Source of the DNA: Cellulosimicrobium arenosum
Lineage (GTDB): Bacteria; Actinomycetota; Actinomycetes; Actinomycetales; Cellulomonadaceae
Assembly: GCF_014837295.1 (NCBI RefSeq)
Contig: NZ_JACYHB010000007.1
Coordinates: 1 to 64,000 of the forward strand
Direction of reading: 5' to 3'
Length of the DNA stretch: 64,000 nucleotides
The translations under genes were made by a program, and so were the position numbers. Position 1 is the stretch's first letter, and each line of letters starts with the position of its first letter. Positions 1 through 64,000 of the stretch are shown here, piece after piece. The notes under the pieces are model-generated. The model was given only the letters and a program-made list of their open reading frames with translations, had not been told where the DNA came from and did not search any database.

Positions 1-1
1 G

Positions 2-115
2 ACGTCCACCGAGACCTACCGCTGTCTACGACGCCAGCTCGCCCGCACCGTCTACAACACCCTCAACCACGGCATGGCAGCGGCACCCGACGCAGCCATG
101 CCCGCCGCCGCTTGA
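2..115 (+). CDS. Transposase C-terminal tail, probably IS110 family (cut by window edge)
   Basis: The open frame enters from the left edge and ends at a TGA, giving a 37-residue tail. The stretch ETYRCLRRQLARTVYNTL resembles the extreme C-terminus of IS110/IS116-type transposases, where a Leu-Arg-Arg/Lys-rich helix of the form LRCLKRRLA closes the protein. The tail ends in a low-complexity Ala/Pro stretch. Only the end is visible, so neither the DEDD catalytic part nor the element boundary can be checked. The next gene starts only 14 bases after the stop. Confidence 0.5.
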   Translation, partial: TSTETYRCLRRQLARTVYNTLNHGMAAAPDAAMPAAA

Positions 116-129
116 CATAGGAGATTCAC

Positions 130-1377
130 GTGGACGACGTGACGCCGGACGAGAACGCCGGGCCGGGCGCGGCGGAGGACACCGGGGCGAGGGGGCAGCC
201 GGTCGGCAGCGTCCCCCGCCTGGGCCAGGCCGTCCGCCTCGTGCGGCAGGGGCCCGTCGGGCGCGCGGCGACCGGGGGCTACCGGCACTGGGCGCTGCAC
301 CCGCAGTGGTCGATCGCCGCGAAGGGTGCCGTCGCCGCGGCGCTGGCGTGGTACGTCGGGCTCCTCGCTCCCGAGCCGTTCTCCGACTACCCGTACTACG
401 CGCCGCTCGGGGCCGTGGTGGCGTCCACGAGCACGCTCGTGCGCTCGGTGCGCGAATCGGTCCAGGCGACCGTCGCGATCCTGCTCGGGGCCGCGATCGC
501 CCGCCTGGTCGACCTCGTGCTCGTCCCGGGCGCGCTCTCGATCGCGGTCGTGGTGGGCCTCGCGCTCCTGGTCTCGGGCTGGGCGCGGCTCGGAGACATG
601 GGCTTCTGGGCGGTGACGTCGGCGTTGTTCGTGCTCATCATCGGCAACACCGACAAGTTCGGGTTCGTCGGGGCGTACGCGGGCCTGGTCGCCGTGGGCG
701 CGCTCGTCGGGGTCCTCGTGAACCTCGCCATCCCGCCCCTGCCGCTCCTGCCGTCGGAGGTCGCCATGGACCGGCTGCGCGACACCCTGGCGGCCCAGGC
801 CGACGACCTCGCCGAGGGGCTCGAGCAGAACTCCCCGCCGTCGCGCGAGGAGTGGGAGGAGCGTCGGCAGGCCGTGGACGCGACGCTCGGGCAGGCCCGC
901 GTCGCGGTCGCCCGCACGCGGGAGGCGACCCGCGCGAACCCGCGAGCACGCCGCTACCGGGAGTGGGCGCGGGCGCAGGTCCGTCGTGGCAGAGCGCTCG
1001 ACGAGTCGGCCGACGTGACGGACACGCTCGTCCGTCTCGTGGCGGAGTGGGAGAACGCCGGGCGTGACGACCTCGCGCTGGGACCGCACCTGCGGCCCGA
1101 CGCCGCGCGTGCGCTCCGGGCCTATGCGGACGCGCTGCGGGCGCCGTGGTCGCCCTCGTCGGACGAGCGCGGGGCGGACACCCCGAGCGAGAACGAGACG
1201 CGAGGCCGGCTGGACGACGCGACCGAGGGACTGCGCCGCGCGGTGCGGCGCTCGCGGCAGGGGGTCCAGGCCGACGGTGACCTGGACCCCCAGCACGACT
1301 ACTTCGTCGCCGGAGCGATCGTGCTCGCGCTGCGGCGGGGCCACGAGGCGCTCGGACGCGGACTGGACGCGGTGTGA
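130..1377 (+). CDS. FUSC family inner membrane protein
   Basis: This 415-residue protein has a hydrophilic N-terminus of about 55 residues, then about six hydrophobic segments between residues 60 and 205, then a long charged, partly helical cytoplasmic C-terminal half. The membrane block has the repeating small-residue helices and the Asp-Tyr-Pro-Tyr-Tyr-Ala-Pro-Leu segment seen in FUSC (fusaric-acid/aromatic-acid exporter-like) proteins. Start is GTG at 130 with AGGAG a few bases upstream. A role in efflux or envelope stress is known for relatives, but the substrate here is unknown. It stands alone and is followed by a convergent small gene. Confidence 0.75.
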   Translation: MDDVTPDENAGPGAAEDTGARGQPVGSVPRLGQAVRLVRQGPVGRAATGGYRHWALHPQWSIAAKGAVAAALAWYVGLLAPEPFSDYPYYAPLGAVVASTSTLVRSVRESVQATVAILLGAAIARLVDLVLVPGALSIAVVVGLALLVSGWARLGDMGFWAVTSALFVLIIGNTDKFGFVGAYAGLVAVGALVGVLVNLAIPPLPLLPSEVAMDRLRDTLAAQADDLAEGLEQNSPPSREEWEERRQAVDATLGQARVAVARTREATRANPRARRYREWARAQVRRGRALDESADVTDTLVRLVAEWENAGRDDLALGPHLRPDAARALRAYADALRAPWSPSSDERGADTPSENETRGRLDDATEGLRRAVRRSRQGVQADGDLDPQHDYFVAGAIVLALRRGHEALGRGLDAV

Positions 1378-1411
1378 GCGACGACGGTGTCCTCGACGGT
1401 CCGTCCCGGCT

Positions 1412-1669
1412 CTACCCGTGCTGCCGAGGAGTGCGACCGACCGAGGACGGTTCCGTGGGGCTGACCACGTAGCTGCGCCCGTCGGGCCCGGTGACCCGCT
1501 CGAAGCTCGTGCGCAAGGCTCTCTCCCGTTCGCGCTCGAGCTCGGACACACCCCGGCCGTCGGCGTCGAGCCGGCTGATCTGTGCCGGACCGAGGATCGG
1601 GAGGAACCGGACGATGATCCGCGTGCGCAGCGGCCGGTCGTCGGCCTTCCTCGACCTGCGTCTCGTCAT
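1412..1669 (-). CDS. Small basic hypothetical protein (85 aa)
   Basis: The product starts MTRRRSRKADDRPLRTRIIVRFLPILGP and is rich in Arg throughout. No signal peptide, membrane segment or known domain is recognised. An AAGGAAGG ribosome binding site sits about 6 bases before the ATG, which argues that the gene is real. It is divergent from the MarR/OhrR-like gene at 1739, and both promoters share an interval that holds palindromes. It may therefore be controlled by that regulator. No function is proposed. Confidence 0.6.
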   Translation of the reverse strand: MTRRRSRKADDRPLRTRIIVRFLPILGPAQISRLDADGRGVSELERERERALRTSFERVTGPDGRSYVVSPTEPSSVGRTPRQHG

Positions 1670-1681
1670 GCCTCACCTTCC

Positions 1682-1708
1682 TTGGTGCACCAATGGTTGG
1701 CACCCCAA
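1682..1708. promoter_or_regulatory. Probable MarR/OhrR operator between divergent genes
   Basis: TTGGTGCACCAA (1682-1693) is a perfect 12-bp palindrome. A second TTGG-N4-CCAA block (TTGGCACCCCAA, 1697-1708) follows 15 bp downstream. They lie between the small gene ending its 5' side at 1669 and the regulator starting at 1739, the usual place for MarR-family autoregulation. The upstream block touches the Shine-Dalgarno region of the small gene. A TAGGCT box at 1727-1732, 7 bases before the regulator's GTG, looks like the -10 of a leaderless message. Confidence 0.6.
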
Positions 1709-1738
1709 GCATAGCCCGTTCGCGGTTAGGCTGACCAC

Positions 1739-2218
1739 GTGACCGAGAACCCACCGGACCACGGGTCCGTCGACCCGCTCAGCCTCGAGGCTCAGGTGTG
1801 CTTCGCGCTCTCCGCGTCCGCGCGGGGGCTGGTCGCGCTCTACCGTCCGCTGCTCGCGCCGCTCGGTATCACCCACCCCCAGTACCTCGTCCTGCTCGCG
1901 CTCTGGGAGGACGACGCCGCGAGCGTGTCGACGACCGTGACCGCGCTCGCGCACCGGCTGCACCTCGATCCGGGGACGCTGTCCCCGCTGCTCAAGCGAC
2001 TCGAGACGATCGGCTTCGTCGCGCGCGAGCGCTCCGCCGAGGACGCGCGACAGGTGCGGGTCGTGCTCACCGACGAGGGCCGTGCGAGGCGCCGGGACGC
2101 CGAGCGCATCCCGCCCGCGATCGTCGCGGCGACCGGGCTCGGGCTCGACGAGCTCGCCCAGGTGCACGCCGCCGCGTCCAAGGTCGTCCAGGCCGCCGTG
2201 CGGGCCGGCGTCTACTGA
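1739..2218 (+). CDS. MarR family regulator, OhrR-like peroxide sensor
   Basis: A 159-residue winged-helix regulator. The N-terminus has the OhrR hallmark: a Cys (residue 21) in the context LEAQVCFALSASARG, followed by a Tyr-Arg-Pro-Leu-Leu-Ala-Pro-Leu-Gly-Ile-Thr-His-Pro-Gln-Tyr stretch. In OhrR proteins this Cys is oxidised by organic hydroperoxides, releasing DNA. The wing follows (ERSAEDARQVRVVLTDEG). No ohr gene lies beside it; the divergent neighbour is a small basic protein. The GTG start has no Shine-Dalgarno, but TAGGCT lies 7 bases upstream, so a leaderless transcript is likely. Confidence 0.8.
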   Translation: MTENPPDHGSVDPLSLEAQVCFALSASARGLVALYRPLLAPLGITHPQYLVLLALWEDDAASVSTTVTALAHRLHLDPGTLSPLLKRLETIGFVARERSAEDARQVRVVLTDEGRARRRDAERIPPAIVAATGLGLDELAQVHAAASKVVQAAVRAGVY

Positions 2219-2240
2219 CCCGCTCCCGCCTGCACGCGGT

Positions 2241-2939
2241 TCAGGCGTCGACGATGCGGATCCCCTCCGGCCCGGTGACGAACCGTACGACCGCGAGACC
2301 GGTCGCCACGGCGTCGGGCGCGGGGTCGGTGCCCGCGAGCTGGTCCGCGGTGTGCGTGCCCGTGACGGCCAGGACCGCGCAGCCGGCGGCGCGGGCGGAG
2401 GTGATCCCGGCCGGGGCGTCCTCCACGACGAGGCATCGGGTCGGGTCGACGCCGAGCAGCTCGGCGCCGAGCAGGAACGGGTCCGGGTCGGGCTTGCCGT
2501 GCGCGACGTCGTCCGCCGTGACGACCACCGGAGGAGGCACGAGCCCCGACGCGGCCATGCGGGCCGCGGCGAGCGGACGCGTGCACGAGGTGACGATCGC
2601 GTACCGCCCGAGCGGAAGCTCCGCGAGCACCCCCAGGGTCCCGGGCAGGATCGTCACGCCCGCGTTGTCGGTCAGCTCGAGCTCGTGGAGCCGGTCGAAC
2701 GCGGGCAGGACGCGGTCGGGGGGCAGGAGCTCGGCGATGACGGTCCGAGCGGGCGTGCCGTGCGGGATCACGAGCTCCTCGGGTCCCGTGATCCCGTGCT
2801 CGGCCGCCCAGCGCCGCCAGCTCCGCTCCACGGCCGGCACGGAGTCGATGAGCGTGCCGTCCATGTCGAACAGGACGGCGTCGAACGTGCGGTCCGCGAA
2901 CGCCGCACCGGGCGAGGGCAGGAGGAGGGGATCCGGCAT
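2241..2939 (-). CDS. HAD-superfamily phosphatase (HAD-IA, phosphoglucomutase/phosphoglycolate type)
   Basis: The 232-residue protein carries motif I as FDMDGTLIDS (nucleophile Asp25, acid Asp27), motif II in the IVTSC region, a Lys before PDP (GKPDPDPFLLGAELL), and motif III as VVEDAPAGITSARAAG. A helical cap lies between motif I and motif II, as in beta-phosphoglucomutase-like and sugar-phosphate phosphatases of subclass IA. The substrate cannot be read from sequence. The gene is convergent with the MarR-like gene (22-base gap), and a short 11-bp tandem repeat lies just upstream of its start. Confidence 0.85.
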   Translation of the reverse strand: MPDPLLLPSPGAAFADRTFDAVLFDMDGTLIDSVPAVERSWRRWAAEHGITGPEELVIPHGTPARTVIAELLPPDRVLPAFDRLHELELTDNAGVTILPGTLGVLAELPLGRYAIVTSCTRPLAAARMAASGLVPPPVVVTADDVAHGKPDPDPFLLGAELLGVDPTRCLVVEDAPAGITSARAAGCAVLAVTGTHTADQLAGTDPAPDAVATGLAVVRFVTGPEGIRIVDA

Positions 2940-2946
2940 CCACCGA

Positions 2947-3001
2947 GCCTATCGCCGGCCTCTCACCAGCCTCTCACCAGCCTCTCGCCGGCCTCTCACC
3001 G
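2947..3001. repeat. Five-copy 11-bp tandem repeat
   Basis: Five head-to-tail units of the form GCCTCTCRCCR (the first reads GCCTATCGCCG) fill 2947-3001, and more degenerate units follow to about 3012. The array sits between the HAD phosphatase start and the tmk promoter. Eleven base pairs is one helical turn, so every unit faces the same side of the DNA. It may be simple slippage or a phased binding array; nothing seen here decides between them. Confidence 0.75.
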
Positions 3002-3067
3002 GCCCGTCCTCGCGGCCGTCGCCCGCCCGACCGCCACGTGTCCGACGTCGCCGCTATCGTGGTCGCC

Positions 3068-3778
3068 GTGAGCGCACCCGGGTACTTCATCTCGTTCGAG
3101 GGCGGCGACGGCGTCGGCAAGTCCACCCAGGCGCGGCTCCTGGGGCAGTGGCTCGGCGAGCTCACGGGGCGGGAGGTCGTGCTCACCCGCGAGCCGGGCG
3201 GCACGGCCCTCGGCAAGGAGCTGCGCGCCGCGGTCCTGCACGGGCAGGACATGGGCGCGCGGACGGAGGCGCTCATCTACGCGGCGGACCGGGCGCACCA
3301 CGTCGAGAGCCTCGTGCGGCCCGCGCTCGCCCGTGGTGCCGTCGTCGTCACGGACCGCTACCTCGACTCCTCGGTCGCCTACCAGGCGGGCGGGCGAGAG
3401 CTCGGCGCCGACGAGGTCGAGCTGATCTCGCGCTGGGCCGTCCAGGACCTCATGCCCGACGTCACGGTCCTGCTCGACCTCGACCCGGCGGAGGCGTCGC
3501 GGCGGATCCGCCGCGAGCACGACCGGCTGGAACGTGCGGGCGCCGACTTCCACCGCCGCACGCGTGCTGCGTTCCTGGCCCGGGCCTCGGCCGACCCGGA
3601 CCGCTGGCTCGTCCTCGACGCGACGGCGTCGATCGACGACCTCCAGGCGCAGATCCGGGTCGACGTCGTCGCGCGCCTCGCGCTGACCCCGGTCGTCGGG
3701 GAGGTGGAGGGCTCGGTCCGGTCGGAGCCCGACGACGGCCTCGACGAGCCGGACGTCGTCGAGGCGCACCCCGCATGA
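3068..3778 (+). CDS. tmk: Thymidylate kinase
   Basis: Phosphorylates dTMP to dTDP for DNA synthesis. The P-loop is GGDGVGKST (residues 12-20), followed by the REPGGT motif that binds the dTMP side and the TDRYLDSSVAYQ motif. The LID region lies near HDRLERAGADFHRR. The C-terminal 30 residues after the domain are acidic and variable. I chose GTG 3068 rather than the upstream in-frame ATG at 3038. TATCGT at 3053-3058 fits a -10 box for a leaderless message, and the domain begins right after this start. The stop overlaps the ATG of holB, so the two are translationally coupled, the usual actinobacterial tmk-holB order. Confidence 0.93.
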   Translation: MSAPGYFISFEGGDGVGKSTQARLLGQWLGELTGREVVLTREPGGTALGKELRAAVLHGQDMGARTEALIYAADRAHHVESLVRPALARGAVVVTDRYLDSSVAYQAGGRELGADEVELISRWAVQDLMPDVTVLLDLDPAEASRRIRREHDRLERAGADFHRRTRAAFLARASADPDRWLVLDATASIDDLQAQIRVDVVARLALTPVVGEVEGSVRSEPDDGLDEPDVVEAHPA

Positions 3779-4911
3779 GCGTCTGGGACGACGTCGTCGG
3801 GCAGGAGCAGGCCGTCGCGACGCTCCGCGCCGCCGTGACCGACCCCGCCGCGATGACCCACGCGTGGTTGCTCACCGGACCACCCGGCTCGGGCCGGTCC
3901 AACGCCGCGCGCGCGTTCGCCGCCGCCCTGCAGTGCGAGGAGGGCGGCTGCGGGCGCTGCCAGGCGTGCCGCACCGTGCTCGCCGGGACGCACCCCGACG
4001 TCACGCTCGTCGCGACCGAGCTCGTGACGATCAAGATCGAGGAGGTCCGGGACCTGGTGACGGTCGCGAGCCGCACCCCGTCGCAGGGCAGGCGCCGCGT
4101 GATCGTGGTGGAGGACGCCGACCGCATGGTCGAGCGCACCACGAACGTCCTGCTCAAGGCGATCGAGGAGCCCGCGCCGCACACGGTCTGGATCCTCTGC
4201 GCACCCAGTCCTCAGGACGTGCTCGTCACGATCCGCTCCCGGTGCCGCGGTGTGGTGCTGCGGGTGCCGCCCGTCGAGGCCGTGGCCCGCCTGCTCACCG
4301 AGCGGGACGGCGTCGAGCCCGTGCTGGCCGAGCAGTGTGCGCGGGCCGCGCAGAGCCACATCGGCCTCGCGCGGCGACTCGCCCGGGACGCGGGTGCACG
4401 CGACCGACGCAGCGAGGTGCTCGCGCTCGCGCGCCGGATCCGGGGCGTCGGGGACGCCGTGCTCGCCGCGGGCGACATGGTGGACGTCGCGCAGTCCGAG
4501 GCCAAGGCCGCGACCACCGAGCGTGACGCCGCGGAGAAGGTGGAGCTGCTGCGCGCGCTCGGCGCCGTCGACGGCGAGACGCTGCCCCCGCGCCTGCGCT
4601 CGCAGGTGCGCGAGCTCGAGTCGGACCAGAAGCGCCGGGCGACGCGCTACCAGCGCGACGTGCTCGACCGCTCGATGGTCGACCTGCTCTCGCTCTACCG
4701 CGACGTGCTCGTGGTCCAGCTCGGCGCCGAGGTCGAGCTCGTCAACATCGCGATGGCCGACGCCGTGCGGTCGCTCGCGCAGGACTCCACGCCCGAGCAG
4801 ACGGTGCGGCGCATGGACGCGATCGGCGTCGCGCGCGAGCGGCTGGGTGGGAACGTGGCCCCGCTGCTCGCGGTCGAGGCCATGGCGATCGCGCTGCGCC
4901 CGCAGGGCTGA
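3775..4911 (+). CDS. holB: DNA polymerase III delta' subunit (clamp loader)
   Basis: The 378-residue product opens with WDDVVGQEQAVATLRAAV, the classic clamp-loader start. It has a P-loop-like GPPGSGRS (35-42) with Arg in place of the catalytic Lys, consistent with the non-hydrolysing role of delta'. Cys54, Cys59, Cys62 and Cys65 form the zinc module (CEEGGCGRCQAC). The Walker B/sensor area (VIVVEDADRM, LLKAIEEP, SRCRG) is present. The C-terminal part is the helical collar. The ATG overlaps the tmk stop. It should work with the beta clamp, tau and delta at the replication fork. Confidence 0.92.
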   Translation: MSVWDDVVGQEQAVATLRAAVTDPAAMTHAWLLTGPPGSGRSNAARAFAAALQCEEGGCGRCQACRTVLAGTHPDVTLVATELVTIKIEEVRDLVTVASRTPSQGRRRVIVVEDADRMVERTTNVLLKAIEEPAPHTVWILCAPSPQDVLVTIRSRCRGVVLRVPPVEAVARLLTERDGVEPVLAEQCARAAQSHIGLARRLARDAGARDRRSEVLALARRIRGVGDAVLAAGDMVDVAQSEAKAATTERDAAEKVELLRALGAVDGETLPPRLRSQVRELESDQKRRATRYQRDVLDRSMVDLLSLYRDVLVVQLGAEVELVNIAMADAVRSLAQDSTPEQTVRRMDAIGVARERLGGNVAPLLAVEAMAIALRPQG

Positions 4912-4929
4912 GCCCGGCCGACGGGCGCA
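4895..4929. terminator. Hairpin at the holB / F420 oxidoreductase convergent junction
   Basis: TGCGCCCG (4895-4902) pairs with CGGGCGCA (4922-4929), with an inner GGGCT/AGCCC pairing around the holB stop codon. It lies exactly between two converging genes and could stop transcription from both sides. There is no U-tract, so the call is tentative. Confidence 0.4.
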
Positions 4930-4938
4930 ACCCCGCGG

Positions 4939-5928
4939 TCACGACGACGGCGCCGCCGCGCGCAGCGCCTCGAGCAGCGGGCCGGCCGCCTCGTCGAGGA
5001 ACCGCTGCTGCGACTCGTCGCCGATCTGGACGAGCGCGACGTCGGTGAACCCCGCCTCCCAGTAGGCCGAGACGGACTCGACGATCGCGTCGAGGTCCGG
5101 TCCGCACGGGATGGACTCCGCGACGTCCTCGGGCCGGACGAACGCGCTCGCGCGGCGGAACGACTCCGTCGTCGGCAGGTTGGCGTTGACGGGCCAGCCG
5201 AGCCCGAACCAGCGGAACTGATCGTGCGCACGACGGACCGCGGCGTCGCGGTCCGGGTCCCAGCAGATCGGGATCTGACCGATGGCGCGCGACGGGTCGA
5301 GCGACGCGTCGGTGCGCAGCGCTCCCCACTGCTCCACGAGCTCGGCCTTCGGCTCGGTCGCGATCAGGTGGTCGGCGACGGTCGCGAACTGGCCGACGGA
5401 CTGCTCGCCGGACACCGCCACCCCGATCTGCGGAGGAGAGTCCGGGAGGTCCCACAGCCGCGCGGAGTCGACGTGGAAGTGGTCGCCCACGTAGGTGAGG
5501 AGCTCGCCCGTGAACAGCTCGGTGATGATGTCGACGGCCTCGGCGAGCATCGCGTGCCGCTCGTCCACCGCGGGCCACCGTTCGCCGACCACGTGCTCGT
5601 TGAGATTCTCACCGGCCCCGAGCCCGAGGGTGAAGCGACCGTCGGAGAGCACCCCGAGGGTGGCGGCCTTCTGCGCGACGACGGCCGGGTGGTAGCGCAC
5701 GGTCGGGCAGGTCACGTACGTCATGAGGTCGACGCGCTCGGTCGCGTGCGCGACCGCGCCCAGCACGGACCACGCGTAGCCGGAGTGGCCCTGCGTGTCG
5801 AGCCACGGGAAGTAGTGGTCGCTCGACACCTCGAAGTCGAAGCCGACCCGCTCGGCGGCCACCGCGTACTCGACGAGCGACGCGGGGCCGGACTGCTCGG
5901 TCATGAGGGTGTAGCCGAATCTGGTCAT
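4939..5928 (-). CDS. F420-dependent LLM-class oxidoreductase (TIGR03557-type)
   Basis: A 329-residue TIM-barrel flavin/F420 enzyme of the luciferase-like monooxygenase class. The N-terminus MTRFGYTLMTEQSGP, the SSDHYFPWLDTQGHSGYAWSVLGA stretch and the RVDLMTYVTCPTVRYHPAVVAQKAATLG block are those of the glucose-6-phosphate-dehydrogenase-related F420 family common in actinobacteria. Length is normal. The natural substrate of this subfamily is not established. It is a single gene, convergent with holB. A hairpin lies between its start and the upstream gene on the same strand. Confidence 0.82.
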   Translation of the reverse strand: MTRFGYTLMTEQSGPASLVEYAVAAERVGFDFEVSSDHYFPWLDTQGHSGYAWSVLGAVAHATERVDLMTYVTCPTVRYHPAVVAQKAATLGVLSDGRFTLGLGAGENLNEHVVGERWPAVDERHAMLAEAVDIITELFTGELLTYVGDHFHVDSARLWDLPDSPPQIGVAVSGEQSVGQFATVADHLIATEPKAELVEQWGALRTDASLDPSRAIGQIPICWDPDRDAAVRRAHDQFRWFGLGWPVNANLPTTESFRRASAFVRPEDVAESIPCGPDLDAIVESVSAYWEAGFTDVALVQIGDESQQRFLDEAAGPLLEALRAAAPSS

Positions 5929-5941
5929 GCTCCGAGCGTGG

Positions 5942-5987
5942 GACGGGCCGGGGTCGCCCGCACGTCGTGCGGCGGCCCCGGCCCGTC
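5942..5987 (-). terminator. Terminator after the SHOCT-domain gene
   Basis: GACGGGCCGGGG (5942-5953) pairs perfectly with CCCCGGCCCGTC (5976-5987). An inner CCGCAC-GTC-GTGCGG hairpin sits in the loop. It lies downstream of the leftward gene ending at 6023 and upstream of the leftward oxidoreductase, so it should isolate the two. There is no run of T. Confidence 0.6.
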
Positions 5988-6022
5988 GTGGGCTCGCGAG
6001 GAGCCCTGGTCGTGCCTCGGCG

Positions 6023-6400
6023 TCAGGCGAGCGCCTTCGCCTTGAGCTGGTCGAACTCCGGCTGCGAGATCGTCCCGGCGTCCAGCAGGGCCTTCGCGCT
6101 CGCGATCTGGTCGGCCGGCGAGCTCTTCGTCGCGACGTCCCGGATGTACGAGTCGGTGTCCTGCTTCGCCGCGGCGACCATCGCGGCCTGGCGGCGGGCC
6201 ATCCCGCGCCCGCGCGCGATCAGGTAGATCAGCGCGGTCAGGACCGGCAGGAAGATGAGGAAGATGATCCACACGGCCTTCCACCAGCCCGACAGCTCCG
6301 TGTCGCGGAACAGGTCGGCGATGATCTGGAAGAGGACCATCAGGTACGCGATGAAGAAGAAGCTCCAGACGAGGAGCCAGAAGTACTGCCAGAAGTCCAC
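6023..6400 (-). CDS. Membrane protein with PLDc_N-like segment and SHOCT domain
   Basis: A 125-residue protein with two membrane helices (about 6-28 and 42-62). A basic linker follows, then a C-terminal SHOCT motif (ADQIASAKALLDAGTISQPEFDQLKAKAL, about 95-125), a short oligomerisation module. The GTG at 6400 was chosen over an in-frame ATG 90 bases upstream: AAAGGG lies at a suitable distance and the first membrane helix starts right after it. Proteins of this layout are common in actinobacteria and have no fixed function. Confidence 0.75.
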   Translation of the reverse strand: MDFWQYFWLLVWSFFFIAYLMVLFQIIADLFRDTELSGWWKAVWIIFLIFLPVLTALIYLIARGRGMARRQAAMVAAAKQDTDSYIRDVATKSSPADQIASAKALLDAGTISQPEFDQLKAKALA

Positions 6401-6639
6401 GGCGGGGCCGCCCTTTCTCGACGTGCTCGGGTGCGCGGCGGGACGCCGCGCATCAGGGTCTACAGCGCAGAACCTAGCGGTTCTCTGCACGGGACGCGCA
6501 CTGGCACGCCGCCCTTGTCCGCTTCGTCACACGGCATCTGCGCCGATCTGGGTGTCTCGTCCTATTGATCCCGTGTCGCGCACCCGACCCGGTGCGCCGA
6601 AGATGGAGAGCAGGAAGCCGACGACGACGAGGAGATCCC

Positions 6640-7281
6640 GTGGAGCGACGTCCGGGTACGCCGACCTGGCGCGGGCGGCCGGGTCGATCCGGCGCGCAGG
6701 CGCGGCGGGTCCTGCCTCGGCGAGGAGCGGGGTTGGTCTGTGCGGTCTGCGTGGCGTGTGCTCTGGGGGCGTGCGCGTCCCCGACCGACCCCGGCGCCGA
6801 GACGCCCTCGGGCTCGACCACGACCGCGGACCCGACGTCCGAGCCGACGTCCGACGGCTCGGACGAGGGAGCAGGCCCGATGCCCGAGGCGGCGACCATG
6901 ACCCTCGAGGCGGGCGCGCGGGGCCGCGGCCTCCCGCCGGGGGTCGACGGGCCGGCCGACGGCGGCACGGGTGCGGCATGGTCGGCGGAGCCCGGTCTGC
7001 TGTACGTCGTGACCTCCGGGTCGAGCACGTGCCCGCTCGTCGCGGAGCCGGACGCGTCGGTCCGCGAGGGCGAGGTCGTCGTCACGTTCGAGGACCTGCC
7101 CGACGGCCCCTGCACCATGGACTACGTGCCGACGACGTCCGTCGTCGCGGTCCCGGACGAGGTCGACGCGAGCACCGGGGTCACGATCGTGCTCGGGCGC
7201 GAGGGGACCGTCGCCGTGGGACCCGCGGTCCCCGGCGCGACCGGGGAGGCCACCTGGGTGGACGCGCCGTCGCTGCCCTGA
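6640..7281 (+). CDS. Hypothetical secreted lipoprotein
   Basis: The predicted 213-residue product has an Arg-rich N-terminus, a hydrophobic segment and a lipobox ending ALGAC (about residue 45). A Ser/Thr/Pro/Glu-rich linker typical of surface-tethered proteins follows, then a compact C-terminal part with two Cys (STCPLV, GPCTMDY) that could pair. AGGAGATCCC directly before GTG 6640 fixes the start; an in-frame ATG 75 bases upstream lacks this. No family is recognised. It runs toward another lipoprotein gene in the same direction. Confidence 0.65.
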   Translation: MERRPGTPTWRGRPGRSGAQARRVLPRRGAGLVCAVCVACALGACASPTDPGAETPSGSTTTADPTSEPTSDGSDEGAGPMPEAATMTLEAGARGRGLPPGVDGPADGGTGAAWSAEPGLLYVVTSGSSTCPLVAEPDASVREGEVVVTFEDLPDGPCTMDYVPTTSVVAVPDEVDASTGVTIVLGREGTVAVGPAVPGATGEATWVDAPSLP

Positions 7282-7295
7282 GCCGGTCGCGGCCG

Positions 7296-7314
7296 CGCCG
7301 ACGGCGCGTCGGCG
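7296..7314 (+). terminator. Short hairpin after the lipoprotein gene
   Basis: CGCCGACG (7296-7303) and CGTCGGCG (7307-7314) form an 8-bp stem with a GCG loop, followed by TCTCG. It lies 14 bases after the stop at 7281 and before the leaderless promoter of the peptidase gene. Weak evidence. Confidence 0.35.
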
Positions 7315-7398
7315 TCTCGCGGTGAAGAGGCCGTGAAGGGCCCGAGGGCCTCCGGTCCGACGGCCGACCGGGCCGGCCCGAACCGCTACCGTGTCCGG

Positions 7399-8946
7399 GT
7401 GAGCTCACCCACCGTCCGGCGTGCCGTCGCGTGCGCGTCGACCCTCGTCCTCGCCGTCCTGGTCGCGTCCTGCTCCCCCCAGCCCAAGCTGCAGACGCCC
7501 GCGGACGAGGCCGGCTCCGCGCCATCGGGCACGAGCACGCCCGGGGGCGGCGCCCCCGAGGGGTTCGAGGACTACTACACGCAGTCCCTGGCGTGGGAGG
7601 ACTGCGGCGGGGGCTTCGAGTGCACGACGGCGCGTGCCCCCGTGTCGTGGGACGACCCCGGTTCGGGAGACGTCGAGATCGCGCTCAAGCGGATGCCCGC
7701 GGCCGGGGAGCGGATCGGGTCGCTGCTCACCAACCCCGGCGGACCGGGCGCGTCGGGCGTCGACTTCGTGAGCGGCCTCGCCACCACCGTCGGGGAGCCC
7801 GTGGCGGACGCCTACGACCTCGTCGGGTTCGACCCGCGCGGCGTGGGTGAGTCGACCCCGGTCGTCTGCCTCGACGACACGCGCAAGGACGAGGCGCTGT
7901 CGCGGGACTTCGCGACCGACGCGGCGGGGCTCGAGGAGAGGGCCGCGGCGAGCGAGGAGTGGGCTCGGGCGTGCGACGAGAACACGGGTGACCTGCTGGG
8001 CGAGGTCGACACCCAGAGCGCGGCGCGGGACATGGACATGCTGCGCGCGGCTCTCGGCGACGAGACGTTGAGCTACCTCGGGTACTCCTACGGGACACAG
8101 CTGGGAGCGACCTACGCGGGTCTCTTCCCGGACCGCGTGGGCCGGCTCGTGCTCGACGGTGCGATCGACACCTCGCTCACCCCCGACGAGATCTCCGAAG
8201 GGCAGGCCGTCGGCTTCGAGAACGCGCTGCGCGCCTACGTCGCGGACTGCCAGGCCGGCGCCGAGTGCCCGCTCTCCGGTGGCACCGACGCGGGCATGGC
8301 GCAGGTGCGCGCGCTGCTCGACCGCGCGAAGGCGAACCCGCTCCCCACGGACTCCGACCGCCGCGTCACCCAGACGCTCGCGTTCTACGGCATCGCCCTG
8401 CCGCTGTACAACGACGCGAGCTGGCCCGTCCTCACCGAGGCCCTCACCGAGGCGATCGGTGCGGGGACGGGCAACAGCCTGCTGTACCTCGCCGACTACT
8501 ACAACGACCGCAACCCGGACGGGACGTACTCGTCGAACTCCGCCGAGGCGTTCCGCGCCGTCAACTGCCTCGACGGGCGTCAGGACGACGACCCCGGGGC
8601 CATGCAGGACCAGCTCGAGCGGCTCGAGGAGACGGCGCCGACGATGGGCTCGTTCTTCGCCTACGGCGGGCTCGTGTGCGAGGGCTGGCCCTACCCGGCG
8701 GTGGCGCAGGACTTCGACCTGCACGCCTCGGGCGCGGCGCCGATCGTGGTGATCGGCACGACCAACGACCCGGCGACCCCGTACGTGTGGTCCGAGGGGC
8801 TGGCCGACACGCTCGACTCGGGCGTCCTGGTGACCTGGGAGGGCGAGGGCCACACCGCCTACGGTCGGTCGAACGCGTGCATCGGCGACGCCGTCGACGC
8901 CTACCTCGTGGAGGGTACGGTGCCCGAGGACGGCCTCACCTGCTGA
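7399..8946 (+). CDS. Secreted alpha/beta-hydrolase, tripeptidyl aminopeptidase-like lipoprotein (peptidase S33)
   Basis: The predicted 515-residue protein starts with a short signal peptide and lipobox (LVLAVLVASC). It has the S33 layout: an oxyanion region LLTNPGGPGASGVDF, a Gly-Tyr-Ser-Tyr-Gly nucleophile elbow (Ser about 230), a helical cap, and a C-terminal TAP-like domain with the Asp in VVIGTTNDPATPY and the His in GEGHTAYG. Relatives (SlpD/SlpE, Tap) cleave short peptides from N-termini outside the cell. GTG 7399 is preferred because TACCGT at 7387-7392 fits a leaderless -10 and the signal peptide follows at once. The stop is 100 bases before a tRNA gene. Confidence 0.88.
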   Translation: MSSPTVRRAVACASTLVLAVLVASCSPQPKLQTPADEAGSAPSGTSTPGGGAPEGFEDYYTQSLAWEDCGGGFECTTARAPVSWDDPGSGDVEIALKRMPAAGERIGSLLTNPGGPGASGVDFVSGLATTVGEPVADAYDLVGFDPRGVGESTPVVCLDDTRKDEALSRDFATDAAGLEERAAASEEWARACDENTGDLLGEVDTQSAARDMDMLRAALGDETLSYLGYSYGTQLGATYAGLFPDRVGRLVLDGAIDTSLTPDEISEGQAVGFENALRAYVADCQAGAECPLSGGTDAGMAQVRALLDRAKANPLPTDSDRRVTQTLAFYGIALPLYNDASWPVLTEALTEAIGAGTGNSLLYLADYYNDRNPDGTYSSNSAEAFRAVNCLDGRQDDDPGAMQDQLERLEETAPTMGSFFAYGGLVCEGWPYPAVAQDFDLHASGAAPIVVIGTTNDPATPYVWSEGLADTLDSGVLVTWEGEGHTAYGRSNACIGDAVDAYLVEGTVPEDGLTC

Positions 8947-9046
8947 GCGTCCGGGTCCCGCCGGTCCGCTTTGGATTCTGGGTCGATCGCCAGGTACAGT
9001 TGGCGATCGTTGCGCCGGACCGCGAGAGCGGCTCGTACCGCAGCAC

Positions 9047-9122
9047 GCCGCCTTAGCTCAGTCGGTAGAGCGATTCACTCGTAATGAATAGGTCATCAGT
9101 TCGATTCTGATAGGCGGCTCCA
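9047..9122 (+). tRNA. tRNA-Thr (anticodon CGT)
   Basis: 76 bases fold into a full cloverleaf. The acceptor stem GCCGCCT pairs with AGGCGGC. There is a D arm with GCTC...GAGC, an anticodon stem ATTCA/TGAAT around loop CTCGTAA, a T arm with TTCGATT, and an encoded CCA end. Anticodon CGT reads ACG. The stop of the upstream peptidase is 100 bases away and a strong terminator follows. Decayed integrase sequence just downstream suggests the 3' end has served as an attachment site. Confidence 0.95.
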
Positions 9123-9134
9123 TCAGTGCAGGTC

Positions 9135-9165
9135 AGGCCCGGTCCTCGGACCGGGCCTCTTGCGT
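9135..9165 (+). terminator. Rho-independent-type terminator after tRNA-Thr
   Basis: AGGCCCGGTC (9135-9144), a CTCG loop and GACCGGGCCT (9149-9158) form a perfect 10-bp stem, followed by a CTTGCGTT tail. It lies 13 bases past the tRNA CCA. Confidence 0.85.
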
Positions 9166-9189
9166 TGCCGGACATCGACCCACCGAAGA

Positions 9190-9415
9190 CCCACCGCTCT
9201 CAATCCGAGAGGCGCTGCCGGACGTCGCTCTCACATCCGGCACTAGGTCGGCGGTCTCGACGTAGTGCCGGGTCGTGATCGGGTGTGAGCCGGGCCGCAG
9301 CGTCGCCGGTCGGCAGCTCCCGATAGCCGACTGTCGCGACCGTCTTGCGGAACGTGTGCGGCGGCGCCCACTTCCATGCGCCGTTTCGCTCACGGAGCAT
9401 CCGCCACCTGCCCAC
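9190..9415 (-). pseudogene. Decayed tyrosine-recombinase (phage-type integrase) C-terminus
   Basis: Read leftward, one frame gives RNGAWKWAPPHTFRKTVATVG, matching the His-x-x-Arg-Lys-Thr box I Arg region of actinophage-type integrases. A second frame then gives SHPITTRHYVETADLVPDVRA, matching the Gly-His...Thr-x-x-Tyr box II with the catalytic Tyr. The two halves sit in different frames, so at least one frameshift separates them, and no upstream core-binding domain is readable. The position, directly downstream of tRNA-Thr and pointing toward it, is that of an integrase beside its attachment site. It is a relic of a lost or eroded element. Confidence 0.7.
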
Positions 9416-9870
9416 GGCTCAGCGCCAGCGGGACCTGCGCGACCACACCGCTGGAGGCTGACGGTCACCCACGACAAGACTGAGACCAGCACGACGGCAG
9501 AGATCACGTCGAGCACCATCGACGCACTCTGCCGAGAGGTACACGGACTCGGCGTCCGACTCAACGGATTCCCGAACCCGATGCCGGCAAGAGTGCCGAG
9601 CCGCGGTCGTAGACGGAGTCCTGGTCAAGGTCCCCGAGTGGTAGATGCCGAGCTGCAACCTCAAGTCGTCGCTTCCCGCGCAGGCGTACGCCCTGCGAGG
9701 CGACCAAGGCGAACGACACAGATCCCAGCGAACCCCAGCGGGAGTAAGAGGAGCAGCCCGATGCTTGTCCACCCACTCGTCGCGCCCGAGGGGTGAATCT
9801 CCGGTTTCACCCGGTATCGACGACCTCCTCGCCATTGCGGTGCGGCACCCTCGTTGTACACCTGCACTGA
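9416..9870. other. Stretch without a recognisable gene
   Basis: About 450 bases of somewhat lower GC than the flanks, with broken frames on both strands and no convincing ribosome binding site or protein motif. It lies between the integrase relic and the coiled-coil membrane protein, and probably represents eroded mobile-element DNA. The only clear signal is the AGGAG at its right end that serves the next gene. Confidence 0.55.
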
Positions 9871-9885
9871 AGGAGAAAGTTGATC

Positions 9886-10530
9886 ATGACCACCCCGTCC
9901 GTTCCGCCTCCGCCGCCCGCTTCCAGCGTCGCCGAGTCCCCGGCCTCGCTCAACCAGAAGCGCGGCCGCGGTGGCACGGTGGCCGCCCTCCTCGCCCTGT
10001 TCCTCCTCGTGACGACGATCATCGCAACGTCGCTCTGGATCTGGAACTACAACAGCGCCAGGTCGTGGGAGGAAGCAGCGGCGGATGCCCGTGTGGAGCG
10101 CGATGTGGCCGAGAGCGAGCTCGCTGGCGCCGAGAGCAAAGCCGAGACGCTCGAGGCCGCGTCCAGCACCATGCGGGACCAGATCAGCACGCTCGAGGGC
10201 GAGGCGGCAGGCGTGGCCAAGCAGGCGGCCGACCTCGAGGAGCAGGAGGCGCGGCTCGCGGAACGTGAGGCCGCGGTGACGAAGACCGAGGACCAGGTCG
10301 CAGCAACCACCATCACTGAGGGTGTCTGGACCGTTGGGGTGGACATCGAAGCGGGTAACTACCGGGTCAAGGAGTCACCAATCGATTGCTACTGGGCGAT
10401 CTATACCACCGGCACGAACCAGGACGACATCATTCAGAACGACATCGTGACTGGCGGCATGCCCACGGTGACGATCCGCGAGGGCCAGGACTTCGAGAGC
10501 AACCGATGCGGCTCCTGGATCAAGCAGTGA
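9886..10530 (+). CDS. Membrane-anchored coiled-coil protein with C-terminal secreted beta domain
   Basis: The predicted 214-residue protein has, in order: a Pro/Ser-rich cytoplasmic N-terminus; one membrane helix (VAALLALFLLVTTIIATSLWIW); a long Ala/Glu coiled coil (about residues 55-140); and a C-terminal domain with WTVGVDIEAGNYRV, CYWAIYTTG, DDIIQNDIVTGG and a final CGSW. The terminal pattern is a module found in many actinobacterial and actinophage surface proteins and lipoproteins; its role is unknown. ATG 9886 is chosen because AGGAG at 9871-9875 is well spaced to it. The upstream TTG is too close. Lower GC here and the neighbouring integrase relic suggest acquired DNA. Confidence 0.72.
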   Translation: MTTPSVPPPPPASSVAESPASLNQKRGRGGTVAALLALFLLVTTIIATSLWIWNYNSARSWEEAAADARVERDVAESELAGAESKAETLEAASSTMRDQISTLEGEAAGVAKQAADLEEQEARLAEREAAVTKTEDQVAATTITEGVWTVGVDIEAGNYRVKESPIDCYWAIYTTGTNQDDIIQNDIVTGGMPTVTIREGQDFESNRCGSWIKQ

Positions 10531-10616
10531 GATCGTGTCGAGCGTTGGCGATGGTGCTCTGCACGACCATGCTCTCTGCGGGCTGTTCCGCGAGCTCTTC
10601 GGCGGCGCCTGGGTGA
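10527..10616 (+). pseudogene. Truncated lipoprotein gene: signal peptide only (29 codons)
   Basis: GTG 10527 overlaps the stop of the preceding gene as GTGA. It opens a frame MRSCRALAMVLCTTMLSAGC that is a complete lipoprotein signal peptide with lipobox LSAGC, followed by only SASSSAAPG and a stop. The coupling suggests it once encoded a second secreted partner of the coiled-coil protein and was cut short. A functional micro-lipoprotein cannot be excluded. Confidence 0.5.
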
Positions 10617-10749
10617 CTTGCAGCAAAGGCATGGGCGAGCGTCTCGCGGCTCGATGCCGGTCCGCGAGGCTCTGGACCCACCGTCTACCGGCGGAATCGA
10701 CGGGGTAAAGCAGGAACCGCTGGGAACGATCGTCCACCGGGCTCGTGCG

Positions 10750-11622
10750 TCAGCGAGCGCGGCGCAGGAGCAGCATCGCGCCGGCCGCAGCCGCGGCGAG
10801 GCCGCTCAGACCGACGACGGCGAGCGTCGGGAACGTGCCCGCCGGTGGGGGCGGGGGAGCCGCCCGTTCGTCGGAGCGCAGCAGGCGCTCCGCGCCGGTG
10901 GCCACCGGGTCGTCGGAAGCGGTCGTCGAGGCGGTGGCGGGCTCGGGTGTCGTCGGCTCGTCCGTCGCGGTCGCCGTCGCCGTCTCGGCCGGGCTCGACG
11001 TGGCTGACTCGGCTGACTCGGCCGGCTCGGTGGGCTCGGCGGTGCCAGGCGTCGCCGCCGGAGCGGGGTCCGCAGCGGAGGACGCGCTACCGTCCGCAGC
11101 GGCGTCGGCGGGAGTCCGGCCGGCACTGCCCGCGCCCGTGGGGTCGTCGACCGTGTCGTCGGGGTCGGCGCTGTCGGTGCCCTCGGGGGACGGAGCGACC
11201 TCCGGCGGCTCGGGCTCGACCGTCGCGACGGGCTCGGGCTCGGCGCCGGTGCCCGTGCACGCGGGCCGGTCCCCTGCCCACGCCGCGAACTGGTCGTCCA
11301 CGCCCGTGAGGTGCACCCAGGCGATGCAGTAGCCCTCCTCGTAGGCCCGTCCGGGTGCCTCGAACGACAGATGGCCGTCGCTCGTGTCCCGGCGGGAGTA
11401 CGTGTCGCCGAGGTAGCGGGGCCTCGAGCCGTCGAGCCTCGTGACGGCGTAGCCGAACCAGCCGCCGTCGTCGCTGAGGCGCGCGGCGTCGAACGACACG
11501 CCCTCGGCGGACACGACCAGCTCGCCGCCGCGGTCCCGGTCCGCCGCCGCGGCGGGCGCCGCGACGAGTGCGGCGAGCGCTACCGAGCACGCGATCGGCG
11601 CAGCACAGGTCGCGACGCGCAT
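10750..11622 (-). CDS. Secreted protein with C-terminal membrane anchor
   Basis: The predicted 290-residue protein has a signal peptide (about 1-27, ending AAPAAAA) and a compact N-terminal domain with one Cys pair (EEGYCIAWVHL, DRPACTG). A long Pro/Glu/Thr/Ala-rich wall-spanning linker follows (about 130-250), then a C-terminal hydrophobic helix ending LLLRRAR. This resembles a sortase substrate, but no LPxTG-type motif precedes the helix; the sequence there is PPPPAGTFPTLAVVG. GGAGGTGAG precedes the ATG at a good distance. The N-terminal domain is not recognised. The protein probably stays anchored in the membrane and reaches through the wall. Confidence 0.68.
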   Translation of the reverse strand: MRVATCAAPIACSVALAALVAAPAAAADRDRGGELVVSAEGVSFDAARLSDDGGWFGYAVTRLDGSRPRYLGDTYSRRDTSDGHLSFEAPGRAYEEGYCIAWVHLTGVDDQFAAWAGDRPACTGTGAEPEPVATVEPEPPEVAPSPEGTDSADPDDTVDDPTGAGSAGRTPADAAADGSASSAADPAPAATPGTAEPTEPAESAESATSSPAETATATATDEPTTPEPATASTTASDDPVATGAERLLRSDERAAPPPPPAGTFPTLAVVGLSGLAAAAAGAMLLLRRAR

Positions 11623-11729
11623 GCTCACCTCCGGGACGGTTCGGGTGGTCGGTCGCCGCACATCGTACGCAGTTCGGGCGCGGCCGTCGGCAGCTCGTCG
11701 CCCGGTCGGGACGCGCTCGGGCGACGTGC

Positions 11730-12341
11730 TCAGCCGACGGCGTCGGGCAGGTGCTCGAGCCAGGACACGAGCGCGCCGCACACCGCGGCGTCCTGGCCCC
11801 TGAGGTCGTGCGCGCCGGGCAGCTCGACCCGCGTGACGCGGCCGGGGATCGCCGCCGTGTGCTCGACGAGCTCCTCGGGGGTGGCGAACGGGTCGGTGCG
11901 GCCGGAGACGAACAGGACGGGGACGTCCAGGCCGGGCAGGTGCTCGGTGCGCAGCCGCTCCGGCCTGCCCGGCGGGTGCAGGGGATAGCTGATCAGGGCG
12001 AGGCCTGCGGCGGACAGCCCTTCGGCCACGGCCATCGAGCACATGCGCCCGCCGTAGGAACGTCCACCGAGCACGAGGTGGTCCGTCGTGGTGCCCAGCT
12101 CGTCGGCGAACGCGGCGGCCTGCTCGCGCAGGTGCGCGACGGCGACGGGTGGTCGGTCCGGCATGCGCCGGCCCGCGATCCGGTACGGGAAGTCGACGCG
12201 TCGCACCGGGACGGGGTCGGCCAGCGCGGCGAGCGCGTGCTCGATCGCGACGAGCGTGCGGTGGTCGCGGCCCGCGCCAGCACCCGGCGTCAGCAGGACG
12301 CCCTCGACGGGCCGGGCCGGCGTGCGCGGGGTGGCGTGCAT
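11730..12341 (-). CDS. Alpha/beta-hydrolase (KANL3/Tex30-type, dienelactone hydrolase-like)
   Basis: The predicted 203-residue protein has LLTPGAGAGRDH at the oxyanion strand, a nucleophile elbow GGRSYGGRM, an acid near FVSGRTDPF and a His in LPGAHDLRG, so the Ser-Asp-His triad is complete. This small-hydrolase group is widespread in actinobacteria; substrates are not established. The start is placed at the ATG at 12341, because the frame continues far upstream without family similarity. The next gene is divergent, 80 bases away. Confidence 0.8.
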   Translation of the reverse strand: MHATPRTPARPVEGVLLTPGAGAGRDHRTLVAIEHALAALADPVPVRRVDFPYRIAGRRMPDRPPVAVAHLREQAAAFADELGTTTDHLVLGGRSYGGRMCSMAVAEGLSAAGLALISYPLHPPGRPERLRTEHLPGLDVPVLFVSGRTDPFATPEELVEHTAAIPGRVTRVELPGAHDLRGQDAAVCGALVSWLEHLPDAVG

Positions 12342-12420
12342 GGCACCAGTCTTCCAGCCTGGTCGATGCGGCGGGGAGCTCGCGGTTGCCGGGACCGGCG
12401 CCGCGGCGCACGGTAGGCGC

Positions 12421-12912
12421 ATGCCCGGCGATCCCTCCCTCGTCCCCACGCTCGTCCGTGCCGTCGCGCTCGGGGCTGCCGCGGGTGCCCGCGCCACCCT
12501 CGGCGTGGCCGCCCCCGTCCTGGCGTCGGCCGTCGCGCCCGGTGCGGGCGGGTCGGACGGCGCGACCGCCCGGTGGCGCACGGCGGGTCGCGCTGCCGCG
12601 GGGCTCGCGGTCGTCGGTGAGCTGGTGGGCGACAAACTGCCGCGCACGCCGAGCCGCCTGGAGGGGACCGGGCCGGCCGGGCGGTTGGTCAGCGGCGCCG
12701 TCGGTGGTGTGCTGCTGGCCCGACGCCGCGGGCAGGGCTCCGTCGCCGGGCTCGCCGCGGCCGCGGCGGCCGGCGCGACCGGCGCGGCCGCCGGGACGTG
12801 GGGCGGCGCCGCGTGGCGACGGCTCGCGGTGGACCACGGACGGGACTGGCCCCGCGCGATCGTGGAGGACGCGTCGGCGATCGCGCTGGCGGCCTGGGCG
12901 ACGACGCGCTGA
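12421..12912 (+). CDS. DUF4126-like small membrane protein
   Basis: The predicted 163-residue protein is very rich in Ala and Gly. Hydrophobic stretches begin at residue 10 (AVALGAAAGARATLGVAAPVLA), and the centre reads GDKLPRTPSRLEGTGPAGRLVSGAVGG. The GDKxPxTPSR motif and the series of Gly-rich helices are typical of DUF4126 membrane proteins, whose function is unknown. Convergent with the cupin gene (11-base gap). Confidence 0.7.
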   Translation: MPGDPSLVPTLVRAVALGAAAGARATLGVAAPVLASAVAPGAGGSDGATARWRTAGRAAAGLAVVGELVGDKLPRTPSRLEGTGPAGRLVSGAVGGVLLARRRGQGSVAGLAAAAAAGATGAAAGTWGGAAWRRLAVDHGRDWPRAIVEDASAIALAAWATTR

Positions 12913-12923
12913 ACCGGCGGCGC

Positions 12924-13253
12924 TCAGGGGCGGGGGATGCTCGTGACCGTCGTGAGCAGGAACGCGCAGTCCTCGAGGGCCAGGACCGCGTGGCGGTCGT
13001 GCGTGAGGACACGCAGCTCGCCGTCACCGAGCTCGGTGTCGCCCTCGAGCGCCGTGACGCGCACCCGGCCGGCGAGCACCTGGATCGATGCCGCGGGCGG
13101 CGAGTTGTGCTCGCCGAGCTCGGTGCCCGCGACGAGCGCGATGATGGTCTGGCGCAGGGGTCCGTCGTGCGTCACCACCTCGGCGCTACGGCCGTTCTGC
13201 GCGGCGCGTGCGCCGGTCAGGTGGGCGTCGGTGAGGAGCTGGACGTTCGTCAT
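12924..13253 (-). CDS. Small cupin-domain protein
   Basis: A 109-residue single-domain cupin. The metal-binding first motif is partly kept (GTELGEHNSPPAASIQVLAGRVRV) and the second motif is at LGDGELRVLTHDRHAVLALEDC. Only one His of the usual set is in motif 1, so metal binding is uncertain. The ATG overlaps the stop of the upstream universal stress gene (ATGA), so the two form an operon and probably respond to the same stress signal. Confidence 0.78.
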   Translation of the reverse strand: MTNVQLLTDAHLTGARAAQNGRSAEVVTHDGPLRQTIIALVAGTELGEHNSPPAASIQVLAGRVRVTALEGDTELGDGELRVLTHDRHAVLALEDCAFLLTTVTSIPRP

Positions 13254-14179
13254 CGGTTCTCCGAGCTGTCGGGGCGCTCTCCGGACGGGTGCGTGGCGTG
13301 CGGCGGTCGGACGACCGTGACGGGGCAGTGCGCGTACTCCACGGCGTGGCGGGTGACCGAGCCGACGAGGAGCCGGTCGAAACCGCCGGCGCCGCGGTTG
13401 CCGAGCACGAGCCGACCGGCGTGCGAGGACGCCTCGATGACACCCTTCGGCGGGGTGACGTGCCGCACCGACCGGACCACGCGGTCGTCGGGCAGCCCGA
13501 CGCCGGCCGTGTCGAGCACCTCGTCGAGCCGCACGGCGGCGAAGCGTTCGTAGTCGTCGATCGGTGGTGCCCACCCCCACGAGTCGGGGAGCGGTGCGAG
13601 CGACGTGATCTGCCAGCAGAGCAGGACCTCGAGCGCGGCTCCGGTGCGGAGCGCGACGGCGGCCGCGTGCCGCACGGCGTGCACGGAGGTCGGGGAACCG
13701 TCCACCCCGACGACGACCGGACGCCCCGGCCCGAGGCCCGGGCCGCGGACCACGGTCACCGGCACGGTCGCGTGCTGCACGACGGCGGACGGGACCGACC
13801 CCAGCACCAGCCGTCCCAGCCGTCCCCGGCCCGTGCGCCCGACGACGAGCGCGTCGGCGGGCCCGGCGTCCTGGGAGAGCCGGAGGAGCGTGGCCGCCGC
13901 GTCGCCGCGCGGTGCGTGCGCGGTGGCGTCCACCCGGGCGGCGGGCTCGCCGGCACGTGCACGCGCGGCGTCGAGCCAGGCGCGGACCCGTTCGAGCCGC
14001 TCGGCCGCGACGTCCGCGGGGACGTCGGCTCCCGCCGCGCGCGGCCCGTCGTGCCAGGTCGGCTCCCACGCGTGCACGACCGTCAGCGGTGCGTCGAGGG
14101 ACGCGGCCTCGCGCAGCGCCCAGTCGAGCGCGTACCCCGCCTCGTCCGACCCGTCGACACCGACGATCACGCCCTGCAC
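13250..14179 (-). CDS. Universal stress protein, tandem UspA domains
   Basis: The 309-residue protein has two Usp domains. The first (about 1-140) carries VIVGVDGSDEA and the ATP-binding run VVGRTGRGRLGRLVLGSVPSAV. The second (about 145-295) carries VVVGVDGSPTS and LVLGNRGAGGFDRLLVGSVTRHAV. Both fit the G-2x-G-9x-G-S/T pattern of ATP-binding members. Such tandem proteins are induced by hypoxia, stationary phase or oxidative stress in actinobacteria. It is the first gene of a two-gene operon with the cupin. Confidence 0.9.
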   Translation of the reverse strand: MQGVIVGVDGSDEAGYALDWALREAASLDAPLTVVHAWEPTWHDGPRAAGADVPADVAAERLERVRAWLDAARARAGEPAARVDATAHAPRGDAAATLLRLSQDAGPADALVVGRTGRGRLGRLVLGSVPSAVVQHATVPVTVVRGPGLGPGRPVVVGVDGSPTSVHAVRHAAAVALRTGAALEVLLCWQITSLAPLPDSWGWAPPIDDYERFAAVRLDEVLDTAGVGLPDDRVVRSVRHVTPPKGVIEASSHAGRLVLGNRGAGGFDRLLVGSVTRHAVEYAHCPVTVVRPPHATHPSGERPDSSENR

Positions 14180-14212
14180 GTCCTCACCCGGCCCCGCGGT
14201 CGCCCTCGGACG

Positions 14213-14893
14213 TCATCCGTCGCCCTGGAGGATGCTGCGCAGCGGGCGGGTGACCACGTCGACGCGGTCCACCAGCCCCCGCGGCCCCGAGACGACGAGC
14301 GCGCGCTCCGCCACCGGTACGTACACGGCCGCGCTCGCGCGCAGCACGAGCCGGACCGACGGGGCCGGTCGTCCGTCGACGACGAACATCGTCTCCTCGG
14401 CCGGCAGGGTGTCGACCTCCTCGACGATGGCCCGCATCGCGGCGCGGTACTCCGCGTAGGAGTCGACGAACGCGTCGTCGTCCCCGTCGTCGGGCAGCCC
14501 GCCGGAGGTGTCGCCCTGCAGCGGCGCGGCGAGCGCGCTGCTCAGCGCGGTGCGCACGACCTCGAGCACGTGGGCGTCGTCGCCCGGCCGGGAGTGCAGC
14601 GTCTCGACGTCCAGGGTCTCACCCGCGAAGGACAGGTAGGAGCGCAGGAACCGCTCCTGGACAGGATCGACGTCGTGGGCCGAGGCCCCCGTGAGGGTCT
14701 CCTCGTCCAGGTCGAGGCCCCACGTGAGGGGGTCCGCCACCTCGCCGACGGGGCCCCGGAAACGTTCGACGACCAGCTCCCACGGCGCCGCGCCGTCCGT
14801 GGGCTCGCGCCTGCGGCCCCCGCCGGCGCCCTCCGGTCCGCCCGGACCGGTACGACCGGTCGCCTCGTCCGGCGGCTGCTCACCGTGCTGCAT
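14213..14893 (-). CDS. Hypothetical protein, 226 aa
   Basis: No known domain was recognised. The N-terminal 35 residues are Gly/Pro-rich and disordered. The rest looks like a soluble alpha/beta protein with a conserved-looking start [33 protein letters not shown] and acidic central segments. The ATG at 14893 has GGCGAGGCG directly upstream, and an in-frame ATG 51 bases earlier is less well placed. It is divergent from clpC across a 322-base interval and lies 33 bases upstream of the universal stress gene on the same strand, so co-expression is possible. Confidence 0.6.
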
Positions 14894-15089
14894 CGCCTCG
14901 CCGCCCTTCGCCTCGGGGTCCGTGCCACCGTGCCGCGCGGGCACGCTGTCCGCGCGGCACGGGCAGGACCGTAGTGCCGAGCGTGCCCGTGCCGGGCGCC
15001 GCGGTCAACGTCCGCACGGCGTGTCGGACCCGGATCGTGACCGGAGCCCTCCCGCGGCTGCGTGCGCGAGGTCACGGGACGACCCCTCT

Positions 15090-15107
15090 TTCACGCCCCT
15101 GGCGAAC
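15090..15107 (+). promoter_or_regulatory. ClgR-type operator upstream of clpC
   Basis: TTCACGCCCCTGGCGAAC agrees with the published actinobacterial ClgR consensus (WNNWCGCYNANRGCGWWS) at every defined position but one. It lies 109 bases before the clpC ATG. ClgR is the known activator of clpC and clpP in actinobacteria. The rest of the 14894-15215 interval has no gene; it holds a GGTTCGAACC palindrome (15133-15142) and a possible -10 TAGAGT (15146-15151). Confidence 0.65.
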
Positions 15108-15215
15108 AACGGCATACGGAGGGGGTGTGCCTGGTTCGAACCGCATAGAGTCAATGCGGTCAGGCTGTACCCGTCGTCCGGCGGGCAGGTGTACGCCGCT
15201 CGTGAGGAGCAGCAC

Positions 15216-17783
15216 ATGTTCGAGAGATTCACAGACCGAGCCCGTCGGGTCGTCGTCCTCGCCCAGGAAGAGGCGCGGATGCTCAACCACAACTACATCG
15301 GTACCGAGCACATCCTCCTCGGCCTCATCCACGAGGGTGAGGGTGTCGCGGCCAAGGCCCTGGAGTCCCTCGGGATCTCCCTGGACGGCGTGCGCACCCA
15401 GGTGACCGAGATCATCGGCGAGGGCCAGCAGGCCCCGAGCGGGCACATCCCGTTCACGCCGCGCGCCAAGAAGGTGCTCGAGCTGTCCCTGCGCGAGGCG
15501 CTGCAGCTCGGCCACAACTACATCGGCACCGAGCACATCCTGCTCGGCCTCATCCGCGAGGGCGAGGGCGTCGCCGCCCAGGTACTGACCAAGATGGGTG
15601 CCGACCTCAACAAGGTGCGCCAGCAGGTCATCCAGCTCCTGTCGGGCTACCAGGGCAAGGAGCCCGTCGCGGCGGGCGGGCCCACCGAGGGCCAGCCGTC
15701 CGGCTCCGCGGTGCTGGACCAGTTCGGCCGGAACCTGACGCAGGCCGCGCGCGAGGGCAAGCTCGACCCCGTGATCGGCCGCGCGCTCGAGATCGAGCGC
15801 GTCATGCAGGTGCTCTCGCGCCGCACCAAGAACAACCCCGTCCTCATCGGCGAGCCCGGCGTCGGCAAGACCGCCGTCGTCGAGGGTCTCGCCCAGGACA
15901 TCGTGCGCGGGGACGTCCCCGAGACGCTCAAGGACAAGCAGCTCTACACGCTCGACCTCGGCGCTCTCGTGGCCGGCTCGCGCTACCGCGGTGACTTCGA
16001 GGAGCGCCTGAAGAAGGTCCTCAAGGAGATCCGCACACGCGGCGACATCATCCTGTTCATCGACGAGATCCACACCCTCGTCGGGGCCGGTGCGGCCGAG
16101 GGCGCGATCGACGCGGCGAGCATCCTCAAGCCGATGCTCGCGCGCGGCGAGCTGCAGACCATCGGTGCCACCACGCTCGACGAGTACCGCAAGCACGTCG
16201 AGAAGGACGCCGCGCTGGAGCGTCGCTTCCAGCCTATCCAGGTGGCCGAGCCGTCGCTCGTGCACGCGATCGAGATCCTCAAGGGTCTGCGCGACCGCTA
16301 CGAGGCGCACCACCGGGTCTCCATCACGGACGACGCGCTCGTGTCGGCCGCGACGCTGGCCGACCGGTACATCAACGACCGGTTCCTCCCGGACAAGGCG
16401 ATCGACCTGATCGACGAGGCCGGTGCACGGCTGCGCATCCGTCGCATGACGGCCCCGCCGGAGCTCAAAGAGCTCGACGACGAGATCGCCGACGCACGCC
16501 GTGACAAGGAGTCCGCGATCGATGCGCAGGACTTCGAGAAGGCGGCGAACCTGCGCGACACCGAGAAGCAGCTCACCGCGAAGCGCGCGGACAAGGAGAA
16601 GGCCTGGAAGTCCGGCGACCTCGACACGGTCGCAGAGGTCGACGAGGAGCTGATCGCCGAGGTCCTCGCGATGTCGACCGGGATCCCGGTGCTCAAGCTC
16701 ACCGAGGAGGAGTCCGGCCGCCTGCTCAAGATGGAGGACGAGCTGCACAAGCGCGTCGTCGGCCAGGAGGCCGCGATCAAGGCGCTCTCGCAGGCGATCC
16801 GTCGTACTCGTGCGGGGCTCAAGGACCCCAAGCGCCCGGGTGGGTCGTTCATCTTCGCCGGCCCCACGGGCGTCGGGAAGACCGAGCTGGCCAAGGCGCT
16901 CGCCGAGTTCCTGTTCGGGGACGAGGACGCGCTCATCCAGCTCGACATGTCGGAGTTCTCCGAGAAGCACACGGTCTCGCGGCTGTTCGGCTCGCCCCCC
17001 GGCTACGTCGGGTACGACGAGGGTGGTCAGCTCACCGAGAAGGTGCGGCGCAAGCCGTTCTCCGTCGTGCTGTTCGACGAGGTCGAGAAGGCCCACGCGG
17101 ACATCTTCAACTCGCTCCTGCAGATTCTCGAGGACGGCCGTCTGACCGACTCGCAGGGCCGTGTCGTGGACTTCAAGAACACCGTCATCATCATGACGAC
17201 CAACCTCGGCACGCGAGACATCGCGAAGGGCGTCCAGACCGGCTTCAACGCGGGCGGCGACCTCGTGACGTCGTACGACCGCATGAAGGCGAAGGTCAAC
17301 GACGAGCTCAAGCAGCACTTCCGGCCCGAGTTCCTCAACCGTGTCGACGACGTCGTGGTCTTCCCGCAGCTCTCGCAGGACGAGATCATCCAGATCGTCG
17401 ACCTCATGGTCGCCAAGCTCGACAGGCGGCTGCAGGACAAGGACATGGCGATCGAGCTCACGTCCGCAGCCAAGCGGTTGCTGGCCGAGAAGGGCTACGA
17501 CCCGGTGCTCGGGGCACGTCCGCTGCGGCGCGCGATCCAGCGGGAGATCGAGGACGTGCTGTCCGAGAAGATCCTGTTCGGCGACCTCAAGTCCGGCGAG
17601 ATCGTGCTGGTCGACGCCGAGGGCGAGGGACTGCTCGGGGAGTTCACCTTCCGGGGCGTGCCGAAGGGCGAGCACGACCGTGGTCCGGTGAGCGTGGGCG
17701 CCACCGCGGCGCTCGACGCCCCGACCGGCGTCTCGGTGCACGACCTGCCGCCGACGGGGGAGCTGCAGGCCGGGGCGGAGTGA
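15216..17783 (+). CDS. clpC: ClpC AAA+ protease unfoldase subunit
   Basis: The predicted 855-residue protein has two N-terminal Clp repeats (both with [13 protein letters not shown]). The first AAA+ module has GEPGVGKT (about 211-218) and Walker [13 protein letters not shown]. The middle UVR/coiled-coil domain lies around 421-460. The second AAA+ module has GPTGVGKTE (about 549) and [11 protein letters not shown], and is followed by the D2-small domain and a variable acidic tail. It unfolds substrates for ClpP and is usually essential in actinobacteria. GAGGAG precedes the ATG. The ClgR site upstream and the strong terminator downstream make it a single-gene unit. Confidence 0.96.
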
Positions 17784-17817
17784 GCCACCCGGTCCCGGTC
17801 TCCCGACCGGCCTGACG

Positions 17818-17865
17818 ACGACGGCCCCGGATCCTCCTGACGGAGGGTCCGGGGCCGTCGTTGTG
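17818..17865 (+). terminator. Strong terminator after clpC
   Basis: ACGACGGCCCCGGA (17818-17831) pairs with TCCGGGGCCGTCGT (17848-17861), extended inward by TCCTCC/GGAGGG around a TGAC loop, for about 20 paired positions. A TGTGCCC tail follows. Confidence 0.88.
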
Positions 17866-17941
17866 CCCAGGGCTCCGGGCAGCTCGTGAACCGAGCGGTC
17901 ATCGGCAGACCCTGCACCAATATGCCCGTTCTGCGGCTCAT

Positions 17942-17985
17942 CTGACGGTCGATGCGCGCCATTCGATGCTATACATTGGATGAAT
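17942..17985 (+). promoter_or_regulatory. Promoter and FucR-type operator of the fucose catabolic operon
   Basis: A -35-like CTGACG (17942-17947), 17 bases, and a -10-like GATGCT (17965-17970) are followed at once by ATACATTGGATGAAT (17971-17985). The last matches the CATC-N-GATG palindrome found at the other fucose promoters, with one change in the left half. TATACA (17970-17975) is an alternative -10. Binding here would block initiation. Confidence 0.65.
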
Positions 17986-18007
17986 CGTTAGCGCAGAGGA
18001 GGAACGG

Positions 18008-18970
18008 GTGCACGAGGTCGTGGACGCCCACCATCACCTGTGGGTGCGCGCCAGGACCCCCCAGGGCTGGATCGACCCCCGGTCCATGGGGGCGATCGAC
18101 GCGGACTTCACTGCGGCGGACCTGCCCGCCCGTCGACACGGGGTCGCGTCGACGGTCGTCGTGCAGTCCGCGAGCCTGTGGTCGGAGTCCCGTGAGCTCC
18201 TCGAGACCGCCGCGTCGACCGCGGGTCGTGCCGCGAGGATCGACGGTGCGGTCGTCTGGGCGGACCTCGTCGCGCCTCACCTGGGCGACCGGCTCGCCGA
18301 GCTGTGCGCCGGTCCCGGGGGAGCCCACCTGGTCGGTGTGCGGTCGATGGTCCAGGCCGAGTCGGACCCTGCCTACCTCGATCGTGCCGACGTGCGCGCA
18401 GGTATCGCCGCCGTCGGGCGCGCAGGGCTCGCCTACGACCTCGTCGTGCGTGCCGATCAGCTCCCCGCCGCCGCGAGGCTGGCCGCCGCGCTGCCCGACG
18501 TCCGGTTCGTGCTCGACCACCTCGGCAAGCCGCGCCTCGAGCGCTCGGCGCCCAGCGGTACGGGAGGGCCCGACGAGGCGCGCGACGCCGATGACCACCT
18601 CGCGTCCTGGCGACGCGACCTCACCGAGCTCGCGGCCGCCCCGAACGTCACTGCCAAGCTCTCGGGGCTCGTGACCGAGGCCCGCTGGGACTCCTGGACG
18701 CTGCAGGACCTGCGCCCCGCCGTCGACCATGCTCTCGCCACGTTCGGCCCTCACCGCCTCATGTTCGGCTCCGACTGGCCCGTGTGCCTGCTCGCGTCCG
18801 GGTACGGGCGCTGGCTCACGACCGCGACCGAGCTGCTCGCCGGACTCTCCGACGCCGAGCGGGGCGCGGTGCTGGCCGGCACCGCGCGTCGCGTCTACGA
18901 CCTCCCCCGCCCCGCGTCGTCGTCCCCGGCGACCGCACCCGAGCCCGCCACCGAGGAGGCACACCCGTGA
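18008..18970 (+). CDS. Amidohydrolase-family L-fuconolactonase
   Basis: The 320-residue TIM-barrel hydrolase opens with VVDAHHHLWVRA, the His-x-His metal site of the amidohydrolase-2 group. It ends its domain with HRLMFGSDWPVCLLASGYGRW, the conserved Asp/Trp block of fuconolactonase and rhamnonolactonase proteins. LDHLGKPR is also present. It should open L-fucono-lactone to L-fuconate in the cytoplasm. GTG 18008 has GAGGAGG upstream. It heads a five-gene run; the stop overlaps the next start as GTGA. The context of mutarotase, dehydrogenases and fuconate dehydratase supports fucose over rhamnose. Confidence 0.85.
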   Translation: MHEVVDAHHHLWVRARTPQGWIDPRSMGAIDADFTAADLPARRHGVASTVVVQSASLWSESRELLETAASTAGRAARIDGAVVWADLVAPHLGDRLAELCAGPGGAHLVGVRSMVQAESDPAYLDRADVRAGIAAVGRAGLAYDLVVRADQLPAAARLAAALPDVRFVLDHLGKPRLERSAPSGTGGPDEARDADDHLASWRRDLTELAAAPNVTAKLSGLVTEARWDSWTLQDLRPAVDHALATFGPHRLMFGSDWPVCLLASGYGRWLTTATELLAGLSDAERGAVLAGTARRVYDLPRPASSSPATAPEPATEEAHP

Positions 18971-19764
18971 CGACCGCCGCCACACCGACCACCCACGATC
19001 CCCGAACCGGCGAGCTCGACGGCGTGCGCGCCCTCGTGACCGGCGGTGCCTCGGGGATCGGCGCCGCGATTGTGACGGCGATGCTCGCGCGCGGTGCGCG
19101 GGTCACCTCCGTCGACCGCACGACGCAGGGCGTGCCCGACGGCGCGCACGCCGAGGTCGCGGACGTGACGGACGACGCCGCCGTCCGCGTCGCGGTCGAG
19201 AACGCGGCCACCGCGATGGGCGGTATCGACGTCGTCGTCAACAACGCGGGCATCGGCGCACAAGGCACCGTCGCGGACAACGACGACGCCGAGTGGCTGC
19301 GGGTGCTCGACGTCAACGTCCTGGGGATCGTCCGGGTCACCCGCGCGGCGCTGCCGCACCTGCGGGCGTCGGGGTGCCCCGCGGTCGTCAACACGTGCTC
19401 GATCGCCGCGTGGACCGGGCTGCCCGCGCGCGCCCTCTACTCCGCGTCGAAGGGTGCCGTCCAGGCGCTCACGCTCGCGATGGCTGCCGACCACGTCACC
19501 GAGGGCGTCCGCGTCAACTGCGTCAACCCCGGCACCGTCGACACCCCGTGGGTCGGGCGCCTCCTCGACGCAGCGGCCGACCCCGCCGCCGAGCGCTCCG
19601 CGCTCGAGGCCCGGCAGCCGACGGGCCGGCTCGTCAGCGCCGAGGCCGTCGCGCACGCCGTCTGCTACCTCGCGAGCCCGCTCGCGAGCGCGACGACGGG
19701 CGAGGCGCTCGCCGTCGACGGCGGGATGCACAACCTGCGGGTCCGCCCGCAGGGGCAGTCCTGA
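18967..19764 (+). CDS. SDR oxidoreductase, probable 2-keto-3-deoxy-L-fuconate dehydrogenase
   Basis: The 265-residue classical short-chain dehydrogenase has the cofactor motif VTGGASGIGAA (about 25-35), NNAG in VVNNAGIGAQ, the catalytic Ser (NTCSIAAWTG) and Tyr-x-x-x-Lys in LYSASKGAVQ. It ends with VDGGMHNLR. The Asp at VDRTTQ after strand 2 favours NAD over NADP. Family members beside fuconate dehydratase oxidise 2-keto-3-deoxy-L-fuconate to the 2,4-diketo acid, the substrate of the FAH-type hydrolase two genes on. It is coupled to the lactonase by a GTGA overlap. A role as L-fucose 1-dehydrogenase is the main alternative. Confidence 0.82.
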   Translation: MTTAATPTTHDPRTGELDGVRALVTGGASGIGAAIVTAMLARGARVTSVDRTTQGVPDGAHAEVADVTDDAAVRVAVENAATAMGGIDVVVNNAGIGAQGTVADNDDAEWLRVLDVNVLGIVRVTRAALPHLRASGCPAVVNTCSIAAWTGLPARALYSASKGAVQALTLAMAADHVTEGVRVNCVNPGTVDTPWVGRLLDAAADPAAERSALEARQPTGRLVSAEAVAHAVCYLASPLASATTGEALAVDGGMHNLRVRPQGQS

Positions 19765-19772
19765 GGAGCGTC

Positions 19773-20828
19773 ATGACCACCACGAGCAGGGCACGCGGGG
19801 CTGCGGGGTCGTCGACGGCCGCCCGGACATCGGTCCGCGCGACGACGGTCCGCGACACCGAGGTCCGGCTGACGAGCCTCGGGTACGGGGCAGCGCAGGC
19901 CGGCAACCTCTACCGGCCGACGACCGACGCCGAGACCTGGTCGGCGTTCGACACCGCCTGGGACGCGGGGGTGCGCTACTTCGACACCGCCCCGCACTAC
20001 GGCCTCGGGCTCTCCGAGCGTCGCCTGGGTACCGCGCTGCGTGACCGCCCGCGCGACGAGTACGTCGTCTCGACCAAGGTGGGCCGGCTCCTCGTCCCCT
20101 CGCCCGAGACCGCGCACGAGAAGGACCCGGACATGTTCGACGTCCCGGCCGACGTCCGCCGGGTCTGGGACTTCTCGCGCGAGGGCGTCCTGCGCTCGCT
20201 CGAGTCGAGCCTCGAGCGCACCGGCCTGGACCGCGTCGACGTCGTCTACCTGCACGACCCCGACGACCACTGGGAGCAGGCGTCGCGCGAGGCGCTCCCC
20301 GCGCTCGTCGAGCTGCGCGACCAGGGCGTCGTCGGCGCCGTCGGGGCGGGCATGAACCAGTCGGCGATGCTCGCTCGGTTCGTGCGCGAGACCGATGTCG
20401 ACCTCGTCATGTGCGCGGGTCGGTTCACGCTCCTCGAGCAGCCTGCGCTCGACGACCTGCTGCCGGCGGCGGTCGAGCACGGCGTCGCGGTCGTCGTCGC
20501 CGGCGTCTACAACTCCGGTCTGCTGGCGCACGACGTCCCACCCGACGACGCGACCTACGACTACGCGCAGGCGCCCACCGAGCTCCTGGACCGCACCCGC
20601 CGCATCGCCGCGGAGTGCGCCGAGCACGGCGTCACGCTGCCGCAGGCCGCGCTCGCGTACGTCCGCGCGCACCCCGCCGTGGCGAGCACCGTCGTCGGGC
20701 TCCGGACCGCCGACCAGGTACGGCAGGCGGTCGACCGGCACACGACCACGGTGCCGTCGGAGCTGTGGCCCGCGCTCGTGGACGCCGGCCTGCTCGACCC
20801 CGGTGCCGTCCCCGCCGGGCTCGCCTGA
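19773..20828 (+). CDS. Aldo/keto reductase, probable L-fucose (D-threo-aldose) 1-dehydrogenase
   Basis: The 351-residue AKR has the full tetrad: Asp in RYFDTAPHYG, Tyr in the same block, Lys in VSTKVGRLL, and His in VYLHDPDDHW. The C-terminal ASTVVGLRTADQV binds the nicotinamide cofactor. The LGLSERRLGTAL motif and length are those of D-threo-aldose 1-dehydrogenases, which oxidise L-fucose at C1 to the lactone. It starts 8 bases after the SDR gene with GAGGAG upstream. The first 30 residues are a low-complexity extension. In this operon it would supply the substrate of the lactonase. Confidence 0.85.
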   Translation: MTTTSRARGAAGSSTAARTSVRATTVRDTEVRLTSLGYGAAQAGNLYRPTTDAETWSAFDTAWDAGVRYFDTAPHYGLGLSERRLGTALRDRPRDEYVVSTKVGRLLVPSPETAHEKDPDMFDVPADVRRVWDFSREGVLRSLESSLERTGLDRVDVVYLHDPDDHWEQASREALPALVELRDQGVVGAVGAGMNQSAMLARFVRETDVDLVMCAGRFTLLEQPALDDLLPAAVEHGVAVVVAGVYNSGLLAHDVPPDDATYDYAQAPTELLDRTRRIAAECAEHGVTLPQAALAYVRAHPAVASTVVGLRTADQVRQAVDRHTTTVPSELWPALVDAGLLDPGAVPAGLA

Positions 20829-20895
20829 GGACGGCGCGCACCCGACCACCGGTGCCGACGACGTCGGGCCGGACCCCACCAACGAAGAGGACACG

Positions 20896-21753
20896 ATGCA
20901 CCTGCTCCGCCTGGGCCCTGCCGGCCAGGAGATCCCCGCCGCCACGCAGGACGGGACGACCTACGACCTGCGCCCTCTGACCGCCGACGTCGACGGCGCG
21001 TTCCTCGCATCCGACGGTCTCGCGCGCACGCGTGCGGCGCTCGCGGCGGGTGGGCTGCCCGTGCTCGAGGGCGCGGACTCGCTGCGTCGCGGCAGCCCCG
21101 TCGCACGACCACCCGCCGTGATCTGCATCGGGCAGAACTACGCCGCGCACGCCGCGGAGTCGGGTGCCCAGCCGCCGTCGACCCCGATCGTGTTCCTCAA
21201 GCACCCCAACACCGTCGTGGGCCCCGACGACACGGTGCCCATCCCGCCCGGCTCGGCGCGGACGGACTGGGAGGTCGAGCTCGGTGTCGTGGTCGGCCGT
21301 CGCACGAGCCGACTGGCCTCGCCGGACGAGGCGCTCGCCCACGTCGCGGGATACACGGTGGTCGACGACGTGAGCGAGCGGGCGTGGCAGCTCGAGGACT
21401 CGCTCGGGCAGTGGTCGAAGGGCAAGTGCGGGCCGGCCTTCGCGCCCACGGGGCCCGCGCTCGTGCCCGCGGACGAGCTCGACGCCGGCGACCTGCGCCT
21501 GCGCTCGTGGGTGAACGGAGAAGTGCGCCAGGACTCCTGGACGAGCGACATGATCTTCGACGTCGCGTTCCTGGTGCACCACCTGTCGCACTACATGACG
21601 CTCGAGCCCGGCGACCTGATCTGCACGGGTACCCCGCAGGGCGTCGCGCTCTCCGGACGCTTCCCCTACCTGGACGACGGGGACGTCGTCGAGATCGAGA
21701 TCGAGGGCATCGGGCGCCAGCGGCACGTGTTCTCCCGGGACGTGGGGCGGTGA
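20896..21753 (+). CDS. Fumarylacetoacetate-hydrolase family protein, probable 2,4-diketo-3-deoxy-L-fuconate hydrolase
   Basis: The predicted 285-residue protein has the FAH fold signature: VICIGQNYAAHAAESG, PIVFLKHPNTVVGPDDTV, DWEVELGVVVGR with the metal-binding Glu residues, and the C-terminal GDLICTGTPQGVAL. FAH-type enzymes beside fuconate dehydratase split 2,4-diketo-3-deoxy-L-fuconate into pyruvate and L-lactate, as worked out for the Xanthomonas pathway. The start follows GAAGAGG. It is fourth in the operon, and the mutarotase begins 7 bases later. Confidence 0.85.
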   Translation: MHLLRLGPAGQEIPAATQDGTTYDLRPLTADVDGAFLASDGLARTRAALAAGGLPVLEGADSLRRGSPVARPPAVICIGQNYAAHAAESGAQPPSTPIVFLKHPNTVVGPDDTVPIPPGSARTDWEVELGVVVGRRTSRLASPDEALAHVAGYTVVDDVSERAWQLEDSLGQWSKGKCGPAFAPTGPALVPADELDAGDLRLRSWVNGEVRQDSWTSDMIFDVAFLVHHLSHYMTLEPGDLICTGTPQGVALSGRFPYLDDGDVVEIEIEGIGRQRHVFSRDVGR

Positions 21754-21760
21754 GGGTCGC

Positions 21761-22237
21761 GTGCTGCGCTACGAGCTCCTGCACCCCGGCCTGATCGCCG
21801 CGCTCGCCTCCGCGGGGCACGGCTCGCGGGTCCTGCTGGCGGACGCCAACTACCCGCACTCGACCGGCGCCCGACCCGGGGCGCCCCGGGTGCACCTCAA
21901 CGTGCGGCCCGGGCTGCTCAGCGTCGACCAGGTGCTCGAGGTGCTGCTCGACGCGGTACCCGTCGAGTCCGCGACGGTCATGGTGCCCGGGGGAGTCGAC
22001 GGTGACGTCGAGGCGGCGGGCCGACCGGTGCCGGCGCACGCCGGGTACCGGGCCGCCCTGACGGAGGTGGTGGGTGCGAGCGGTGTCGTGTGGCACGAGC
22101 TCGACCGTTTCGCGTTCTACGCCGCGGCCAGGTCCGACGACGTCGCGCTGCTCGTCGCGACCGGAGATCAGCGCGTCTACGCCAACCTCCTGCTGACCGT
22201 CGGCGTACGACGACCGAGCGATGCTCCTCGGCCGTGA
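21761..22237 (+). CDS. fucU: RbsD/FucU family sugar mutarotase (L-fucose mutarotase)
   Basis: The 158-residue protein starts LRYELLHPGLIAALASAGHGSRVLLADANYPHS, which carries the catalytic His and Asp of RbsD/FucU proteins, and ends with GDQRVYANLLLTVGV. These enzymes speed conversion between alpha and beta forms of imported fucose. As the last gene of the catabolic operon it fits L-fucose, though the family also contains ribose pyranases. Start is GTG 21761. Confidence 0.85.
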   Translation: MLRYELLHPGLIAALASAGHGSRVLLADANYPHSTGARPGAPRVHLNVRPGLLSVDQVLEVLLDAVPVESATVMVPGGVDGDVEAAGRPVPAHAGYRAALTEVVGASGVVWHELDRFAFYAAARSDDVALLVATGDQRVYANLLLTVGVRRPSDAPRP

Positions 22238-22244
22238 GCAAGAC

Positions 22245-22259
22245 AATCATCTGATGTAC
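22245..22259 (+). promoter_or_regulatory. Upstream operator of the fucose ABC transporter
   Basis: AATCATCTGATGTAC contains the perfect core CATC-T-GATG. It lies 85 bp (centre to centre) upstream of the operator in the transporter promoter, so two repressor dimers could cooperate or loop. Confidence 0.6.
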
Positions 22260-22324
22260 TGCCTGCAACCCCTGGTCAAGGTCACGGTTCTGTCGCGAAT
22301 TCGGCGAGAGAGAGGTGGCAGTGC

Positions 22325-22354
22325 TTGAAATGCATCTGATGTATGCGGTAGAAC
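22325..22354 (+). promoter_or_regulatory. Promoter and main operator of the fucose ABC transporter
   Basis: -35 TTGAAA (22325-22330), 18 bases, and -10 TAGAAC (22349-22354). The operator ATGCATCTGATGTAT (22330-22344) fills the spacer. It is almost a full palindrome (CATC-T-GATG with matching flanks). The transporter gene starts 35 bases after the -10. Confidence 0.72.
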
Positions 22355-22388
22355 TAGTCAGTCACATCGTCAGGCAAAGGGGCTTCAC

Positions 22389-23987
22389 GTGAGCACGGAC
22401 GCGACAGGCGCCGAGAACGCCGAGAGCGTGGCGGCCACGACGGGTGCGGGGACGACCCCGCCGTCGGGCCCCACTCTCCTCCAGGTCGAGGGGATCACCA
22501 AGACGTTCCCGGGTGTCAAGGCTCTCGACGACGTCCGCCTCGACCTGCGCCACGGCGAGGTCCTCGCGCTCGTCGGCGAGAACGGTGCGGGCAAGTCGAC
22601 GCTGATGAAGCTTCTGTCCGGCATCTACCAGCCGGACGTCGGGACCATGGAGCTCGACGGCGAGCCGCTCCACGTGTCGAGCACGCGCGAGGCGAACGAG
22701 CGCGGCATCAGCATCATCCACCAGGAGTTCCACCTCATGCCCGACCTCTCGGTCGCGCAGAACATCTACGCGGGGCGCGAGCCGCGACGTCTGGGCTTCA
22801 TCGACGACCGCGAGCTCGTGCGACGCGCCGACGCGTTGTTCCGACGTCTTGAGATCCCGCTCGACCCGCGTCAGCAGGTCTCGCAGCTCAGTGTCGCCGG
22901 CCAGCAGATGGTGGAGATCGCCAAGGCGCTGTCCTTCGACGCCAAGGTCCTCATCATGGACGAGCCCACCGCGGCCCTGAACGACACCGAGGTCCGGACC
23001 CTCTTCCGGCTGATCGAGGGCTTCGTGAGCCCGACGACCGGGGTCATCTACATCTCGCACCGCATGGACGAGATCAAGGAGATCTCGGACCGCATCACGG
23101 TCCTGCGCGACGGACAGTACATCGACACGCTCGACACGCCCGGTACCGAGGTGGGCGACGTCATCTCGCGCATGGTAGGCCGCGCGATCAAGACCGACGT
23201 GCGACCGTCCGCCTCCGGGACCGACAGGCCCGTCGTGCTGTCCGTCCGTGGACTGAGCACGCGCAAGCTGCTCAAGGACGTCTCGTTCGACCTGCACGAG
23301 GGCGAGATCCTCGGCTTCGCCGGCCTGATGGGTGCCGGCCGTACGGAGGTCGCGCGCGCCGTCGTCGGGGCCGACCGCAGCACCGGCCGGCTCGAGGTGC
23401 GCGGACGCACGGCGCGGGTGCGCAACCCTGCCGAGGCCGTGCGCCACGGGATCGGGTACCTCTCCGAGGACCGCAAGCGCTACGGGCTGCTGGTCGACCA
23501 GGACGTGACCGCCAACGTCGCGCTGGCCTCCGTCGGCCGGGAGTCCCGGGCCGGCTTCGTGCGCGACGCCTGGAGCCGTCGGGTCGCCGCCGAGATGGTC
23601 GAGCGGCTCGGGGTCAAGACGCCGTCCGTCCGCCAGCGGGTGAAGAACTTGTCGGGCGGCAACCAGCAGAAGGTCGTGCTCGCCAAGTGGCTCGTGCGGG
23701 ACTGCGACGTCCTCATCGTCGACGAGCCGACGCGAGGTATCGACGTGGGCGCGAAGGAGGAGATCTACGAGCTGCTCGAGTCTCTCGCCGCGCAGGGCAA
23801 GTCGATCGTGATGATCTCCTCCGAGCTGCCGGAGGTGCTGCGCCTGTCCGACCGCGTCGTCGTGATGTGCGAGGGCCGGGTCACCGGAGTCCTCGACAAC
23901 GCCGACGCCACGCAGCAGAACATCATGGAGCTCGCGACGCAGTTCGGCGGAGCAGAGCACCTCCTCGCCACGACCGGAGCCGCCTGA
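22389..23987 (+). CDS. Sugar ABC transporter ATP-binding protein (RbsA/XylG type)
   Basis: The 532-residue protein has two ABC modules. The first has GENGAGKST (about residues 63-71), the signature LSVAGQQM and Walker B VLIMDEPTAAL. The second has a degenerate P-loop (GFAGLMGAGRTE), the signature LSGGNQQK and VLIVDEPTRGID. This double-module layout is typical of CUT2 monosaccharide importers. With the permease (TGATG overlap) and the lipoprotein downstream it forms a complete system, most likely for L-fucose. Start GTG 22389. Confidence 0.92.
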   Translation: MSTDATGAENAESVAATTGAGTTPPSGPTLLQVEGITKTFPGVKALDDVRLDLRHGEVLALVGENGAGKSTLMKLLSGIYQPDVGTMELDGEPLHVSSTREANERGISIIHQEFHLMPDLSVAQNIYAGREPRRLGFIDDRELVRRADALFRRLEIPLDPRQQVSQLSVAGQQMVEIAKALSFDAKVLIMDEPTAALNDTEVRTLFRLIEGFVSPTTGVIYISHRMDEIKEISDRITVLRDGQYIDTLDTPGTEVGDVISRMVGRAIKTDVRPSASGTDRPVVLSVRGLSTRKLLKDVSFDLHEGEILGFAGLMGAGRTEVARAVVGADRSTGRLEVRGRTARVRNPAEAVRHGIGYLSEDRKRYGLLVDQDVTANVALASVGRESRAGFVRDAWSRRVAAEMVERLGVKTPSVRQRVKNLSGGNQQKVVLAKWLVRDCDVLIVDEPTRGIDVGAKEEIYELLESLAAQGKSIVMISSELPEVLRLSDRVVVMCEGRVTGVLDNADATQQNIMELATQFGGAEHLLATTGAA

Positions 23988-24994
23988 TGAGCACGACGAC
24001 CACCCCCGTCACCGACACCCTGCCGGAGTCCGTGACGTCGCCGCGGGGCCCCCGCTACCGCCAGGGTCTCCAGCAGATCCTCGCGTTCGCCGGCCTCGTG
24101 GCGATCTTCGCCTTCTTCTCGATCGCGAGCCCGTACTTCCTCGACTGGGCCAACATGAAGGGCATCCTGCTCGCGAGCGCCGTCACCGGGATCATGGCGC
24201 TCGGTGCGACGTTCGTCATCGCGACCGGGGGGATCGACCTCTCCGTGGGTACCGGCATGACGCTCTGCTCCGTCATGACCGGCGTCTTCCTCACCAACAT
24301 GGGGCTCCCGCTCGTCGTGGGGGTCCTCGGCGGCATCGCGACCGGGGCGCTGCTCGGCCTCGTCAACGGCGTCAACGTGTCGTTCCTCGGGATTCCCCCG
24401 TTCATCGCGACACTCGCGATGATGATGGTCGCCCAGGGACTGTCGCTGGTCATCTCCGGCACCAAGCCCATCTACTTCTCCGACGTCGACGGCTTCACGC
24501 AGATCGCGCTCGGAGAGCTCGTGCCCGGGCTGCCCAACGCGGTCCTGATCTTCTTCCTCGCCGCCGTGGTCGCCGGCGTCCTGCTGAGCAAGTCGTTGCT
24601 CGGCCGGTACGCGCTCTCGATCGGCTCCAACGAGGAGGCGACCGCGATCTCCGGGATCGACGTCCGGCGCTGGAAGGTCCTCGTCTACACCGTGGCCGGG
24701 GTGTTCACCGGCCTCGCCGGTGTCGTCATGGCGTCCCGCCTCAACTCGGCCCAGCCCGGGCTCGGCCTCGGCTACGAGCTCGAGGCGATCGCCGCCGTCG
24801 TCATCGGTGGCACGTCGCTGCGCGGCGGCAAGGGCACCGTCCTGGGCACCGTCATCGGCGCGCTGATCATGGCGACGCTCACGAACGGCCTGCGGATCAT
24901 GTCGATCCCGCAGGAGTGGCAGAAGGTCGCGGTCGGCATCGTGATCCTCCTCGCCGTGTTCACCGACATCCTGCGGCGCGGGAAGGACGCCTGA
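23987..24994 (+). CDS. Sugar ABC transporter permease (RbsC type)
   Basis: The predicted 335-residue membrane protein has about ten hydrophobic helices and the CUT2 permease signatures ATGGIDLSVGTG, SIGSNEEATAISGIDVRRWK and IAAVVIGGTSLRGGKGTVLG. It forms the membrane channel of the importer as a homodimer. The ATG overlaps the ATPase stop (TGATG). Confidence 0.92.
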   Translation: MSTTTTPVTDTLPESVTSPRGPRYRQGLQQILAFAGLVAIFAFFSIASPYFLDWANMKGILLASAVTGIMALGATFVIATGGIDLSVGTGMTLCSVMTGVFLTNMGLPLVVGVLGGIATGALLGLVNGVNVSFLGIPPFIATLAMMMVAQGLSLVISGTKPIYFSDVDGFTQIALGELVPGLPNAVLIFFLAAVVAGVLLSKSLLGRYALSIGSNEEATAISGIDVRRWKVLVYTVAGVFTGLAGVVMASRLNSAQPGLGLGYELEAIAAVVIGGTSLRGGKGTVLGTVIGALIMATLTNGLRIMSIPQEWQKVAVGIVILLAVFTDILRRGKDA

Positions 24995-25017
24995 GCGTCC
25001 ACCGCGCGGAACGACAC

Positions 25018-25038
25018 CGTACCGACGTCGTCGGTACG
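25018..25038 (+). promoter_or_regulatory. Intercistronic hairpin between permease and binding-protein genes
   Basis: CGTACCGAC (25018-25026), GTC loop, GTCGGTACG (25030-25038): a perfect 9-bp stem in the 105-base gap. Such a hairpin can protect the downstream message from 3' decay or attenuate readthrough, helping make more binding protein than permease. Confidence 0.5.
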
Positions 25039-25099
25039 CCGACCGAGCACGTCCTCCTCGTCCCTGGACGACGACGTCGAACCGAAGGAGAAGTCCGAC

Positions 25100-26101
25100 A
25101 TGTTGCACACGAAGTCCGCACGACTGAAGTCCACGGGGGTCGCGGCAGCGGCCGCCCTCCTGCTCGCCCTCGGTGCGTGCAGCTCGGGAGACGACGGTGA
25201 TGCCGGCGGCTCCGGCGAGGGCGGCGGCGACACGCCCTACGTCGCGCTGGTCTCGAAGGGCTTCCAGCACCAGTTCTGGCAGGCGGTGAAGCAGGGGGCC
25301 GACGACGCGGCGGACGAGCTCGGGGTCGAGGTCACCTTCGAGGGTCCCGAGACCGAGACCGAGGTCGACAAGCAGCTCTCGATGCTGCAGACGGCCCTCG
25401 ACAAGAACCCGGACGCCATCGGGTTCGCGGCGCTCGACTCGGAGGCGTCGATCCCGCTCATGACGGATGCGCAGTCGCGCGGCATCCCGGTCGTCGCGTT
25501 CGACTCGGGTGTCGAGTCCGACGTCCCGGTCACGACGGTCTCGACCGACAACGCGGCTGCGGCGGCCGAGGCGGCCAAGCACATGGTCGACCTGATCGGC
25601 GGCAGCGGGAAGATCGCCGTGCTCGGGCACGACCAGACCTCGCAGACGGGCCAGCAGCGCGTGACGGGGTTCGTCGACTACATCGAGCAGAACGCCCCGG
25701 ACGTCGAGATCGTCGACACCCAGTACGCGGGCGGCGACCAGCTCAAGTCGGCCGACGCGGCGAAGTCGATCCTGCAGGCGCACCCGGACCTCAAGGGGAT
25801 CTACGGCACGAACGAGGGCGCGGCGACCGGCGTGGTCAAGGCCGTCCAGGAGCAGGACATGGCCGGGGAGCTCACGGTCATCGGGTTCGACTCCGGCAAG
25901 GCGCAGATCGACGCGATCAACGACGGCCTCATGGCCGGTGCGATCACGCAGAACCCGGTCGGCATCGGCTACGAGACCGTGAAGGCGGCGGTCGCCGCGA
26001 TCGACGGCGAGGACGTCGAGCCGGTCATCGACTCGGGCTTCTACTGGTACGACGCGGACAACATCGACGACCCGGAGATCGCCGCGGTCCTGTACGAGTA
26101 G
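25100..26101 (+). CDS. Sugar ABC transporter substrate-binding lipoprotein
   Basis: The 333-residue protein has a lipobox LLALGACSS. A periplasmic-binding-protein class I fold follows: PYVALVSKGFQHQFWQAVKQGADDAADELG, a middle part with AFDSGVESDVPVTTVSTDN, and a hinge strand VIGFDSGKAQIDAINDG. These are ribose/galactose-type binding proteins of the CUT2 class. GAAGGAGAAG precedes the ATG. Located after ATPase and permease, it should present L-fucose released by the secreted GH95 enzyme to the importer. Confidence 0.92.
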   Translation: MLHTKSARLKSTGVAAAAALLLALGACSSGDDGDAGGSGEGGGDTPYVALVSKGFQHQFWQAVKQGADDAADELGVEVTFEGPETETEVDKQLSMLQTALDKNPDAIGFAALDSEASIPLMTDAQSRGIPVVAFDSGVESDVPVTTVSTDNAAAAAEAAKHMVDLIGGSGKIAVLGHDQTSQTGQQRVTGFVDYIEQNAPDVEIVDTQYAGGDQLKSADAAKSILQAHPDLKGIYGTNEGAATGVVKAVQEQDMAGELTVIGFDSGKAQIDAINDGLMAGAITQNPVGIGYETVKAAVAAIDGEDVEPVIDSGFYWYDADNIDDPEIAAVLYE

Positions 26102-26113
26102 TCCGTCCCGACG

Positions 26114-26144
26114 GGCCCCCGCGGTGCGTCCTGCCGCGGGGGCC
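26114..26144. terminator. Bidirectional terminator between transporter and regulator genes
   Basis: GGCCCCCGCGG (26114-26124) and CCGCGGGGGCC (26134-26144) form a perfect 11-bp stem with a 9-base loop. It lies between the converging binding-protein and GntR genes. Confidence 0.8.
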
Positions 26145-26169
26145 TCGTGCGTGTCCCGGCGGGCAGCGC

Positions 26170-26880
26170 TCAGGGTGTGTCGTCGGGGGCGTCGTCCGGC
26201 ACCCCGGGGAGCGACTCCTCGACGCCGAGGAGGTGGTTCGCCATCCGGATGCGGGCACGGTCGGCGTCGCCTGCGACGAGCGCCCGCCAGATCGCCTCGT
26301 GCTCGCCGTGCGTGCGCTGCTCGGCGCCCTCCTCGTGGAGCCCGCGCCACAGGCGTTCGCGCACGGTCCTGCTCGCCAGGGACTCGATGAGCGCGGTGAG
26401 GACGGGGTTGCCCGTGTGGGCGGCCACGATCCGGTGGAACGCGATGTCGGTCTCGATGAAGCGGTCGTGGTCGACCGGGGCGTGGCCGAGGATCTCGTCC
26501 ACCTGGTCGAGCACGTCCCGCGCGTCCGCGAGCGCCTCGGGCGTGATCCTGGCCGCTGCGAGGCCTGCGGCCTCGGTCTCGAGGAGGCGGCGCACCGCGT
26601 GGAAGGGCCGCGCGCTGCCGTCGCCCTGGAGGTCCACGACGAAGCCCATGGGGGCGAGCAGGCGGCCGGGGTCGAGGTTGGTGACGTAGGTGCCGTCGCC
26701 CTGGCGCGTGTCGACGATGCCGAGGATGGACAGCGCCCGCACGCCCTCACGGAGCGAGCCGCGCGAGACGCCGAGCGTCTCGGCGAGCTCCTTCTCGACG
26801 GGCAGACGATCCCCGGGGCCGAGCTCCCGGTCCAGGATCATCCGCTTGATGCCGTCGACCACCTGATCCGTGCGAGACAT
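26170..26880 (-). CDS. FadR-type GntR regulator, probable repressor of fucose genes
   Basis: The 236-residue protein has an N-terminal winged helix (RLPVEKELAETLGVSRGSLREGVRALSILGIV, TRQGDGTYV) and a C-terminal all-helical FCD domain with metal-binding His/Asp residues (DRFIETDIAFHRIVAAHTGN, THGEHEAIWRALVAGD). The FCD domain of relatives senses sugar acids or related ligands. The gene lies 15 bases downstream of fuconate dehydratase on the same strand, so it shares that promoter and the operator at 28313. It is the natural candidate to bind the CATC-N-GATG sites across this locus, and fuconate or a keto-acid intermediate would be a plausible ligand. Confidence 0.85.
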   Translation of the reverse strand: MSRTDQVVDGIKRMILDRELGPGDRLPVEKELAETLGVSRGSLREGVRALSILGIVDTRQGDGTYVTNLDPGRLLAPMGFVVDLQGDGSARPFHAVRRLLETEAAGLAAARITPEALADARDVLDQVDEILGHAPVDHDRFIETDIAFHRIVAAHTGNPVLTALIESLASRTVRERLWRGLHEEGAEQRTHGEHEAIWRALVAGDADRARIRMANHLLGVEESLPGVPDDAPDDTP

Positions 26881-26895
26881 GGTGGACAGTATGAC

Positions 26896-28278
26896 CTACC
26901 GGAGCGCTCCGGCGCGGGATTCCTCAGATGACTCCGCGCTGCTGCCGTTGCGCGGCGCGGCCGCCCAGAAGTCGCCGCCGGGGAAGCGGTACCGCTCGAC
27001 CGACACCTCGTGCATCTGCGTCGAGTACCCGGGACGCGAGGGCAGCACGTAGCCGCTCCCGGCCCCGGTGTCGGCGACGACGCACGGGTCGGTGAAGTGC
27101 TCGTGCAGGTGGTCGACGAACTCGGTGACCCGGTCGGTGAGGTCCCCGGCGATCGCGACGTAGTCCAGCACGGAGACGTGCTGGACCATCTCGCACAGCC
27201 CGACGCCGCCGGCGTGCGGGCACACCGGCACCCCGAACTTGGCGGCCAGCAGCAGGACGGCGACGATCTCGTTGATGCTCGCGAGCCGGCCCGTGTCGAG
27301 CTGGCAGTAGTCGATCGCCTCGGCCTGGAAGAACTGCTTGAACATGACGCGGTTGTGGCAGTGCTCGCCGGTCGCGACGCCGATCGGCGCCACCGCCCGG
27401 CGGATCGCGGCGTGGCCGAGCACGTCGTCGGGGGAGGTCGGCTCCTCGATCCACAGCGGGTCGAACCGGACGAGCTCGGACATCCAGTCGATCGCCTGCG
27501 GCACGTCCCACACCTGGTTGGCGTCGACCATGAGCCTGCGGTCAGGTCCGATGACCTCGCGCGCGATCGACAGTCGTCGGACGTCGTCCTCGAGGCTCGC
27601 GCCGACCTTCAGCTTGATGTGCCCGTAGCCGGCGTCGACGGCCTCCTGGCACAGGCGGCGCAGCTTGGCGTCGTCGTACCCGAGCCAGCCGGCCGACGTC
27701 GTGTACACGGGGTACCCGGTGCGCTCGAGGTGGGCGATGCGCTCGGCCTTGCCGGCCCGCTTGGCCTCGAGGATCGCGACGGCCTCGTCGCGGGTGAGCG
27801 CGTCGGAGAGGTAGCGCAGGTCCGCGACGTCGACGAGCTCGGCGGGGGTCATGTCCGCGAGCAGACGCCACAACGGCTTCGCGGCACGGCGCGCGACGAG
27901 GTCCCACGTCGCGTTGAGGACGGCTGCGAGGGAGAGGTGGACGACGCCCTTCTCCGGCCCGAGCCAGCGCAGCTGCGAGTCCGACGTCAGCGCCCGGTAC
28001 ACCCCGCCCATGTCGGCCGCCACCTCGTCGACGTCGCGCCCGACGAGCACGGCGCCCTGCTGGCGCGCGGCCGTGGCGACGATGTCGTTGCCGCGACCGA
28101 TCGTGAACGTCAGGCCGTAGCCGGCAAGCGGTTCGCCGAGCGAGTCGGTGGCGTCCGTCCGGACGACGACGTAGGCCGCGGAGTAGTCGGCGTCCTTGTT
28201 CATCGCGTCCGACCCGTCCGCGGTGAGCGACGTGGGGAAGCGGACGTCCTCGACCGTGATGCTGGTGATCCTCGCCAT
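26896..28278 (-). CDS. L-fuconate dehydratase (enolase superfamily, ENOSF1-like)
   Basis: The 460-residue protein aligns by motif with Xanthomonas fuconate dehydratase. KLKVG lies near residue 220, the metal ligands Asp in MVDANQVW (about 249) and Glu in WIEEPTSP (about 275), Glu in GEHCHNRVMFKQF (about 304), and the catalytic His in CPHAGGVG (about 352). The N-terminal capping domain begins ITSITVEDVRFPTSLTADGSDAMNKDADYSAAYVV, a hallmark of the group. It dehydrates L-fuconate to 2-keto-3-deoxy-L-fuconate. It is transcribed divergently from the HemK-like gene and together with the GntR gene. Confidence 0.92.
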   Translation of the reverse strand: MARITSITVEDVRFPTSLTADGSDAMNKDADYSAAYVVVRTDATDSLGEPLAGYGLTFTIGRGNDIVATAARQQGAVLVGRDVDEVAADMGGVYRALTSDSQLRWLGPEKGVVHLSLAAVLNATWDLVARRAAKPLWRLLADMTPAELVDVADLRYLSDALTRDEAVAILEAKRAGKAERIAHLERTGYPVYTTSAGWLGYDDAKLRRLCQEAVDAGYGHIKLKVGASLEDDVRRLSIAREVIGPDRRLMVDANQVWDVPQAIDWMSELVRFDPLWIEEPTSPDDVLGHAAIRRAVAPIGVATGEHCHNRVMFKQFFQAEAIDYCQLDTGRLASINEIVAVLLLAAKFGVPVCPHAGGVGLCEMVQHVSVLDYVAIAGDLTDRVTEFVDHLHEHFTDPCVVADTGAGSGYVLPSRPGYSTQMHEVSVERYRFPGGDFWAAAPRNGSSAESSEESRAGALR

Positions 28279-28312
28279 GCCTACCCTCGCGCTCTTCCGC
28301 AGCCTTGCGGAA

Positions 28313-28361
28313 ATACATCTGATGACTGACTCAGGCTAGAGGAGCAGATGGGCGAGGTCAA
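28313..28361 (-). promoter_or_regulatory. Promoter and operator of the fuconate dehydratase-repressor operon
   Basis: Read leftward: -35 TTGACC (28361-28356), 17 bases, -10 TAGCCT (28338-28333), then the operator over the start of transcription. On the + strand the operator reads ATACATCTGATGACT (28313-28327), a perfect core CATC-T-GATG. Because the repressor gene is in this operon, the site would give autoregulation. Confidence 0.72.
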
Positions 28362-28424
28362 GCGACGAAGGCCGCTCTGCGGGCGCGAGACATCGAACGA
28401 CTGGAGGCATGGAACGATGACGGT

Positions 28425-29348
28425 GTGGGAAAGTCCGTGGGTGAGGGTCTCAGCTCGCCCGGCGGGCCTCCGGGAGCCGACGCCGCTGCCCGGGCGCGGC
28501 TGGTCGCCAGGCTGCGGGGGGCCGGGTGCGTCTTCGCCGAGGACGAGGCGGCGCTGCTCCTCGCGGCGTCCGACGACGGCCGACGGCTCGAGCGGCTCGT
28601 CGCACGACGGGTCGCCGGCGAGCCGCTCGAGCAGGTGCTGGGCTGGGCGGAGTTCCGCGGCCTGCGGGTACGGGTCGCGCCGGGTGTCTTCGTCCCCCGG
28701 CGCCGGACCGCGCTGCTGGTGACCCGGGCTCTCGCGCTGCTGGGGGTCGGTGCCGTGGACCCGGAGGACGGCGGGGCCCCGTCGGGCCGCGCGGGGGCGA
28801 CCGGTCACGGGCGGGCGCGTCGACCCGTCGTCGTGGACCTGTGCTGCGGCACCGGCGCGCTCGGCATGGCTCTCGCTGGCGAGGCGGCTGCAGCGGGCTT
28901 GTCCGTCGAGCTGCACGCGGCGGACGTCGACGCGGCAGCGGTCGCGTGCGCGGCCGGCAACCTCGCCGGTGTCGGGGCCGTGCACGCGGGCGACCTGTTC
29001 GACGCGCTGCCCCTCGGGCTGCGCGGGCGTGTCGACGTGCTGCTCGCGAACGTGCCCTACGTGCCGTCCCGCGAGATCGTCCACCTGCCGCCCGAGGCGC
29101 GCGATCACGAGGCTCGCGTCGCGCTCGACGGCGGCCCCGACGGCCTGGACGTCCTGCGGCGTGTCGTCGCGGGCGCCGCGCACTGGCTCGCGCGCGGCGG
29201 GTCGCTGCTGAGCGAGGTCAGCGAAGCGCAGCTCGACGCTGCGGTGTCCGTGCTGCGCGGCGCCGGTCTCGACGCGCGCCCGGTCCACGACGACGCGACC
29301 GGCGCGACCGGCGTCATCGGGTCCCGCCCAGAAGCCGGGCCGTCGTGA
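28425..29348 (+). CDS. HemK-type protein-(glutamine-N5) methyltransferase-like protein
   Basis: The 307-residue protein has a short helical N-terminus with EPLEQVLGWAEFRGLRVRVAPGVFVPRRRTALLV, as in PrmC/HemK proteins. The SAM-binding motif I is VVDLCCGTGALGMAL, and the catalytic NPPY-type motif reads NVPYVPS. The Pro-to-Val change is typical of an actinobacterial PrmC-like subgroup. It would modify a Gln, but the true target is unknown. Several in-frame GTG codons make the start uncertain. It sits between two fucose promoters, yet its own function appears unrelated. Confidence 0.75.
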   Translation: MGKSVGEGLSSPGGPPGADAAARARLVARLRGAGCVFAEDEAALLLAASDDGRRLERLVARRVAGEPLEQVLGWAEFRGLRVRVAPGVFVPRRRTALLVTRALALLGVGAVDPEDGGAPSGRAGATGHGRARRPVVVDLCCGTGALGMALAGEAAAAGLSVELHAADVDAAAVACAAGNLAGVGAVHAGDLFDALPLGLRGRVDVLLANVPYVPSREIVHLPPEARDHEARVALDGGPDGLDVLRRVVAGAAHWLARGGSLLSEVSEAQLDAAVSVLRGAGLDARPVHDDATGATGVIGSRPEAGPS

Positions 29349-29390
29349 CGGGCATGTGCAGCGAGTCGGTTCGCACGGTGGCCCGCACAC

Positions 29391-29405
29391 ATTGATCAGA
29401 TGAGA
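29391..29405 (+). promoter_or_regulatory. Weak upstream fucose operator before the GH95 gene
   Basis: ATTGATCAGATGAGA keeps the right half GATG but has GATC in place of CATC on the left. It lies 86 bp (centre to centre) upstream of the strong site at 29477, nearly the same spacing as the two sites before the ABC transporter (85 bp). Confidence 0.45.
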
Positions 29406-29439
29406 TGGCGGCTCTTGCTGCACTTCTGCTCGGAAGTCC

Positions 29440-29491
29440 TTGACCTGACCGGGCAAAGGTCGCCATGCTGGGACCTACACATCGGATGTTT
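29440..29491 (+). promoter_or_regulatory. Promoter and operator of the GH95 fucosidase
   Basis: -35 TTGACC (29440-29445), 18 bases, -10 CATGCT (29464-29469), and then the operator ACACATCGGATGTTT (29477-29491) over the expected start of transcription. The layout matches the dehydratase promoter. Confidence 0.68.
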
Positions 29492-29565
29492 CATGGTTCC
29501 GGCGTAGTCCGAGCGCCGCCACCGACCGACCGCGGCACGCTGGTGTGCCGCCCTGGAGGCCACTG

Positions 29566-32500
29566 ATGTCCCCTGTCCGACCCCCTGCGCGCCGACCCGG
29601 CTCCCGCCGGCTCGTCGCGATGTCCACGGCCGGAGCGCTGGCGGTGCCGCTCGCGCTCCTGGCCACACCTGCCGTCGGCTCCGGCGGGCCCGTGCCCACC
29701 GCCGTCCCGGCCGCGATCCCCGCCGACGCGCCGACGATCCCCGGCGACCCTGACACCATCTGGTTCGACGAGCCGCTCGACACCGGCGCCGGCAACCTCC
29801 AGCAGGAGTGGGAGCAGCGCGCGCTGCCCATCGGCAACGGCGCGATGGGCGCGACCGTCTTCGGCGGGATCGAGCGCGAGCAGCTCCAGCTCAACGAGAA
29901 GACCCTCTGGTCCGGCGGGCCGGGGGCGTCCGGGTACGACTACGGCAACTGGACCAGCCCGCGACCGGACGCGATGCAGGACGTCCGGGACGAGATCGCG
30001 GAGAACGGGTCCGCGAGCCCCGAGTGGGTCGCGGACCAGCTCGGGCAGCCGAAGTCGAGCTTCGGCTCCTACCAGACCCTCGGCGACCTCGTCCTCGACA
30101 TCCCCGGGGTCGACCCGGGGCAGGCGACCGACTACCGCCGCGCTCTCGACATCGGGGACGCCGTCGCCACCACGACGTACGTGCTCGACGGCACGACGTT
30201 CACGCGCGAGTACTTCGCGAGCGCGGCGGACGACGTCGTCGTCGTCCGACTCTCCGCGGACGAGCCGGGCGCCGTCGCGTTCGAGGCCGGGCTCGACGTC
30301 CCGGCAGGACGATCGGGCGTCACGCAGACCGCCGCGGACGGGCGCATCACGACCGCAGGAGCGGTGAGCAACAACGGGCTGCGGTTCGAGTCCCAGGTGC
30401 AGGTCCTCGCCGACGGCGGGACGCGCACCGACGGCGACGGGCGCGTCGTCGTCGAGGGCGCCGACTCCGCGACCCTGGTCCTGTCGGCCGCGACCGACTA
30501 CGCGGGCGTCTACCCCGACTACCGCTCCGGGGGCGACCCGCGCGAGGTCGTCACGCCGGTCGTCGACGCCGCCGCGGGCAAGGGCGGTGACGCCCTGCTC
30601 GACGCCCACCTCGCGGACTACCACGAGCTGTACGAGCGCGTCCGCCTCGACCTCGACGCCGAGCTGCCCGACGTCCCGACCGACGAGCTGCTCGCGGAGT
30701 ACCGCGCCGGTGCGTCGCCCGCGAACCAGCGGGCGCTGGAGGCGCTGTACTTCCAGTTCGGGCGCTACCTCCTCGTCTCGTCGTCGCGCGACGGCTCCCT
30801 GCCCGCGAACCTGCAGGGTGTGTGGAACCGTGTGAACAACCCACCGTGGGACGCGGACTACCACGTGAACATCAACCTCGAGATGAACTACTGGCCCGCG
30901 GAGACGACGAATCTCTCGGAGACCACGGCGCCGCTGTTCGACTACGTCGACTCGATGGTCGCACCGGGCGAGGTCACGGCGAGCGAGATGTACGACTCGC
31001 GGGGCTGGGTCGTCGGCAACGAGACGAACCCGTGGGGCTTCACCGGCCTGCACGAATGGGCGTCCTCGTTCTGGCAGCCGGACGCCGCGGCGTGGCTCGC
31101 CCAGCACTACTGGGAGCACTACCAGTTCACCGGTGACGACGAGTTCCTCACGGAGCGCACGTACCCGATGCTGAAGTCGATCGCGCGGTTCTGGTTCGAC
31201 TTCCTCACCGTCGACCCGCGCGACGGCTCGCTGGTCGTGTCCCCCAGCTTCTCGCCCGAGCAGGGCCAGTTCACCGCGGGTGCCTCCATCTCGCAGCAGA
31301 TCGTGACGCAGGTCCTGGCGAACACGGCCGAGGCGGCCGCGCTCGTCGGCGAGGACGACGCCACCTTCCTCGACGAGCTCGAGTCCACCCGCGCGGAGCT
31401 CGACCCGGGCCTGCGCATCGGGTCGTGGGGTCAGCTCCAGGAGTGGAAGGAGGACATCGACGACCCGAACAACACGCACCGGCACGTGAGCCACCTGTGG
31501 GCGCTCTTCCCGGGCGACGCGGTGTCCCCGGCCAGCACGCCCGAGCTCGCGGCCGCGGCGCGCACGTCGCTCGAAGGTCGTGGGGACGGCGGCACCGGGT
31601 GGAGCAAGGCGTGGAAGATCAACTTCTGGGCGCGTCTGCTCGACGGCGACCGGGCGCACAAGCTCCTGGGCGAGCAGCTCAGGAGCAGCACGCTCGACAA
31701 CCTGTGGGACAACCACCCTCCGTTCCAGATCGACGGGAACTTCGGCGCCACGTCCGGCGTGGCGGAGATGCTGCTCCAGAGCCAGGACGGCGTGGTGGAC
31801 GTGCTCCCGGCGCTGCCCAGCGCGTGGGCCGACGGTTCCGTCAGCGGGCTGGTCGCCCGTGGGGGCACGGAGGTGGACGTGACGTGGGCGAGCGGTTCGG
31901 CGTCCGAGATCGTCCTGCACCCGACGGCCGACGGGGACCTGACGGTCCGCAACCCGATCTTCGCGACGGGCGCGTACACGCTCGTCGACTCCGACCAGAA
32001 CCCCGTCGAGCATGAGCGCGACGGCGCAGAGGTCACGTTCGCCGCGACGGACGGCGGGGTGTATTCGGTCGCGGCCCTCGCGTCGGTGGTGGTCGACGCC
32101 CCGGCCACCGCGACGTCGGGCGACGTGGTCGACGTGACGGCCACGGTGACGGCTCTGGGCGACGCACCGGTGCCTGCCGGTCGTGCGGAGATCGTGCTGC
32201 CCGACGTGGACGAGGGCCAGGAGGCGTGGTCCGCGGAGCCGACGAGCGTCGAGGTGCCCGAGGTGCCCGCGGGCGAGTCCCGGGAGGTGTCCTTCGCCGT
32301 GACGGTCGGGGCCGGCGACGCGTCCGGCACGTCACCGGTGACGGTCCGGCTCACCACGGGTGACGCGGTGATCGAGGGCCGGGCCGCCATCGCGGTGCGG
32401 GCACCCGCGCCGTGCGCAGTGCCACCTGCCGACGGCGCGCTGCTCGCGTGGGACCTGGGTGAGGACCCGTTGACCGACGCGTCGGGCAACGATCGCGTGC

Positions 32501-33339
32501 CGCACGTCGAGGGCAGCGGCGGGGTGGTCGAGGAGGGGCCGACCGGGTCGGCCCAGACCCTCGGTCAGGACCAGTACGTCGCGAGCGACCCCTTCGCGCT
32601 CGGCTACCTCTACGAGGTGAGCTTCGCGGGCGAGTTCCGCATCGACTCGGGCCAGGCGTCGTACCGGCGCCTGTTCGACGCGATGCCCTCGGGCCAGGAC
32701 GCGGACGGCATCCTCGTCGACCTCACACCGTCGAACGCCGTGCGCGTCAACACGGCGGGCAGCAGCCTCACGACCGGCGTCACGGTGCCCACCGACCGCT
32801 GGATCGACCTCGTCGTGACGATCGACGCCCAGGGCGCGGTGACCGTCTACGTCGACGGGGAGGCCAGCTCCGGGGGGACGCTCGGCGGCTACGAGGCGGT
32901 GCTGGGCTGCGGTGAGCGACCGTTCCTGGTCGGTGCGAACCAGAACGGTTCCGAGCGGCAGCGTGGCGCGGTGGACCGGGTGGCTGCGTTCGGCCGCGCA
33001 CTGACGGCCGAGGAGGTCGGTACGTGGCAGGACCTGGCGTTCGACGACGGCGGTGACGGCCCGGAGGTCGACGTCCAGGCGGTTCCTCGCTGCCTGGCCG
33101 GGACCGTCTACGTCGCGGTGCGGGGCACGAACAGCGGCGACCGGCCGGTGGACGTCACGCTCACCACCCCGTTCGGCTCGAGGTCGTTCGACGGCGTCGA
33201 GCCGGGGAAGAGCGCCTACCAGGCCTTCTCTGCCCGGTCGGCGAGCGTGGACGAGGGGACGGTGACCGTCACCACCCAGGTGTCCGACGACGGCCCGTCC
33301 GCCGAGCAGGTCGTCGCCTTCGAGGCGCACGCCTGCTGA
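29566..33339 (+). CDS. Secreted GH95 alpha-L-fucosidase with LamG and C-terminal surface module
   Basis: The predicted 1257-residue protein has a signal peptide (to about residue 40). The GH95 catalytic region follows (about 60-840), with NIN/MNYWP (Asn about 435 and 437), SPSFSPEQG (Glu about 565) and QIDGNFGAT (Asp about 723), matching the catalytic residues of the Bifidobacterium 1,2-alpha-L-fucosidase. Next come an Ig-like NEW3 domain (about 845-945), a LamG-like jelly roll (about 960-1150) and an 85-residue C-terminal module with two Cys. It should release L-fucose from fucosylated glycans outside the cell for the importer. GGAGG precedes ATG 29566. Large but typical for an actinobacterial secreted glycosidase. 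Confidence 0.92.
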   Translation: MSPVRPPARRPGSRRLVAMSTAGALAVPLALLATPAVGSGGPVPTAVPAAIPADAPTIPGDPDTIWFDEPLDTGAGNLQQEWEQRALPIGNGAMGATVFGGIEREQLQLNEKTLWSGGPGASGYDYGNWTSPRPDAMQDVRDEIAENGSASPEWVADQLGQPKSSFGSYQTLGDLVLDIPGVDPGQATDYRRALDIGDAVATTTYVLDGTTFTREYFASAADDVVVVRLSADEPGAVAFEAGLDVPAGRSGVTQTAADGRITTAGAVSNNGLRFESQVQVLADGGTRTDGDGRVVVEGADSATLVLSAATDYAGVYPDYRSGGDPREVVTPVVDAAAGKGGDALLDAHLADYHELYERVRLDLDAELPDVPTDELLAEYRAGASPANQRALEALYFQFGRYLLVSSSRDGSLPANLQGVWNRVNNPPWDADYHVNINLEMNYWPAETTNLSETTAPLFDYVDSMVAPGEVTASEMYDSRGWVVGNETNPWGFTGLHEWASSFWQPDAAAWLAQHYWEHYQFTGDDEFLTERTYPMLKSIARFWFDFLTVDPRDGSLVVSPSFSPEQGQFTAGASISQQIVTQVLANTAEAAALVGEDDATFLDELESTRAELDPGLRIGSWGQLQEWKEDIDDPNNTHRHVSHLWALFPGDAVSPASTPELAAAARTSLEGRGDGGTGWSKAWKINFWARLLDGDRAHKLLGEQLRSSTLDNLWDNHPPFQIDGNFGATSGVAEMLLQSQDGVVDVLPALPSAWADGSVSGLVARGGTEVDVTWASGSASEIVLHPTADGDLTVRNPIFATGAYTLVDSDQNPVEHERDGAEVTFAATDGGVYSVAALASVVVDAPATATSGDVVDVTATVTALGDAPVPAGRAEIVLPDVDEGQEAWSAEPTSVEVPEVPAGESREVSFAVTVGAGDASGTSPVTVRLTTGDAVIEGRAAIAVRAPAPCAVPPADGALLAWDLGEDPLTDASGNDRVPHVEGSGGVVEEGPTGSAQTLGQDQYVASDPFALGYLYEVSFAGEFRIDSGQASYRRLFDAMPSGQDADGILVDLTPSNAVRVNTAGSSLTTGVTVPTDRWIDLVVTIDAQGAVTVYVDGEASSGGTLGGYEAVLGCGERPFLVGANQNGSERQRGAVDRVAAFGRALTAEEVGTWQDLAFDDGGDGPEVDVQAVPRCLAGTVYVAVRGTNSGDRPVDVTLTTPFGSRSFDGVEPGKSAYQAFSARSASVDEGTVTVTTQVSDDGPSAEQVVAFEAHAC

Positions 33340-33345
33340 CCAGGT

Positions 33346-33387
33346 CATGCGTGCCCCGACCGCCGACGTGCGCTCGGGGCACGCATG
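33346..33387. terminator. Bidirectional terminator after the GH95 gene
   Basis: CATGCGTGCCCCGA (33346-33359) pairs with TCGGGGCACGCATG (33374-33387), a perfect 14-bp stem. It lies between the GH95 gene and the converging epimerase gene. Confidence 0.85.
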
Positions 33388-33438
33388 CCCGTCCGGCACG
33401 ACGTGACCCGCGACCCACGCGACCGACGCAAGCCCTCG

Positions 33439-34425
33439 TCAGAACGCGCGGGCGTGCGCCACCAGGCGGTCGAACGCGGTGTCGAGCTCGGGGTCCACGG
33501 CCTGCAGCTCGGGGTGCGCGTCGAACCACTCGACCTGCTCGACGGCGCCAAGGTCGTACGTCGTGGTGGTGGCGAACCCGGGGACGAGCGCACGCAGTCG
33601 CGACGTGTCGAACACGACAGAGTGCGCCTTGTCGCCCAGCAGCCCGGGTCCGAGCTCCGGGACCGCGCGCGCGATCGTCTCCGACGCGACGTGCACGAGC
33701 TCCGGCTCCACGCCGGCCGCGGCACCGAGCCAGGTGTAGATCTGGTCCCACGTCGGCGCGTGGTCGCCCGTGACGGTGAAGGCGTCGCCGATCGCGTCCG
33801 CTCGGCCGAACAGCCCGGCGATCCCGACCGCGACGTCGTCCGCGTGGGTGAGCGTCCACAGGCTCGTGCCGTCGCCGTGCACGACGACAGGTCGTCCCGC
33901 CCGCATCCGTGCGACGTCGGTCCAGCCCCCGAGGGTCGGGACGCCGGTGCGGTCGTACGTGTGCGAGGGCCGGACGATCGTCAGGGGGAAGCCGGTCTCC
34001 CGGTACGCCCCGACCAGGACGTCCTCGCACGCGATCTTGTCGCGCGAGTACTGCCAGAACGGGTTGCGCAGCGGTGTCGCGTCGTCCACGGGCAGGCGCG
34101 CCGGCGGCTTCTGGTAGGCCGACGCCGAGCTGACGAACACGTACTGACCCGTGCGCCCGGCGAACCGCTCCACGTCGGCCGTGACGTGCTCGGGCGTGAA
34201 GGCCATGAACTGCGCGACGACGTCGAACTCGCGCCCACCCACCGCCGCGGCGACCGACCCCGGGTCGAACAGGTCGGCCGTCAGCTGCGTCACGCCGTCG
34301 GGCACGGCCCGAGCCGACCGCCCGCGCGTGACGATCGTGACGCGGTGCCCGAGAGCGAGCGCCCGAGCGACGGTCGCGGAGCTGATGGTCCCGGTACCAC
34401 CGAGAAAGAGGACGGAGAGAGCCAT
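33439..34425 (-). CDS. NAD-dependent epimerase/reductase-like SDR
   Basis: The predicted 328-residue extended SDR has the Rossmann motif FLGGTGTISSATV (about 5-17) and FVSSASAYQKPP with the active-site Ser. The Tyr-x-x-x-Lys appears as YSRDKIACE. The later part reads PLTIVRPSHTYDRTGVP, as in the isoflavone-reductase-like or chloroplast-CSP41-like epimerase subgroup. The substrate is unknown. I chose the third in-frame ATG (34425) because GGGGGA lies just before it and the Rossmann strand follows. Not clearly linked to the fucose genes. Confidence 0.78.
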   Translation of the reverse strand: MALSVLFLGGTGTISSATVARALALGHRVTIVTRGRSARAVPDGVTQLTADLFDPGSVAAAVGGREFDVVAQFMAFTPEHVTADVERFAGRTGQYVFVSSASAYQKPPARLPVDDATPLRNPFWQYSRDKIACEDVLVGAYRETGFPLTIVRPSHTYDRTGVPTLGGWTDVARMRAGRPVVVHGDGTSLWTLTHADDVAVGIAGLFGRADAIGDAFTVTGDHAPTWDQIYTWLGAAAGVEPELVHVASETIARAVPELGPGLLGDKAHSVVFDTSRLRALVPGFATTTTYDLGAVEQVEWFDAHPELQAVDPELDTAFDRLVAHARAF

Positions 34426-34525
34426 GTCCCCCATCCTCACACCGCCGAGCACGACATGGAGGTCGTCCTGGCCGCCGTGGCGACCTTCGGAACATGGTCG
34501 ACGGCGCGTGGTGACGTTCTCGGGG

Positions 34526-35203
34526 TCAGGCCGTCAGGAGTGCGCGGACCTCGGCCTCCGCCTGGGTCGGGGACAGCGGGCGGCAGCCCAGGGACGTCCA
34601 GCGCCGGTTCAGTGCCGGCTCGGCGCGCAGGAGCGCCCAGCCCCGACGGACCAGCGTGTGCGGGGGTTTGCGCATCTCCGCGAGGTCGCGCAGCAGCCGG
34701 AACCAGAATGTCACCAGACGCGGACGACGCAGGCAGATCGCGTCGGCCAGGATGTCCTGCGCTCGGCACGCCGCGACGATCTCGGCGGCGAAGATCCCCT
34801 CCGCGACGACGACGCGCGAGCCCGTCACGTCGATGTGCGTCGTGCCGGTGCGGCGCGAGGTGGGGATGTCGTAGACCGGGACGTCGGTGTGGCCGGTGCG
34901 GGCCAGCTCCACGAGGGCGGCGACGGCGCCGTCGGCGTCCCACGAGCGCGGGTCGTCCCAGTCCACGATCCCGAAGCGCTCCGGCAGCCCCGGGTGGTCG
35001 TGGTCGAGGTAGAAGTCGTCGAGCGCGACGACGGGCAGCCCGAGGCGACGGGTGAGCGAGGTCTTGCCGGACCCGGACGCACCCGTGAGCAGCACGACCC
35101 GCGTCGGTACCTCGCGCGCGCCGGGCGGCAGGTCGAACAGGGCGGGCTCCGCGCCCGTCACGGTCGGGTCCGTGTCGGTCGGGTCGGGATGGCTGGCAGT
35201 CAC
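34526..35203 (-). CDS. P-loop kinase of the uridine kinase-like family
   Basis: The 225-residue protein has a Walker A motif TGASGSGKTSL (about 40-50). An LDDFYLDHDHPGLPERFGIVDWDDPRSWD block follows, where the Asp-Asp-Phe-Tyr and Asp-Trp-Asp-x-Pro motifs mark uridine kinase/phosphoribulokinase relatives, then VVVAEGIFAAE as Walker B. The nucleoside or sugar acceptor is not known. The GTG start is preceded by GACAAT at -10 distance without a Shine-Dalgarno, so it is probably leaderless. It is divergent from the NUDIX gene across only 47 bases. Confidence 0.78.
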   Translation of the reverse strand: MTASHPDPTDTDPTVTGAEPALFDLPPGAREVPTRVVLLTGASGSGKTSLTRRLGLPVVALDDFYLDHDHPGLPERFGIVDWDDPRSWDADGAVAALVELARTGHTDVPVYDIPTSRRTGTTHIDVTGSRVVVAEGIFAAEIVAACRAQDILADAICLRRPRLVTFWFRLLRDLAEMRKPPHTLVRRGWALLRAEPALNRRWTSLGCRPLSPTQAEAEVRALLTA

Positions 35204-35250
35204 GGGAACCCATTGTCCCAGGCCTGGCGGGTGCGACGTAGCCTGCTCGG

Positions 35251-35901
35251 ATGACGTCGCCCGACACCTCTGCTGCTCCCGGGCCCGCGGACGCGGTCGC
35301 CCTCGACGCGCTGAGTCGGCTCGAGCGCTTCCACCCCGCCGATCCTGGGCAGGCGGCGCTCGCTGCTGAGTACATCGAGTTCGTGCGCGGGGACGGGGAG
35401 GGTGCCAGGGTCGACGCCGTGCGCCGCGACGGCGGCCCCGAGCACCTCACGGCGAGCTGTTTCGTGCTCAGCCACGACCTGGCGCACGTGCTGATGTGCT
35501 TCCACCGCAAGGGACAGTTCTGGGTCCAGGTGGGCGGGCACGTCGAGCCCACCGACACGACCCTCGCCGGCGCTGCGTACCGCGAGGCGCGCGAGGAGAG
35601 CGGGCTGGCAGATCTTCGACCCTTCGAGCCGGACGGCGTCGGGCCGCTGCCCGTGCCCGCGCCGCCCGTCGACCTGCACCGCCACGACCTCGCCGCGGCG
35701 TTCGGGTCGTGCCGCACGCACTGGGACGTCGGCTTCGTCGCGTTCGCCGACCCTGGCGAGCGCACGACGGTGAGCGACGAGAGCGAGGACGTCGCGTGGT
35801 TCGCGGTCGACGACCTGCCCGCTGGCACGCCGACCGACTTCCCCGAGCGGCTGGCCACCGTCCTCGCGGAGGTCCGCCACCGCCGTCGGGCGGCGACGTA
35901 G
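35251..35901 (+). CDS. NUDIX hydrolase
   Basis: The 216-residue protein has the Nudix helix GGHVEPTDTTLAGAAYREAREESGL. The REAREE metal-binding core is intact, while the earlier Glu of the classic box is replaced. The domain is flanked by FVLSHDLAHVLMCFHRKGQFWVQ and later VAFADPGERTTVSDESEDVAWFAVDDLP. The substrate (a nucleoside diphosphate derivative) cannot be assigned. TAGCCT (35239-35244) seven bases before the ATG suggests a leaderless transcript. A 21-bp tandem repeat begins two bases after the stop codon. Confidence 0.85.
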   Translation: MTSPDTSAAPGPADAVALDALSRLERFHPADPGQAALAAEYIEFVRGDGEGARVDAVRRDGGPEHLTASCFVLSHDLAHVLMCFHRKGQFWVQVGGHVEPTDTTLAGAAYREAREESGLADLRPFEPDGVGPLPVPAPPVDLHRHDLAAAFGSCRTHWDVGFVAFADPGERTTVSDESEDVAWFAVDDLPAGTPTDFPERLATVLAEVRHRRRAAT

Positions 35902-35903
35902 CA

Positions 35904-36008
35904 CTGCGGTACTACCTCGCGCAGCTGCGGTACTACCTCGCGCACCTGCGGTACTACCTCGCGCACCTGCGGTACTACCTCGCGCAGCTGTGGTGCTACC
36001 TCGGCGGG
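35904..36008. repeat. 21-bp tandem repeat spanning the NUDIX/lutC junction
   Basis: Four almost identical 21-bp units (35904-35987) are followed by one diverged unit (35988-36008). Each begins CTGCGGTACTACC and ends CGCGCAG or CGCGCAC. The diverged unit carries the lutC stop codon (35996-35998), and the same TAG is repeated in frame, on the minus strand, in every unit. The array therefore looks like copies of the lutC 3' end. Unit ends can pair (CTGCG/CGCAG), so it may act as a terminator for the converging genes. Confidence 0.85.
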
Positions 36009-36697
36009 GCGAGGATCACGTGGAGCGTGCGAGGGCCGTGCACGCCCTCGACGCGTTGCAGCTCGATGTCGCTCGTCGCGCTCGGACCGCTGATCCACGT
36101 CTGCGGCCGTTCCGGGTGCGGCGCCAGCAGCCGCACCCCTTCCGGTACCGAGTGCACCACCTGGTCGGTGCGGACCACGCACACGTGCAGGTCCGGCACG
36201 AGCGTGATCGCGCGGCGTCCCTGGTCGGGCTCGCCGTCGAGCACGATCGTGCCGGTGTCCGCGATCGCCACGCACGCCGCGGTCACGACCGCGTCGACGG
36301 CGTCGAGCTCGTCCGCCGTGCGCGGGTCCTCGCGCGAGTCCGCGACGCGCGTCGTCGCGGTCGGGAGCGCGCCGAGCCACGTGTCGTCGAGGCCGGACGG
36401 GACGACGACGGCCCGGGCGTCTGCGAGCAGGTCGCCCACGATCGTGGCGACGTCGACGGTCGTGGTCGCCCGGTGCACGTGCGCCCGGTAGTCGACGAGC
36501 CGGTCGACGAGGACCTCGACCGCCGCGTCCGACCCGGGCGCGAGCTCGCCCCGGCTGCGGTACGCCCGGGGGACGTCGGTGGCCGACGCCGCGTGCCCGC
36601 CCCCCGTCGTCGGGCCACCGCCCCCCGTCGGGCCGGTGCCCGTCGTGGTGCCCAGGGCGGTCCGGACGCGGGTCAGGACGTCGTCGCGCGCGCTCAT
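35996..36697 (-). CDS. lutC: L-lactate utilisation protein LutC (LUD domain)
   Basis: The predicted 233-residue protein has the LUD fold: VVPSGLDDTWL, a central VTAACVAIADTGTIVLDGEPDQGRR block, and LVPDLHVCVVRTDQVV. LutC is part of the LutABC complex that oxidises L-lactate to pyruvate. The N-terminal 40 residues include a Gly/Thr-rich low-complexity run. The ATG overlaps the lutB stop (ATGA) and has GGAGGGG upstream. Its stop codon lies in the last unit of a 21-bp repeat. Confidence 0.88.
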   Translation of the reverse strand: MSARDDVLTRVRTALGTTTGTGPTGGGGPTTGGGHAASATDVPRAYRSRGELAPGSDAAVEVLVDRLVDYRAHVHRATTTVDVATIVGDLLADARAVVVPSGLDDTWLGALPTATTRVADSREDPRTADELDAVDAVVTAACVAIADTGTIVLDGEPDQGRRAITLVPDLHVCVVRTDQVVHSVPEGVRLLAPHPERPQTWISGPSATSDIELQRVEGVHGPRTLHVILAPPR

Positions 36698-38316
36698 CGG
36701 GCCCCTCCTTCCGCGTCGGACCCCGGGTCGCCGCCCGAGGGCGGCACTGACGGGGGCACCGCCCGGGGGTCGGCGGGAGGGTCGGGCGCGACGTGCTCGG
36801 TGCGCCACCAGTCACGGAACGTCTGCTCGGCGGGGGCCGGGAGGTCGCGCGAGCGGGTCCACGCGCTCGCGGGCGGCGGCAGCGTCGAGATGCGGCCCTT
36901 GGGCCCGGCGACCATGCGCCCGAGGCCCGCGGCCTTCTCCGCGAGCTCGAACCGCCTCGCGTCGGACATGACGAACGACGCGGCCTTCATCGCCGCGCCC
37001 CACCCGGTCGGCAGGCCGCCACGGTCGGCGTCGACCTCCCGCGCCCGCAGCTCCACGAGGATCGACGGGATGTCGATCTTCACGGGGCACACCTCGTAGC
37101 ACGCGCCGCACAGCGTGGAGGCGTAGGGCAGCGAGGCGTTCGGGTCGCCGTGTCCCCCGAGCCCGCCGGAGCCCTTCGTCAGCTGCGGCGTGAGGATCGC
37201 GCCGATCGGCCCGGGGTAGACGGACCCGTACGCGTGCCCGCCCACGCGCTCGTAGACCGGGCACACGTTGAGGCACGCCGAGCAGCGGATGCAGTGCAGC
37301 GCGGCGCGGCCGACCTCGTCGGCGAGGACGTCGGTGCGGCCGTTGTCGAGCAGCACGAGGTGGAACTCCTGCGGCCCGTCGCCGGGCGTCACGCCCGTCC
37401 ACAGGGACGTGTACGGGTTCATGCGCTCGCCCGTGGACGAGCGCGGCAGGAGCTGGAGGAACACCTCGAGGTCGGTGTACGTGGGCACGATCTTCTCGAT
37501 GCCCATGACGGTGATGAGCGTCTCGGGCAGGGTGAGGCACATGCGTCCGTTGCCCTCGGACTCCACGACGGTGAGCGTCCCCGTGTCCGCGACGCCGAAG
37601 TTCGCACCGCTGATCGCGACCTTCGCCGAGAGGAACTTGCGGCGCAGGTGGGCGCGCGCGGCCATCGCGAGCTCGCGCGGCACGTCGGAGAGGTCGGGCG
37701 GGACGTCGCCCATGCGCTCGAGGAAGATCTCGCGGATCTCCGCGCGGTTGCGGTGGATCGCGGGCACGAGGATGTGCGACGGCATGTCGTCGGCGAGCTG
37801 CACGATGAGCTCTGCGAGGTCCGTCTCGTGCGCCGCGATGCCCTCCGCGGCGAGCGCCTCGTTGAGCCCGATCTCCTGCGTCGCCATCGACTTGACCTTG
37901 ACGACCTCGTCGGCGCCCCTGGCCTTGACCAGGTCCGCGACGATCCGGTTCGCCTCGTCCGCGTCGCGCGCCCAGTGCACCACGCCGCCCCGCGCGGTGA
38001 CGTTGCGCTCGAGCTCTTCCAGCAGCTCGGGCAGCCGCGCCATGACGTCGGTCTTGATCGCCGACCCCGCGTCGCGCAGCGCCTCCCAGTCGGGCACCTC
38101 GCCGACGACGGCGGCGCGCTTCGCGCGGATCGTCGACGTCGCGTGCGCGAGGTTGCGGCGCAGCTGCGTGTTCTGCAGGGCCTGGCGTGCGGCCGCGGGG
38201 AAGTCCTCGCCCCAGCGCAGCGGCTCGTCGGGGTGCGGGACGGCGCCGAAGGGCTCGTCCGCGACAGGTGCGTGGCCGCGTCCGCGCGACCGGGGGATGC
38301 CGAGGAACGTGCTCAT
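36694..38316 (-). CDS. lutB: L-lactate utilisation iron-sulfur protein LutB
   Basis: The predicted 540-residue protein has an N-terminal LUD domain (GANFGVADTGTLTVVESEGNGRM). Two 4Fe-4S clusters follow: CIRCSACLNVCPVYERVGGHAYGSVYPGPIG is the first, and CGACYEVCPVKI the second. A C-terminal extension follows that is Pro/Asp-rich. It is the electron-carrying subunit of LutABC. Start at ATG 38316 overlaps the lutA stop (ATGA), and lutC overlaps its own stop, so all three are coupled. Confidence 0.92.
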   Translation of the reverse strand: MSTFLGIPRSRGRGHAPVADEPFGAVPHPDEPLRWGEDFPAAARQALQNTQLRRNLAHATSTIRAKRAAVVGEVPDWEALRDAGSAIKTDVMARLPELLEELERNVTARGGVVHWARDADEANRIVADLVKARGADEVVKVKSMATQEIGLNEALAAEGIAAHETDLAELIVQLADDMPSHILVPAIHRNRAEIREIFLERMGDVPPDLSDVPRELAMAARAHLRRKFLSAKVAISGANFGVADTGTLTVVESEGNGRMCLTLPETLITVMGIEKIVPTYTDLEVFLQLLPRSSTGERMNPYTSLWTGVTPGDGPQEFHLVLLDNGRTDVLADEVGRAALHCIRCSACLNVCPVYERVGGHAYGSVYPGPIGAILTPQLTKGSGGLGGHGDPNASLPYASTLCGACYEVCPVKIDIPSILVELRAREVDADRGGLPTGWGAAMKAASFVMSDARRFELAEKAAGLGRMVAGPKGRISTLPPPASAWTRSRDLPAPAEQTFRDWWRTEHVAPDPPADPRAVPPSVPPSGGDPGSDAEGGAR

Positions 38317-39122
38317 CGGGCGCCCCCGGCCCTGGTCGTCGTGCCCGACGAGCCCGTCGTCGCCGCGGCCGGTGGCGTGTCCCTCGTCGACGCGAGGACC
38401 TCCGCGAGGTGCAGCGTGCGCACGCCGGCGCGGATGCGGGACAGCCCGCCGCCGATGTGCATGAGGCACGACGAGTCGCCGGCCGTGAGCACCTCGGCGC
38501 CCGTGGACTTCACGGACGTCATCTTGTCGGCGAGCATCGCGGTCGACGTCTCGGCGTTCTTCAGCGCGAACGTCCCGCCGAACCCGCAGCACGACTCCGC
38601 CCCGGGCAGCTCCGCGAGGTCGATGCCCTCGACGGCGCGCAGGAGCCGGAGCGGTTTGTCGCCGACGTGCAGCATGCGCAGCGAGTGGCACGTCGGGTGG
38701 TAGGTGACGCGGTGCGGGAAGTAGGCGCCGACGTCGGTCACGCCGAGCACGTCGACGAGCAGCTCCGACAGCTCATAGGTCTTCGCCGCGACGGCCTCGG
38801 CGCGCGCGCCGAGCGCGTCGAGGCCGGCACGCCGGCAGACCATGCCCTGCTGGTGCCGGATCGACCCCGTGCACGAGCCGGACGGCACGACGACCGCGTC
38901 CCACTCGCCGTCGAGCACGGGGGAGAAGGCCTCGACGTGGTTGCGGACGACGGGGACGGCCTCGGCCATGTACCCGGTGTTGACGTGCATCTGCCCGCAG
39001 CACGCCTGCCCGTCGGGGACGTGGACCTCGTGGCCGAGGCGTTCGAGCAGCCGGACGGTGGCCCGGGGGGCCTGGGGGAACATGACGTCCCCGATGCAGG
39101 TGGCGGCGAGGGCGATGCGCAT
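38313..39122 (-). CDS. lutA: L-lactate utilisation protein LutA (CCG-domain subunit)
   Basis: The predicted 269-residue protein has two Cys-rich CCG domains: QACCGQMHVNTGY near residue 40 and SCCGFGGTFALKNAETSTAML near residue 190. The TYHPTCHSLRML stretch lies before the second. CCG domains bind a noncubane iron-sulfur cluster in related subunits. It is first in the lutABC operon; GGAG lies upstream of ATG 39122. The divergent FadR-type gene and two palindromes at 39211-39252 control it. In this strain it would also consume the L-lactate produced from L-fucose. Confidence 0.9.
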   Translation of the reverse strand: MRIALAATCIGDVMFPQAPRATVRLLERLGHEVHVPDGQACCGQMHVNTGYMAEAVPVVRNHVEAFSPVLDGEWDAVVVPSGSCTGSIRHQQGMVCRRAGLDALGARAEAVAAKTYELSELLVDVLGVTDVGAYFPHRVTYHPTCHSLRMLHVGDKPLRLLRAVEGIDLAELPGAESCCGFGGTFALKNAETSTAMLADKMTSVKSTGAEVLTAGDSSCLMHIGGGLSRIRAGVRTLHLAEVLASTRDTPPAAATTGSSGTTTRAGGAR

Positions 39123-39210
39123 CGGTGCTCCGGGGGAGAGGCGAGTCCGGTCCAGTCTCGCCGGGCGGCGACCGCGCCGCCCGGCGGGACTCCTCGCCGA
39201 CGCCGGCGAG

Positions 39211-39252
39211 GTGTGGTCTGACCACACCGTAGGCCATGTGGTCCGACCACAT
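39211..39252. promoter_or_regulatory. Pair of FadR/LldR-type operators between lutA and its regulator
   Basis: GTGTGGTCTGACCACAC (39211-39227) and ATGTGGTCCGACCACAT (39236-39252) are both perfect 17-base palindromes with the TGGTCnGACCA core known for LldR-like FadR proteins. Their centres are 25 bp apart. They lie in the divergent interval, next to the -10 TACGCT (39277-39282) of the regulator gene. Confidence 0.85.
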
Positions 39253-39288
39253 CCAGCCGAGCCGCGACCGCTCGCCTACGCTGGCCCC

Positions 39289-40002
39289 GTGCGCACCCAC
39301 GAACGCGTCCTCGCCCGCATCGAGGCCGACCTCGCCGCCGGTCGCTGGGCGCTCGGCGAGCGGCTCCCGGCCGAGCGGGCGCTCGCGGAGGAGCTCGGGG
39401 TCTCGCGCCCGTCCGTGCGCGAGGCCCTCCGCGTCCTCGAGACCATGGGCATCGTCCGCACCGCGGTGGGGTCGGGGCCCGATGCCGGCGCGACCGTGAT
39501 CGACCGGCCGGCAGCCGGTCTCGGGGCGGCCGTGCGGCTGCACGTGGCGTCGGGGACGCTCGCGGTGCGGGACGTCGTCGAGACGCGCGTGCTCCTGGAG
39601 ACCTGGGCGGTGCGGGCCGCGGCGCAGACCGCGGGCGTGGGCGGTGCAGGGACAGCTCCTGCCGCAGCGCAGCTCGCCGAGGCGGGCTCGCTGCTGGATC
39701 GCATGGACGACCCCGACCTGTCCGCCGCGGAGTTCCGCGTCCTCGACGCGTCGTTCCACCTCGTGCTCGTCCGGCTCGCGGGCAACGCCCTGGTCGAGGC
39801 GGTGATGACGGGGCTGCGCGGCGCGGTCGAGTCGTACGTCGCCGTAGGGAGCGCGGCGCTGCCCTCGTGGGAGCGCACCGCGACACGGCTGCGGACCGAG
39901 CACCGGGCCGTCCTGGCCGCCGTCGTGGCCGGCGAGGCCGACGCGGCGGAGCGTGCGGTCCGCACGCACATCGAGGGCTTCTACGCCGAGACCGGCCTCT
40001 GA
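39289..40002 (+). CDS. FadR-type GntR regulator of lutABC (LldR/LutR-like)
   Basis: The predicted 237-residue protein has the winged helix RLPAERALAEELGVSRPSVREALRVLETMGIV and an FCD ligand-binding domain (DVVETRVLLETWAVRAAAQ, ASFHLVLVRLAGN, TEHRAVLAAVVAGEADAAERAVRTHIEGFY). Divergence from lutABC and the adjacent TGGTCnGACCA palindromes match L-lactate-responsive LldR/LutR proteins. GTG 39289 lies 7 bases after a TACGCT -10 and lacks a Shine-Dalgarno, so a leaderless message is likely. The 3' end overlaps the converging beta-lactamase-family gene by 22 bases. Confidence 0.88.
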   Translation: MRTHERVLARIEADLAAGRWALGERLPAERALAEELGVSRPSVREALRVLETMGIVRTAVGSGPDAGATVIDRPAAGLGAAVRLHVASGTLAVRDVVETRVLLETWAVRAAAQTAGVGGAGTAPAAAQLAEAGSLLDRMDDPDLSAAEFRVLDASFHLVLVRLAGNALVEAVMTGLRGAVESYVAVGSAALPSWERTATRLRTEHRAVLAAVVAGEADAAERAVRTHIEGFYAETGL

Positions 40003-41393
40003 CGTGTCGTCGCACCCTCCTCGTACGCACCGACGAACGTCCAGCCCGGGTCCAACCCCTCGCCGAAGCCCTGGCTGCGGACGGTGAGCGCGCCGTCGTT
40101 CCCGACGTGCAGGCGCAGCCGCACGACCGCGGGCTCGTCGTCGACGATCCAGCACACGACGTCGAGAGCTCGCGGCGCCGTCCACCCGGACGTGACGACG
40201 GCGGGTCGTTCTCCGGGTCCGGCCGGCTGGGGGAGCGCGGCACCGAGCGCGAGGTCGAGGTGCCATCCGCCGGTCACCGAGACCAGCCGACCACCGTCGG
40301 CGTCGAGGTCGAGCGCGAGGTCGGCGAGGAACGCGTCGGCGTCCGCCGCCCGGTAGGTGCCGACGACGGGCTGCACGGACGCGGCGTCGTGCCGGGGAAG
40401 CGGCCACGCGAGGTCCCGGGTCGTCCGCGGCTCCGGCGGGTCGTCCTCGTGCGCCGCCCTGCCCGGGACGGCGCGCTCCGCGCCAGCGGTGACGGGCGCC
40501 ACGAGGTGCGCCAGGACCAGGTCCGTCAGGCGTTGGTCGCCGCTCTGGCACGCCTGGGCGTCGGCCGTGACGACGAGCGCGAGGCGGTGCTCGGGCTCGG
40601 CCAGCACGATCTGCCCCCCAAGCCCGAACATCAGCAGCCCGCCGTCCGCGGGGAGCCAGAGCTGATACCCGTAGCCGCCCCGGAACGGCGTGCCCCACGT
40701 CAGCGTGGAGGTGTCCGCGTGCGGGGTCGTCGCGGCGCGCAGGAAGTCGGGCGGCAGCAGCGTCCGGCCCTCGTGGACACCGCCGTCGAGCAGCAGCCGC
40801 GCGAGGCGGAGCAGGTCGTCGGGGCGGCAGACCAGCCCGGACCCGCCGTGGCTGTACCCGTCGGGACCGGTGCGGAAGCGCAGGTCGCGGCTGATGCCGA
40901 GCGGGTCGAGCAGCCGCGGCCGCAGGTAGTCGGCCAGGGTCGACCCGCTGACCCGCTCGACGAGGGCCGCCAGGACGTAGGCCGCGCTCGTGTCGTACGT
41001 GAACGCCGTGCCCGGCGGGTGCGTGGGCGGCACCTCGAAGTACGAGTCGAGCCACGCGTCGTCGTGCAGCGTGAACGTCGCGGCGGCGTGCGGTCCTCGC
41101 ATCTCGAGCAGGTGCCGCACCGTGGTCCGCTCGAGCCACCGGTGGCCCGGGCCGATGCCGGGGAAGTGGCGGCACACGGGCTCGTCCAGGTCGAGGCGCC
41201 CCTCGCCCGCGAGGATGCCGACCGCGAGGGCCGTGAGGGTCTTGGACACCGAGTACATCCGGTGCGGCACGTGCGGTCCGAGCGGCGCGCAGCCCGCCTC
41301 GAGCACGGGCTCGTCGTCGACGCTGAGCTGGACCGAGTGCAGGGCGATCCCGCTCGACGCCGCGTGGTGGGCCAGCGCGTCGAGGTCGGTCAC
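39981..41393 (-). CDS. Serine hydrolase of the beta-lactamase/class C family
   Basis: The 470-residue protein has the SxxK motif SVSK (about 48-51) after HVPHRMYSVSKTLTALAVG and a Tyr motif in FTYDTSAAYVLAALVERVSG. A late FGLGGQIVLAEPEHRLALVV block stands where beta-lactamases have KTG. It lacks a signal peptide, so it is probably a cytoplasmic esterase or D-amino-acid peptidase-like enzyme rather than a resistance protein. A C-terminal extra domain (about 340-470) is like those in esterase-type members. It lies 37 bases downstream of uxaC on the same strand, so it may be in the glucuronate regulon. Confidence 0.8.
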   Translation of the reverse strand: MTDLDALAHHAASSGIALHSVQLSVDDEPVLEAGCAPLGPHVPHRMYSVSKTLTALAVGILAGEGRLDLDEPVCRHFPGIGPGHRWLERTTVRHLLEMRGPHAAATFTLHDDAWLDSYFEVPPTHPPGTAFTYDTSAAYVLAALVERVSGSTLADYLRPRLLDPLGISRDLRFRTGPDGYSHGGSGLVCRPDDLLRLARLLLDGGVHEGRTLLPPDFLRAATTPHADTSTLTWGTPFRGGYGYQLWLPADGGLLMFGLGGQIVLAEPEHRLALVVTADAQACQSGDQRLTDLVLAHLVAPVTAGAERAVPGRAAHEDDPPEPRTTRDLAWPLPRHDAASVQPVVGTYRAADADAFLADLALDLDADGGRLVSVTGGWHLDLALGAALPQPAGPGERPAVVTSGWTAPRALDVVCWIVDDEPAVVRLRLHVGNDGALTVRSQGFGEGLDPGWTFVGAYEEGATTRQRPVSA

Positions 41394-41430
41394 GCGGCCC
41401 TCCGGTGGAGCGGCGCGGTCGCCGCCGAGC

Positions 41431-42930
41431 TCACCGTCCGGGCGCGGGGTAGGAGGCGCGCGGCAGGTGGTAGGCGAGGTCGACCGCGGTCTCGATCGCC
41501 TCGTCGAGGTCGAGACGGTGCTCGGCGACGAGGCGCGCGAGGTGGCCGGCGTCGATCCGGCGGGCGAGGTCGTGGCGGGCCGGGATCGAGCAGAACGCGC
41601 GCGTGTCGTCGACGAAGCCGCTCGTGTTGTAGAAGCCCGCGGTGTCCGTCGAGGCCTCGCGGAAGCGTCGCATCCCGTCCGGGGTGTCGAGGAACCACCA
41701 CGGCGCGCCGAGGCGCAGCGCCGGGTAGACCCCCGCGAGCGGCGCGAGCTCGCGCGAGAACGACGTCTCGTCGACCGTGAACGCGATCATCCGGAACCGC
41801 TCGTGGTGGCCGAACGCCTCGAGCACCGGGCGCAGCGCGCGCACGTACTCCGTCTGCTCGGGGATGTCGTAGCCCCGGTCGGGACCGTAGGCGCGCGCGA
41901 CACCGTCGCAGTGGTCGCGCAGCACGCCCGGGTGCAGCTGCATGACGAGCCCGTCCTCGGCGGACATCGCCGCCATCTGGAAGAGCATGTGCGCCGAGAA
42001 CGCGTCCGCCTCGGCCGGTGTGGCGGTGCCGCGGAGCGCGGCGTCGAGGATGCGGGTGGCGTCGGCGGCGTCGAGCGGCGTGGTGTCGGCGCGGAGGTGC
42101 CCGTGGTCGGTGGCCCGGGCGCCTGCCGCGACGAATGCCGCTCGGCGGGAGCGGAGGGCGTCGAGGTACGTCCGGTAGTCCACGACCTCGGTGCCGGCGG
42201 CCGAACCCAGCGCGGCGACCTGGGCCGCCCAGCCGGGGCGGTCCACGTGCAGGAGCGGGTCCGGGCGGAACGTCGGCACGACGCGATCGCCCCAGCCGTC
42301 GGCCGCGAGGCGCGCGTGGTCGGCGAGCGGTGACTGCGCCGGGTCCGTCGTCGCGAGGATCTCGATCCCGAAGCGTTCGAACAGCGCGCGCGGGCGGAAC
42401 TCGGGGCGGGCGAGCCGCTCGACGAGGTGGTCGTAGAGCGCGTCCGCGGTCTCGGCCGACGGCCGGGCGTGGGCCTCGAACACGTCGACGAGCGCGTGCT
42501 CCGTCCAGTAGCGCGTGGGCGTGCCGCGAAACAGGTGCCACCCGGCGCAGAACCGGCGCCAGATCTCGCGCGGGTCGGTCTCGGCCGTGGCGGTCCCGGC
42601 GGGCGCGGAGGCGAGGGGTGCGACGCCGAGGTCCTGGACGCCCCGCACGCCGGGAGCGCCGTGGGGCGACGTGCTCTGGGCGACGAGCATGCGCACGAGG
42701 TAGTGGTCGGGCGTCACGAACAGCTCCGCCGGGTTGCCGAACGGGGCGTCGTCGGCGAGCAGAGCCGCCTCGACGTGCCCGTGCATCGAGACGATCGGCA
42801 GTCCGCGCGTCGTCGCGTAGAGCTCACGCGCGAGCGGACGCAGGACGGGGTCCGCGGGCAGCGCGCGGTCGGGGTGCAGGGACCACGGCGCCGTCGCGGT
42901 GGTCGGGACACGATGGGCCGTGCTCGTCAC
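41431..42930 (-). CDS. uxaC: Glucuronate isomerase
   Basis: The 499-residue protein converts D-glucuronate to D-fructuronate (or galacturonate to tagaturonate). It has PIVSMHGHVEAALLADD near the N-terminus, FVTPDHYLVRMLVAQ, the FCAGWHLFRGTPTRYWTEHALVDVF block, and FEIL-type FGIEILATTDPAQSPLADHA. The C-terminal PWWFLDTPDGMRRFREASTDTAGFYNTSGFVDDTRAFCSIPARHD region is the UxaC signature. GTG 42930 with GGAGG a few bases upstream was chosen over a longer frame. Its promoter carries the same operator pair as lacI-uxuB-uxuA 11 kb away. Confidence 0.92.
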   Translation of the reverse strand: MTSTAHRVPTTATAPWSLHPDRALPADPVLRPLARELYATTRGLPIVSMHGHVEAALLADDAPFGNPAELFVTPDHYLVRMLVAQSTSPHGAPGVRGVQDLGVAPLASAPAGTATAETDPREIWRRFCAGWHLFRGTPTRYWTEHALVDVFEAHARPSAETADALYDHLVERLARPEFRPRALFERFGIEILATTDPAQSPLADHARLAADGWGDRVVPTFRPDPLLHVDRPGWAAQVAALGSAAGTEVVDYRTYLDALRSRRAAFVAAGARATDHGHLRADTTPLDAADATRILDAALRGTATPAEADAFSAHMLFQMAAMSAEDGLVMQLHPGVLRDHCDGVARAYGPDRGYDIPEQTEYVRALRPVLEAFGHHERFRMIAFTVDETSFSRELAPLAGVYPALRLGAPWWFLDTPDGMRRFREASTDTAGFYNTSGFVDDTRAFCSIPARHDLARRIDAGHLARLVAEHRLDLDEAIETAVDLAYHLPRASYPAPGR

Positions 42931-42948
42931 AGGTCCTCCAGGAATTGA

Positions 42949-43018
42949 TGCGAACGTTTGCATACTACGTGAGAGAGGTGACTGCATCCCAGTGGGATAA
43001 CGGCAGCAATCGTTCGCA
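42949..43018 (-). promoter_or_regulatory. uxaC promoter with paired LacI operators
   Basis: TGCGAACGTTTGCA (42949-42962) overlaps a leftward -10 TAGTAT (42967-42962). AGCAATCGTTCGCA (43005-43018), the same motif inverted, lies upstream. The centres are 56 bp apart, exactly as in the second copy of this arrangement at 53799-53868. Confidence 0.82.
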
Positions 43019-43033
43019 GCAGACTCCACGATG

Positions 43034-43070
43034 CCCGGGTCCGTCCCTCGTGACGAGGGACGGACCCGGG
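43034..43070 (-). terminator. Terminator after the 1129-residue secreted protein gene
   Basis: CCCGGGTCCGTCCCTCG (43034-43050), a TGA loop and the perfect 17-bp complement (43054-43070) form a very stable hairpin. It separates the leftward gene ending at 43086 from the uxaC promoter. Confidence 0.9.
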
Positions 43071-43085
43071 CGCCGTCCGGAGCCG

Positions 43086-46000
43086 TCAGCCGCAGGTGGG
43101 CTGAGCGTGCTCCGGCCTCGTGACGGTCTCCCGCTCGTCAGAGCCGTCGGACGGTCGAGCGGTGACGGTCACGGAGTCGGCCGCCGGTTCGACGTCGCGC
43201 ACCGCGAACGACTGGTACGCGTTCTTTCCGGGCGCCACGTCCGTGAAGGACCTGGTCCCGTACGGGGTGGTGACGTCGACGTCGACGTCCACCGCGTCGT
43301 CGTTGACGACCCGGACCGCGACGTAGGGGCGACCTGCCAGGCACCGGACCTCGGAGGTGGCGGAGACCGCGACCTCCTCCGGCCCGGCGTCGTCCTGCCC
43401 CGAGAGGCGTTCGATCCAGATGTTGCGGAACATCGGGTTCAGGCCGGGGTCACCGTGGTCCTGGAGCTTGATGTGACCGGGGGTGGGCCCTTCCTGCTGC
43501 CCGTTCCCCGTCTTCCCGGTGACGGCCACGTCGTCGTGCACGACCTGCCCGTTCCACACGACCGTGATGCGTGCGTCCTCGGTCTTGTTCCCGTCGGCGT
43601 CGAACCGTGCCGACCGGAACGTGATGTCGTACGTCTGCCACGTACCCATCGGCGTCGCGGCGTTCACGTCCGGTGCCTTCTGGAGGTAGATCGAGCCGGC
43701 GTCGTTCGTGGCCGGCGGGTCGATGCCGAAGGACTCGAGCACCTGGAGCTCGTAGCGCTCCTGGATGTAGATGCCGCTGTTGCCGCGGGACTGGCCCGTG
43801 ACGTCCGGGGCGTGCTCCGGCTGGTACCACTCGGCGTGCATCCGGAAGTCCTCGAACGTCTCCTTCGTGCGGATGTCACCGCCGAAGGACTCCATCGTCC
43901 CGTCCGCGACCGGCCAGGTGGCCGGGCTCCCGTCGGTCTTCTCCCACGCGTCGAGGTCGCTGCCGTCGAACAGCGTGATGCGCTCCGTCGGTGTGACCGT
44001 GAGGTTGTCGAGGTTGACGTGCCCGCGGTCGTCGTCCTCGTGCACGTAGGCGATCGTGTTGGCGCCAGCCTTCAGCGTCACGGTCTCGACCTGCGTCTGC
44101 CAGTTGTCCCACTGGACCGTGCTGGGGAGCCAGGTCTGCTTGACCTTCTCACCGTTGACGTAGAGGCTCAGGTTCCTCGGCGTCGGCTGCGGGTCGCTGT
44201 TCTGCCCGTTCGCGTACCGCAGGGCGAGGTCGTACGAGCCCGCCTCGTCTGCACGGACGGCGAACGTGGTGCGCGCGCCCGGCTCCCAGTTGCGGTCGAC
44301 GAACCCGGATCCCGTGTAGCCCGCGTGGTTGGAGTTCCAGCCCGCGCCGCCCTCGATGTTGGCGGCCTCGGCCTCGTACACCGGCGGGGGGACCGAGCCG
44401 TCGGGGAGCCGGTTGAGCGTGTACCAGGCCTCGGTGCTCCACAGCTCCTGCCCGCTCTCCGACGCGAACGGTCGCGGGGAGTGGACGTGCACGACGCGCC
44501 CGGGCTCGAGCCCGTCGATCGCCAGGGTCACGGTCTTGCCGTCCTCGGACAGCGTGGCCGACGTGACGTCGAGGTCCTCCTCGTCGACCTTCGGGCCGCC
44601 GTACTGCGGGGTGGCGACGTAGCGCCACTGCGCGGCCGTGTACTTCGCGGCGAGATCCTGCGCCGTCTCCTCGGACAGCGGCTGGGTGTACTCGATCTCG
44701 AACCCGCCGTCGACAGCGCGCATCTCGAGCATGTCGAACGCGTTGTTGTCGTCGTAGGTCAGCTTCTGCAGCCCGTAGCCGAGCTTGCCCGCCTGCCCCC
44801 AGTTGCCCGACCAGCCGATCCCGCCGACGTAGATCGAGCCGTCCGGGCCGATGCTGGTCCGGCTCACGCCGGACTCCAGGCCCTGGGTCATGCGGAACAC
44901 GGCGCCCTGCTCCTGGCCCGCGACGTCCTCGAGGTACGCGCGCTGCAGACCGCCGTACGTCACGTCGCCGATCGCCAGCTGCCCGGCGAAGACGCCCTCG
45001 GTCAGGACGACGGGGTTGCTCGGCGAGTTCGAGATCTCGCCGTGGGGCATCCACAGCACGGGCTCGGTCACCGGCTGGTCGTCGTACGGGCCGTCGGGGT
45101 TGGTGAAGTGGTTGTAGAACGCGCCCTCCTCGACCTTGACGAGCTTGGAGGTCGGGATGCGCACACCCTGGTTGTCGGCCACGTACATGCTGCCGTCGGT
45201 GCCCCAGCCCAGGCCGTTCGGCGTGCGCAGACCGCCGGCGACGTACTCGACCTCGCCGGTGTCCTTGCTGATCTTCATGACCGAGCCGCGGTTCTCCGCG
45301 AGCTGCGGGTCGAGCGAGTTGCCGCCGGGCACCATCGCGATGCCGGTCGTGATGTAGAAGTAACCGTCCTCGTACAGAAGACCGAACGCGAACTCGTGGT
45401 AGTTCTCGCCGAAGGGCCAGGTCGCGAAGGTGTCGTACTCGTCGGCGACCTCGTCGCCGTCGGTGTCGCGCAGGGCGGTCAGCCCGTCCTTCTCGGACAC
45501 GTAGATCGTGCCGTCGACGTACTTGATGCCCATCGGCTCCGTGAGGTTCTCGGCGACCTTGGTGTAGGTCACGTCCTCCGCGGTCCCGTCGCCGCTCGCG
45601 CCGTCGATCAGGTAGACCTCGCCGAGCTCGGTCAGCCGGTCACCGCCCCAGGTCGAGATGACCATCCGGCCGTCGGGCAGCCAGTCCATGCCCGTGACCT
45701 GCGGCTCGAAGCCGTCGGGGCGCAGGTCCGTCAGCGTGTAGTCGGGGTGGACCTCGGCCAGGGGCAGCCCGTCACCGGGGGTCTCGCTGATGTTCTCGCA
45801 CGACTTGCGTCCGGGCGACGTGACGCGCGTGACGTCGGCGTCGGTGCTCAGGACGCTGTTCGGCACGACGACGAAGTCCTGCGAGCCCGGCGGTCGCCAC
45901 TCGAGCAGGAGCCGCTGGCCGAACGCGTTGTCGAAGTGGTCGATGAGCAGCGCGTTGTAGCCGGCCTCGAGGTCGACCGACCCCTCCTCGGAGAGGACGC

Positions 46001-46475
46001 CGTGCGCGCCGGGGTTGTCCACCACCTCGGTGCCGTCGAGCAGGAGCCGGGCCCCGTCGTCGCTGGTGATCCGGAACTCGTACGTCCCGGCCGTCTCGAC
46101 GTCCAGGTACCCGGTGACCTCGGTGACGAACTGGTCCGTGAGCCCGAAGTCCTCGTCCGAGGTCCAGTCGATCGTCGGCATGATCTTGTCGACGTTGGGG
46201 GTCGAACCCGGCTTGAGCGTGCAGTACTCGTCGAGGGGGATCTGGACGTCGAACACCCGCAGCGTCACGCCGGGCTCCTGCGGTCGGATCTCGTCCTCCG
46301 CAGCGGCGGAGGCCGCCGGGCCGGCCGCTTGTGCCGTCGACTGGACCGGCAGCAGCACGGCGAGCGGGAGGGCGAGAGCGGATGCCATCGCGACCACCGA
46401 CCGTCTGCGGCGCGTCGGGTGACCGGCCCACCGTCTCGGTGTGCGTACGGGAAGGGAATGGGTCGAGCGTTCCAT
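43086..46475 (-). CDS. Secreted multidomain protein: PA14, beta-propeller sugar dehydrogenase-like, CBM, DUF1080 (3-keto-disaccharide hydrolase-like)
   Basis: The 1129-residue protein has, in order: a long signal peptide (to about 50); a PA14-like domain (about 85-210, TYEFRITSDDGARLLLDGTEVVDN); a six-blade-type propeller like PQQ-linked glucose/sorbosone dehydrogenases and PVC heme-binding proteins (about 230-640); and a CBM35/6-type domain (about 690-820, YEAEAANIEGGAGW...GYTGSGFVDRNW). A DUF1080/GH16-like jelly roll follows (about 825-1020, ITLFDGSDLDAWEK, RGNSGIYIQERYELQVLESFG), then the C-terminal module shared with the GH95 enzyme. DUF1080 members include a demonstrated 3-keto-disaccharide hydrolase. 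GGAGAGG precedes the ATG. Its promoter shares the LacI operator block with the TIM-barrel/ABC operon. Confidence 0.85.
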   Translation of the reverse strand: MERSTHSLPVRTPRRWAGHPTRRRRSVVAMASALALPLAVLLPVQSTAQAAGPAASAAAEDEIRPQEPGVTLRVFDVQIPLDEYCTLKPGSTPNVDKIMPTIDWTSDEDFGLTDQFVTEVTGYLDVETAGTYEFRITSDDGARLLLDGTEVVDNPGAHGVLSEEGSVDLEAGYNALLIDHFDNAFGQRLLLEWRPPGSQDFVVVPNSVLSTDADVTRVTSPGRKSCENISETPGDGLPLAEVHPDYTLTDLRPDGFEPQVTGMDWLPDGRMVISTWGGDRLTELGEVYLIDGASGDGTAEDVTYTKVAENLTEPMGIKYVDGTIYVSEKDGLTALRDTDGDEVADEYDTFATWPFGENYHEFAFGLLYEDGYFYITTGIAMVPGGNSLDPQLAENRGSVMKISKDTGEVEYVAGGLRTPNGLGWGTDGSMYVADNQGVRIPTSKLVKVEEGAFYNHFTNPDGPYDDQPVTEPVLWMPHGEISNSPSNPVVLTEGVFAGQLAIGDVTYGGLQRAYLEDVAGQEQGAVFRMTQGLESGVSRTSIGPDGSIYVGGIGWSGNWGQAGKLGYGLQKLTYDDNNAFDMLEMRAVDGGFEIEYTQPLSEETAQDLAAKYTAAQWRYVATPQYGGPKVDEEDLDVTSATLSEDGKTVTLAIDGLEPGRVVHVHSPRPFASESGQELWSTEAWYTLNRLPDGSVPPPVYEAEAANIEGGAGWNSNHAGYTGSGFVDRNWEPGARTTFAVRADEAGSYDLALRYANGQNSDPQPTPRNLSLYVNGEKVKQTWLPSTVQWDNWQTQVETVTLKAGANTIAYVHEDDDRGHVNLDNLTVTPTERITLFDGSDLDAWEKTDGSPATWPVADGTMESFGGDIRTKETFEDFRMHAEWYQPEHAPDVTGQSRGNSGIYIQERYELQVLESFGIDPPATNDAGSIYLQKAPDVNAATPMGTWQTYDITFRSARFDADGNKTEDARITVVWNGQVVHDDVAVTGKTGNGQQEGPTPGHIKLQDHGDPGLNPMFRNIWIERLSGQDDAGPEEVAVSATSEVRCLAGRPYVAVRVVNDDAVDVDVDVTTPYGTRSFTDVAPGKNAYQSFAVRDVEPAADSVTVTARPSDGSDERETVTRPEHAQPTCG

Positions 46476-46548
46476 CTGCCTGCCTCTCCATCGAGGACCT
46501 CGCGTTCGGCACCTGCGCGCGGGGCGCGTCAGGGTGCGCTTGTCGTCG

Positions 46549-46600
46549 CCACTATGGAGGCCGGCAGGACCGAGGACAACGAGTTGCCACTTGTTGCACC
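46549..46600 (-). promoter_or_regulatory. Promoter with LacI operator block for the multidomain secreted protein
   Basis: Read leftward: a 24-base block (46600-46577) identical to 48683-48706, overlapping -35 TTGTCC (46579-46574), then 19 bases and -10 TAGTGG (46554-46549). The palindromic part is GACAACGAGTTGCC (46575-46588). A repressor bound here would cover the -35 box. Confidence 0.75.
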
Positions 46601-46646
46601 TGACGTCTCTGCCCGAGCCGAGCCGAGCCGCAGACGGCGGCTGCTG

Positions 46647-47657
46647 CTACCCGAGCTGCGCGGTGGAGCCGCGCTCCACGAGCTTGGCCGGGAGCAGCGC
46701 GGGCCCCTGCGAACCGCTCGAGGAGGGCCGCAGCTGACCCAGGAGTCGTTGCATCGCGAACGCCCCGAAGTGGCGCAGCGGGGCAGCGACGGTCGTCAGC
46801 GGCGGGCTGCAGAAGTCCGACCCGAAGATGTTGTCGAACCCGACGACGCTCATGTCCCGCGGGACCTCGACGCCGAGGCGCACCAGTCCGCGCATGGCGC
46901 CGATCGCGACGAGGTCGTTGTACGCGACGGCCGCCGTGGCGGAGTGCCTGGCGAGGGTCTTGGCCGCCGAGAGCCCGCCCGCGAGCGTCGGCGCGAACGG
47001 ACCGAGGCGCCGGGCCTTCAGGCCGAGGTCCCGGGTCGCCTCGCGGAAGGCGCGCCAGCGCATCCCGTCGGCCCACGACGCCTCGGGCCCGGCCAGGTAC
47101 GCGAGGCTCGTGTGCCCCAGGCCGGCGAGGTGCTCCACCGCGCTGCGCATCCCCTGCGCGTTGTCCGTGAGCACGCTCGGGACGTCGGTCATCACGCGGT
47201 TCATGACGACGGTCGGGCGCTGCTTGGCGACCACCCGGATCGAGGAGTCCGAGAGCCGCGACGTCGCGAGGATCACGCCCTCCACCAGCGGGAGCGTGCG
47301 GTCGAGGGCCTGCCGCTCCGCCTCGTCGGACTCCTGCGCGTCGGCCACGAGGAGCGTGTACCCGGCGTCGGTCGCGGTCTTCTCCGCGCCTCGGATGATC
47401 TCGAAGAAGAACGGGTTGGTGACGTCCGCGACGACGATCGCGAGCAGCGCGGTCCGGCCCGTCGGCAGTCCGCGCGCGAGCGGGTTCGTCCGGTAGCCGA
47501 GCTCGTTCGCGATCCGGCGGATGCGTTCCGCCGTCTCCGCGTTGACGCGCCCGGGCCGCGAGAAGGCACGGGAGACGGTCGACGTCGCGACGCCCGCCGC
47601 CTGCGCGACGTCGTAGATGGTCGGGCTGGGGCTGCTCGTGCTCCCTGGGTCCTCCAT
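46647..47657 (-). CDS. LacI family regulator of the putative keto-glycoside regulon
   Basis: The predicted 336-residue protein has the LacI HTH TIYDVAQAAGVATSTVSRAFSRPGRVNAETAERI (about 12-45). A periplasmic-binding-like sensor domain follows with LAIVVADVTNPFFFEIIRGAE, HLAGLGHTSLAYLAGP, and VVGFDNIFGSDFCSPPLTTVAAP. ATG 47657 is chosen because TACGCT lies 8 bases upstream and no Shine-Dalgarno is seen (leaderless). A perfect palindrome at 47691-47704 lies just upstream. The two promoters with the shared 24-bp block flank the gene, so it is their likely regulator. Confidence 0.88.
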   Translation of the reverse strand: MEDPGSTSSPSPTIYDVAQAAGVATSTVSRAFSRPGRVNAETAERIRRIANELGYRTNPLARGLPTGRTALLAIVVADVTNPFFFEIIRGAEKTATDAGYTLLVADAQESDEAERQALDRTLPLVEGVILATSRLSDSSIRVVAKQRPTVVMNRVMTDVPSVLTDNAQGMRSAVEHLAGLGHTSLAYLAGPEASWADGMRWRAFREATRDLGLKARRLGPFAPTLAGGLSAAKTLARHSATAAVAYNDLVAIGAMRGLVRLGVEVPRDMSVVGFDNIFGSDFCSPPLTTVAAPLRHFGAFAMQRLLGQLRPSSSGSQGPALLPAKLVERGSTAQLG

Positions 47658-47690
47658 GCGGCGGGAGCGTAGTGCGCTCACGCCCGGATC

Positions 47691-47704
47691 GACAACCGGT
47701 TGTC
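47691..47704. promoter_or_regulatory. LacI-type palindrome upstream of the regulator gene
   Basis: GACAACCGGTTGTC is a perfect 14-bp palindrome with the central CG typical of LacI operators. It lies 34 bases before the regulator's ATG, a good place for autoregulation. Its half GACAAC/GTTGTC resembles the GGCAAC/GTTGCC halves at the two promoters nearby. Confidence 0.72.
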
Positions 47705-47757
47705 ATCGCGGTGGCTCCGATGGCGGCACGAAACTCTCCGGGTGCGGGGCAAGTCGT

Positions 47758-47795
47758 GGCAACCGCTTGACGGCCTCCGGGCCGCGCCCTGCAAT
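47758..47795 (+). promoter_or_regulatory. Promoter of the LarE-like gene with LacI-like half operator
   Basis: -35 TTGACG (47767-47772), 17 bases, -10 TGCAAT (47790-47795), 6 bases before GTG 47802, so leaderless. GGCAACCGCTTGAC (47758-47771) overlaps the -35 in the same position as the GGCAAC block at the two co-regulated promoters. Confidence 0.65.
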
Positions 47796-47801
47796 GGCTG
47801 G

Positions 47802-48578
47802 GTGAGCCGACGGACCCTGCCCCCGATCCCTGCGTTCGCGTCACCGACCGACGAGATCGTCGAGACGGTGATCACGACGATCGCACGCGTCGGCGCGAGC
47901 GGGCGGGTCGGGGTCGCCTACGCGGGGGACGCGGGCTCCGCGCTCCTGCTCGAGCTGTCGGTCCGCGTGGTCGGCAGGTCCCGCGTGGTCGCGCTCGTGA
48001 GCACCGGTCCCGACGCGGCGCCCGCGCGCCGGTGCGCCGTCGCGCAGGCGGCGAACGCGTGCGGGGTCGCGACCTTCGACGTGCTCGAGGGACGTGTCGA
48101 CGACGTGGCCCGGATCCTCGAGCTGTCCGCGGTCGTCGTGCCCGACGACACCGACGGGGCGGTGGCCGCGCCGGCCGATCCCGCGGCCACCGCCCCGTTC
48201 CTCGAGGCCGGTCTCGACCGCGCGACCGTCGCTCGGCTCGCGCACGACCTCGACCTCCCGGAGCCCGACCTGCCGGACGCCACGGCGCCGGTGCGCGTCG
48301 ACGTGCCTCCCGGAGCGGGCCCACGCGCCCCGGGACGCTCTGCGACGGAGGACGCCGTGCAGGTCGAGGCGGCCGAGAGCGAGCTGCGCAGGCTGGGTCT
48401 CGACGACCTGCGCGTCCACCACCACGGTGACCTCGCGCGGCTCGGCTCGTCCCGCTCCGACCTCCTCGGCGTGACGGCGGAGCCGCTGCGCGGGGAGGTC
48501 GTGAGCGCCGTGCGCTCCGCGGGCTTCCGGCTGGTCGCGCTCGACCTCGGCTCCGCGTCGGACCCGCGCGACGCCTGA
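47802..48578 (+). CDS. Degenerate LarE-like protein (PP-loop family)
   Basis: The predicted 258-residue protein follows the LarE layout. The N-terminal strand is GRVGVAYAGDAGSALLLE (about 35-52), where active LarE/PP-loop enzymes have SGGVDS. Then come ACGVATFDVLEG, EAGLDRATVARLAHDLDLPEPDLPDAT, VEAAESELRRLGLDDLRVHHHGDLARLG, and a final SAGFRLVALDLGS. LarE donates sulfur to make the nickel-pincer nucleotide of lactate racemase. Here the PP-loop is changed and the Cys-Leu-Ala-Ser-Arg motif with the sulfur-donor Cys is replaced by a PVRVDVPPGAG stretch, so that chemistry is unlikely. No larB, larC or larA lies in the window. The protein may keep a binding role. Confidence 0.65.
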   Translation: MSRRTLPPIPAFASPTDEIVETVITTIARVGASGRVGVAYAGDAGSALLLELSVRVVGRSRVVALVSTGPDAAPARRCAVAQAANACGVATFDVLEGRVDDVARILELSAVVVPDDTDGAVAAPADPAATAPFLEAGLDRATVARLAHDLDLPEPDLPDATAPVRVDVPPGAGPRAPGRSATEDAVQVEAAESELRRLGLDDLRVHHHGDLARLGSSRSDLLGVTAEPLRGEVVSAVRSAGFRLVALDLGSASDPRDA

Positions 48579-48682
48579 CGACTTCCAACCCTTGCCAGGT
48601 CTGCTCACGGCAACCTCCGGCAACTCGGGTGCACGTCGGCGAGATCGTTCGCAGGCCGGTGACCAGCACCGCAAAGGGCGTC

Positions 48683-48732
48683 GGTGCAACAAGTGGCAAC
48701 TCGTTGCCCACCCGGTGGGTGCCCCCTAGTGT
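48683..48732 (+). promoter_or_regulatory. Promoter and operator of the TIM-barrel/ABC/Gfo-Idh operon
   Basis: The interval 48579-48931 (353 bases) has no gene. It holds direct half sites GGCAACCTCCGGCAAC near 48608, the 24-base block 48683-48706 identical to the one at 46577-46600 (inverted), and a palindrome GGCAACTCGTTGCC (48695-48708). The latter overlaps -35 TTGCCC (48704-48709). After 17 bases comes -10 TAGTGT (48727-48732). About 200 bases of leader precede the first gene. Confidence 0.78.
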
Positions 48733-48931
48733 CCAACGCAACGCACGACGACCCGCCCCGGTGGGTTGCCAGACCTCGACGGAGAGGCAGTCCGATGGAG
48801 CACGACGTGAGCGGTGGACCGCCGCGTCGTGCCTCGGCCCTCCGGAAGGTCCGGTTCCACTGACCGACCGGCACCGGGCTCGGTGCCACGGACGGTGTCG
48901 ACGTCGACACCGATGATGAGAAGGAGGACCC

Positions 48932-49762
48932 GTGGTCTGGACACTGTCCGGCTTCGCGGACGAGATCTCGCCCGACCTCGCGACGCAGTGCGAGGTGGCC
49001 GTGCGGCTGGGCCTGCGCTTCGTCGAGTTCCGGAGCGCGTGGGAGACCAACGTCCTGGACCTCGACGAGGGTCAGCTCGGCCGCGTCGGCGAGATGCTCG
49101 GCCGGCACGACCTGCAGGTCTCCAGCGTCGGCTCGCCCATCGGGAAGATCTCGGTGGACGAGGACTTCGAGCCGCACCTCGCGCGGATGCGTCACGCCGC
49201 GCGTGTCGCGCGCCTGCTCGGCGCCCCGTACATCCGCGTGTTCTCCTTCTTCGTCCGTCCCGGCGAGGACCCGCGCGCGTCGCGGGACGTCGTGCTGCGA
49301 CGCATGACAGTGCTCGCGGAGGTGGCGGCCCAGGCCGGTGTCGTCCTGCTCCACGAGAACGAGAAGGACATCTACGGCGACACGCCGGAGCGCTGCCTCG
49401 ACGTCGTCGAGTCGGTCGGGTCGGAGCACCTCCGCCTCGCGTGGGACGCGGCGAACTTCGTCCAGGTGGGGGTGCGTCCGTTCACCGACGGCTTCCGCAT
49501 GCTGCGTCCGCACCTCGAGTACGTCCAGATCAAGGACGCGGTGCGGGGAACAGGTGAGGTCGTCCCGGCCGGTCGGGGCGACGGCGAGGTGGCCGAGACG
49601 GTGCGGGCGCTGCACGCCGACGGGTTCGACGGGTTCTTCTCGCTCGAGCCGCACCTGGGCTCGGCGCACACCCTCGGCGGGTTCTCCGGACCGGAGCTGT
49701 TCACGGAGGCATGGGAGGCCTTCACGGGGATCCTCGACGCCGAGCAGGTGGCCTACGCATGA
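48932..49762 (+). CDS. TIM-barrel sugar isomerase/epimerase
   Basis: The 276-residue xylose-isomerase-like barrel has the metal-binding positions in order: Glu in VVLLHENEKDIYGDTPERCLD, Asp in LRLAWDAANFVQVG, His/Lys in LEYVQIKDA and Glu in FFSLEPHLG. It starts MVWTLSGFADEISPDLATQ, as in IolE/tagatose-epimerase relatives. It would isomerise or cleave a keto-sugar or keto-glycoside inside the cell. AAGGAGG precedes GTG 48932. The stop overlaps the permease start (ATGA), so it is the first gene of a five-gene operon. Confidence 0.82.
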   Translation: MVWTLSGFADEISPDLATQCEVAVRLGLRFVEFRSAWETNVLDLDEGQLGRVGEMLGRHDLQVSSVGSPIGKISVDEDFEPHLARMRHAARVARLLGAPYIRVFSFFVRPGEDPRASRDVVLRRMTVLAEVAAQAGVVLLHENEKDIYGDTPERCLDVVESVGSEHLRLAWDAANFVQVGVRPFTDGFRMLRPHLEYVQIKDAVRGTGEVVPAGRGDGEVAETVRALHADGFDGFFSLEPHLGSAHTLGGFSGPELFTEAWEAFTGILDAEQVAYA

Positions 49763-50763
49763 CCGACGACCCGTCCTCGGACACCACGACGAGCTCGGCG
49801 ACGCGCTCGACGACGACCAGCTGGGAGAACCGCGCCATGACGACCACCCACGGAGTGCGACCCGCACCACGGGCCCGACGGGCGGCCGCGGCCTCGGGCG
49901 GGACGCGGCCCGAGTCGCCGGCCCGCGGCGGTCGGGGTGCCACGACCGTCACGAGCGCGGGGCCGTCGATCGGGAGCCGCGTGCTCTCCCTGCTCTCGGC
50001 GTCGTGGCGCCCGGTCGCCGTGCTGCTCGTGCTGTTCGCGGCGTGGTGGTTCGTCGCGTGGCGCGAGATGGTCCCGGCCTACCTGATCCCGTCGCCGGGA
50101 GCGGTCTGGCAGACGATGGTCGACGACTGGGCGATGCTGCTCGAGCACACGTGGGTCACGACGATGGAGACCATCATCGGGTTCGTGCTCGCGGCCGTGA
50201 TCGGCGTCGCGACGGCCGTGCTCCTGGTGTACTCCAAGACTGCGGAGAAGGCGCTGTACCCGTTGATCCTCTTCGCGCAGGTCATCCCCAAGATCGCGAT
50301 CGCACCGATCCTCGTCGTCTGGTTCGGCTTCGGGCTGACGCCGAAGATCGTCCTCGCCGTGCTCATCGCCTTCTTCCCGGTCGTGGTGTCCGCCGTCGCG
50401 GGACTGCGCTCGGTCGACCCCGAGCTCCTGGAGCTCTCGGCGACCATGGGCGCGTCCCGGTGGAAGACGTTCCGGAAGATCCGTTTCCCCGGTTCGCTCC
50501 CGCAGCTCATGTCCGGTCTGAAGGTCGCCGTCACCCTGGCGGTCGTCGGTGCGGTCGTGGGGGAGTTCGTCGGGGCCGACCGCGGGCTCGGCTACATCCT
50601 GCTGCTCGCGAGCGGCAACCTCGACGCACCGCTGCTGTTCGCGGACCTGATCCTCATGTCGATGATCGGCGTCGTCCTGTTCCTCCTGGTCGAGGTGCTC
50701 GAGCGCGTCCTCATCCCGTGGCACGCGTCGCGTCGGGGCAACCTCGCCCTCGCGTCCTCGTGA
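49759..50763 (+). CDS. ABC transporter permease, NitT/TauT (SsuC/ThiX) type
   Basis: The predicted 334-residue protein has an unusually long low-complexity N-terminus (about 80 residues of Thr, Ser, Ala, Arg). A six-helix permease domain follows with the EAA-like loop ELLELSATMGASRWKTFRKIRFPGSLPQL. This class moves small anions or pyrimidine/thiamine-precursor-like molecules. The ATG overlaps the TIM-barrel stop; an internal ATG near 49837 could be the real start. Confidence 0.85.
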   Translation: MTDDPSSDTTTSSATRSTTTSWENRAMTTTHGVRPAPRARRAAAASGGTRPESPARGGRGATTVTSAGPSIGSRVLSLLSASWRPVAVLLVLFAAWWFVAWREMVPAYLIPSPGAVWQTMVDDWAMLLEHTWVTTMETIIGFVLAAVIGVATAVLLVYSKTAEKALYPLILFAQVIPKIAIAPILVVWFGFGLTPKIVLAVLIAFFPVVVSAVAGLRSVDPELLELSATMGASRWKTFRKIRFPGSLPQLMSGLKVAVTLAVVGAVVGEFVGADRGLGYILLLASGNLDAPLLFADLILMSMIGVVLFLLVEVLERVLIPWHASRRGNLALASS

Positions 50764-50833
50764 TCTGACAAGCACGACTTTCCGGCAGTTCCCCGCCGTC
50801 CGAGCGGACGGCACGAGAAGAAGGGCTCTCCCC

Positions 50834-51865
50834 ATGCGTGGTGGCAAGTTCGCAGTGTCGCTGGCCGTGGCCGGCGTCGTCGTAGCAGGAACCTCGGCCT
50901 GCGGGCAGTCCGGGACCGACGGCGGGGACTCCCCGGGCGGGCAGGGGGCGGAGGGCCTGACCGAGGTGACCGTCACCCTCAACTGGGTGCCCTACGGGGA
51001 GCACGCCCCGTTCTACTACGGGGTCGAGCAGGGGATCTTTGAGGACGAGGGCATCGACCTGACGATCCAGCCGGGCAACGGTTCCGGGAACACGGTGCAG
51101 CAGGTCGCCCAGCAGAACACCGACTTCGGGTGGGCCGACACGCCGCCCCTGGCGAACGCGATCACGTCCGGCATGCCGGTGCGCAGCGTCGGCGTCTTCC
51201 TCCAGACCGGGCCCAGCTCGGTCGAGTTCTTCGCCGACCAGGGCATCACCGAGCCCGCCGACCTCGTGGGCAAGACCGTGGGCGGGACCCCCGGCGACGC
51301 CATGTACGGCACGTTTCCCGCGTGGCTCGAGATCAACGGGGTCGACCCCGCGGACGTGACCGTGGTCAACGTCGACGCCGCGGGCAAGATCGCCGCGCTC
51401 ATCGAGGGCAAGGTCGACGCGATCCAGGGGTTCTACCACGACCAGGCGCCCACGATCGAGAACCAGACCGGCGAGGAGGTCGACGCGCTGCCGTTCGCCG
51501 ACTTCGGCATGAACCTGCTGGGCACGGGACTGGTGGCCAACGAGTCGCTCATCGCCGACGACCCGGACCTGGTCGAGGCGATGGTGCGCGCGACGTCGCG
51601 ATCGTTCCTCGAGGCGTCGGAGAACCAGGAGGCCGCGGTCACCGCGATGGCGGAGGGCGCCGAGCAGGCCCCGGACGAGAGCGTCATGGCCGCCCAGCTC
51701 GAGACGACGGTCGACCTGCTCGACCTCGACAACGCCCCGGCCCCCGGCGTCAACACCGAGCAGCAGTGGACGGACACGCTGACGTTCCTCGCGGACAACA
51801 CGGACTTCGACGGAGCCGTCGCGCCCACCGACTACTGGGACGCGTCCTTCGGGGAGGACCTGTGA
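50834..51865 (+). CDS. NMT1/THI5-like ABC substrate-binding lipoprotein
   Basis: The 343-residue protein has a lipobox ending GTSAC and an NMT1/THI5 fold: VTLNWVPYGEHAPFYYGVEQGIFEDEGIDLTIQPGNGSGNTVQQVAQQNTDFGWADTPPL. The typical GKTVGGTPGDAMYGTF and the aromatic FYHDQAP follow. Such proteins bind aromatic or heterocyclic small molecules or sulfonates. In a sugar operon this is unexpected and may point to a glycoside aglycone or a modified sugar as ligand. AGAAGAAGGG precedes the ATG. Confidence 0.88.
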   Translation: MRGGKFAVSLAVAGVVVAGTSACGQSGTDGGDSPGGQGAEGLTEVTVTLNWVPYGEHAPFYYGVEQGIFEDEGIDLTIQPGNGSGNTVQQVAQQNTDFGWADTPPLANAITSGMPVRSVGVFLQTGPSSVEFFADQGITEPADLVGKTVGGTPGDAMYGTFPAWLEINGVDPADVTVVNVDAAGKIAALIEGKVDAIQGFYHDQAPTIENQTGEEVDALPFADFGMNLLGTGLVANESLIADDPDLVEAMVRATSRSFLEASENQEAAVTAMAEGAEQAPDESVMAAQLETTVDLLDLDNAPAPGVNTEQQWTDTLTFLADNTDFDGAVAPTDYWDASFGEDL

Positions 51866-52680
51866 CGACGGCGGCCGCGCTCGAGGCGTCAGGACCCGCG
51901 GTCGACACCGAACCGATCATCGAGGTCTCGAACCTCTCGATGCGGTTCAGGTCGAAGCGGTCCGAGACGCTCGCGCTCGACGACGTCTCGCTGTCGGTCA
52001 TGCCGGGCGAGTTCGTCACGATCGCGGGACCGTCGGGCTGCGGCAAGTCGACGCTGCTGAAGATCATCGCCGGCCTCACGCTCGTCACCGACGGCGAGGT
52101 CCGCCTCTACGGCGAGCGGGTCACCCGGCCGCAGCGCGAGATCGGGTTCGCGTTCCAGCGGTCCGCGCTGCTCGAGTGGCGCGGCGTGCGCAAGAACATC
52201 CTGCTCCAGGCCGAGATGCGCGGGATGGATCGGCGGCACGCGGAGGAGCGGGCCGAGCACCTGATCGAGCTGACCGGGCTCACCGGCTTCGAGAAGGCGC
52301 TCCCGCACGAGCTGTCCGGTGGCATGCAGCAGCGCGTCGCGCTGTGCCGTGCGCTCCTGCACGAGCCCCGCGTGCTCCTCATGGACGAGCCGTTCGGTGC
52401 GCTGGACGCGCTGACGCGCGAGCAGATGAACATCGAGATGAACCGGATCTGGCGCGAGACGGGCACGACCGTCGTCCTCGTCACCCACTCCGTCCCGGAG
52501 GCGGTGTTCCTGGGCAGCCGGATCGTGGTCATGAGCCCACGGCCCGGTCGCATCGTGGAGACGCTCGTGCCGGGGCTTCCGGACGAGCGCGAGTACAGCA
52601 CGACCCTCACCGACCCGCGCTTCACCACGGCCGCGGAGCGGCTGCGCGACCTGCTCGGTGCGAGCCACGTCGCCGAGTGA
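51862..52680 (+). CDS. ABC transporter ATP-binding protein, NitT/TauT type
   Basis: The predicted 272-residue protein has Walker A GPSGCGKST (about 55-63), Q-loop GFAFQRSALLEWRGVRKN, signature LSGGMQQR, Walker B VLLMDEPFGALD, and H-loop LVTHSVPEA. It is fully intact. The GTG overlaps the binding-protein stop (GTGA). It completes the importer with the permease and binding protein. Confidence 0.92.
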   Translation: MTTAAALEASGPAVDTEPIIEVSNLSMRFRSKRSETLALDDVSLSVMPGEFVTIAGPSGCGKSTLLKIIAGLTLVTDGEVRLYGERVTRPQREIGFAFQRSALLEWRGVRKNILLQAEMRGMDRRHAEERAEHLIELTGLTGFEKALPHELSGGMQQRVALCRALLHEPRVLLMDEPFGALDALTREQMNIEMNRIWRETGTTVVLVTHSVPEAVFLGSRIVVMSPRPGRIVETLVPGLPDEREYSTTLTDPRFTTAAERLRDLLGASHVAE

Positions 52681-52741
52681 CCGGCGACGGCGGGTACGGC
52701 AGGTGCGTGAGGGACGACACGAGGAGCAGGAGGACGACGGC

Positions 52742-53818
52742 ATGAGCACGGACCGCCTCGGCGTCGGAGTCGTGGGCATGGGCGGTATCGCCACGATGCA
52801 CGCGCGGGCGCTGCGTGAGCTGGGGGAGCGCGTGCGGCTGGTGGCCTACAGCGGCGGGGCCGGTCCCGCGCGCGAGGAGGCGCTCGCGGGCTGGCCCGCG
52901 GCGCACCTCGCGCCGCAGGAGGTGATCTCCCATCCCGAGGTCGACGTCGTGGCGGTCTGCTCGCCGAGCGGGACGCACGCGGAGCTGGCGCTCGCGGCCC
53001 TCGAGGCGGGGCGGCACGTCGTCGTCGAGAAGCCGCTCGCGCTGGACGTGGGAGACGCGCTGCGCGTCGCCGAAGCCGCCCGGGAGCGGGGCCTGATGGT
53101 CTCGACGATCTCCCAGCGGCGCTTCGAGCCCGAGCACGTCGCGCTCAAGAGAGCCGTGGACACGGGGGCACTCGGGGAGGTCCGGCTCGCGACGACGCAC
53201 GTCCACTGGTTCCGGGACGACGACTACTACCGCGCGGCCGGGTGGCGGTCCACGACGGCGCAGGGCGGGGGGTCGTTGATGAACCAGGGCGTGCACAACC
53301 TCGACCTGCTCCGTTGGCTGTGCGGCCCGGTCGACTCCGTGACCGCGCAGCACGGGACGCTCGGGCACGCGATGGAGGCCGAGGACACGACGGTCGCCAC
53401 CGTGCGGTTCACGTCCGGTGCGCTCGGGGTCGTCACGACGACGACGACGACACCGCCCGGCTTCCCGGCCACGATCACGCTGCTCGGCGCGCGGGGGGCC
53501 GTGGAGCTCGGCCAGGGCGACGTGCTCCGGTGGGACGTCCCCGGCGTCCCGGCGCCGGGCTCGGGAGCGATCGCGAGCGGAGCGGCCGACCCCCTCGCGA
53601 TCGGCCACGCGGGCCACCTCGCCCAGTGGCGGCAGATCGTCACGGCGCTCGACTCGGCGTCGCCGGTCCCGGTGGGCATCGACGACGCCGTCGAGACCGT
53701 CCGCCTCCTGTGCGCGATCTACGCGGCGGCCGAGACCGGCGCGACGGTCCGTCCGTCCGAGCTGGCCACGCCGTCCCGCCAGATCCAGGACCGATCGTTG
53801 CGAACGATTGCAGAATGA
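52742..53818 (+). CDS. Gfo/Idh/MocA family oxidoreductase
   Basis: The predicted 358-residue protein has the Rossmann motif GVVGMGGIATMHA (about 9-21), CSPSGTHAELA, and the catalytic EKPLA (about 96-100). The second domain has GGGSLMNQGVHNLDLLRWL, with the His-x-x-Asp motif. Family members oxidise sugars, including glycosides at C3, with NAD. AGGAGG precedes the ATG. It is the last gene of the TIM-barrel/ABC operon. Its final codons contain the upstream operator of the uxu genes (53799-53812). Confidence 0.87.
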   Translation: MSTDRLGVGVVGMGGIATMHARALRELGERVRLVAYSGGAGPAREEALAGWPAAHLAPQEVISHPEVDVVAVCSPSGTHAELALAALEAGRHVVVEKPLALDVGDALRVAEAARERGLMVSTISQRRFEPEHVALKRAVDTGALGEVRLATTHVHWFRDDDYYRAAGWRSTTAQGGGSLMNQGVHNLDLLRWLCGPVDSVTAQHGTLGHAMEAEDTTVATVRFTSGALGVVTTTTTTPPGFPATITLLGARGAVELGQGDVLRWDVPGVPAPGSGAIASGAADPLAIGHAGHLAQWRQIVTALDSASPVPVGIDDAVETVRLLCAIYAAAETGATVRPSELATPSRQIQDRSLRTIAE

Positions 53819-53868
53819 CCCAAGATCACCGCTCTGAACGGGAGCGATAGAGGCTACAATCGTTCGCA
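53799..53868 (+). promoter_or_regulatory. Paired LacI operators and promoter of lacI-uxuB-uxuA
   Basis: TGCGAACGATTGCA (53799-53812) lies inside the end of the Gfo/Idh gene. TACAATCGTTCGCA (53855-53868), the same motif inverted, overlaps the -10 TACAAT (53855-53860). Centres are 56 bp apart, identical to the uxaC pair at 42949-43018. This fixes the regulon: uxaC, uxuB and uxuA. Confidence 0.85.
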
Positions 53869-53938
53869 GATCTGCGCTCGGACATCCCGCGGCGCCAGAG
53901 CATTGTCCCACCAGAACCCGCCGTCCGAGGAGAGTGCC

Positions 53939-55051
53939 GTGGTCACAGCCCGTGACGTCGCCCGAGAGATCGGGGTGTCGGTCTCGACGGTCTCGCGTGC
54001 GCTCGCCGAGCCCGACCGGGTGGCGACCGAGACGCGCGACCGTGTCGTCGCCGCGGCGTCCCGGCTCGGCTACCGGCCGAATCGGGCGGCGAGCGGTCTC
54101 CGGGCCGGACGGACCGGGGCCCTGGGCCTCGTCGTCCCCGACCTCGAGAACCCCTACTTCGCGTCGATCACCAAGGGAGTGCAGGCGCGCGCCCGGCGGA
54201 CGGGCCACGCGGTGTTCGTCGTCGATGCCGGGGAGGACCCGGTGCTCGAGCCCGAGCTCGTCGCGGGGCTGCGGTCGCAGACGGACGGGCTCGTGCTGTG
54301 CTCCCCGCGCGCCGTCGTCGCCGACCTCGAGGCCGCGCGCGACGCACCCGTCGTGCTGGTGAACCTCCGCATCGACGACGTCCCCTCGGTGTCGACGGAC
54401 GACACGCGCGGTGTCGTGCTCGCGGTCGAGCACCTGCGCGCGCTCGGGCACCGGCGGGTCGCCTACGTCGGCGGCCCGGAGCGGTCGTGGTCGGACGGGC
54501 GCCGACGCGCGGGCCTCGAGCTCGCGCAGTCCCGCTGTCCCGACGTCGAGACGGTCGCCCTGGGCGCGTTCCGTCCGCGGGTCGAGGGCGGACGGGCCGC
54601 CGCCGACCTCGTCGTCGCGTCCGGCGCGACCGCGGTGCTCGCCTACAACGACCTGGTCGCGCTGGGTCTCGTCGCCCGGCTGCGCGAGCGCGGCGTGTCC
54701 GTCCCCGAGGACCTCAGCGTGGTCGGCTTCGACGACACGTTCGTCGCGACCCTCTCCTCGCCGCCGCTCACGACCGTCCGGACGGACCTCGCACAGCTCG
54801 GCGCGCGCGCCGTCGACCGCCTCCTCGCTGCGCTCGACGCGCGGCGTCCCACCCGTTCCACGCGAGCGTCGGACGACCACGCCGTCGACGGCACCGGCCG
54901 TCGTGCCCACGACGGCGCCGACGGCCCGACGGACGAGCTCCCCGTCGAGCTCGTCGTCCGCGGCTCGACGACCGTCCCGCGCGTCCTCGCCTCGACCACG
55001 GTGCCCTCCGGGGCACACCGCCCCACCACCGACCCGCAGGAGGCCGTGTGA
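53939..55051 (+). CDS. LacI family regulator of glucuronate genes (UxuR-like role)
   Basis: The predicted 370-residue protein has the HTH TARDVAREIGVSVSTVSRALAEPDRVATETRDRV at the very N-terminus (about 2-36), and a sensor domain with LGLVVPDLENPYFASITKGVQ, AVEHLRALGHRRVAYVGGP, and VVGFDDTFVATLSSPPLTTVRTD. A disordered acidic insert lies near residues 310-335. GTG 53939 with GAGGAG upstream is preferred over a TTG 36 bases earlier. It probably senses fructuronate or a related uronate. The GTGA overlap with uxuB couples them. Confidence 0.88.
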   Translation: MVTARDVAREIGVSVSTVSRALAEPDRVATETRDRVVAAASRLGYRPNRAASGLRAGRTGALGLVVPDLENPYFASITKGVQARARRTGHAVFVVDAGEDPVLEPELVAGLRSQTDGLVLCSPRAVVADLEAARDAPVVLVNLRIDDVPSVSTDDTRGVVLAVEHLRALGHRRVAYVGGPERSWSDGRRRAGLELAQSRCPDVETVALGAFRPRVEGGRAAADLVVASGATAVLAYNDLVALGLVARLRERGVSVPEDLSVVGFDDTFVATLSSPPLTTVRTDLAQLGARAVDRLLAALDARRPTRSTRASDDHAVDGTGRRAHDGADGPTDELPVELVVRGSTTVPRVLASTTVPSGAHRPTTDPQEAV

Positions 55052-56589
55052 CCGCCCCGACCGCCACCCCCACCGACGTGCCGACCGCGGACGCCCGCCT
55101 GCACCGGGACGCACCGCCGCCGGGACTGCCCGCGCCGGTCCGCCCCACGCAGGTCGGGATCGTGCACCTCGGCATCGGCGCGTTCCACCGCGCGCACCAG
55201 GCGGTCGTGACGGAGGAGGCCGCGCTCGCCACGGGCGACGTGCTCTGGGGCATCCTCGGCGTGACGCAGCGCTCCGGGTCCGTCCGCGACCAGCTGCGCC
55301 CGCAGGGCGGCGTCTACACCGTCCTCACGGTCGGGCCCGACGGCGCGAGCGCGCGCGTCGTGGGGTCCGTGACGGACGTCGCGTGGCCGGCCGAGGAGAC
55401 GCCGCGCGTCCTCGCGACGCTCGCCGCGCCGACGACGCACGTCGTGACGCTCACCGTCACCGAGAAGGGCTACTCGCGCGGGGCCGACGGCGGCCTCGAC
55501 GTCGGGTCCGTGCGCGCGGACCTCGACGCCCTCGCCCGCGAGGAGCGGGTCGCGGAGCCCGGCGACGGGGCGGCGGCGGCGAGCGCCGTCGGGCTCCTCG
55601 TCCGCGGGCTCGCGGCCCGCCGTCGGGCCGGGGGAGCACCTCTCACGGTGCTGAGCTGCGACAACGTCGCCGACAACGGCCGTGTCCTCGCCGCGCTCGT
55701 GGGCCAGGCCGTGGACGCAGCCCTGCCCGGCGCGGACGGCGACGACCTGCGGGCCTGGCTCGCGGCGTCGGTCACCTTCCCGTGCTCCATGGTCGACCGC
55801 ATCGTCCCCGCGACGACGACCGCCCAGCGCGACGAGGTCGAGGCGCTGCTCGGCGCGCGCGACGAGGGCCTCGTCGTCGCCGAGCCCTTCCTCCAGTGGG
55901 TGGTCGAGGACCGATTCGCCGGGCCGCGGCCGGCGTGGGAGCGGGGCGGGGCGACGTTCACGGACGACGTCGCGCCGTACGAGCGGGCCAAGCTCCGCCT
56001 GCTCAACGGCGCGCACTCGCTCCTCGCGTACGCGGGCTCGCTCGCGGGGTACGCCACGATCGCCGAGGCCGTCGCCGACCCCGTGCTCGCGGCCCGCGCC
56101 CGCGCCCTGCAGGGGGACGCGATCGCGACGCTCGACGCGCCGGACGGCATCGACCTCGCGACGTACGCCGAGCAGCTCCTCGAGCGGTTCGCGAACCCCG
56201 CGACCGGGCACACGACGCGCCAGGTCGCGATGGACGGGACCCAGAAGATCCCGTTCCGGTGGGGTGGGACGCTCGCCGACCGCCTCGCGGACCGGTCCGC
56301 GGGCGGGGATCCGCCCACGGGCGTCGTCACGGCGCTCGCGGCGTGGGCAGGGTTCGTCGTCGAGGAGGTCCGGGCCGGACGCCCGGTCGACGACCCGCGC
56401 GCGGAGGAGCTGCGTGCGCTCGTGGAGTCCGCGGACGACGACGGCGCCGCGGTCCGTGCGCTCGTGCGGCTGCCAGGACTCCTGCCGGGGATCCGTCCGG
56501 ACACCGACGGCCGGGACCCGCTCGACCAGCTCGCCGATGCGGTCGCCGCCGATCTCGTCGCCGCCACGCGTGCCGGGGTGACGTCGTGA
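55048..56589 (+). CDS. uxuB: Mannitol dehydrogenase family protein, fructuronate reductase
   Basis: The predicted 513-residue protein has the N-terminal Rossmann motif GIVHLGIGAFHRAHQA (about 37-52) and LTVTEKGYSRG. The NCDN-type motif reads LSCDNVADNG, VDRIVPATT follows, and the C-terminal catalytic Lys lies in APYERAKLRLLNGAHSLLAYAG. It reduces D-fructuronate to D-mannonate with NADH. Between its LacI regulator and uxuA, and co-regulated with uxaC, the substrate is well supported over mannitol. Confidence 0.9.
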   Translation: MTAPTATPTDVPTADARLHRDAPPPGLPAPVRPTQVGIVHLGIGAFHRAHQAVVTEEAALATGDVLWGILGVTQRSGSVRDQLRPQGGVYTVLTVGPDGASARVVGSVTDVAWPAEETPRVLATLAAPTTHVVTLTVTEKGYSRGADGGLDVGSVRADLDALAREERVAEPGDGAAAASAVGLLVRGLAARRRAGGAPLTVLSCDNVADNGRVLAALVGQAVDAALPGADGDDLRAWLAASVTFPCSMVDRIVPATTTAQRDEVEALLGARDEGLVVAEPFLQWVVEDRFAGPRPAWERGGATFTDDVAPYERAKLRLLNGAHSLLAYAGSLAGYATIAEAVADPVLAARARALQGDAIATLDAPDGIDLATYAEQLLERFANPATGHTTRQVAMDGTQKIPFRWGGTLADRLADRSAGGDPPTGVVTALAAWAGFVVEEVRAGRPVDDPRAEELRALVESADDDGAAVRALVRLPGLLPGIRPDTDGRDPLDQLADAVAADLVAATRAGVTS

Positions 56590-57707
56590 AGATGGGCTTC
56601 CGGTGGTACGGGGACGGGAACGACACCGTCACGCTCGACCACGTCCGTCAGATCCCGGGCGTCGAGACGATCGTGTGGAGCCTGCACGACAAGCAGGCCG
56701 GCGAGGCGTGGGCGCAGGCGGAGATCGACGCCGAGGTCGCGCGGATCACGGGGTTGTCGGACGAGGCTCGTGCTCGGGGCGTGACGCGGACGTTCGACGC
56801 CGAGGTCGTGGAGTCCGTCAACGTCCACGAGTCGATCAAGCTCGGCCGCACGGTGCTGGGCATGGGCCGGGACGAGGCGATCGAGAACTACGTCACGACC
56901 ATCCGGCGCCTCGGCCGCGCCGGGGTGAAGGTCGTCTGCTACAACTTCATGCCGGTCTTCGACTGGCTGCGCACGGACCTGTGGCGCCCGCTGCCCGACG
57001 GCTCGACGGCGCTGTTCTTCGAGCAGGCCGTGGTGGACGCGACGTCGCCCGAGAGCCTCGTCGCGGACATGGAGGCGAAGACCCACGGGCTCACGCTGCC
57101 GGGCTGGGAGCCGGAGCGGCTCGCGAGCCTCTCCGAGCTCAGCGCCGCGTACGAGGGCGTGACGCACGAGGACCTGTACGAGCACTACCGGTACTTCCTG
57201 GACGCCGTGATCCCCGCGTGCGAGGAGGCCGGCGTCCGGCTCGGCGTGCATCCCGACGACCCGCCGTTCGACGTGTTCGGCTGGCCGCGCGTCGTCTCGA
57301 CCAAGGAGGACCTCGCGCGCGTCCTGGCACTGCACCCGAGTCCCCACCACGGGCTCACGCTGTGCCTCGGCAGCTTCTCCGCGAACCCTGCGCACGACGC
57401 CGTCGACGCCGTGCGCACGTTCATGGACCGGATCCACTTCACGCACGTGCGCAACATCAAGCACCTCGGCGGCGGGGACTTCACCGAGGTCGCGCACCGG
57501 GCGTGCGAGGGCAGCGTCGACACGACCGGCATCATGAAGGCCTACGCGGAGGCCGGCTACCAGGGGTACGTCCGACCGGACCACGGGCGCCACCTGTGGG
57601 ACGAGAACACGACGAACAGGCCCCGCCCCGGGTACGGGCTCTACGACCGGGCGCTCGGGGTGCAGTATCTCCTCGGGGCGTGGGACGCCTTCCGCTACGA
57701 CGCGTGA
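56586..57707 (+). CDS. uxuA: Mannonate dehydratase
   Basis: The predicted 373-residue TIM-barrel protein starts KMGFRWYGDGNDTVTLDHVRQIPGVETIVWSLHD and contains VVCYNFMPVFDWLRTDL, GVRLGVHPDDPPFDVFGWPRVV and HFTHVRNIKHLGGGDF. The ending GYVRPDHGRHLWDENTTNRPRPGYGLYDRALGVQYLLGAW is the UxuA signature with the metal Asp/His. It dehydrates D-mannonate to 2-keto-3-deoxy-gluconate. The GTG overlaps the uxuB stop (GTGA). The KDG kinase and aldolase needed next are not in the window. Confidence 0.94.
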   Translation: MKMGFRWYGDGNDTVTLDHVRQIPGVETIVWSLHDKQAGEAWAQAEIDAEVARITGLSDEARARGVTRTFDAEVVESVNVHESIKLGRTVLGMGRDEAIENYVTTIRRLGRAGVKVVCYNFMPVFDWLRTDLWRPLPDGSTALFFEQAVVDATSPESLVADMEAKTHGLTLPGWEPERLASLSELSAAYEGVTHEDLYEHYRYFLDAVIPACEEAGVRLGVHPDDPPFDVFGWPRVVSTKEDLARVLALHPSPHHGLTLCLGSFSANPAHDAVDAVRTFMDRIHFTHVRNIKHLGGGDFTEVAHRACEGSVDTTGIMKAYAEAGYQGYVRPDHGRHLWDENTTNRPRPGYGLYDRALGVQYLLGAWDAFRYDA

Positions 57708-57826
57708 GCCGCTCGCCGCGACGCACGCCGGTGGCTCCCAGCAGGTCCGCCGCGCCGTGCGCCGTCGTGCGCCGGTCGACGACGTCCGTGCGCCACGAGC
57801 CCTGATCGCGCTGCGACGATGGGAGC

Positions 57827-58495
57827 ATGACCTCCGCATCCCGGGCACTCGTCCTCGCCGGTCGCGGCCGGTACGAGGACCCCTGGCACGACCACGCGGC
57901 GACGTCCCACGTCGTGGCCCTCCTGCTCGCCGAGGAGGCTCTGGACGTCCAGGTGCGCGGGACGGTCCCGGGCGCGTTCGCCGACCTGCGCGCGTTCGAC
58001 CTCGTGGTCGTCAACGCCGGTCGCGGCCGGCCGGACCCGGCGTTCGACGGCGACGACGCCGCGTGGGCACCCGCGCACGCGGCAGTCCGCGCCTACGCCG
58101 CGGACGGCGGAGCGCTGCTCGGGCTGCACCAGGCGGCCAACACGTTCGCGGACGACCCGCACTGGCCGGATCTCCTCGGGGGCCGCTGGGTCCCGGGGAC
58201 CTCGTGGCACCCGCCGCAGGACGTCGCGACGTTCACCGCCGCCGGCGACCACCCCGTGACGGACGGGCTCGGACCCGTCGTGGCCGACGACGAGCGGTAC
58301 CTCGACCTCGTCGTCGACCCGGGTTCGCGCGTGCTGCTCACCGCGCACCACGACGGCTCCGACCACCCCGTCGCCTGGGTCAGCGGCGGAGCGCGCGCGG
58401 TCTACGACGGGTTGGGCCACGGTGTCGAGTCGTACGGCTCGGCGTCGCGCCGCGAGCTCCTGCGCCGCGAGGTCGACTGGTTGCTCGCTCGCTGA
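57827..58495 (+). CDS. ThuA-like protein
   Basis: The 222-residue protein has the ThuA glutamine-amidotransferase-like fold: RALVLAGRGRYEDPWHDH, AFDLVVVNAGRG, GALLGLHQAANTFADDPHWPDLLGGRW and HPVTDGLGPVVADDERYLDL. It closes with HPVAWVSGGARAVYDGLGHGVESY. ThuA proteins are tied to trehalose/3-keto-sugar use in rhizobia and often neighbour Gfo/Idh genes, as here. The enzyme activity is not proven. It is convergent with the Gfo/Idh gene; its stop lies in a shared hairpin. Confidence 0.85.
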   Translation: MTSASRALVLAGRGRYEDPWHDHAATSHVVALLLAEEALDVQVRGTVPGAFADLRAFDLVVVNAGRGRPDPAFDGDDAAWAPAHAAVRAYAADGGALLGLHQAANTFADDPHWPDLLGGRWVPGTSWHPPQDVATFTAAGDHPVTDGLGPVVADDERYLDLVVDPGSRVLLTAHHDGSDHPVAWVSGGARAVYDGLGHGVESYGSASRRELLRREVDWLLAR

Positions 58496-58513
58496 CCGGG
58501 CGGGTCAGCGAGC
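58487..58513. terminator. Shared hairpin formed by the ends of two converging genes
   Basis: GCTCGCTGACC (58487-58497) pairs with GGTCAGCGAGC (58503-58513), 11 perfect pairs with a 5-base loop. The left arm carries the ThuA-like gene's TGA (58493-58495) and the right arm carries the Gfo/Idh stop (58505-58507). Confidence 0.7.
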
Positions 58514-59629
58514 CCAGGGCGCCTCGAGCTCGGTGAACGTCCGCGCCGTGCGCGCCGCCTCCTCGCACCAGCGCTCGACGTCGTCGACCACCGGTCGGCG
58601 GTCGTCGCCCTCACCGAGCCAGGTGACGGCGTCCTCGGCGACGGGGTGCGGGTCGGGGGCCGTGCGGACGGCCTCGAGGACGCGCATGAACGCGCCGGTC
58701 TCCCGCACGTCGCACGCGAGCGCGCGGCCGGGATCGGCCCGCGCGGCGAGCAGGTCCTCGAGCAGCCCGGTGCGACCGTAGGACTTCTCGACCTGCATGC
58801 GCGGCGTGCGCAGCGTGACGCGGTCGTGCTCGTACTCGAGCGTGATCTCGCCCTCGGTGCCGAGGGCGAGCACCCGGGCGGCCGTCCGCTCGGGCGCGCA
58901 CAGCGAGAGCCCCACGCCGTAGGGGAGCCCGTCCCGGCCGACGATGCGGAGCGAGGACGTGTCGTCGGCCTCGATCGGGTTGGCGCGGTGCAGGTCCGTC
59001 ACCACGTGCGCGACGTCCTGCGCGGTGCGCGCACCGCCGACACGCAGGGCCGTGGCGACCGCGTGGGCGAGCGGGTTCGTCACCACCCCGTCGACGACGT
59101 CGCGACCGTCCAGTCGCCGTCGCCCGGCCCATGCCGCGCGCTGCCAGTACCCGCGCGTGCGGACCCATGTCCCCACCGCGCCGATGCCGACGAGCTCGCC
59201 GATCTCGCCGGCCGCGACGAGCTCGATGACGGCGTCGACGGCGTGCGAGCCGAAGGTCTGGAATCCGACCTGGCAGAGGCGCCCGGTCCGCTGCGCGGTC
59301 TCGACGATCGCCGTGTGCTCGGCGAGGGAGGCAGCGGTCGGCTTCTCCAGCAGCACGTCGAGCCCCGCCTCCATCGCGGCCCGGGCGAGCGGGAGGTGCG
59401 TGGGGATCGGGGTCGAGATCACGACGATCTCCGGTCGCACGTCGGGGTCCTTGTCGGCGAGGAGGTCGCCGAGGGTCGGGAACCAGGGTGCCGGAGGATC
59501 GTCGGGGCGCCGCGGGTCGACCACCGCGCTGAGGCGGACCCGCCCGTCGGCGGCGAGCTCCGCGATCCGGCGCAGGTGCGAGCCGCCGTGGCCGTGGACG
59601 CCGAGCAGCGCGACGGGAGTCGCGCTCAT
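58505..59629 (-). CDS. Gfo/Idh/MocA family oxidoreductase
   Basis: The predicted 374-residue protein has the N-terminal motif VALLGVHGHGGSHLRRI (about 6-22), ISTPIPTHLPLA, and the catalytic LLEKPTAAS. The second domain has RRRLDGRDVVDGVVTNPLAHAVATAL with the active-site His. It differs from the Gfo/Idh protein at 52742 and follows the LacI-DUF6807 fusion by an ATGA overlap. Together with ThuA and DUF6807 this makes a recurrent gene set, presumably for a modified sugar brought in by the CUT1 transporter. Confidence 0.86.
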   Translation of the reverse strand: MSATPVALLGVHGHGGSHLRRIAELAADGRVRLSAVVDPRRPDDPPAPWFPTLGDLLADKDPDVRPEIVVISTPIPTHLPLARAAMEAGLDVLLEKPTAASLAEHTAIVETAQRTGRLCQVGFQTFGSHAVDAVIELVAAGEIGELVGIGAVGTWVRTRGYWQRAAWAGRRRLDGRDVVDGVVTNPLAHAVATALRVGGARTAQDVAHVVTDLHRANPIEADDTSSLRIVGRDGLPYGVGLSLCAPERTAARVLALGTEGEITLEYEHDRVTLRTPRMQVEKSYGRTGLLEDLLAARADPGRALACDVRETGAFMRVLEAVRTAPDPHPVAEDAVTWLGEGDDRRPVVDDVERWCEEAARTARTFTELEAPWAR

Positions 59630-61611
59630 CGGACCTGCTCCGCGAGCACGGCGGCCTCGTCGAGCTCGAGCGCGCGGTCGACGAGCACGGCAGCAGCGCC
59701 GGTCTCGAACGACGAGTCCGCCGGGATCGTCCGCGGCTCGTCCCACGCCAGCGCGGGACCCGCACCCGGGTACTCGGACGCCCGCAGGAACCACGGCAGC
59801 GGCTCGCCGTGCTGCACGAGCAGGAGGGTCGTGGCGTGCGTGGGGTGCTGCTGGACGAACGCGACCCACGGTGAGGAACCACCGTGCGCGAGGGCCTCGC
59901 CGGTTCCGGTCGCGCTGAGCACCTCGACGGAGCCGGTGGTGGGAAGACGCCAGAAGTACCCGCCGTAGCCGGCGCCGGGGCGTCCGTTCGTCGCGGGGGA
60001 GCCGATGATCAGCGCGCCCCGGTCGGCGCGCAGCGTGGAGCGCCAGTCGAGCACCCAGGTGCTGTCGTCGATCACCCGGGCGTCGAGCCGACGCTCCTCC
60101 TCGAGCTGGGGCACGCCGTGCTCGTCGTGCCAGCGCACCGCGTCGTACAGCAGGTGGGTCTGGACGGGGTCGACGAGCAGCGAGCGGCTGATCTGCCGCC
60201 CGTGGTTGGGCAGGAGCGTCGGGCCGACGTCCGTGACGAACGTCCGCCCGCCCCAGTAGGAGGTCCCGTTGACGTCGGCGACCGCCATCGACGCACCGTA
60301 GTGGTGGCGGTGGTCCACGGGACCGGAGTCCGTGAGCGGGACACCGGCGAGGGTGTGGACCGGGTGGAGGTGCGAGCGCGGCGAGTGGACGGGCGGCAGC
60401 CGGTCTCCCTGCTGGTACGCCGCGAGCCGCAGGTCGCCGCAGCGCAGGACGACGGAGTCGCCCTCGGGCGACCAGCGGACCGCGTGGGTGGTGGGCAGCA
60501 CCCCGGCGGGTTCGGCGACGACGGTCACCGGTGCGCTGGGGCGCGGTGCGGTTCTCGCGCTCGCGACCTGACGCGGCACCGGACCGGTGCTCGCCCGCAC
60601 CTCGAGGCGTGGTTCGAACCGGGTGGCTCGTGAGGGGTGCCCCGTGGACTCGATCAATGCGGACAGCTCCTTCCAGGCGTGGCGACCGAGCTCGGCCTGC
60701 GGCACGGCGACGGTGGTGAGTGAGGGGGTGGCGTAGCGGGCGAGGTCGATGTCGTCGAAGCCCGCGACCGAGATGTCCTTGGGCACGGCGACCCCGGCCT
60801 CGTTGAGCCCGGCGAGCAGACCGAACGCGACGAGGTCGTTGTAGGCGACGACAGCCGTCGGCCGGGCGGCGAGCACCTCGTCGACGGCACCGTGCCCGGC
60901 GGCGATGTCCGGTCCCGCGGGGAGGTCGACGAGCTCGATGTCGTGGTGGCGGTCGAGCACCCGCCGCAGTCCCGTGCGCCGCAGGGCGTCCGACGCGCTG
61001 CCGGGAGGCCCGGCGAGATAGGCGATCCGGCGATGGCCCAGGGAGTGGAGGTGCTCGGCGACCTGCTCGGCGGCGAAGGCGTAGTCCACGACGAGGCAGG
61101 GCACGTCCTCGGTCCCCGGGATCTCGCGGTTGACGAGGACGACGGGAGCGACGTTCGGGATCAGCGCGGCGAGCTCGGCGTCCGGCATGCGCGGTGAGAC
61201 GAGCACCAGGGCGTCGCACCGCAGGCGTGCCTCGAGCGCGATCGCGGCCTCGTCGGTCGGGTCCTCGGCGGTGTCCGCGAGCAGCACGCGGTAGCCCGCA
61301 GGGGCGGCGGCGTTCGTCACGCCGTGCAGGACCTGCTGGAAGAGCGGGTTGCCGAGATCCGGGACGACGAGCGCGACCGTGTTCGTCCGACCGAGCGACA
61401 GGCTGCGCGCGGTCGTGGACGGACGGTACTTCAGCGCCTGTGCGGCCTCCCGGACGCGCTCGCTGATCGTCACGTCGACGGTGGACCGGCCGTTCATCAC
61501 CCGCGACACCGTCGCGCGGGAGACGCCGGCCGCGACGGCGACGTCGGCGATCGTCACCGCGCGGTGCGCCGCGCCGCGCTGCACCGCGCGCCGCTGCCTC
61601 GCCTCGGGCAT
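59626..61611 (-). CDS. LacI regulator fused to a DUF6807 (PmoA-like) domain
   Basis: The predicted 661-residue protein is twice the usual LacI length. Residues about 1-345 are a complete LacI protein: HTH TIADVAVAAGVSRATVSRVMNG (19-40), VALVVPDLGNPLFQQVLHG, HRRIAYLAGP and VAGFDDIDLARYATPSLTTVAVPQ. Residues about 365-661 match PmoA/DUF6807 proteins: SHLHPVHTLAGVPLTDSGPVDHRHHYGASMAV, SYWGGRTFV, GYGGYFWRLP. No stop or start signal separates them. AGGAGAC precedes ATG 61611. The operators at 61685-61732 lie just upstream. Stand-alone DUF6807 proteins commonly neighbour Gfo/Idh genes, but here the domain is joined to the regulator. Confidence 0.85.
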   Translation of the reverse strand: MPEARQRRAVQRGAAHRAVTIADVAVAAGVSRATVSRVMNGRSTVDVTISERVREAAQALKYRPSTTARSLSLGRTNTVALVVPDLGNPLFQQVLHGVTNAAAPAGYRVLLADTAEDPTDEAAIALEARLRCDALVLVSPRMPDAELAALIPNVAPVVLVNREIPGTEDVPCLVVDYAFAAEQVAEHLHSLGHRRIAYLAGPPGSASDALRRTGLRRVLDRHHDIELVDLPAGPDIAAGHGAVDEVLAARPTAVVAYNDLVAFGLLAGLNEAGVAVPKDISVAGFDDIDLARYATPSLTTVAVPQAELGRHAWKELSALIESTGHPSRATRFEPRLEVRASTGPVPRQVASARTAPRPSAPVTVVAEPAGVLPTTHAVRWSPEGDSVVLRCGDLRLAAYQQGDRLPPVHSPRSHLHPVHTLAGVPLTDSGPVDHRHHYGASMAVADVNGTSYWGGRTFVTDVGPTLLPNHGRQISRSLLVDPVQTHLLYDAVRWHDEHGVPQLEEERRLDARVIDDSTWVLDWRSTLRADRGALIIGSPATNGRPGAGYGGYFWRLPTTGSVEVLSATGTGEALAHGGSSPWVAFVQQHPTHATTLLLVQHGEPLPWFLRASEYPGAGPALAWDEPRTIPADSSFETGAAAVLVDRALELDEAAVLAEQVR

Positions 61612-61684
61612 GTCGTCTCCTGGGGTCTCGTGCAGCGTGGTCGCCGGTGACCACACCGTTTCACAGTGGTGACCGTACACCATT

Positions 61685-61732
61685 GGAAACCGGTTCCCCG
61701 TGTGCTAGGTTCCCCACCTGGAACCGGTTTCC
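61685..61732. promoter_or_regulatory. Paired LacI operators and promoter of the CUT1 transporter
   Basis: GGAAACCGGTTCCC (61685-61698) and TGGAACCGGTTTCC (61719-61732) share the GGAAC-CG-GTTCC pattern with central CG; centres are 34 bp apart. Between them a rightward promoter reads -35 TTGGAA (61683-61688), 17 bases, -10 TAGGTT (61706-61711), so both operators flank the initiation region. The leftward LacI-DUF6807 gene starts 74 bases away. Confidence 0.82.
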
Positions 61733-61833
61733 CGCCGATGGGAGCCGGCACGGTCGACGCAGATCCGGAGGTGTCCCAATGGTGGGAACGCATCGGCACC
61801 GGCGCCACGGCGCCGTACACGAGGAGGTGTGGC

Positions 61834-62775
61834 ATGGCGATCGTCGATGAGTTCCGACGGGTGAAGGGAACCGGCAAGGCCGGGCGGAGTCGTTCCGCGG
61901 CGCACCGCTTCGACGGCCGGGCTGCGGTGGTCTTCCTCGCGCCGTGGTTCCTCGGGCTGGCCTTCATCACCGTCGGCCCCATGGTGGCGTCCGCGTACCT
62001 GTCCTTCACCGACTACAGCCTGCTGGAGCCGCCGCAGTGGATCGGTCTGGACAACTACACGCGGATGTTCGAGGACCCGAGGCTCCTCAACGCGCTGCAG
62101 GTGACCTTCACCTACGTCCTCGTCTCGGTGCCGCTCCAGCTCGGCGCGGCGCTCGGCCTCGCGCTCCTGCTGGACAAGGGCCTGCGGGGACTGGCCTTCT
62201 ACCGGTCGGTCTTCTACCTGCCGTCGCTGCTGGGCGGGAGCGTCGCCGTCGCCCTGCTGTGGCGCCAGGTGTTCGGTGCCGAGGGGCTCGTCAACCAGTT
62301 CCTCGCGCTCTTCGGCATCCAGGGCCAGGGCTGGGTCTCGCACCCGGACTACGCGCTGGGCACCCTGATGATCCTCAACGTGTGGACGTTCGGCGCCCCC
62401 ATGGTCATCTTCCTCGCCGGGCTCCGGCAGATCCCCCAGATGTACTACGAGGCCGCGTCGATCGACGGTGCCGGCAGGATCCGGAAGTTCACCGCGATCA
62501 CGTTCCCGATGCTGACGCCGATCATCTTCTTCAACCTCATCCTGCAGCTGATCAACGCCTTCCAGACCTTCACGCAGGCAGCCGTCATCAGCGGGGGGAC
62601 GGGCGGACCGGCCGACTCCACGATGGTCTACACGCTGTACCTCTACCAGAAGGGCTTCACGGCCCTCGACATGGGCTACGCGTCCGCCATGGCGTGGCTC
62701 CTGCTGGCGATCGTCGCCGGGATGACCGCCATCAACTTCCTCGCCTCCAAGTACTGGGTCTTCTACAATGACTGA
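61834..62775 (+). CDS. CUT1 sugar ABC transporter permease (MalF/UgpA type)
   Basis: The predicted 313-residue membrane protein has six helices and the EAA loop EAASIDGAGRIRKFTAITFPMLTP. The N-terminal 25 residues are basic and cytoplasmic. GAGGAGG precedes the ATG. The next permease starts 8 bases before its stop. The partner ATPase is not here; CUT1 systems often use a shared MsmK/MalK-type ATPase. Confidence 0.92.
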   Translation: MAIVDEFRRVKGTGKAGRSRSAAHRFDGRAAVVFLAPWFLGLAFITVGPMVASAYLSFTDYSLLEPPQWIGLDNYTRMFEDPRLLNALQVTFTYVLVSVPLQLGAALGLALLLDKGLRGLAFYRSVFYLPSLLGGSVAVALLWRQVFGAEGLVNQFLALFGIQGQGWVSHPDYALGTLMILNVWTFGAPMVIFLAGLRQIPQMYYEAASIDGAGRIRKFTAITFPMLTPIIFFNLILQLINAFQTFTQAAVISGGTGGPADSTMVYTLYLYQKGFTALDMGYASAMAWLLLAIVAGMTAINFLASKYWVFYND

Positions 62776-63697
62776 GGTCACCGTGCGCCACGACGCACCC
62801 ACCGACAAGCCCACCCTCACCGAGGTGGCCGACCAGTACCCGGAGCCGGCGACCACGCCGAGCCGCTGGCGCGCAAACCTCCGATCGGTGCTGAAGCACA
62901 CCGGGCTGATCCTGTTCGGCCTGACGATGCTCTACCCGCTGCTGTGGATGCTAGTCAGCTCGTTCAAGCCGAACGACCTGATCTTCCGCGAGCCGGGACT
63001 CATCCCCAGCGACGTGACGCTGAGCAACTACACGGACGGCTGGACGGCGCTGCTCCACCCGTTCGACCACTACCTGCTCAACAGCATGATCATCGTCGCC
63101 GGCTCGCTGATCGGGAACCTGATCTCCTGCTCGATGGCGGCGTACGCCTTCGCGCGCCTGCAGTTCCGGGGCAGGAACCTCTGGTTCGCCATCATGCTCA
63201 TGTCGATCATGCTGCCGATCCACGTGATCATCGTCCCGCAGTACATCCTGTTCTCCGAGCTGAGCTGGATCAACACGTTCCTGCCGCTCATCGTGCCGAA
63301 GCTGCTCGCCACGGACGCGTTCTTCATCTTCCTCATGGTGCAGTTCTTCCGCGGGATCCCGTCCGAGCTCGACGAGGCCGCGCGGATCGACGGGTGCGGT
63401 CACGGCCGGATCTACCTGCGGATCATGCTCCCGCTGTCCGTCCCCGCGCTGGCCACGACGGCGATCTTCACCTTCATCTGGACCTGGAACGACTTCTTCA
63501 GCCAGCTCGTGTTCCTCACCCGTCCGGACATGTACACCGTGCCGGTGGCGCTGCGCACCTTCATCGACTCCACGGGCGAGAGCTCGTGGGGACCGCTCTT
63601 CGCGATGTCGATCGTGTCGCTGCTCCCGCTGTTCCTGGTGTTCCTGTTCGGCCAGAAGTACCTCGTCAAGGGCATCGCCACGACGGGGATCAAGTAG
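62768..63697 (+). CDS. CUT1 sugar ABC transporter permease (MalG/UgpE type)
   Basis: The 309-residue protein has six membrane helices and the EAA loop DEAARIDGCGHGRIYLRIMLPLSVPA. It ends GQKYLVKGIATTGIK, the usual C-terminus of MalG-type permeases. The ATG overlaps the end of the first permease gene by 8 bases, so translation is coupled. Confidence 0.92.
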   Translation: MTEVTVRHDAPTDKPTLTEVADQYPEPATTPSRWRANLRSVLKHTGLILFGLTMLYPLLWMLVSSFKPNDLIFREPGLIPSDVTLSNYTDGWTALLHPFDHYLLNSMIIVAGSLIGNLISCSMAAYAFARLQFRGRNLWFAIMLMSIMLPIHVIIVPQYILFSELSWINTFLPLIVPKLLATDAFFIFLMVQFFRGIPSELDEAARIDGCGHGRIYLRIMLPLSVPALATTAIFTFIWTWNDFFSQLVFLTRPDMYTVPVALRTFIDSTGESSWGPLFAMSIVSLLPLFLVFLFGQKYLVKGIATTGIK

Positions 63698-63773
63698 TGC
63701 CGGCCACCTCACGGCCTCTCGCGATGCACGGTCAGCCAAGAACGACGACGTTCGACCCGAAGGAGAATGCACG

Positions 63774-64000
63774 ATGAACAGCTCGACCCGACCGACCCGT
63801 ACCTGGTGGCGCATCGGTGCGCTGCTCGCCGTCGGTACCCTCGCCCTGAGCGGCTGCAACGGCGACAACGGTGCTGCCCCCGGTGACGGCGACGACGACG
63901 ACACCACCGCCTCCGAGGACTCCGGACCCGTGGAGATCCGCTTCTCCTGGTGGGGCTCGGACGATCGCCACGAGACGACCCAGCAGGTCATCGACCTGTT
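63774..64000 (+). CDS. Sugar ABC transporter substrate-binding lipoprotein (cut by window edge)
   Basis: The visible 75 residues show a twin-Arg-free signal peptide with lipobox LALSGC, an acidic Asp/Gly linker and the first strand VEIRFSWWGSDDRHETTQQVIDL, typical of CUT1 extracellular binding proteins. AAGGAG lies upstream of ATG 63774. The gene order is unusual, since CUT1 binding proteins often come first; here it is third. Confidence 0.85.
   Translation, partial: MNSSTRPTRTWWRIGALLAVGTLALSGCNGDNGAAPGDGDDDDTTASEDSGPVEIRFSWWGSDDRHETTQQVIDL

Follow-up and report, generated by a model that had tools for sequence, protein, structure and literature searches.

The closest described systems to the locus reported here are the 3-keto-glycoside pathways of Bacteroides (BT2156-BT2160) and Caulobacter (LacABC with DUF1080), in which, in the part of PMC9007349 available to us, DUF1080 likewise stands with sugar oxidoreductase and sugar-isomerase-type genes and DUF1080 proteins are tied to 3-ketotrehalose and 3'-ketolactose. 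According to the accessible portion of PMC11501099, BT2157 and BT2158 mutants of Bacteroides grew on raffinose-family sugars without defect. Two further relatives are the C-glycoside deglycosidases DgpABC and CarABC and the glucuronide-3-dehydrogenase of PDB 8tdi, named for C3 oxidation of glucuronides. A broad-specificity glycan pathway, reportedly that of Nasseri et al. 2024, is grouped with the latter enzyme. On the side of nickel-dependent uronate use, LarA homologues have been described in uronate gene contexts (excerpts of PMC7583248 and PMC6978723), and LarE is defined by the PP-loop SGGXDS, with Ser180, Arg212 and Arg214 binding phosphate (excerpt of PMC9283937). A literature search with little coverage of subscription papers returned no published account of the present gene set, and the phrases 3-keto-glucuronide and glucuronide-3-dehydrogenase had no match in the literature searched, subscription papers lying mostly outside it.

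We analysed a window of 64,000 nt from Cellulosimicrobium arenosum (contig NZ_JACYHB010000007.1 of GCF_014837295.1, positions 1 to 64,000, forward strand), whose features are collected in Table 1. The gene identities given in an earlier note on this DNA, namely DUF1080/propeller, TIM barrel, NMT1 importer and Gfo/Idh, held by Pfam. In contrast to the Bacteroides and Caulobacter pathways, this set is actinobacterial and placed under LacI control, its DUF1080 domain shares one polypeptide with PA14, propeller and CBM35 domains, and uptake is predicted to proceed through an NMT1-type ABC importer. The Gfo protein scored far below the curated BT_2158/BT_2159 3-dehydrogenase models (24-25 bits, cut-offs 650-750), yet it is related to C3 dehydrogenases in the PDB; its relatives there are 3q2i/3q2k, DgpA (7xr9, E 1.7e-27) and the glucuronide-3-dehydrogenase 8tdi, the last being one among several at similar distance.

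Table 1. Genes and predicted operators of the LacI1 locus and its uronate neighbours in the window.
Feature	Position	Strand	Evidence and remarks
uxaC glucuronate isomerase	41431..42930	-	510 bits, cut-off 387; LacI2-type boxes at 42949 and 43008
1129-aa protein, secreted (signal region by eye): PA14, propeller (DUF7133/SGL-like), CBM35/CBM6, DUF1080 (3-keto-disaccharide hydrolase)	43086..46475	-	Pfam; PDB relatives
Composite LacI1 operator (three half-sites), predicted	46575..46600	-	before DUF1080 gene; contains block 46577-46600
LacI-family regulator LacI1	46647..47681	-	Pfam; homologues 58-94% identical
Perfect palindrome GACAACCGGTTGTC	47691..47704	.	upstream of LacI1; without third half-site
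Composite operator, predicted	47748..47771	+	before LarE-like gene
LarE-derived protein, 258 aa	47802..48578	+	no PP-loop or cysteine motif; C-terminal domain retained (48360-48575)
Composite operator, predicted	48683..48708	+	before TIM-ABC-Gfo operon; contains block 48683-48706
Xylose-isomerase-like TIM barrel (isomerase, epimerase or hydratase; predicted)	48932..49762	+	Pfam
ABC importer permease (BPD_transp_1)	49759..50763	+	Pfam (scanned as 49711-50763); 78/78 importer loci
NMT1-type substrate-binding lipoprotein (lipobox by eye)	50834..51865	+	Pfam 157 bits, cut-off 21; 78 loci
ABC importer ATPase	51862..52680	+	Pfam (scanned inside longer frame 51130-52680); 77/78 importer loci
Gfo/Idh/MocA oxidoreductase (putative 3-keto-sugar reductase or glycoside 3-dehydrogenase)	52742..53818	+	Pfam; PDB relatives
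Second LacI regulator LacI2	53903..55051	+	Pfam; own boxes at 53799 and 53858; outside LacI1 regulon
Mannitol-dehydrogenase-family (uxuB-type) protein	55048-56589	+	uronate catabolism neighbour
uxuA mannonate dehydratase	56586-57707	+	uronate catabolism neighbour

The earlier note had described a 24-base block at two promoters in opposite orientation, and this was confirmed: GGTGCAACAAGTGGCAACTCGTTG was found on the minus strand before the DUF1080 gene and on the plus strand before the TIM-ABC-Gfo operon, and nowhere else in the 3.95-Mb genome with up to three mismatches. The related site that it had placed before the LarE-like gene was also found there, as GGCAAGTCGTGGCAACCGCTTGAC. A palindrome of the type RRCAACNNGTTGYY overlaps the block and occurs at five places genome-wide, three of them within the cluster (46575, 47691 and 48695), that at 47691 lying upstream of LacI1's own gene. 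We then compared the window with 13 relatives from Cellulosimicrobium, Oerskovia flava and Promicromonospora, and the three-half-site form appeared three times per cluster in 14/14 clusters (42 sites); the first palindrome search left the third half-site optional, with contexts judged by eye, and a search demanding it also gave 42. In some genomes of the genus scan the reversed control pattern equalled the real one in frequency; with up to two mismatches in the own genome it gave five matches versus three, all three real sites having no mismatch. A chance operator was rejected because the block matches only twice in the genome and three sites recur in every cluster. The claimed overlap with the -35 elements is plausible, each operator containing TTGNC and being followed by a weak -10-like hexamer about 17-19 bp on (by eye); a generic sigma-70 scan of 42800-49000 returned no promoter.

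LacI1 has the HTH and the periplasmic-binding-like domain of a LacI repressor, with a palindromic operator predicted at its own and its target promoters. A palindrome-like site precedes the LacI1 gene in 11 of the 14 clusters with at most one mismatch, and LacI1 probably regulates itself through the palindrome at 47691. Since the listed GTG start would overlap this gene's own promoter, translation probably begins at an ATG near 47657. The gene set was kept across the relatives' stretches (seven from Cellulosimicrobium and O. flava, six of Promicromonospora type): the DUF1080 protein was found in 12 of the 13, with no match in G117, and the TIM barrel in the seven, being absent from the six. 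Judged by this conservation of gene set and predicted operators, the LacI1 regulon is real, and the proposal of a single LacI regulon over three structural targets is supported. The earlier note would have counted a block that is not conserved as a refutation, which does not apply. The uronate genes uxaC, uxuB and uxuA follow LacI2, with a predicted operator different from that of LacI1. We rejected DUF1080 and uxaC as a single LacI1 operon because the boxes of uxaC are of LacI2 type and the two genes are separated by a hairpin (43033-43071).

The 3-keto-glycoside chemistry suggested in the earlier note was supported at the level of gene families and context. The DUF1080 domain (PF06439) scored 134 bits against a cut-off of 26.8, and 70 of 78 importer-family loci had one or more genes of the DUF1080, ThuA/GSDH, Gfo, TIM-barrel or DUF993 clusters no farther than about 10 kb away. 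Regarding the sugar, plain 3-keto-glucosides or disaccharides might be degraded, with the uronate genes near by cluster proximity only. The DUF1080 substrates described elsewhere favour such a reading, as do the ThuA/GSDH, DUF993 and Gfo genes that accompany the importer family in Micromonospora and others, and the six Promicromonospora-type stretches, which had no match to uxaC, uxuB or uxuA. However, in three other genera LacI1 homologues (58-73% identical) adjoin genes for beta-glucuronidase or uronate use, the beta-glucuronidases scoring 912 and 919 bits (cut-off 544), and Pfam identified a CBM35 in the secreted protein; some CBM35s bind uronic acids. We therefore regard neutral glycosides as an unlikely substrate, though one to be taken seriously. 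Further neighbours of the LacI1 homologues are an MFS_2 protein, LarE, an AIRC-family LarB, an FGGY kinase and LarA. A scan of 13 loci of other genera with the operator matrix found operator-like sites, but none in five of the 13. In G032, a second regulated place holds a GSDH/CBM6 protein together with a secreted TIM barrel of the IolE-like kind, and blastp of the window TIM barrel against the secreted TIM family gave no usable similarity.

The LarE-like protein of the earlier note is a derivative of LarE and not LarE itself. At E 0.001 the ORF had no Pfam match, and TIGR00268 covered only its C-terminal half (49 bits, cut-off 150); its C-terminal domain is homologous to residues 195-257 of LarE (PDB 5udq), with the Glu200 and Arg212 positions kept. 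Unlike LarE, which serves nickel-pincer nucleotide synthesis, it has neither the PP-loop nor the catalytic cysteine motif. The SGGXDS stretch reads AGDAGS in the window and SGDPAS, SGDESS and AGDVGS in three other long forms; it is absent from 15 short forms and present in all ten intact ones. The window protein also lacks the RCxxCK and PCLASR stretches of intact relatives, and with them the sacrificial Cys176 / CXXC-C cluster. Among 29 family genomes (19 with degenerate or short LarE, 10 with intact LarE), LarA was found in none of the 19, the own genome included, versus 10/10, and LarC in none of these 19 versus 9/10. With motifs and partners both missing, a sulfur transferase function was rejected. 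The start codon lies 6 nt past the -10 reading, and the transcript is therefore possibly leaderless.

These losses would also suit a mere decaying pseudogene travelling with its promoter. Fifteen of the 19 non-intact relatives keep nothing but the C-terminal part, the N-terminal half shrinking or missing; the window copy deviates at the Arg214 position (Arg, His or Gln among the sequences, His here) and at the Glu223 position; and dN/dS over 72 codons between the window and O. flava was 0.58. In the 60-codon core, however, 12 comparisons involving degenerate or short copies gave dN/dS of 0.04-0.34, three between intact LarE copies gave 0.15-0.30, and an alignment of 11 sequences, with the Ser180 region outside the aligned part, held 32 invariant and 11 nearly invariant columns, the Arg212 position being invariant. 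The operator before the gene was retained in every cluster, short forms stand at separate places on the LacI1 tree, and in two C. cellulans-group sequences the short ORF begins at an ATGA that shares bases with the upstream frame's stop codon (by eye). On these alignments the C-terminal domain is under purifying selection, and simple decay is improbable. In an order-wide sample of 396 genomes, with 14 candidates scored in each, LarE-C outside the host family stood, among the matches listed, always in open frames of at least 282 aa, an open frame being no proof of an intact gene; the short form thus looks limited to the family.

NMT1-type binders often hold planar rings, and the operon joins a TIM barrel to a Gfo protein related to DgpA, so that the importer could take up an aromatic compound, with TIM barrel and Gfo acting like DgpABC or CarABC. 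Unlike those systems, the nine proteins scanned matched no small-subunit family and no aromatic-degradation family, and the TIM barrel had no relative among solved PDB chains at E 1e-8, which makes an aromatic or C-glycoside system very unlikely. The aromatic or heterocyclic ligand of the earlier note had been drawn from the NMT1 family name by itself and was not supported, and its flavonoid or C-glycoside idea fared worse than a glucuronide or uronide, the likelier substrate because LacI1 homologues adjoin beta-glucuronidase, Lar and uronate genes elsewhere. Equally doubtful is an importer for a thiamine precursor, sulfonate or other cofactor, in the regulon by accident: the best solved relatives of the binding protein are 3ix1 (a distant thiamine-precursor/formylaminopyrimidine binder, E 1.3e-19), 4nmy and THI5-type proteins, but its SsuA_fam and TauA (taurine binder) matches fell far below the curated cut-offs (60 bits versus 163.5 and 34 versus 304), no Rfam family was found in 38000-60000, so that a TPP riboswitch is absent there and a thiamine link through one was rejected, keto-sugar genes lie near 70 of the 78 importer-family members, and the operator precedes the importer operon in all 14 clusters.

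Of the importer loci with a LacI1 match of at least 67% identity, 15/16 also carry a LarE-like gene, Agromyces L092 being the exception. Most Micromonospora-type importer loci had neither a LacI1 match nor uronate matches and, as the six Promicromonospora-type stretches have no uxaC, uxuB or uxuA, the importer cargo need not be uronate-derived.

The distribution of uronate genes across the 29 genomes points to an exchange of pathways. UxuA was found in 18 of the 19 genomes with degenerate or short LarE versus none of the ten with intact LarE, O. flava G011 having neither UxuA nor LarA; beta-glucuronidase (E 1e-100) was found in 0/19 versus 7/10, three intact-LarE genomes giving no match. These genomes are related, and the 19 represent some two independent losses, one in the Cellulosimicrobium/Oerskovia flava/Promicromonospora group and one in G079. 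Uronate routes through GntE-type LarA (D-mannonate/D-gluconate 2-epimerase) fit the LacI1 loci of other genera; C. arenosum differs in having no LarA, with UxuA taking its place across most of the 19.

The explanation that we favour as a whole, with moderate confidence, is that LacI1 is an autoregulated sugar-acid repressor over oxidative breakdown of uronide-type glycosides, the LarE relic included. LacI1 would bind composite operators over three promoters as well as its own, and would release the three units when a uronide-type glycoside is present. The secreted PA14-propeller-CBM35-DUF1080 protein may then cleave the glycosidic bond after C3 oxidation, by keto-glycoside hydrolysis or elimination; the NMT1-type importer would take up a small keto or enone sugar product; and the TIM-barrel isomerase or hydratase with the Gfo/Idh oxidoreductase would convert this product back to an ordinary sugar or sugar acid. 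Further metabolism of glucuronate would fall to the adjacent LacI2 genes uxaC, uxuB and uxuA. This oxidative set seems to have replaced a hydrolytic one, GH2 beta-glucuronidase and nickel-dependent LarA, which other genera of the family still keep under a LacI and an operator of this kind. As a remnant of the older set, the LarE-like gene would have lost sulfur transfer and retained its C-terminal domain; our guess is that its product, small and cytosolic, uses the retained Arg212 and Glu200 positions to bind a phosphorylated metabolite and so acts on the regulon or on one regulon enzyme. More tentatively, LarE may have been cut down to its C-terminal domain at least three times independently for a new role in a sugar-acid regulon, which may itself have swapped beta-glucuronidase and a nickel epimerase for extracellular oxidation and cleavage, a planar keto-sugar being fetched by the NMT1 importer.

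If true, C. arenosum and its relatives would hold a regulated actinobacterial 3-keto-glycoside system whose dedicated importer belongs to a class seldom tied to sugars, and a single regulator with its operator would have persisted while most of its target genes were exchanged. A LarE C-domain standing alone in nature would then be at hand for asking what this domain does without sulfur transfer, and for related genera there would be a testable claim, namely that nickel-dependent LarA replaces mannonate dehydratase in glucuronide use.

The gene identities proposed in the earlier note hold: a PA14-propeller-CBM35-DUF1080 protein, a LacI regulator (LacI1), a TIM barrel, a permease, an NMT1 binding protein, an ATPase and a Gfo/Idh protein. 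Conservation of this set was followed in 13 of the 20 stretches taken, each 20 kb long and from a related genome that has the LacI1/LarE-like pair; species of Cellulosimicrobium and Promicromonospora as well as Oerskovia flava are among these genomes. We found that the order DUF1080 - LacI1 / LarE-like - (TIM) - permease - binding protein - ATPase - Gfo was repeated in the relatives, with no DUF1080 match in the G117 stretch, unlike the other 12. The TIM barrel was matched in 7/7 Cellulosimicrobium/O. flava stretches and 0/6 Promicromonospora-type stretches, as were the neighbouring uxaC and uxuB, and uxuA was matched in 6/7 and 0/6, respectively.

A 24-base block had been proposed as an operator shared by the DUF1080 and importer promoters, with a related site at the LarE-like promoter. 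A search of the genome confirmed the block at both places, with zero further matches in the 3.95 Mb at up to three mismatches, and the related site was present as a diverged copy. The block and a RRCAACNNGTTGYY-type palindrome overlap; the palindrome occurs at five places genome-wide, three within the LacI1 cluster, one of these upstream of the LacI1 gene. Three composite sites per cluster were identified in 14/14 clusters (the window plus the 13 relatives; 42 in total) when a third half-site was required, and a search not requiring it agreed (contexts read by eye). All 42 structural sites consist of three half-sites, two direct, 11 bp apart, and one inverted, the commonest form being GGCAA(C/G), a spacer of five, GGCAAC, a spacer of two, and (G/C)TTGNC. 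The palindrome at the LacI1 gene's own promoter, found in 11/14 clusters with at most one mismatch, lacks the third half-site, as read by eye. The composite sites can be read with TTGNC as a putative -35 and a -10-like hexamer about 17-19 bp downstream; a sigma-70 consensus scan of 42800-49000 found no promoter. Pattern scanning of 13 genomes of the genus (up to two mismatches) gave three sites in eight genomes, five each in G032 and G088, one in G098 (at two mismatches; the other listed matches had none or one) and no composite site in G488 and G491. With the pattern reversed as a control, each genome gave 0 to 5 matches, the own genome five, indicating that the operator count alone is not significant and that in-cluster placement matters. 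As judged from sequence comparison, this is a real, conserved and regulated system.

Positions of regulatory features in the window
Feature	Position	Place
24-base block	46577-46600	DUF1080 gene promoter
24-base block	48683-48706	importer operon promoter
Composite LacI1 operator	46575-46600	DUF1080 gene promoter
Composite LacI1 operator	47748-47771	LarE-like gene promoter
Composite LacI1 operator	48683-48708	importer operon promoter
LacI2-type boxes	42949, 43008	uxaC promoter
LacI2-type boxes	53799, 53858	LacI2 promoter
Lone LacI2-type box	48643	directly ahead of the importer operon's LacI1 operator
Perfect 18-bp hairpin	43033-43071	between the DUF1080 gene and uxaC

The genes uxaC, LacI2 (a second LacI regulator), uxuB and uxuA are another unit, apart from the LacI1 genes. 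In the window, inverted boxes TGCGAACGATT ... AATCGTTCGCA, 59 bp apart, lie ahead of uxaC and ahead of LacI2. All eight clusters scanned (window included) had two such places, with boxes 58-60 bp apart; both boxes were found at both places in five clusters and one box was absent at one place in three. The second place precedes uxuB in the C. cellulans group. The hairpin between the DUF1080 gene and uxaC (z -5.8) may be a terminator that lacks a T run.

Three further genera of the family have LacI1 homologues, 58-73% identical (G079 and G008; G005 and G076, the latter a partial piece; G016 and G081). Their neighbours, which vary by genome, include a GH2 beta-glucuronidase (912 bits in G008 and 919 in G081, cut-off 544), LarE, LarA and, as scanned in G016, an AIRC-family LarB. 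Also present in one or another of the genomes are uxaC, TRAP transporter genes, an FGGY kinase, an MFS_2 protein and reductases of the mannitol-dehydrogenase family, and G079 has a ManD-type mannonate dehydratase. A matrix built from nine operator sites of the window's group was applied to 13 loci of these genera. Operator-like sites were detected in 8/13, in several near LacI1, uxaC, beta-glucuronidase, LarE, LarA or TRAP genes, and none was detected by this matrix in L060, L063, L180, L183 and L185. The simplest inference from these neighbours and sites is that the LacI1 signal is a glucuronide or uronate. At four loci of the other genera (L062, L061, L064, L182), glucuronide use apparently proceeds via beta-glucuronidase, LarABCE and an FGGY kinase, without UxuA, and a nickel-dependent mannonate-to-gluconate route is predicted there from gene content.

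Of all parts of the system, the LarE relic stands out as the most unusual. A LarE relative (E 1e-10) was found in 29 of 121 genomes of the family sample, and frame inspection divided these into 10 intact forms (SGGVDS and PCLASR present), four long forms without either motif, the window's among them, and 15 that keep the C-terminal part alone. LarA was present in 10/10 genomes with intact LarE versus 0/19 others, LarC in 9/10 versus 0/19 (exception G026, 80% complete), GH2 beta-glucuronidase (E 1e-100) in 7/10 versus 0/19 (internal stop in two of the seven) and UxuA in 0/10 versus 18/19 (exception O. flava, G011), a pattern that, the 29 genomes being kin, represents about two independent switches. 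LarA and LarC were likewise absent from G007 and G098, genomes of the genus with no LarE-like match.

The retained domain can be aligned with LarE residues 195-257 (PDB 5udq); Glu200 and Arg212 are invariant positions among 11 aligned sequences, Arg214 and Glu223 variable ones. By the NG86 method, 12 comparisons with degenerate or short forms gave a dN/dS of 0.04-0.34 over 60 codons, and three between intact forms gave 0.15-0.30. Over 72 codons including the ragged tail, where 9/13 pairs were computable, the ratio ranged from 0.09 to 0.58, the highest value being window versus O. flava. Between the window and C. terreum the N-terminal part is constrained too, though less strongly (0.34 versus 0.21). 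In a 21-row tree of LacI1, C. sp. Q4280, whose LarE-like form is long but degenerate, is sister (100/99) to the C. cellulans group of short forms (98/95). The short forms of the Promicromonospora type group separately (100/98), and G079 falls with the intact-LarE genomes (84/84). This placing indicates at least three separate reductions, the third on the weaker G079 branch. As read by eye, a start codon lies 6 nt after the -10 reading in two Promicromonospora sequences. In two of the C. cellulans group (L074, L075), likewise by eye, the short LarE-derived ORF overlaps the end of an upstream frame at an ATGA, which suggests translational coupling. This short upstream frame begins at the promoter (upstream of 7392 in L074). 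Our reading of the LarE-like protein is that of a functional derivative, which is no longer LarE but is not debris either.

In one scan, at least 78 named loci encoded a member of the binding-protein family, in genera from Cellulosimicrobium to Micromonospora, Jiangella, Catellatospora and Actinophytocola, with a permease match at 78/78 and an ATPase match at 77/78 of the listed loci. Clustering of called genes placed at least one DUF1080, ThuA/GSDH, Gfo, TIM-barrel or DUF993 neighbour at 70/78, a count taken without a background control. Among the eight misses, L114, L132 and L134 are full length; the other five loci measure less than 13 kb, and one of them (L090) has a Gfo match by tblastn. 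Solved relatives of the Gfo protein include 3q2i/3q2k, which we take to be uronic-acid sugar-nucleotide 3-dehydrogenases, DgpA and a glucuronide-3-dehydrogenase. In other phyla, 3-keto-disaccharide cleavage is linked to DUF1080 proteins (PMC9007349). An extra operator pair was seen in 2/13 genomes of the genus (G032, G088). In G032 (locus L186, 4394-10008) the pair is flanked on one side by an inositol-phosphate-synthase-like gene and on the other by a secreted IolE-like TIM barrel, after which comes a GSDH/CBM6/PKD protein. Promicromonospora thailandica (L085) has a secreted TIM barrel and a protein of the ThuA/GSDH cluster after its DUF1080 gene. As gene context, these secreted TIM barrels and GSDH-type neighbours support a keto-sugar theme for the system. 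The importer cargo might, as a conjecture, be a planar 3-keto-glycal or pyranone. A uronide is the likely, if unproven, substrate of the LacI1-controlled system, which, given seven DUF1080 (PF06439) matches in its own genome (L001-L007, six above cut-off), may be one of several DUF1080 systems there.
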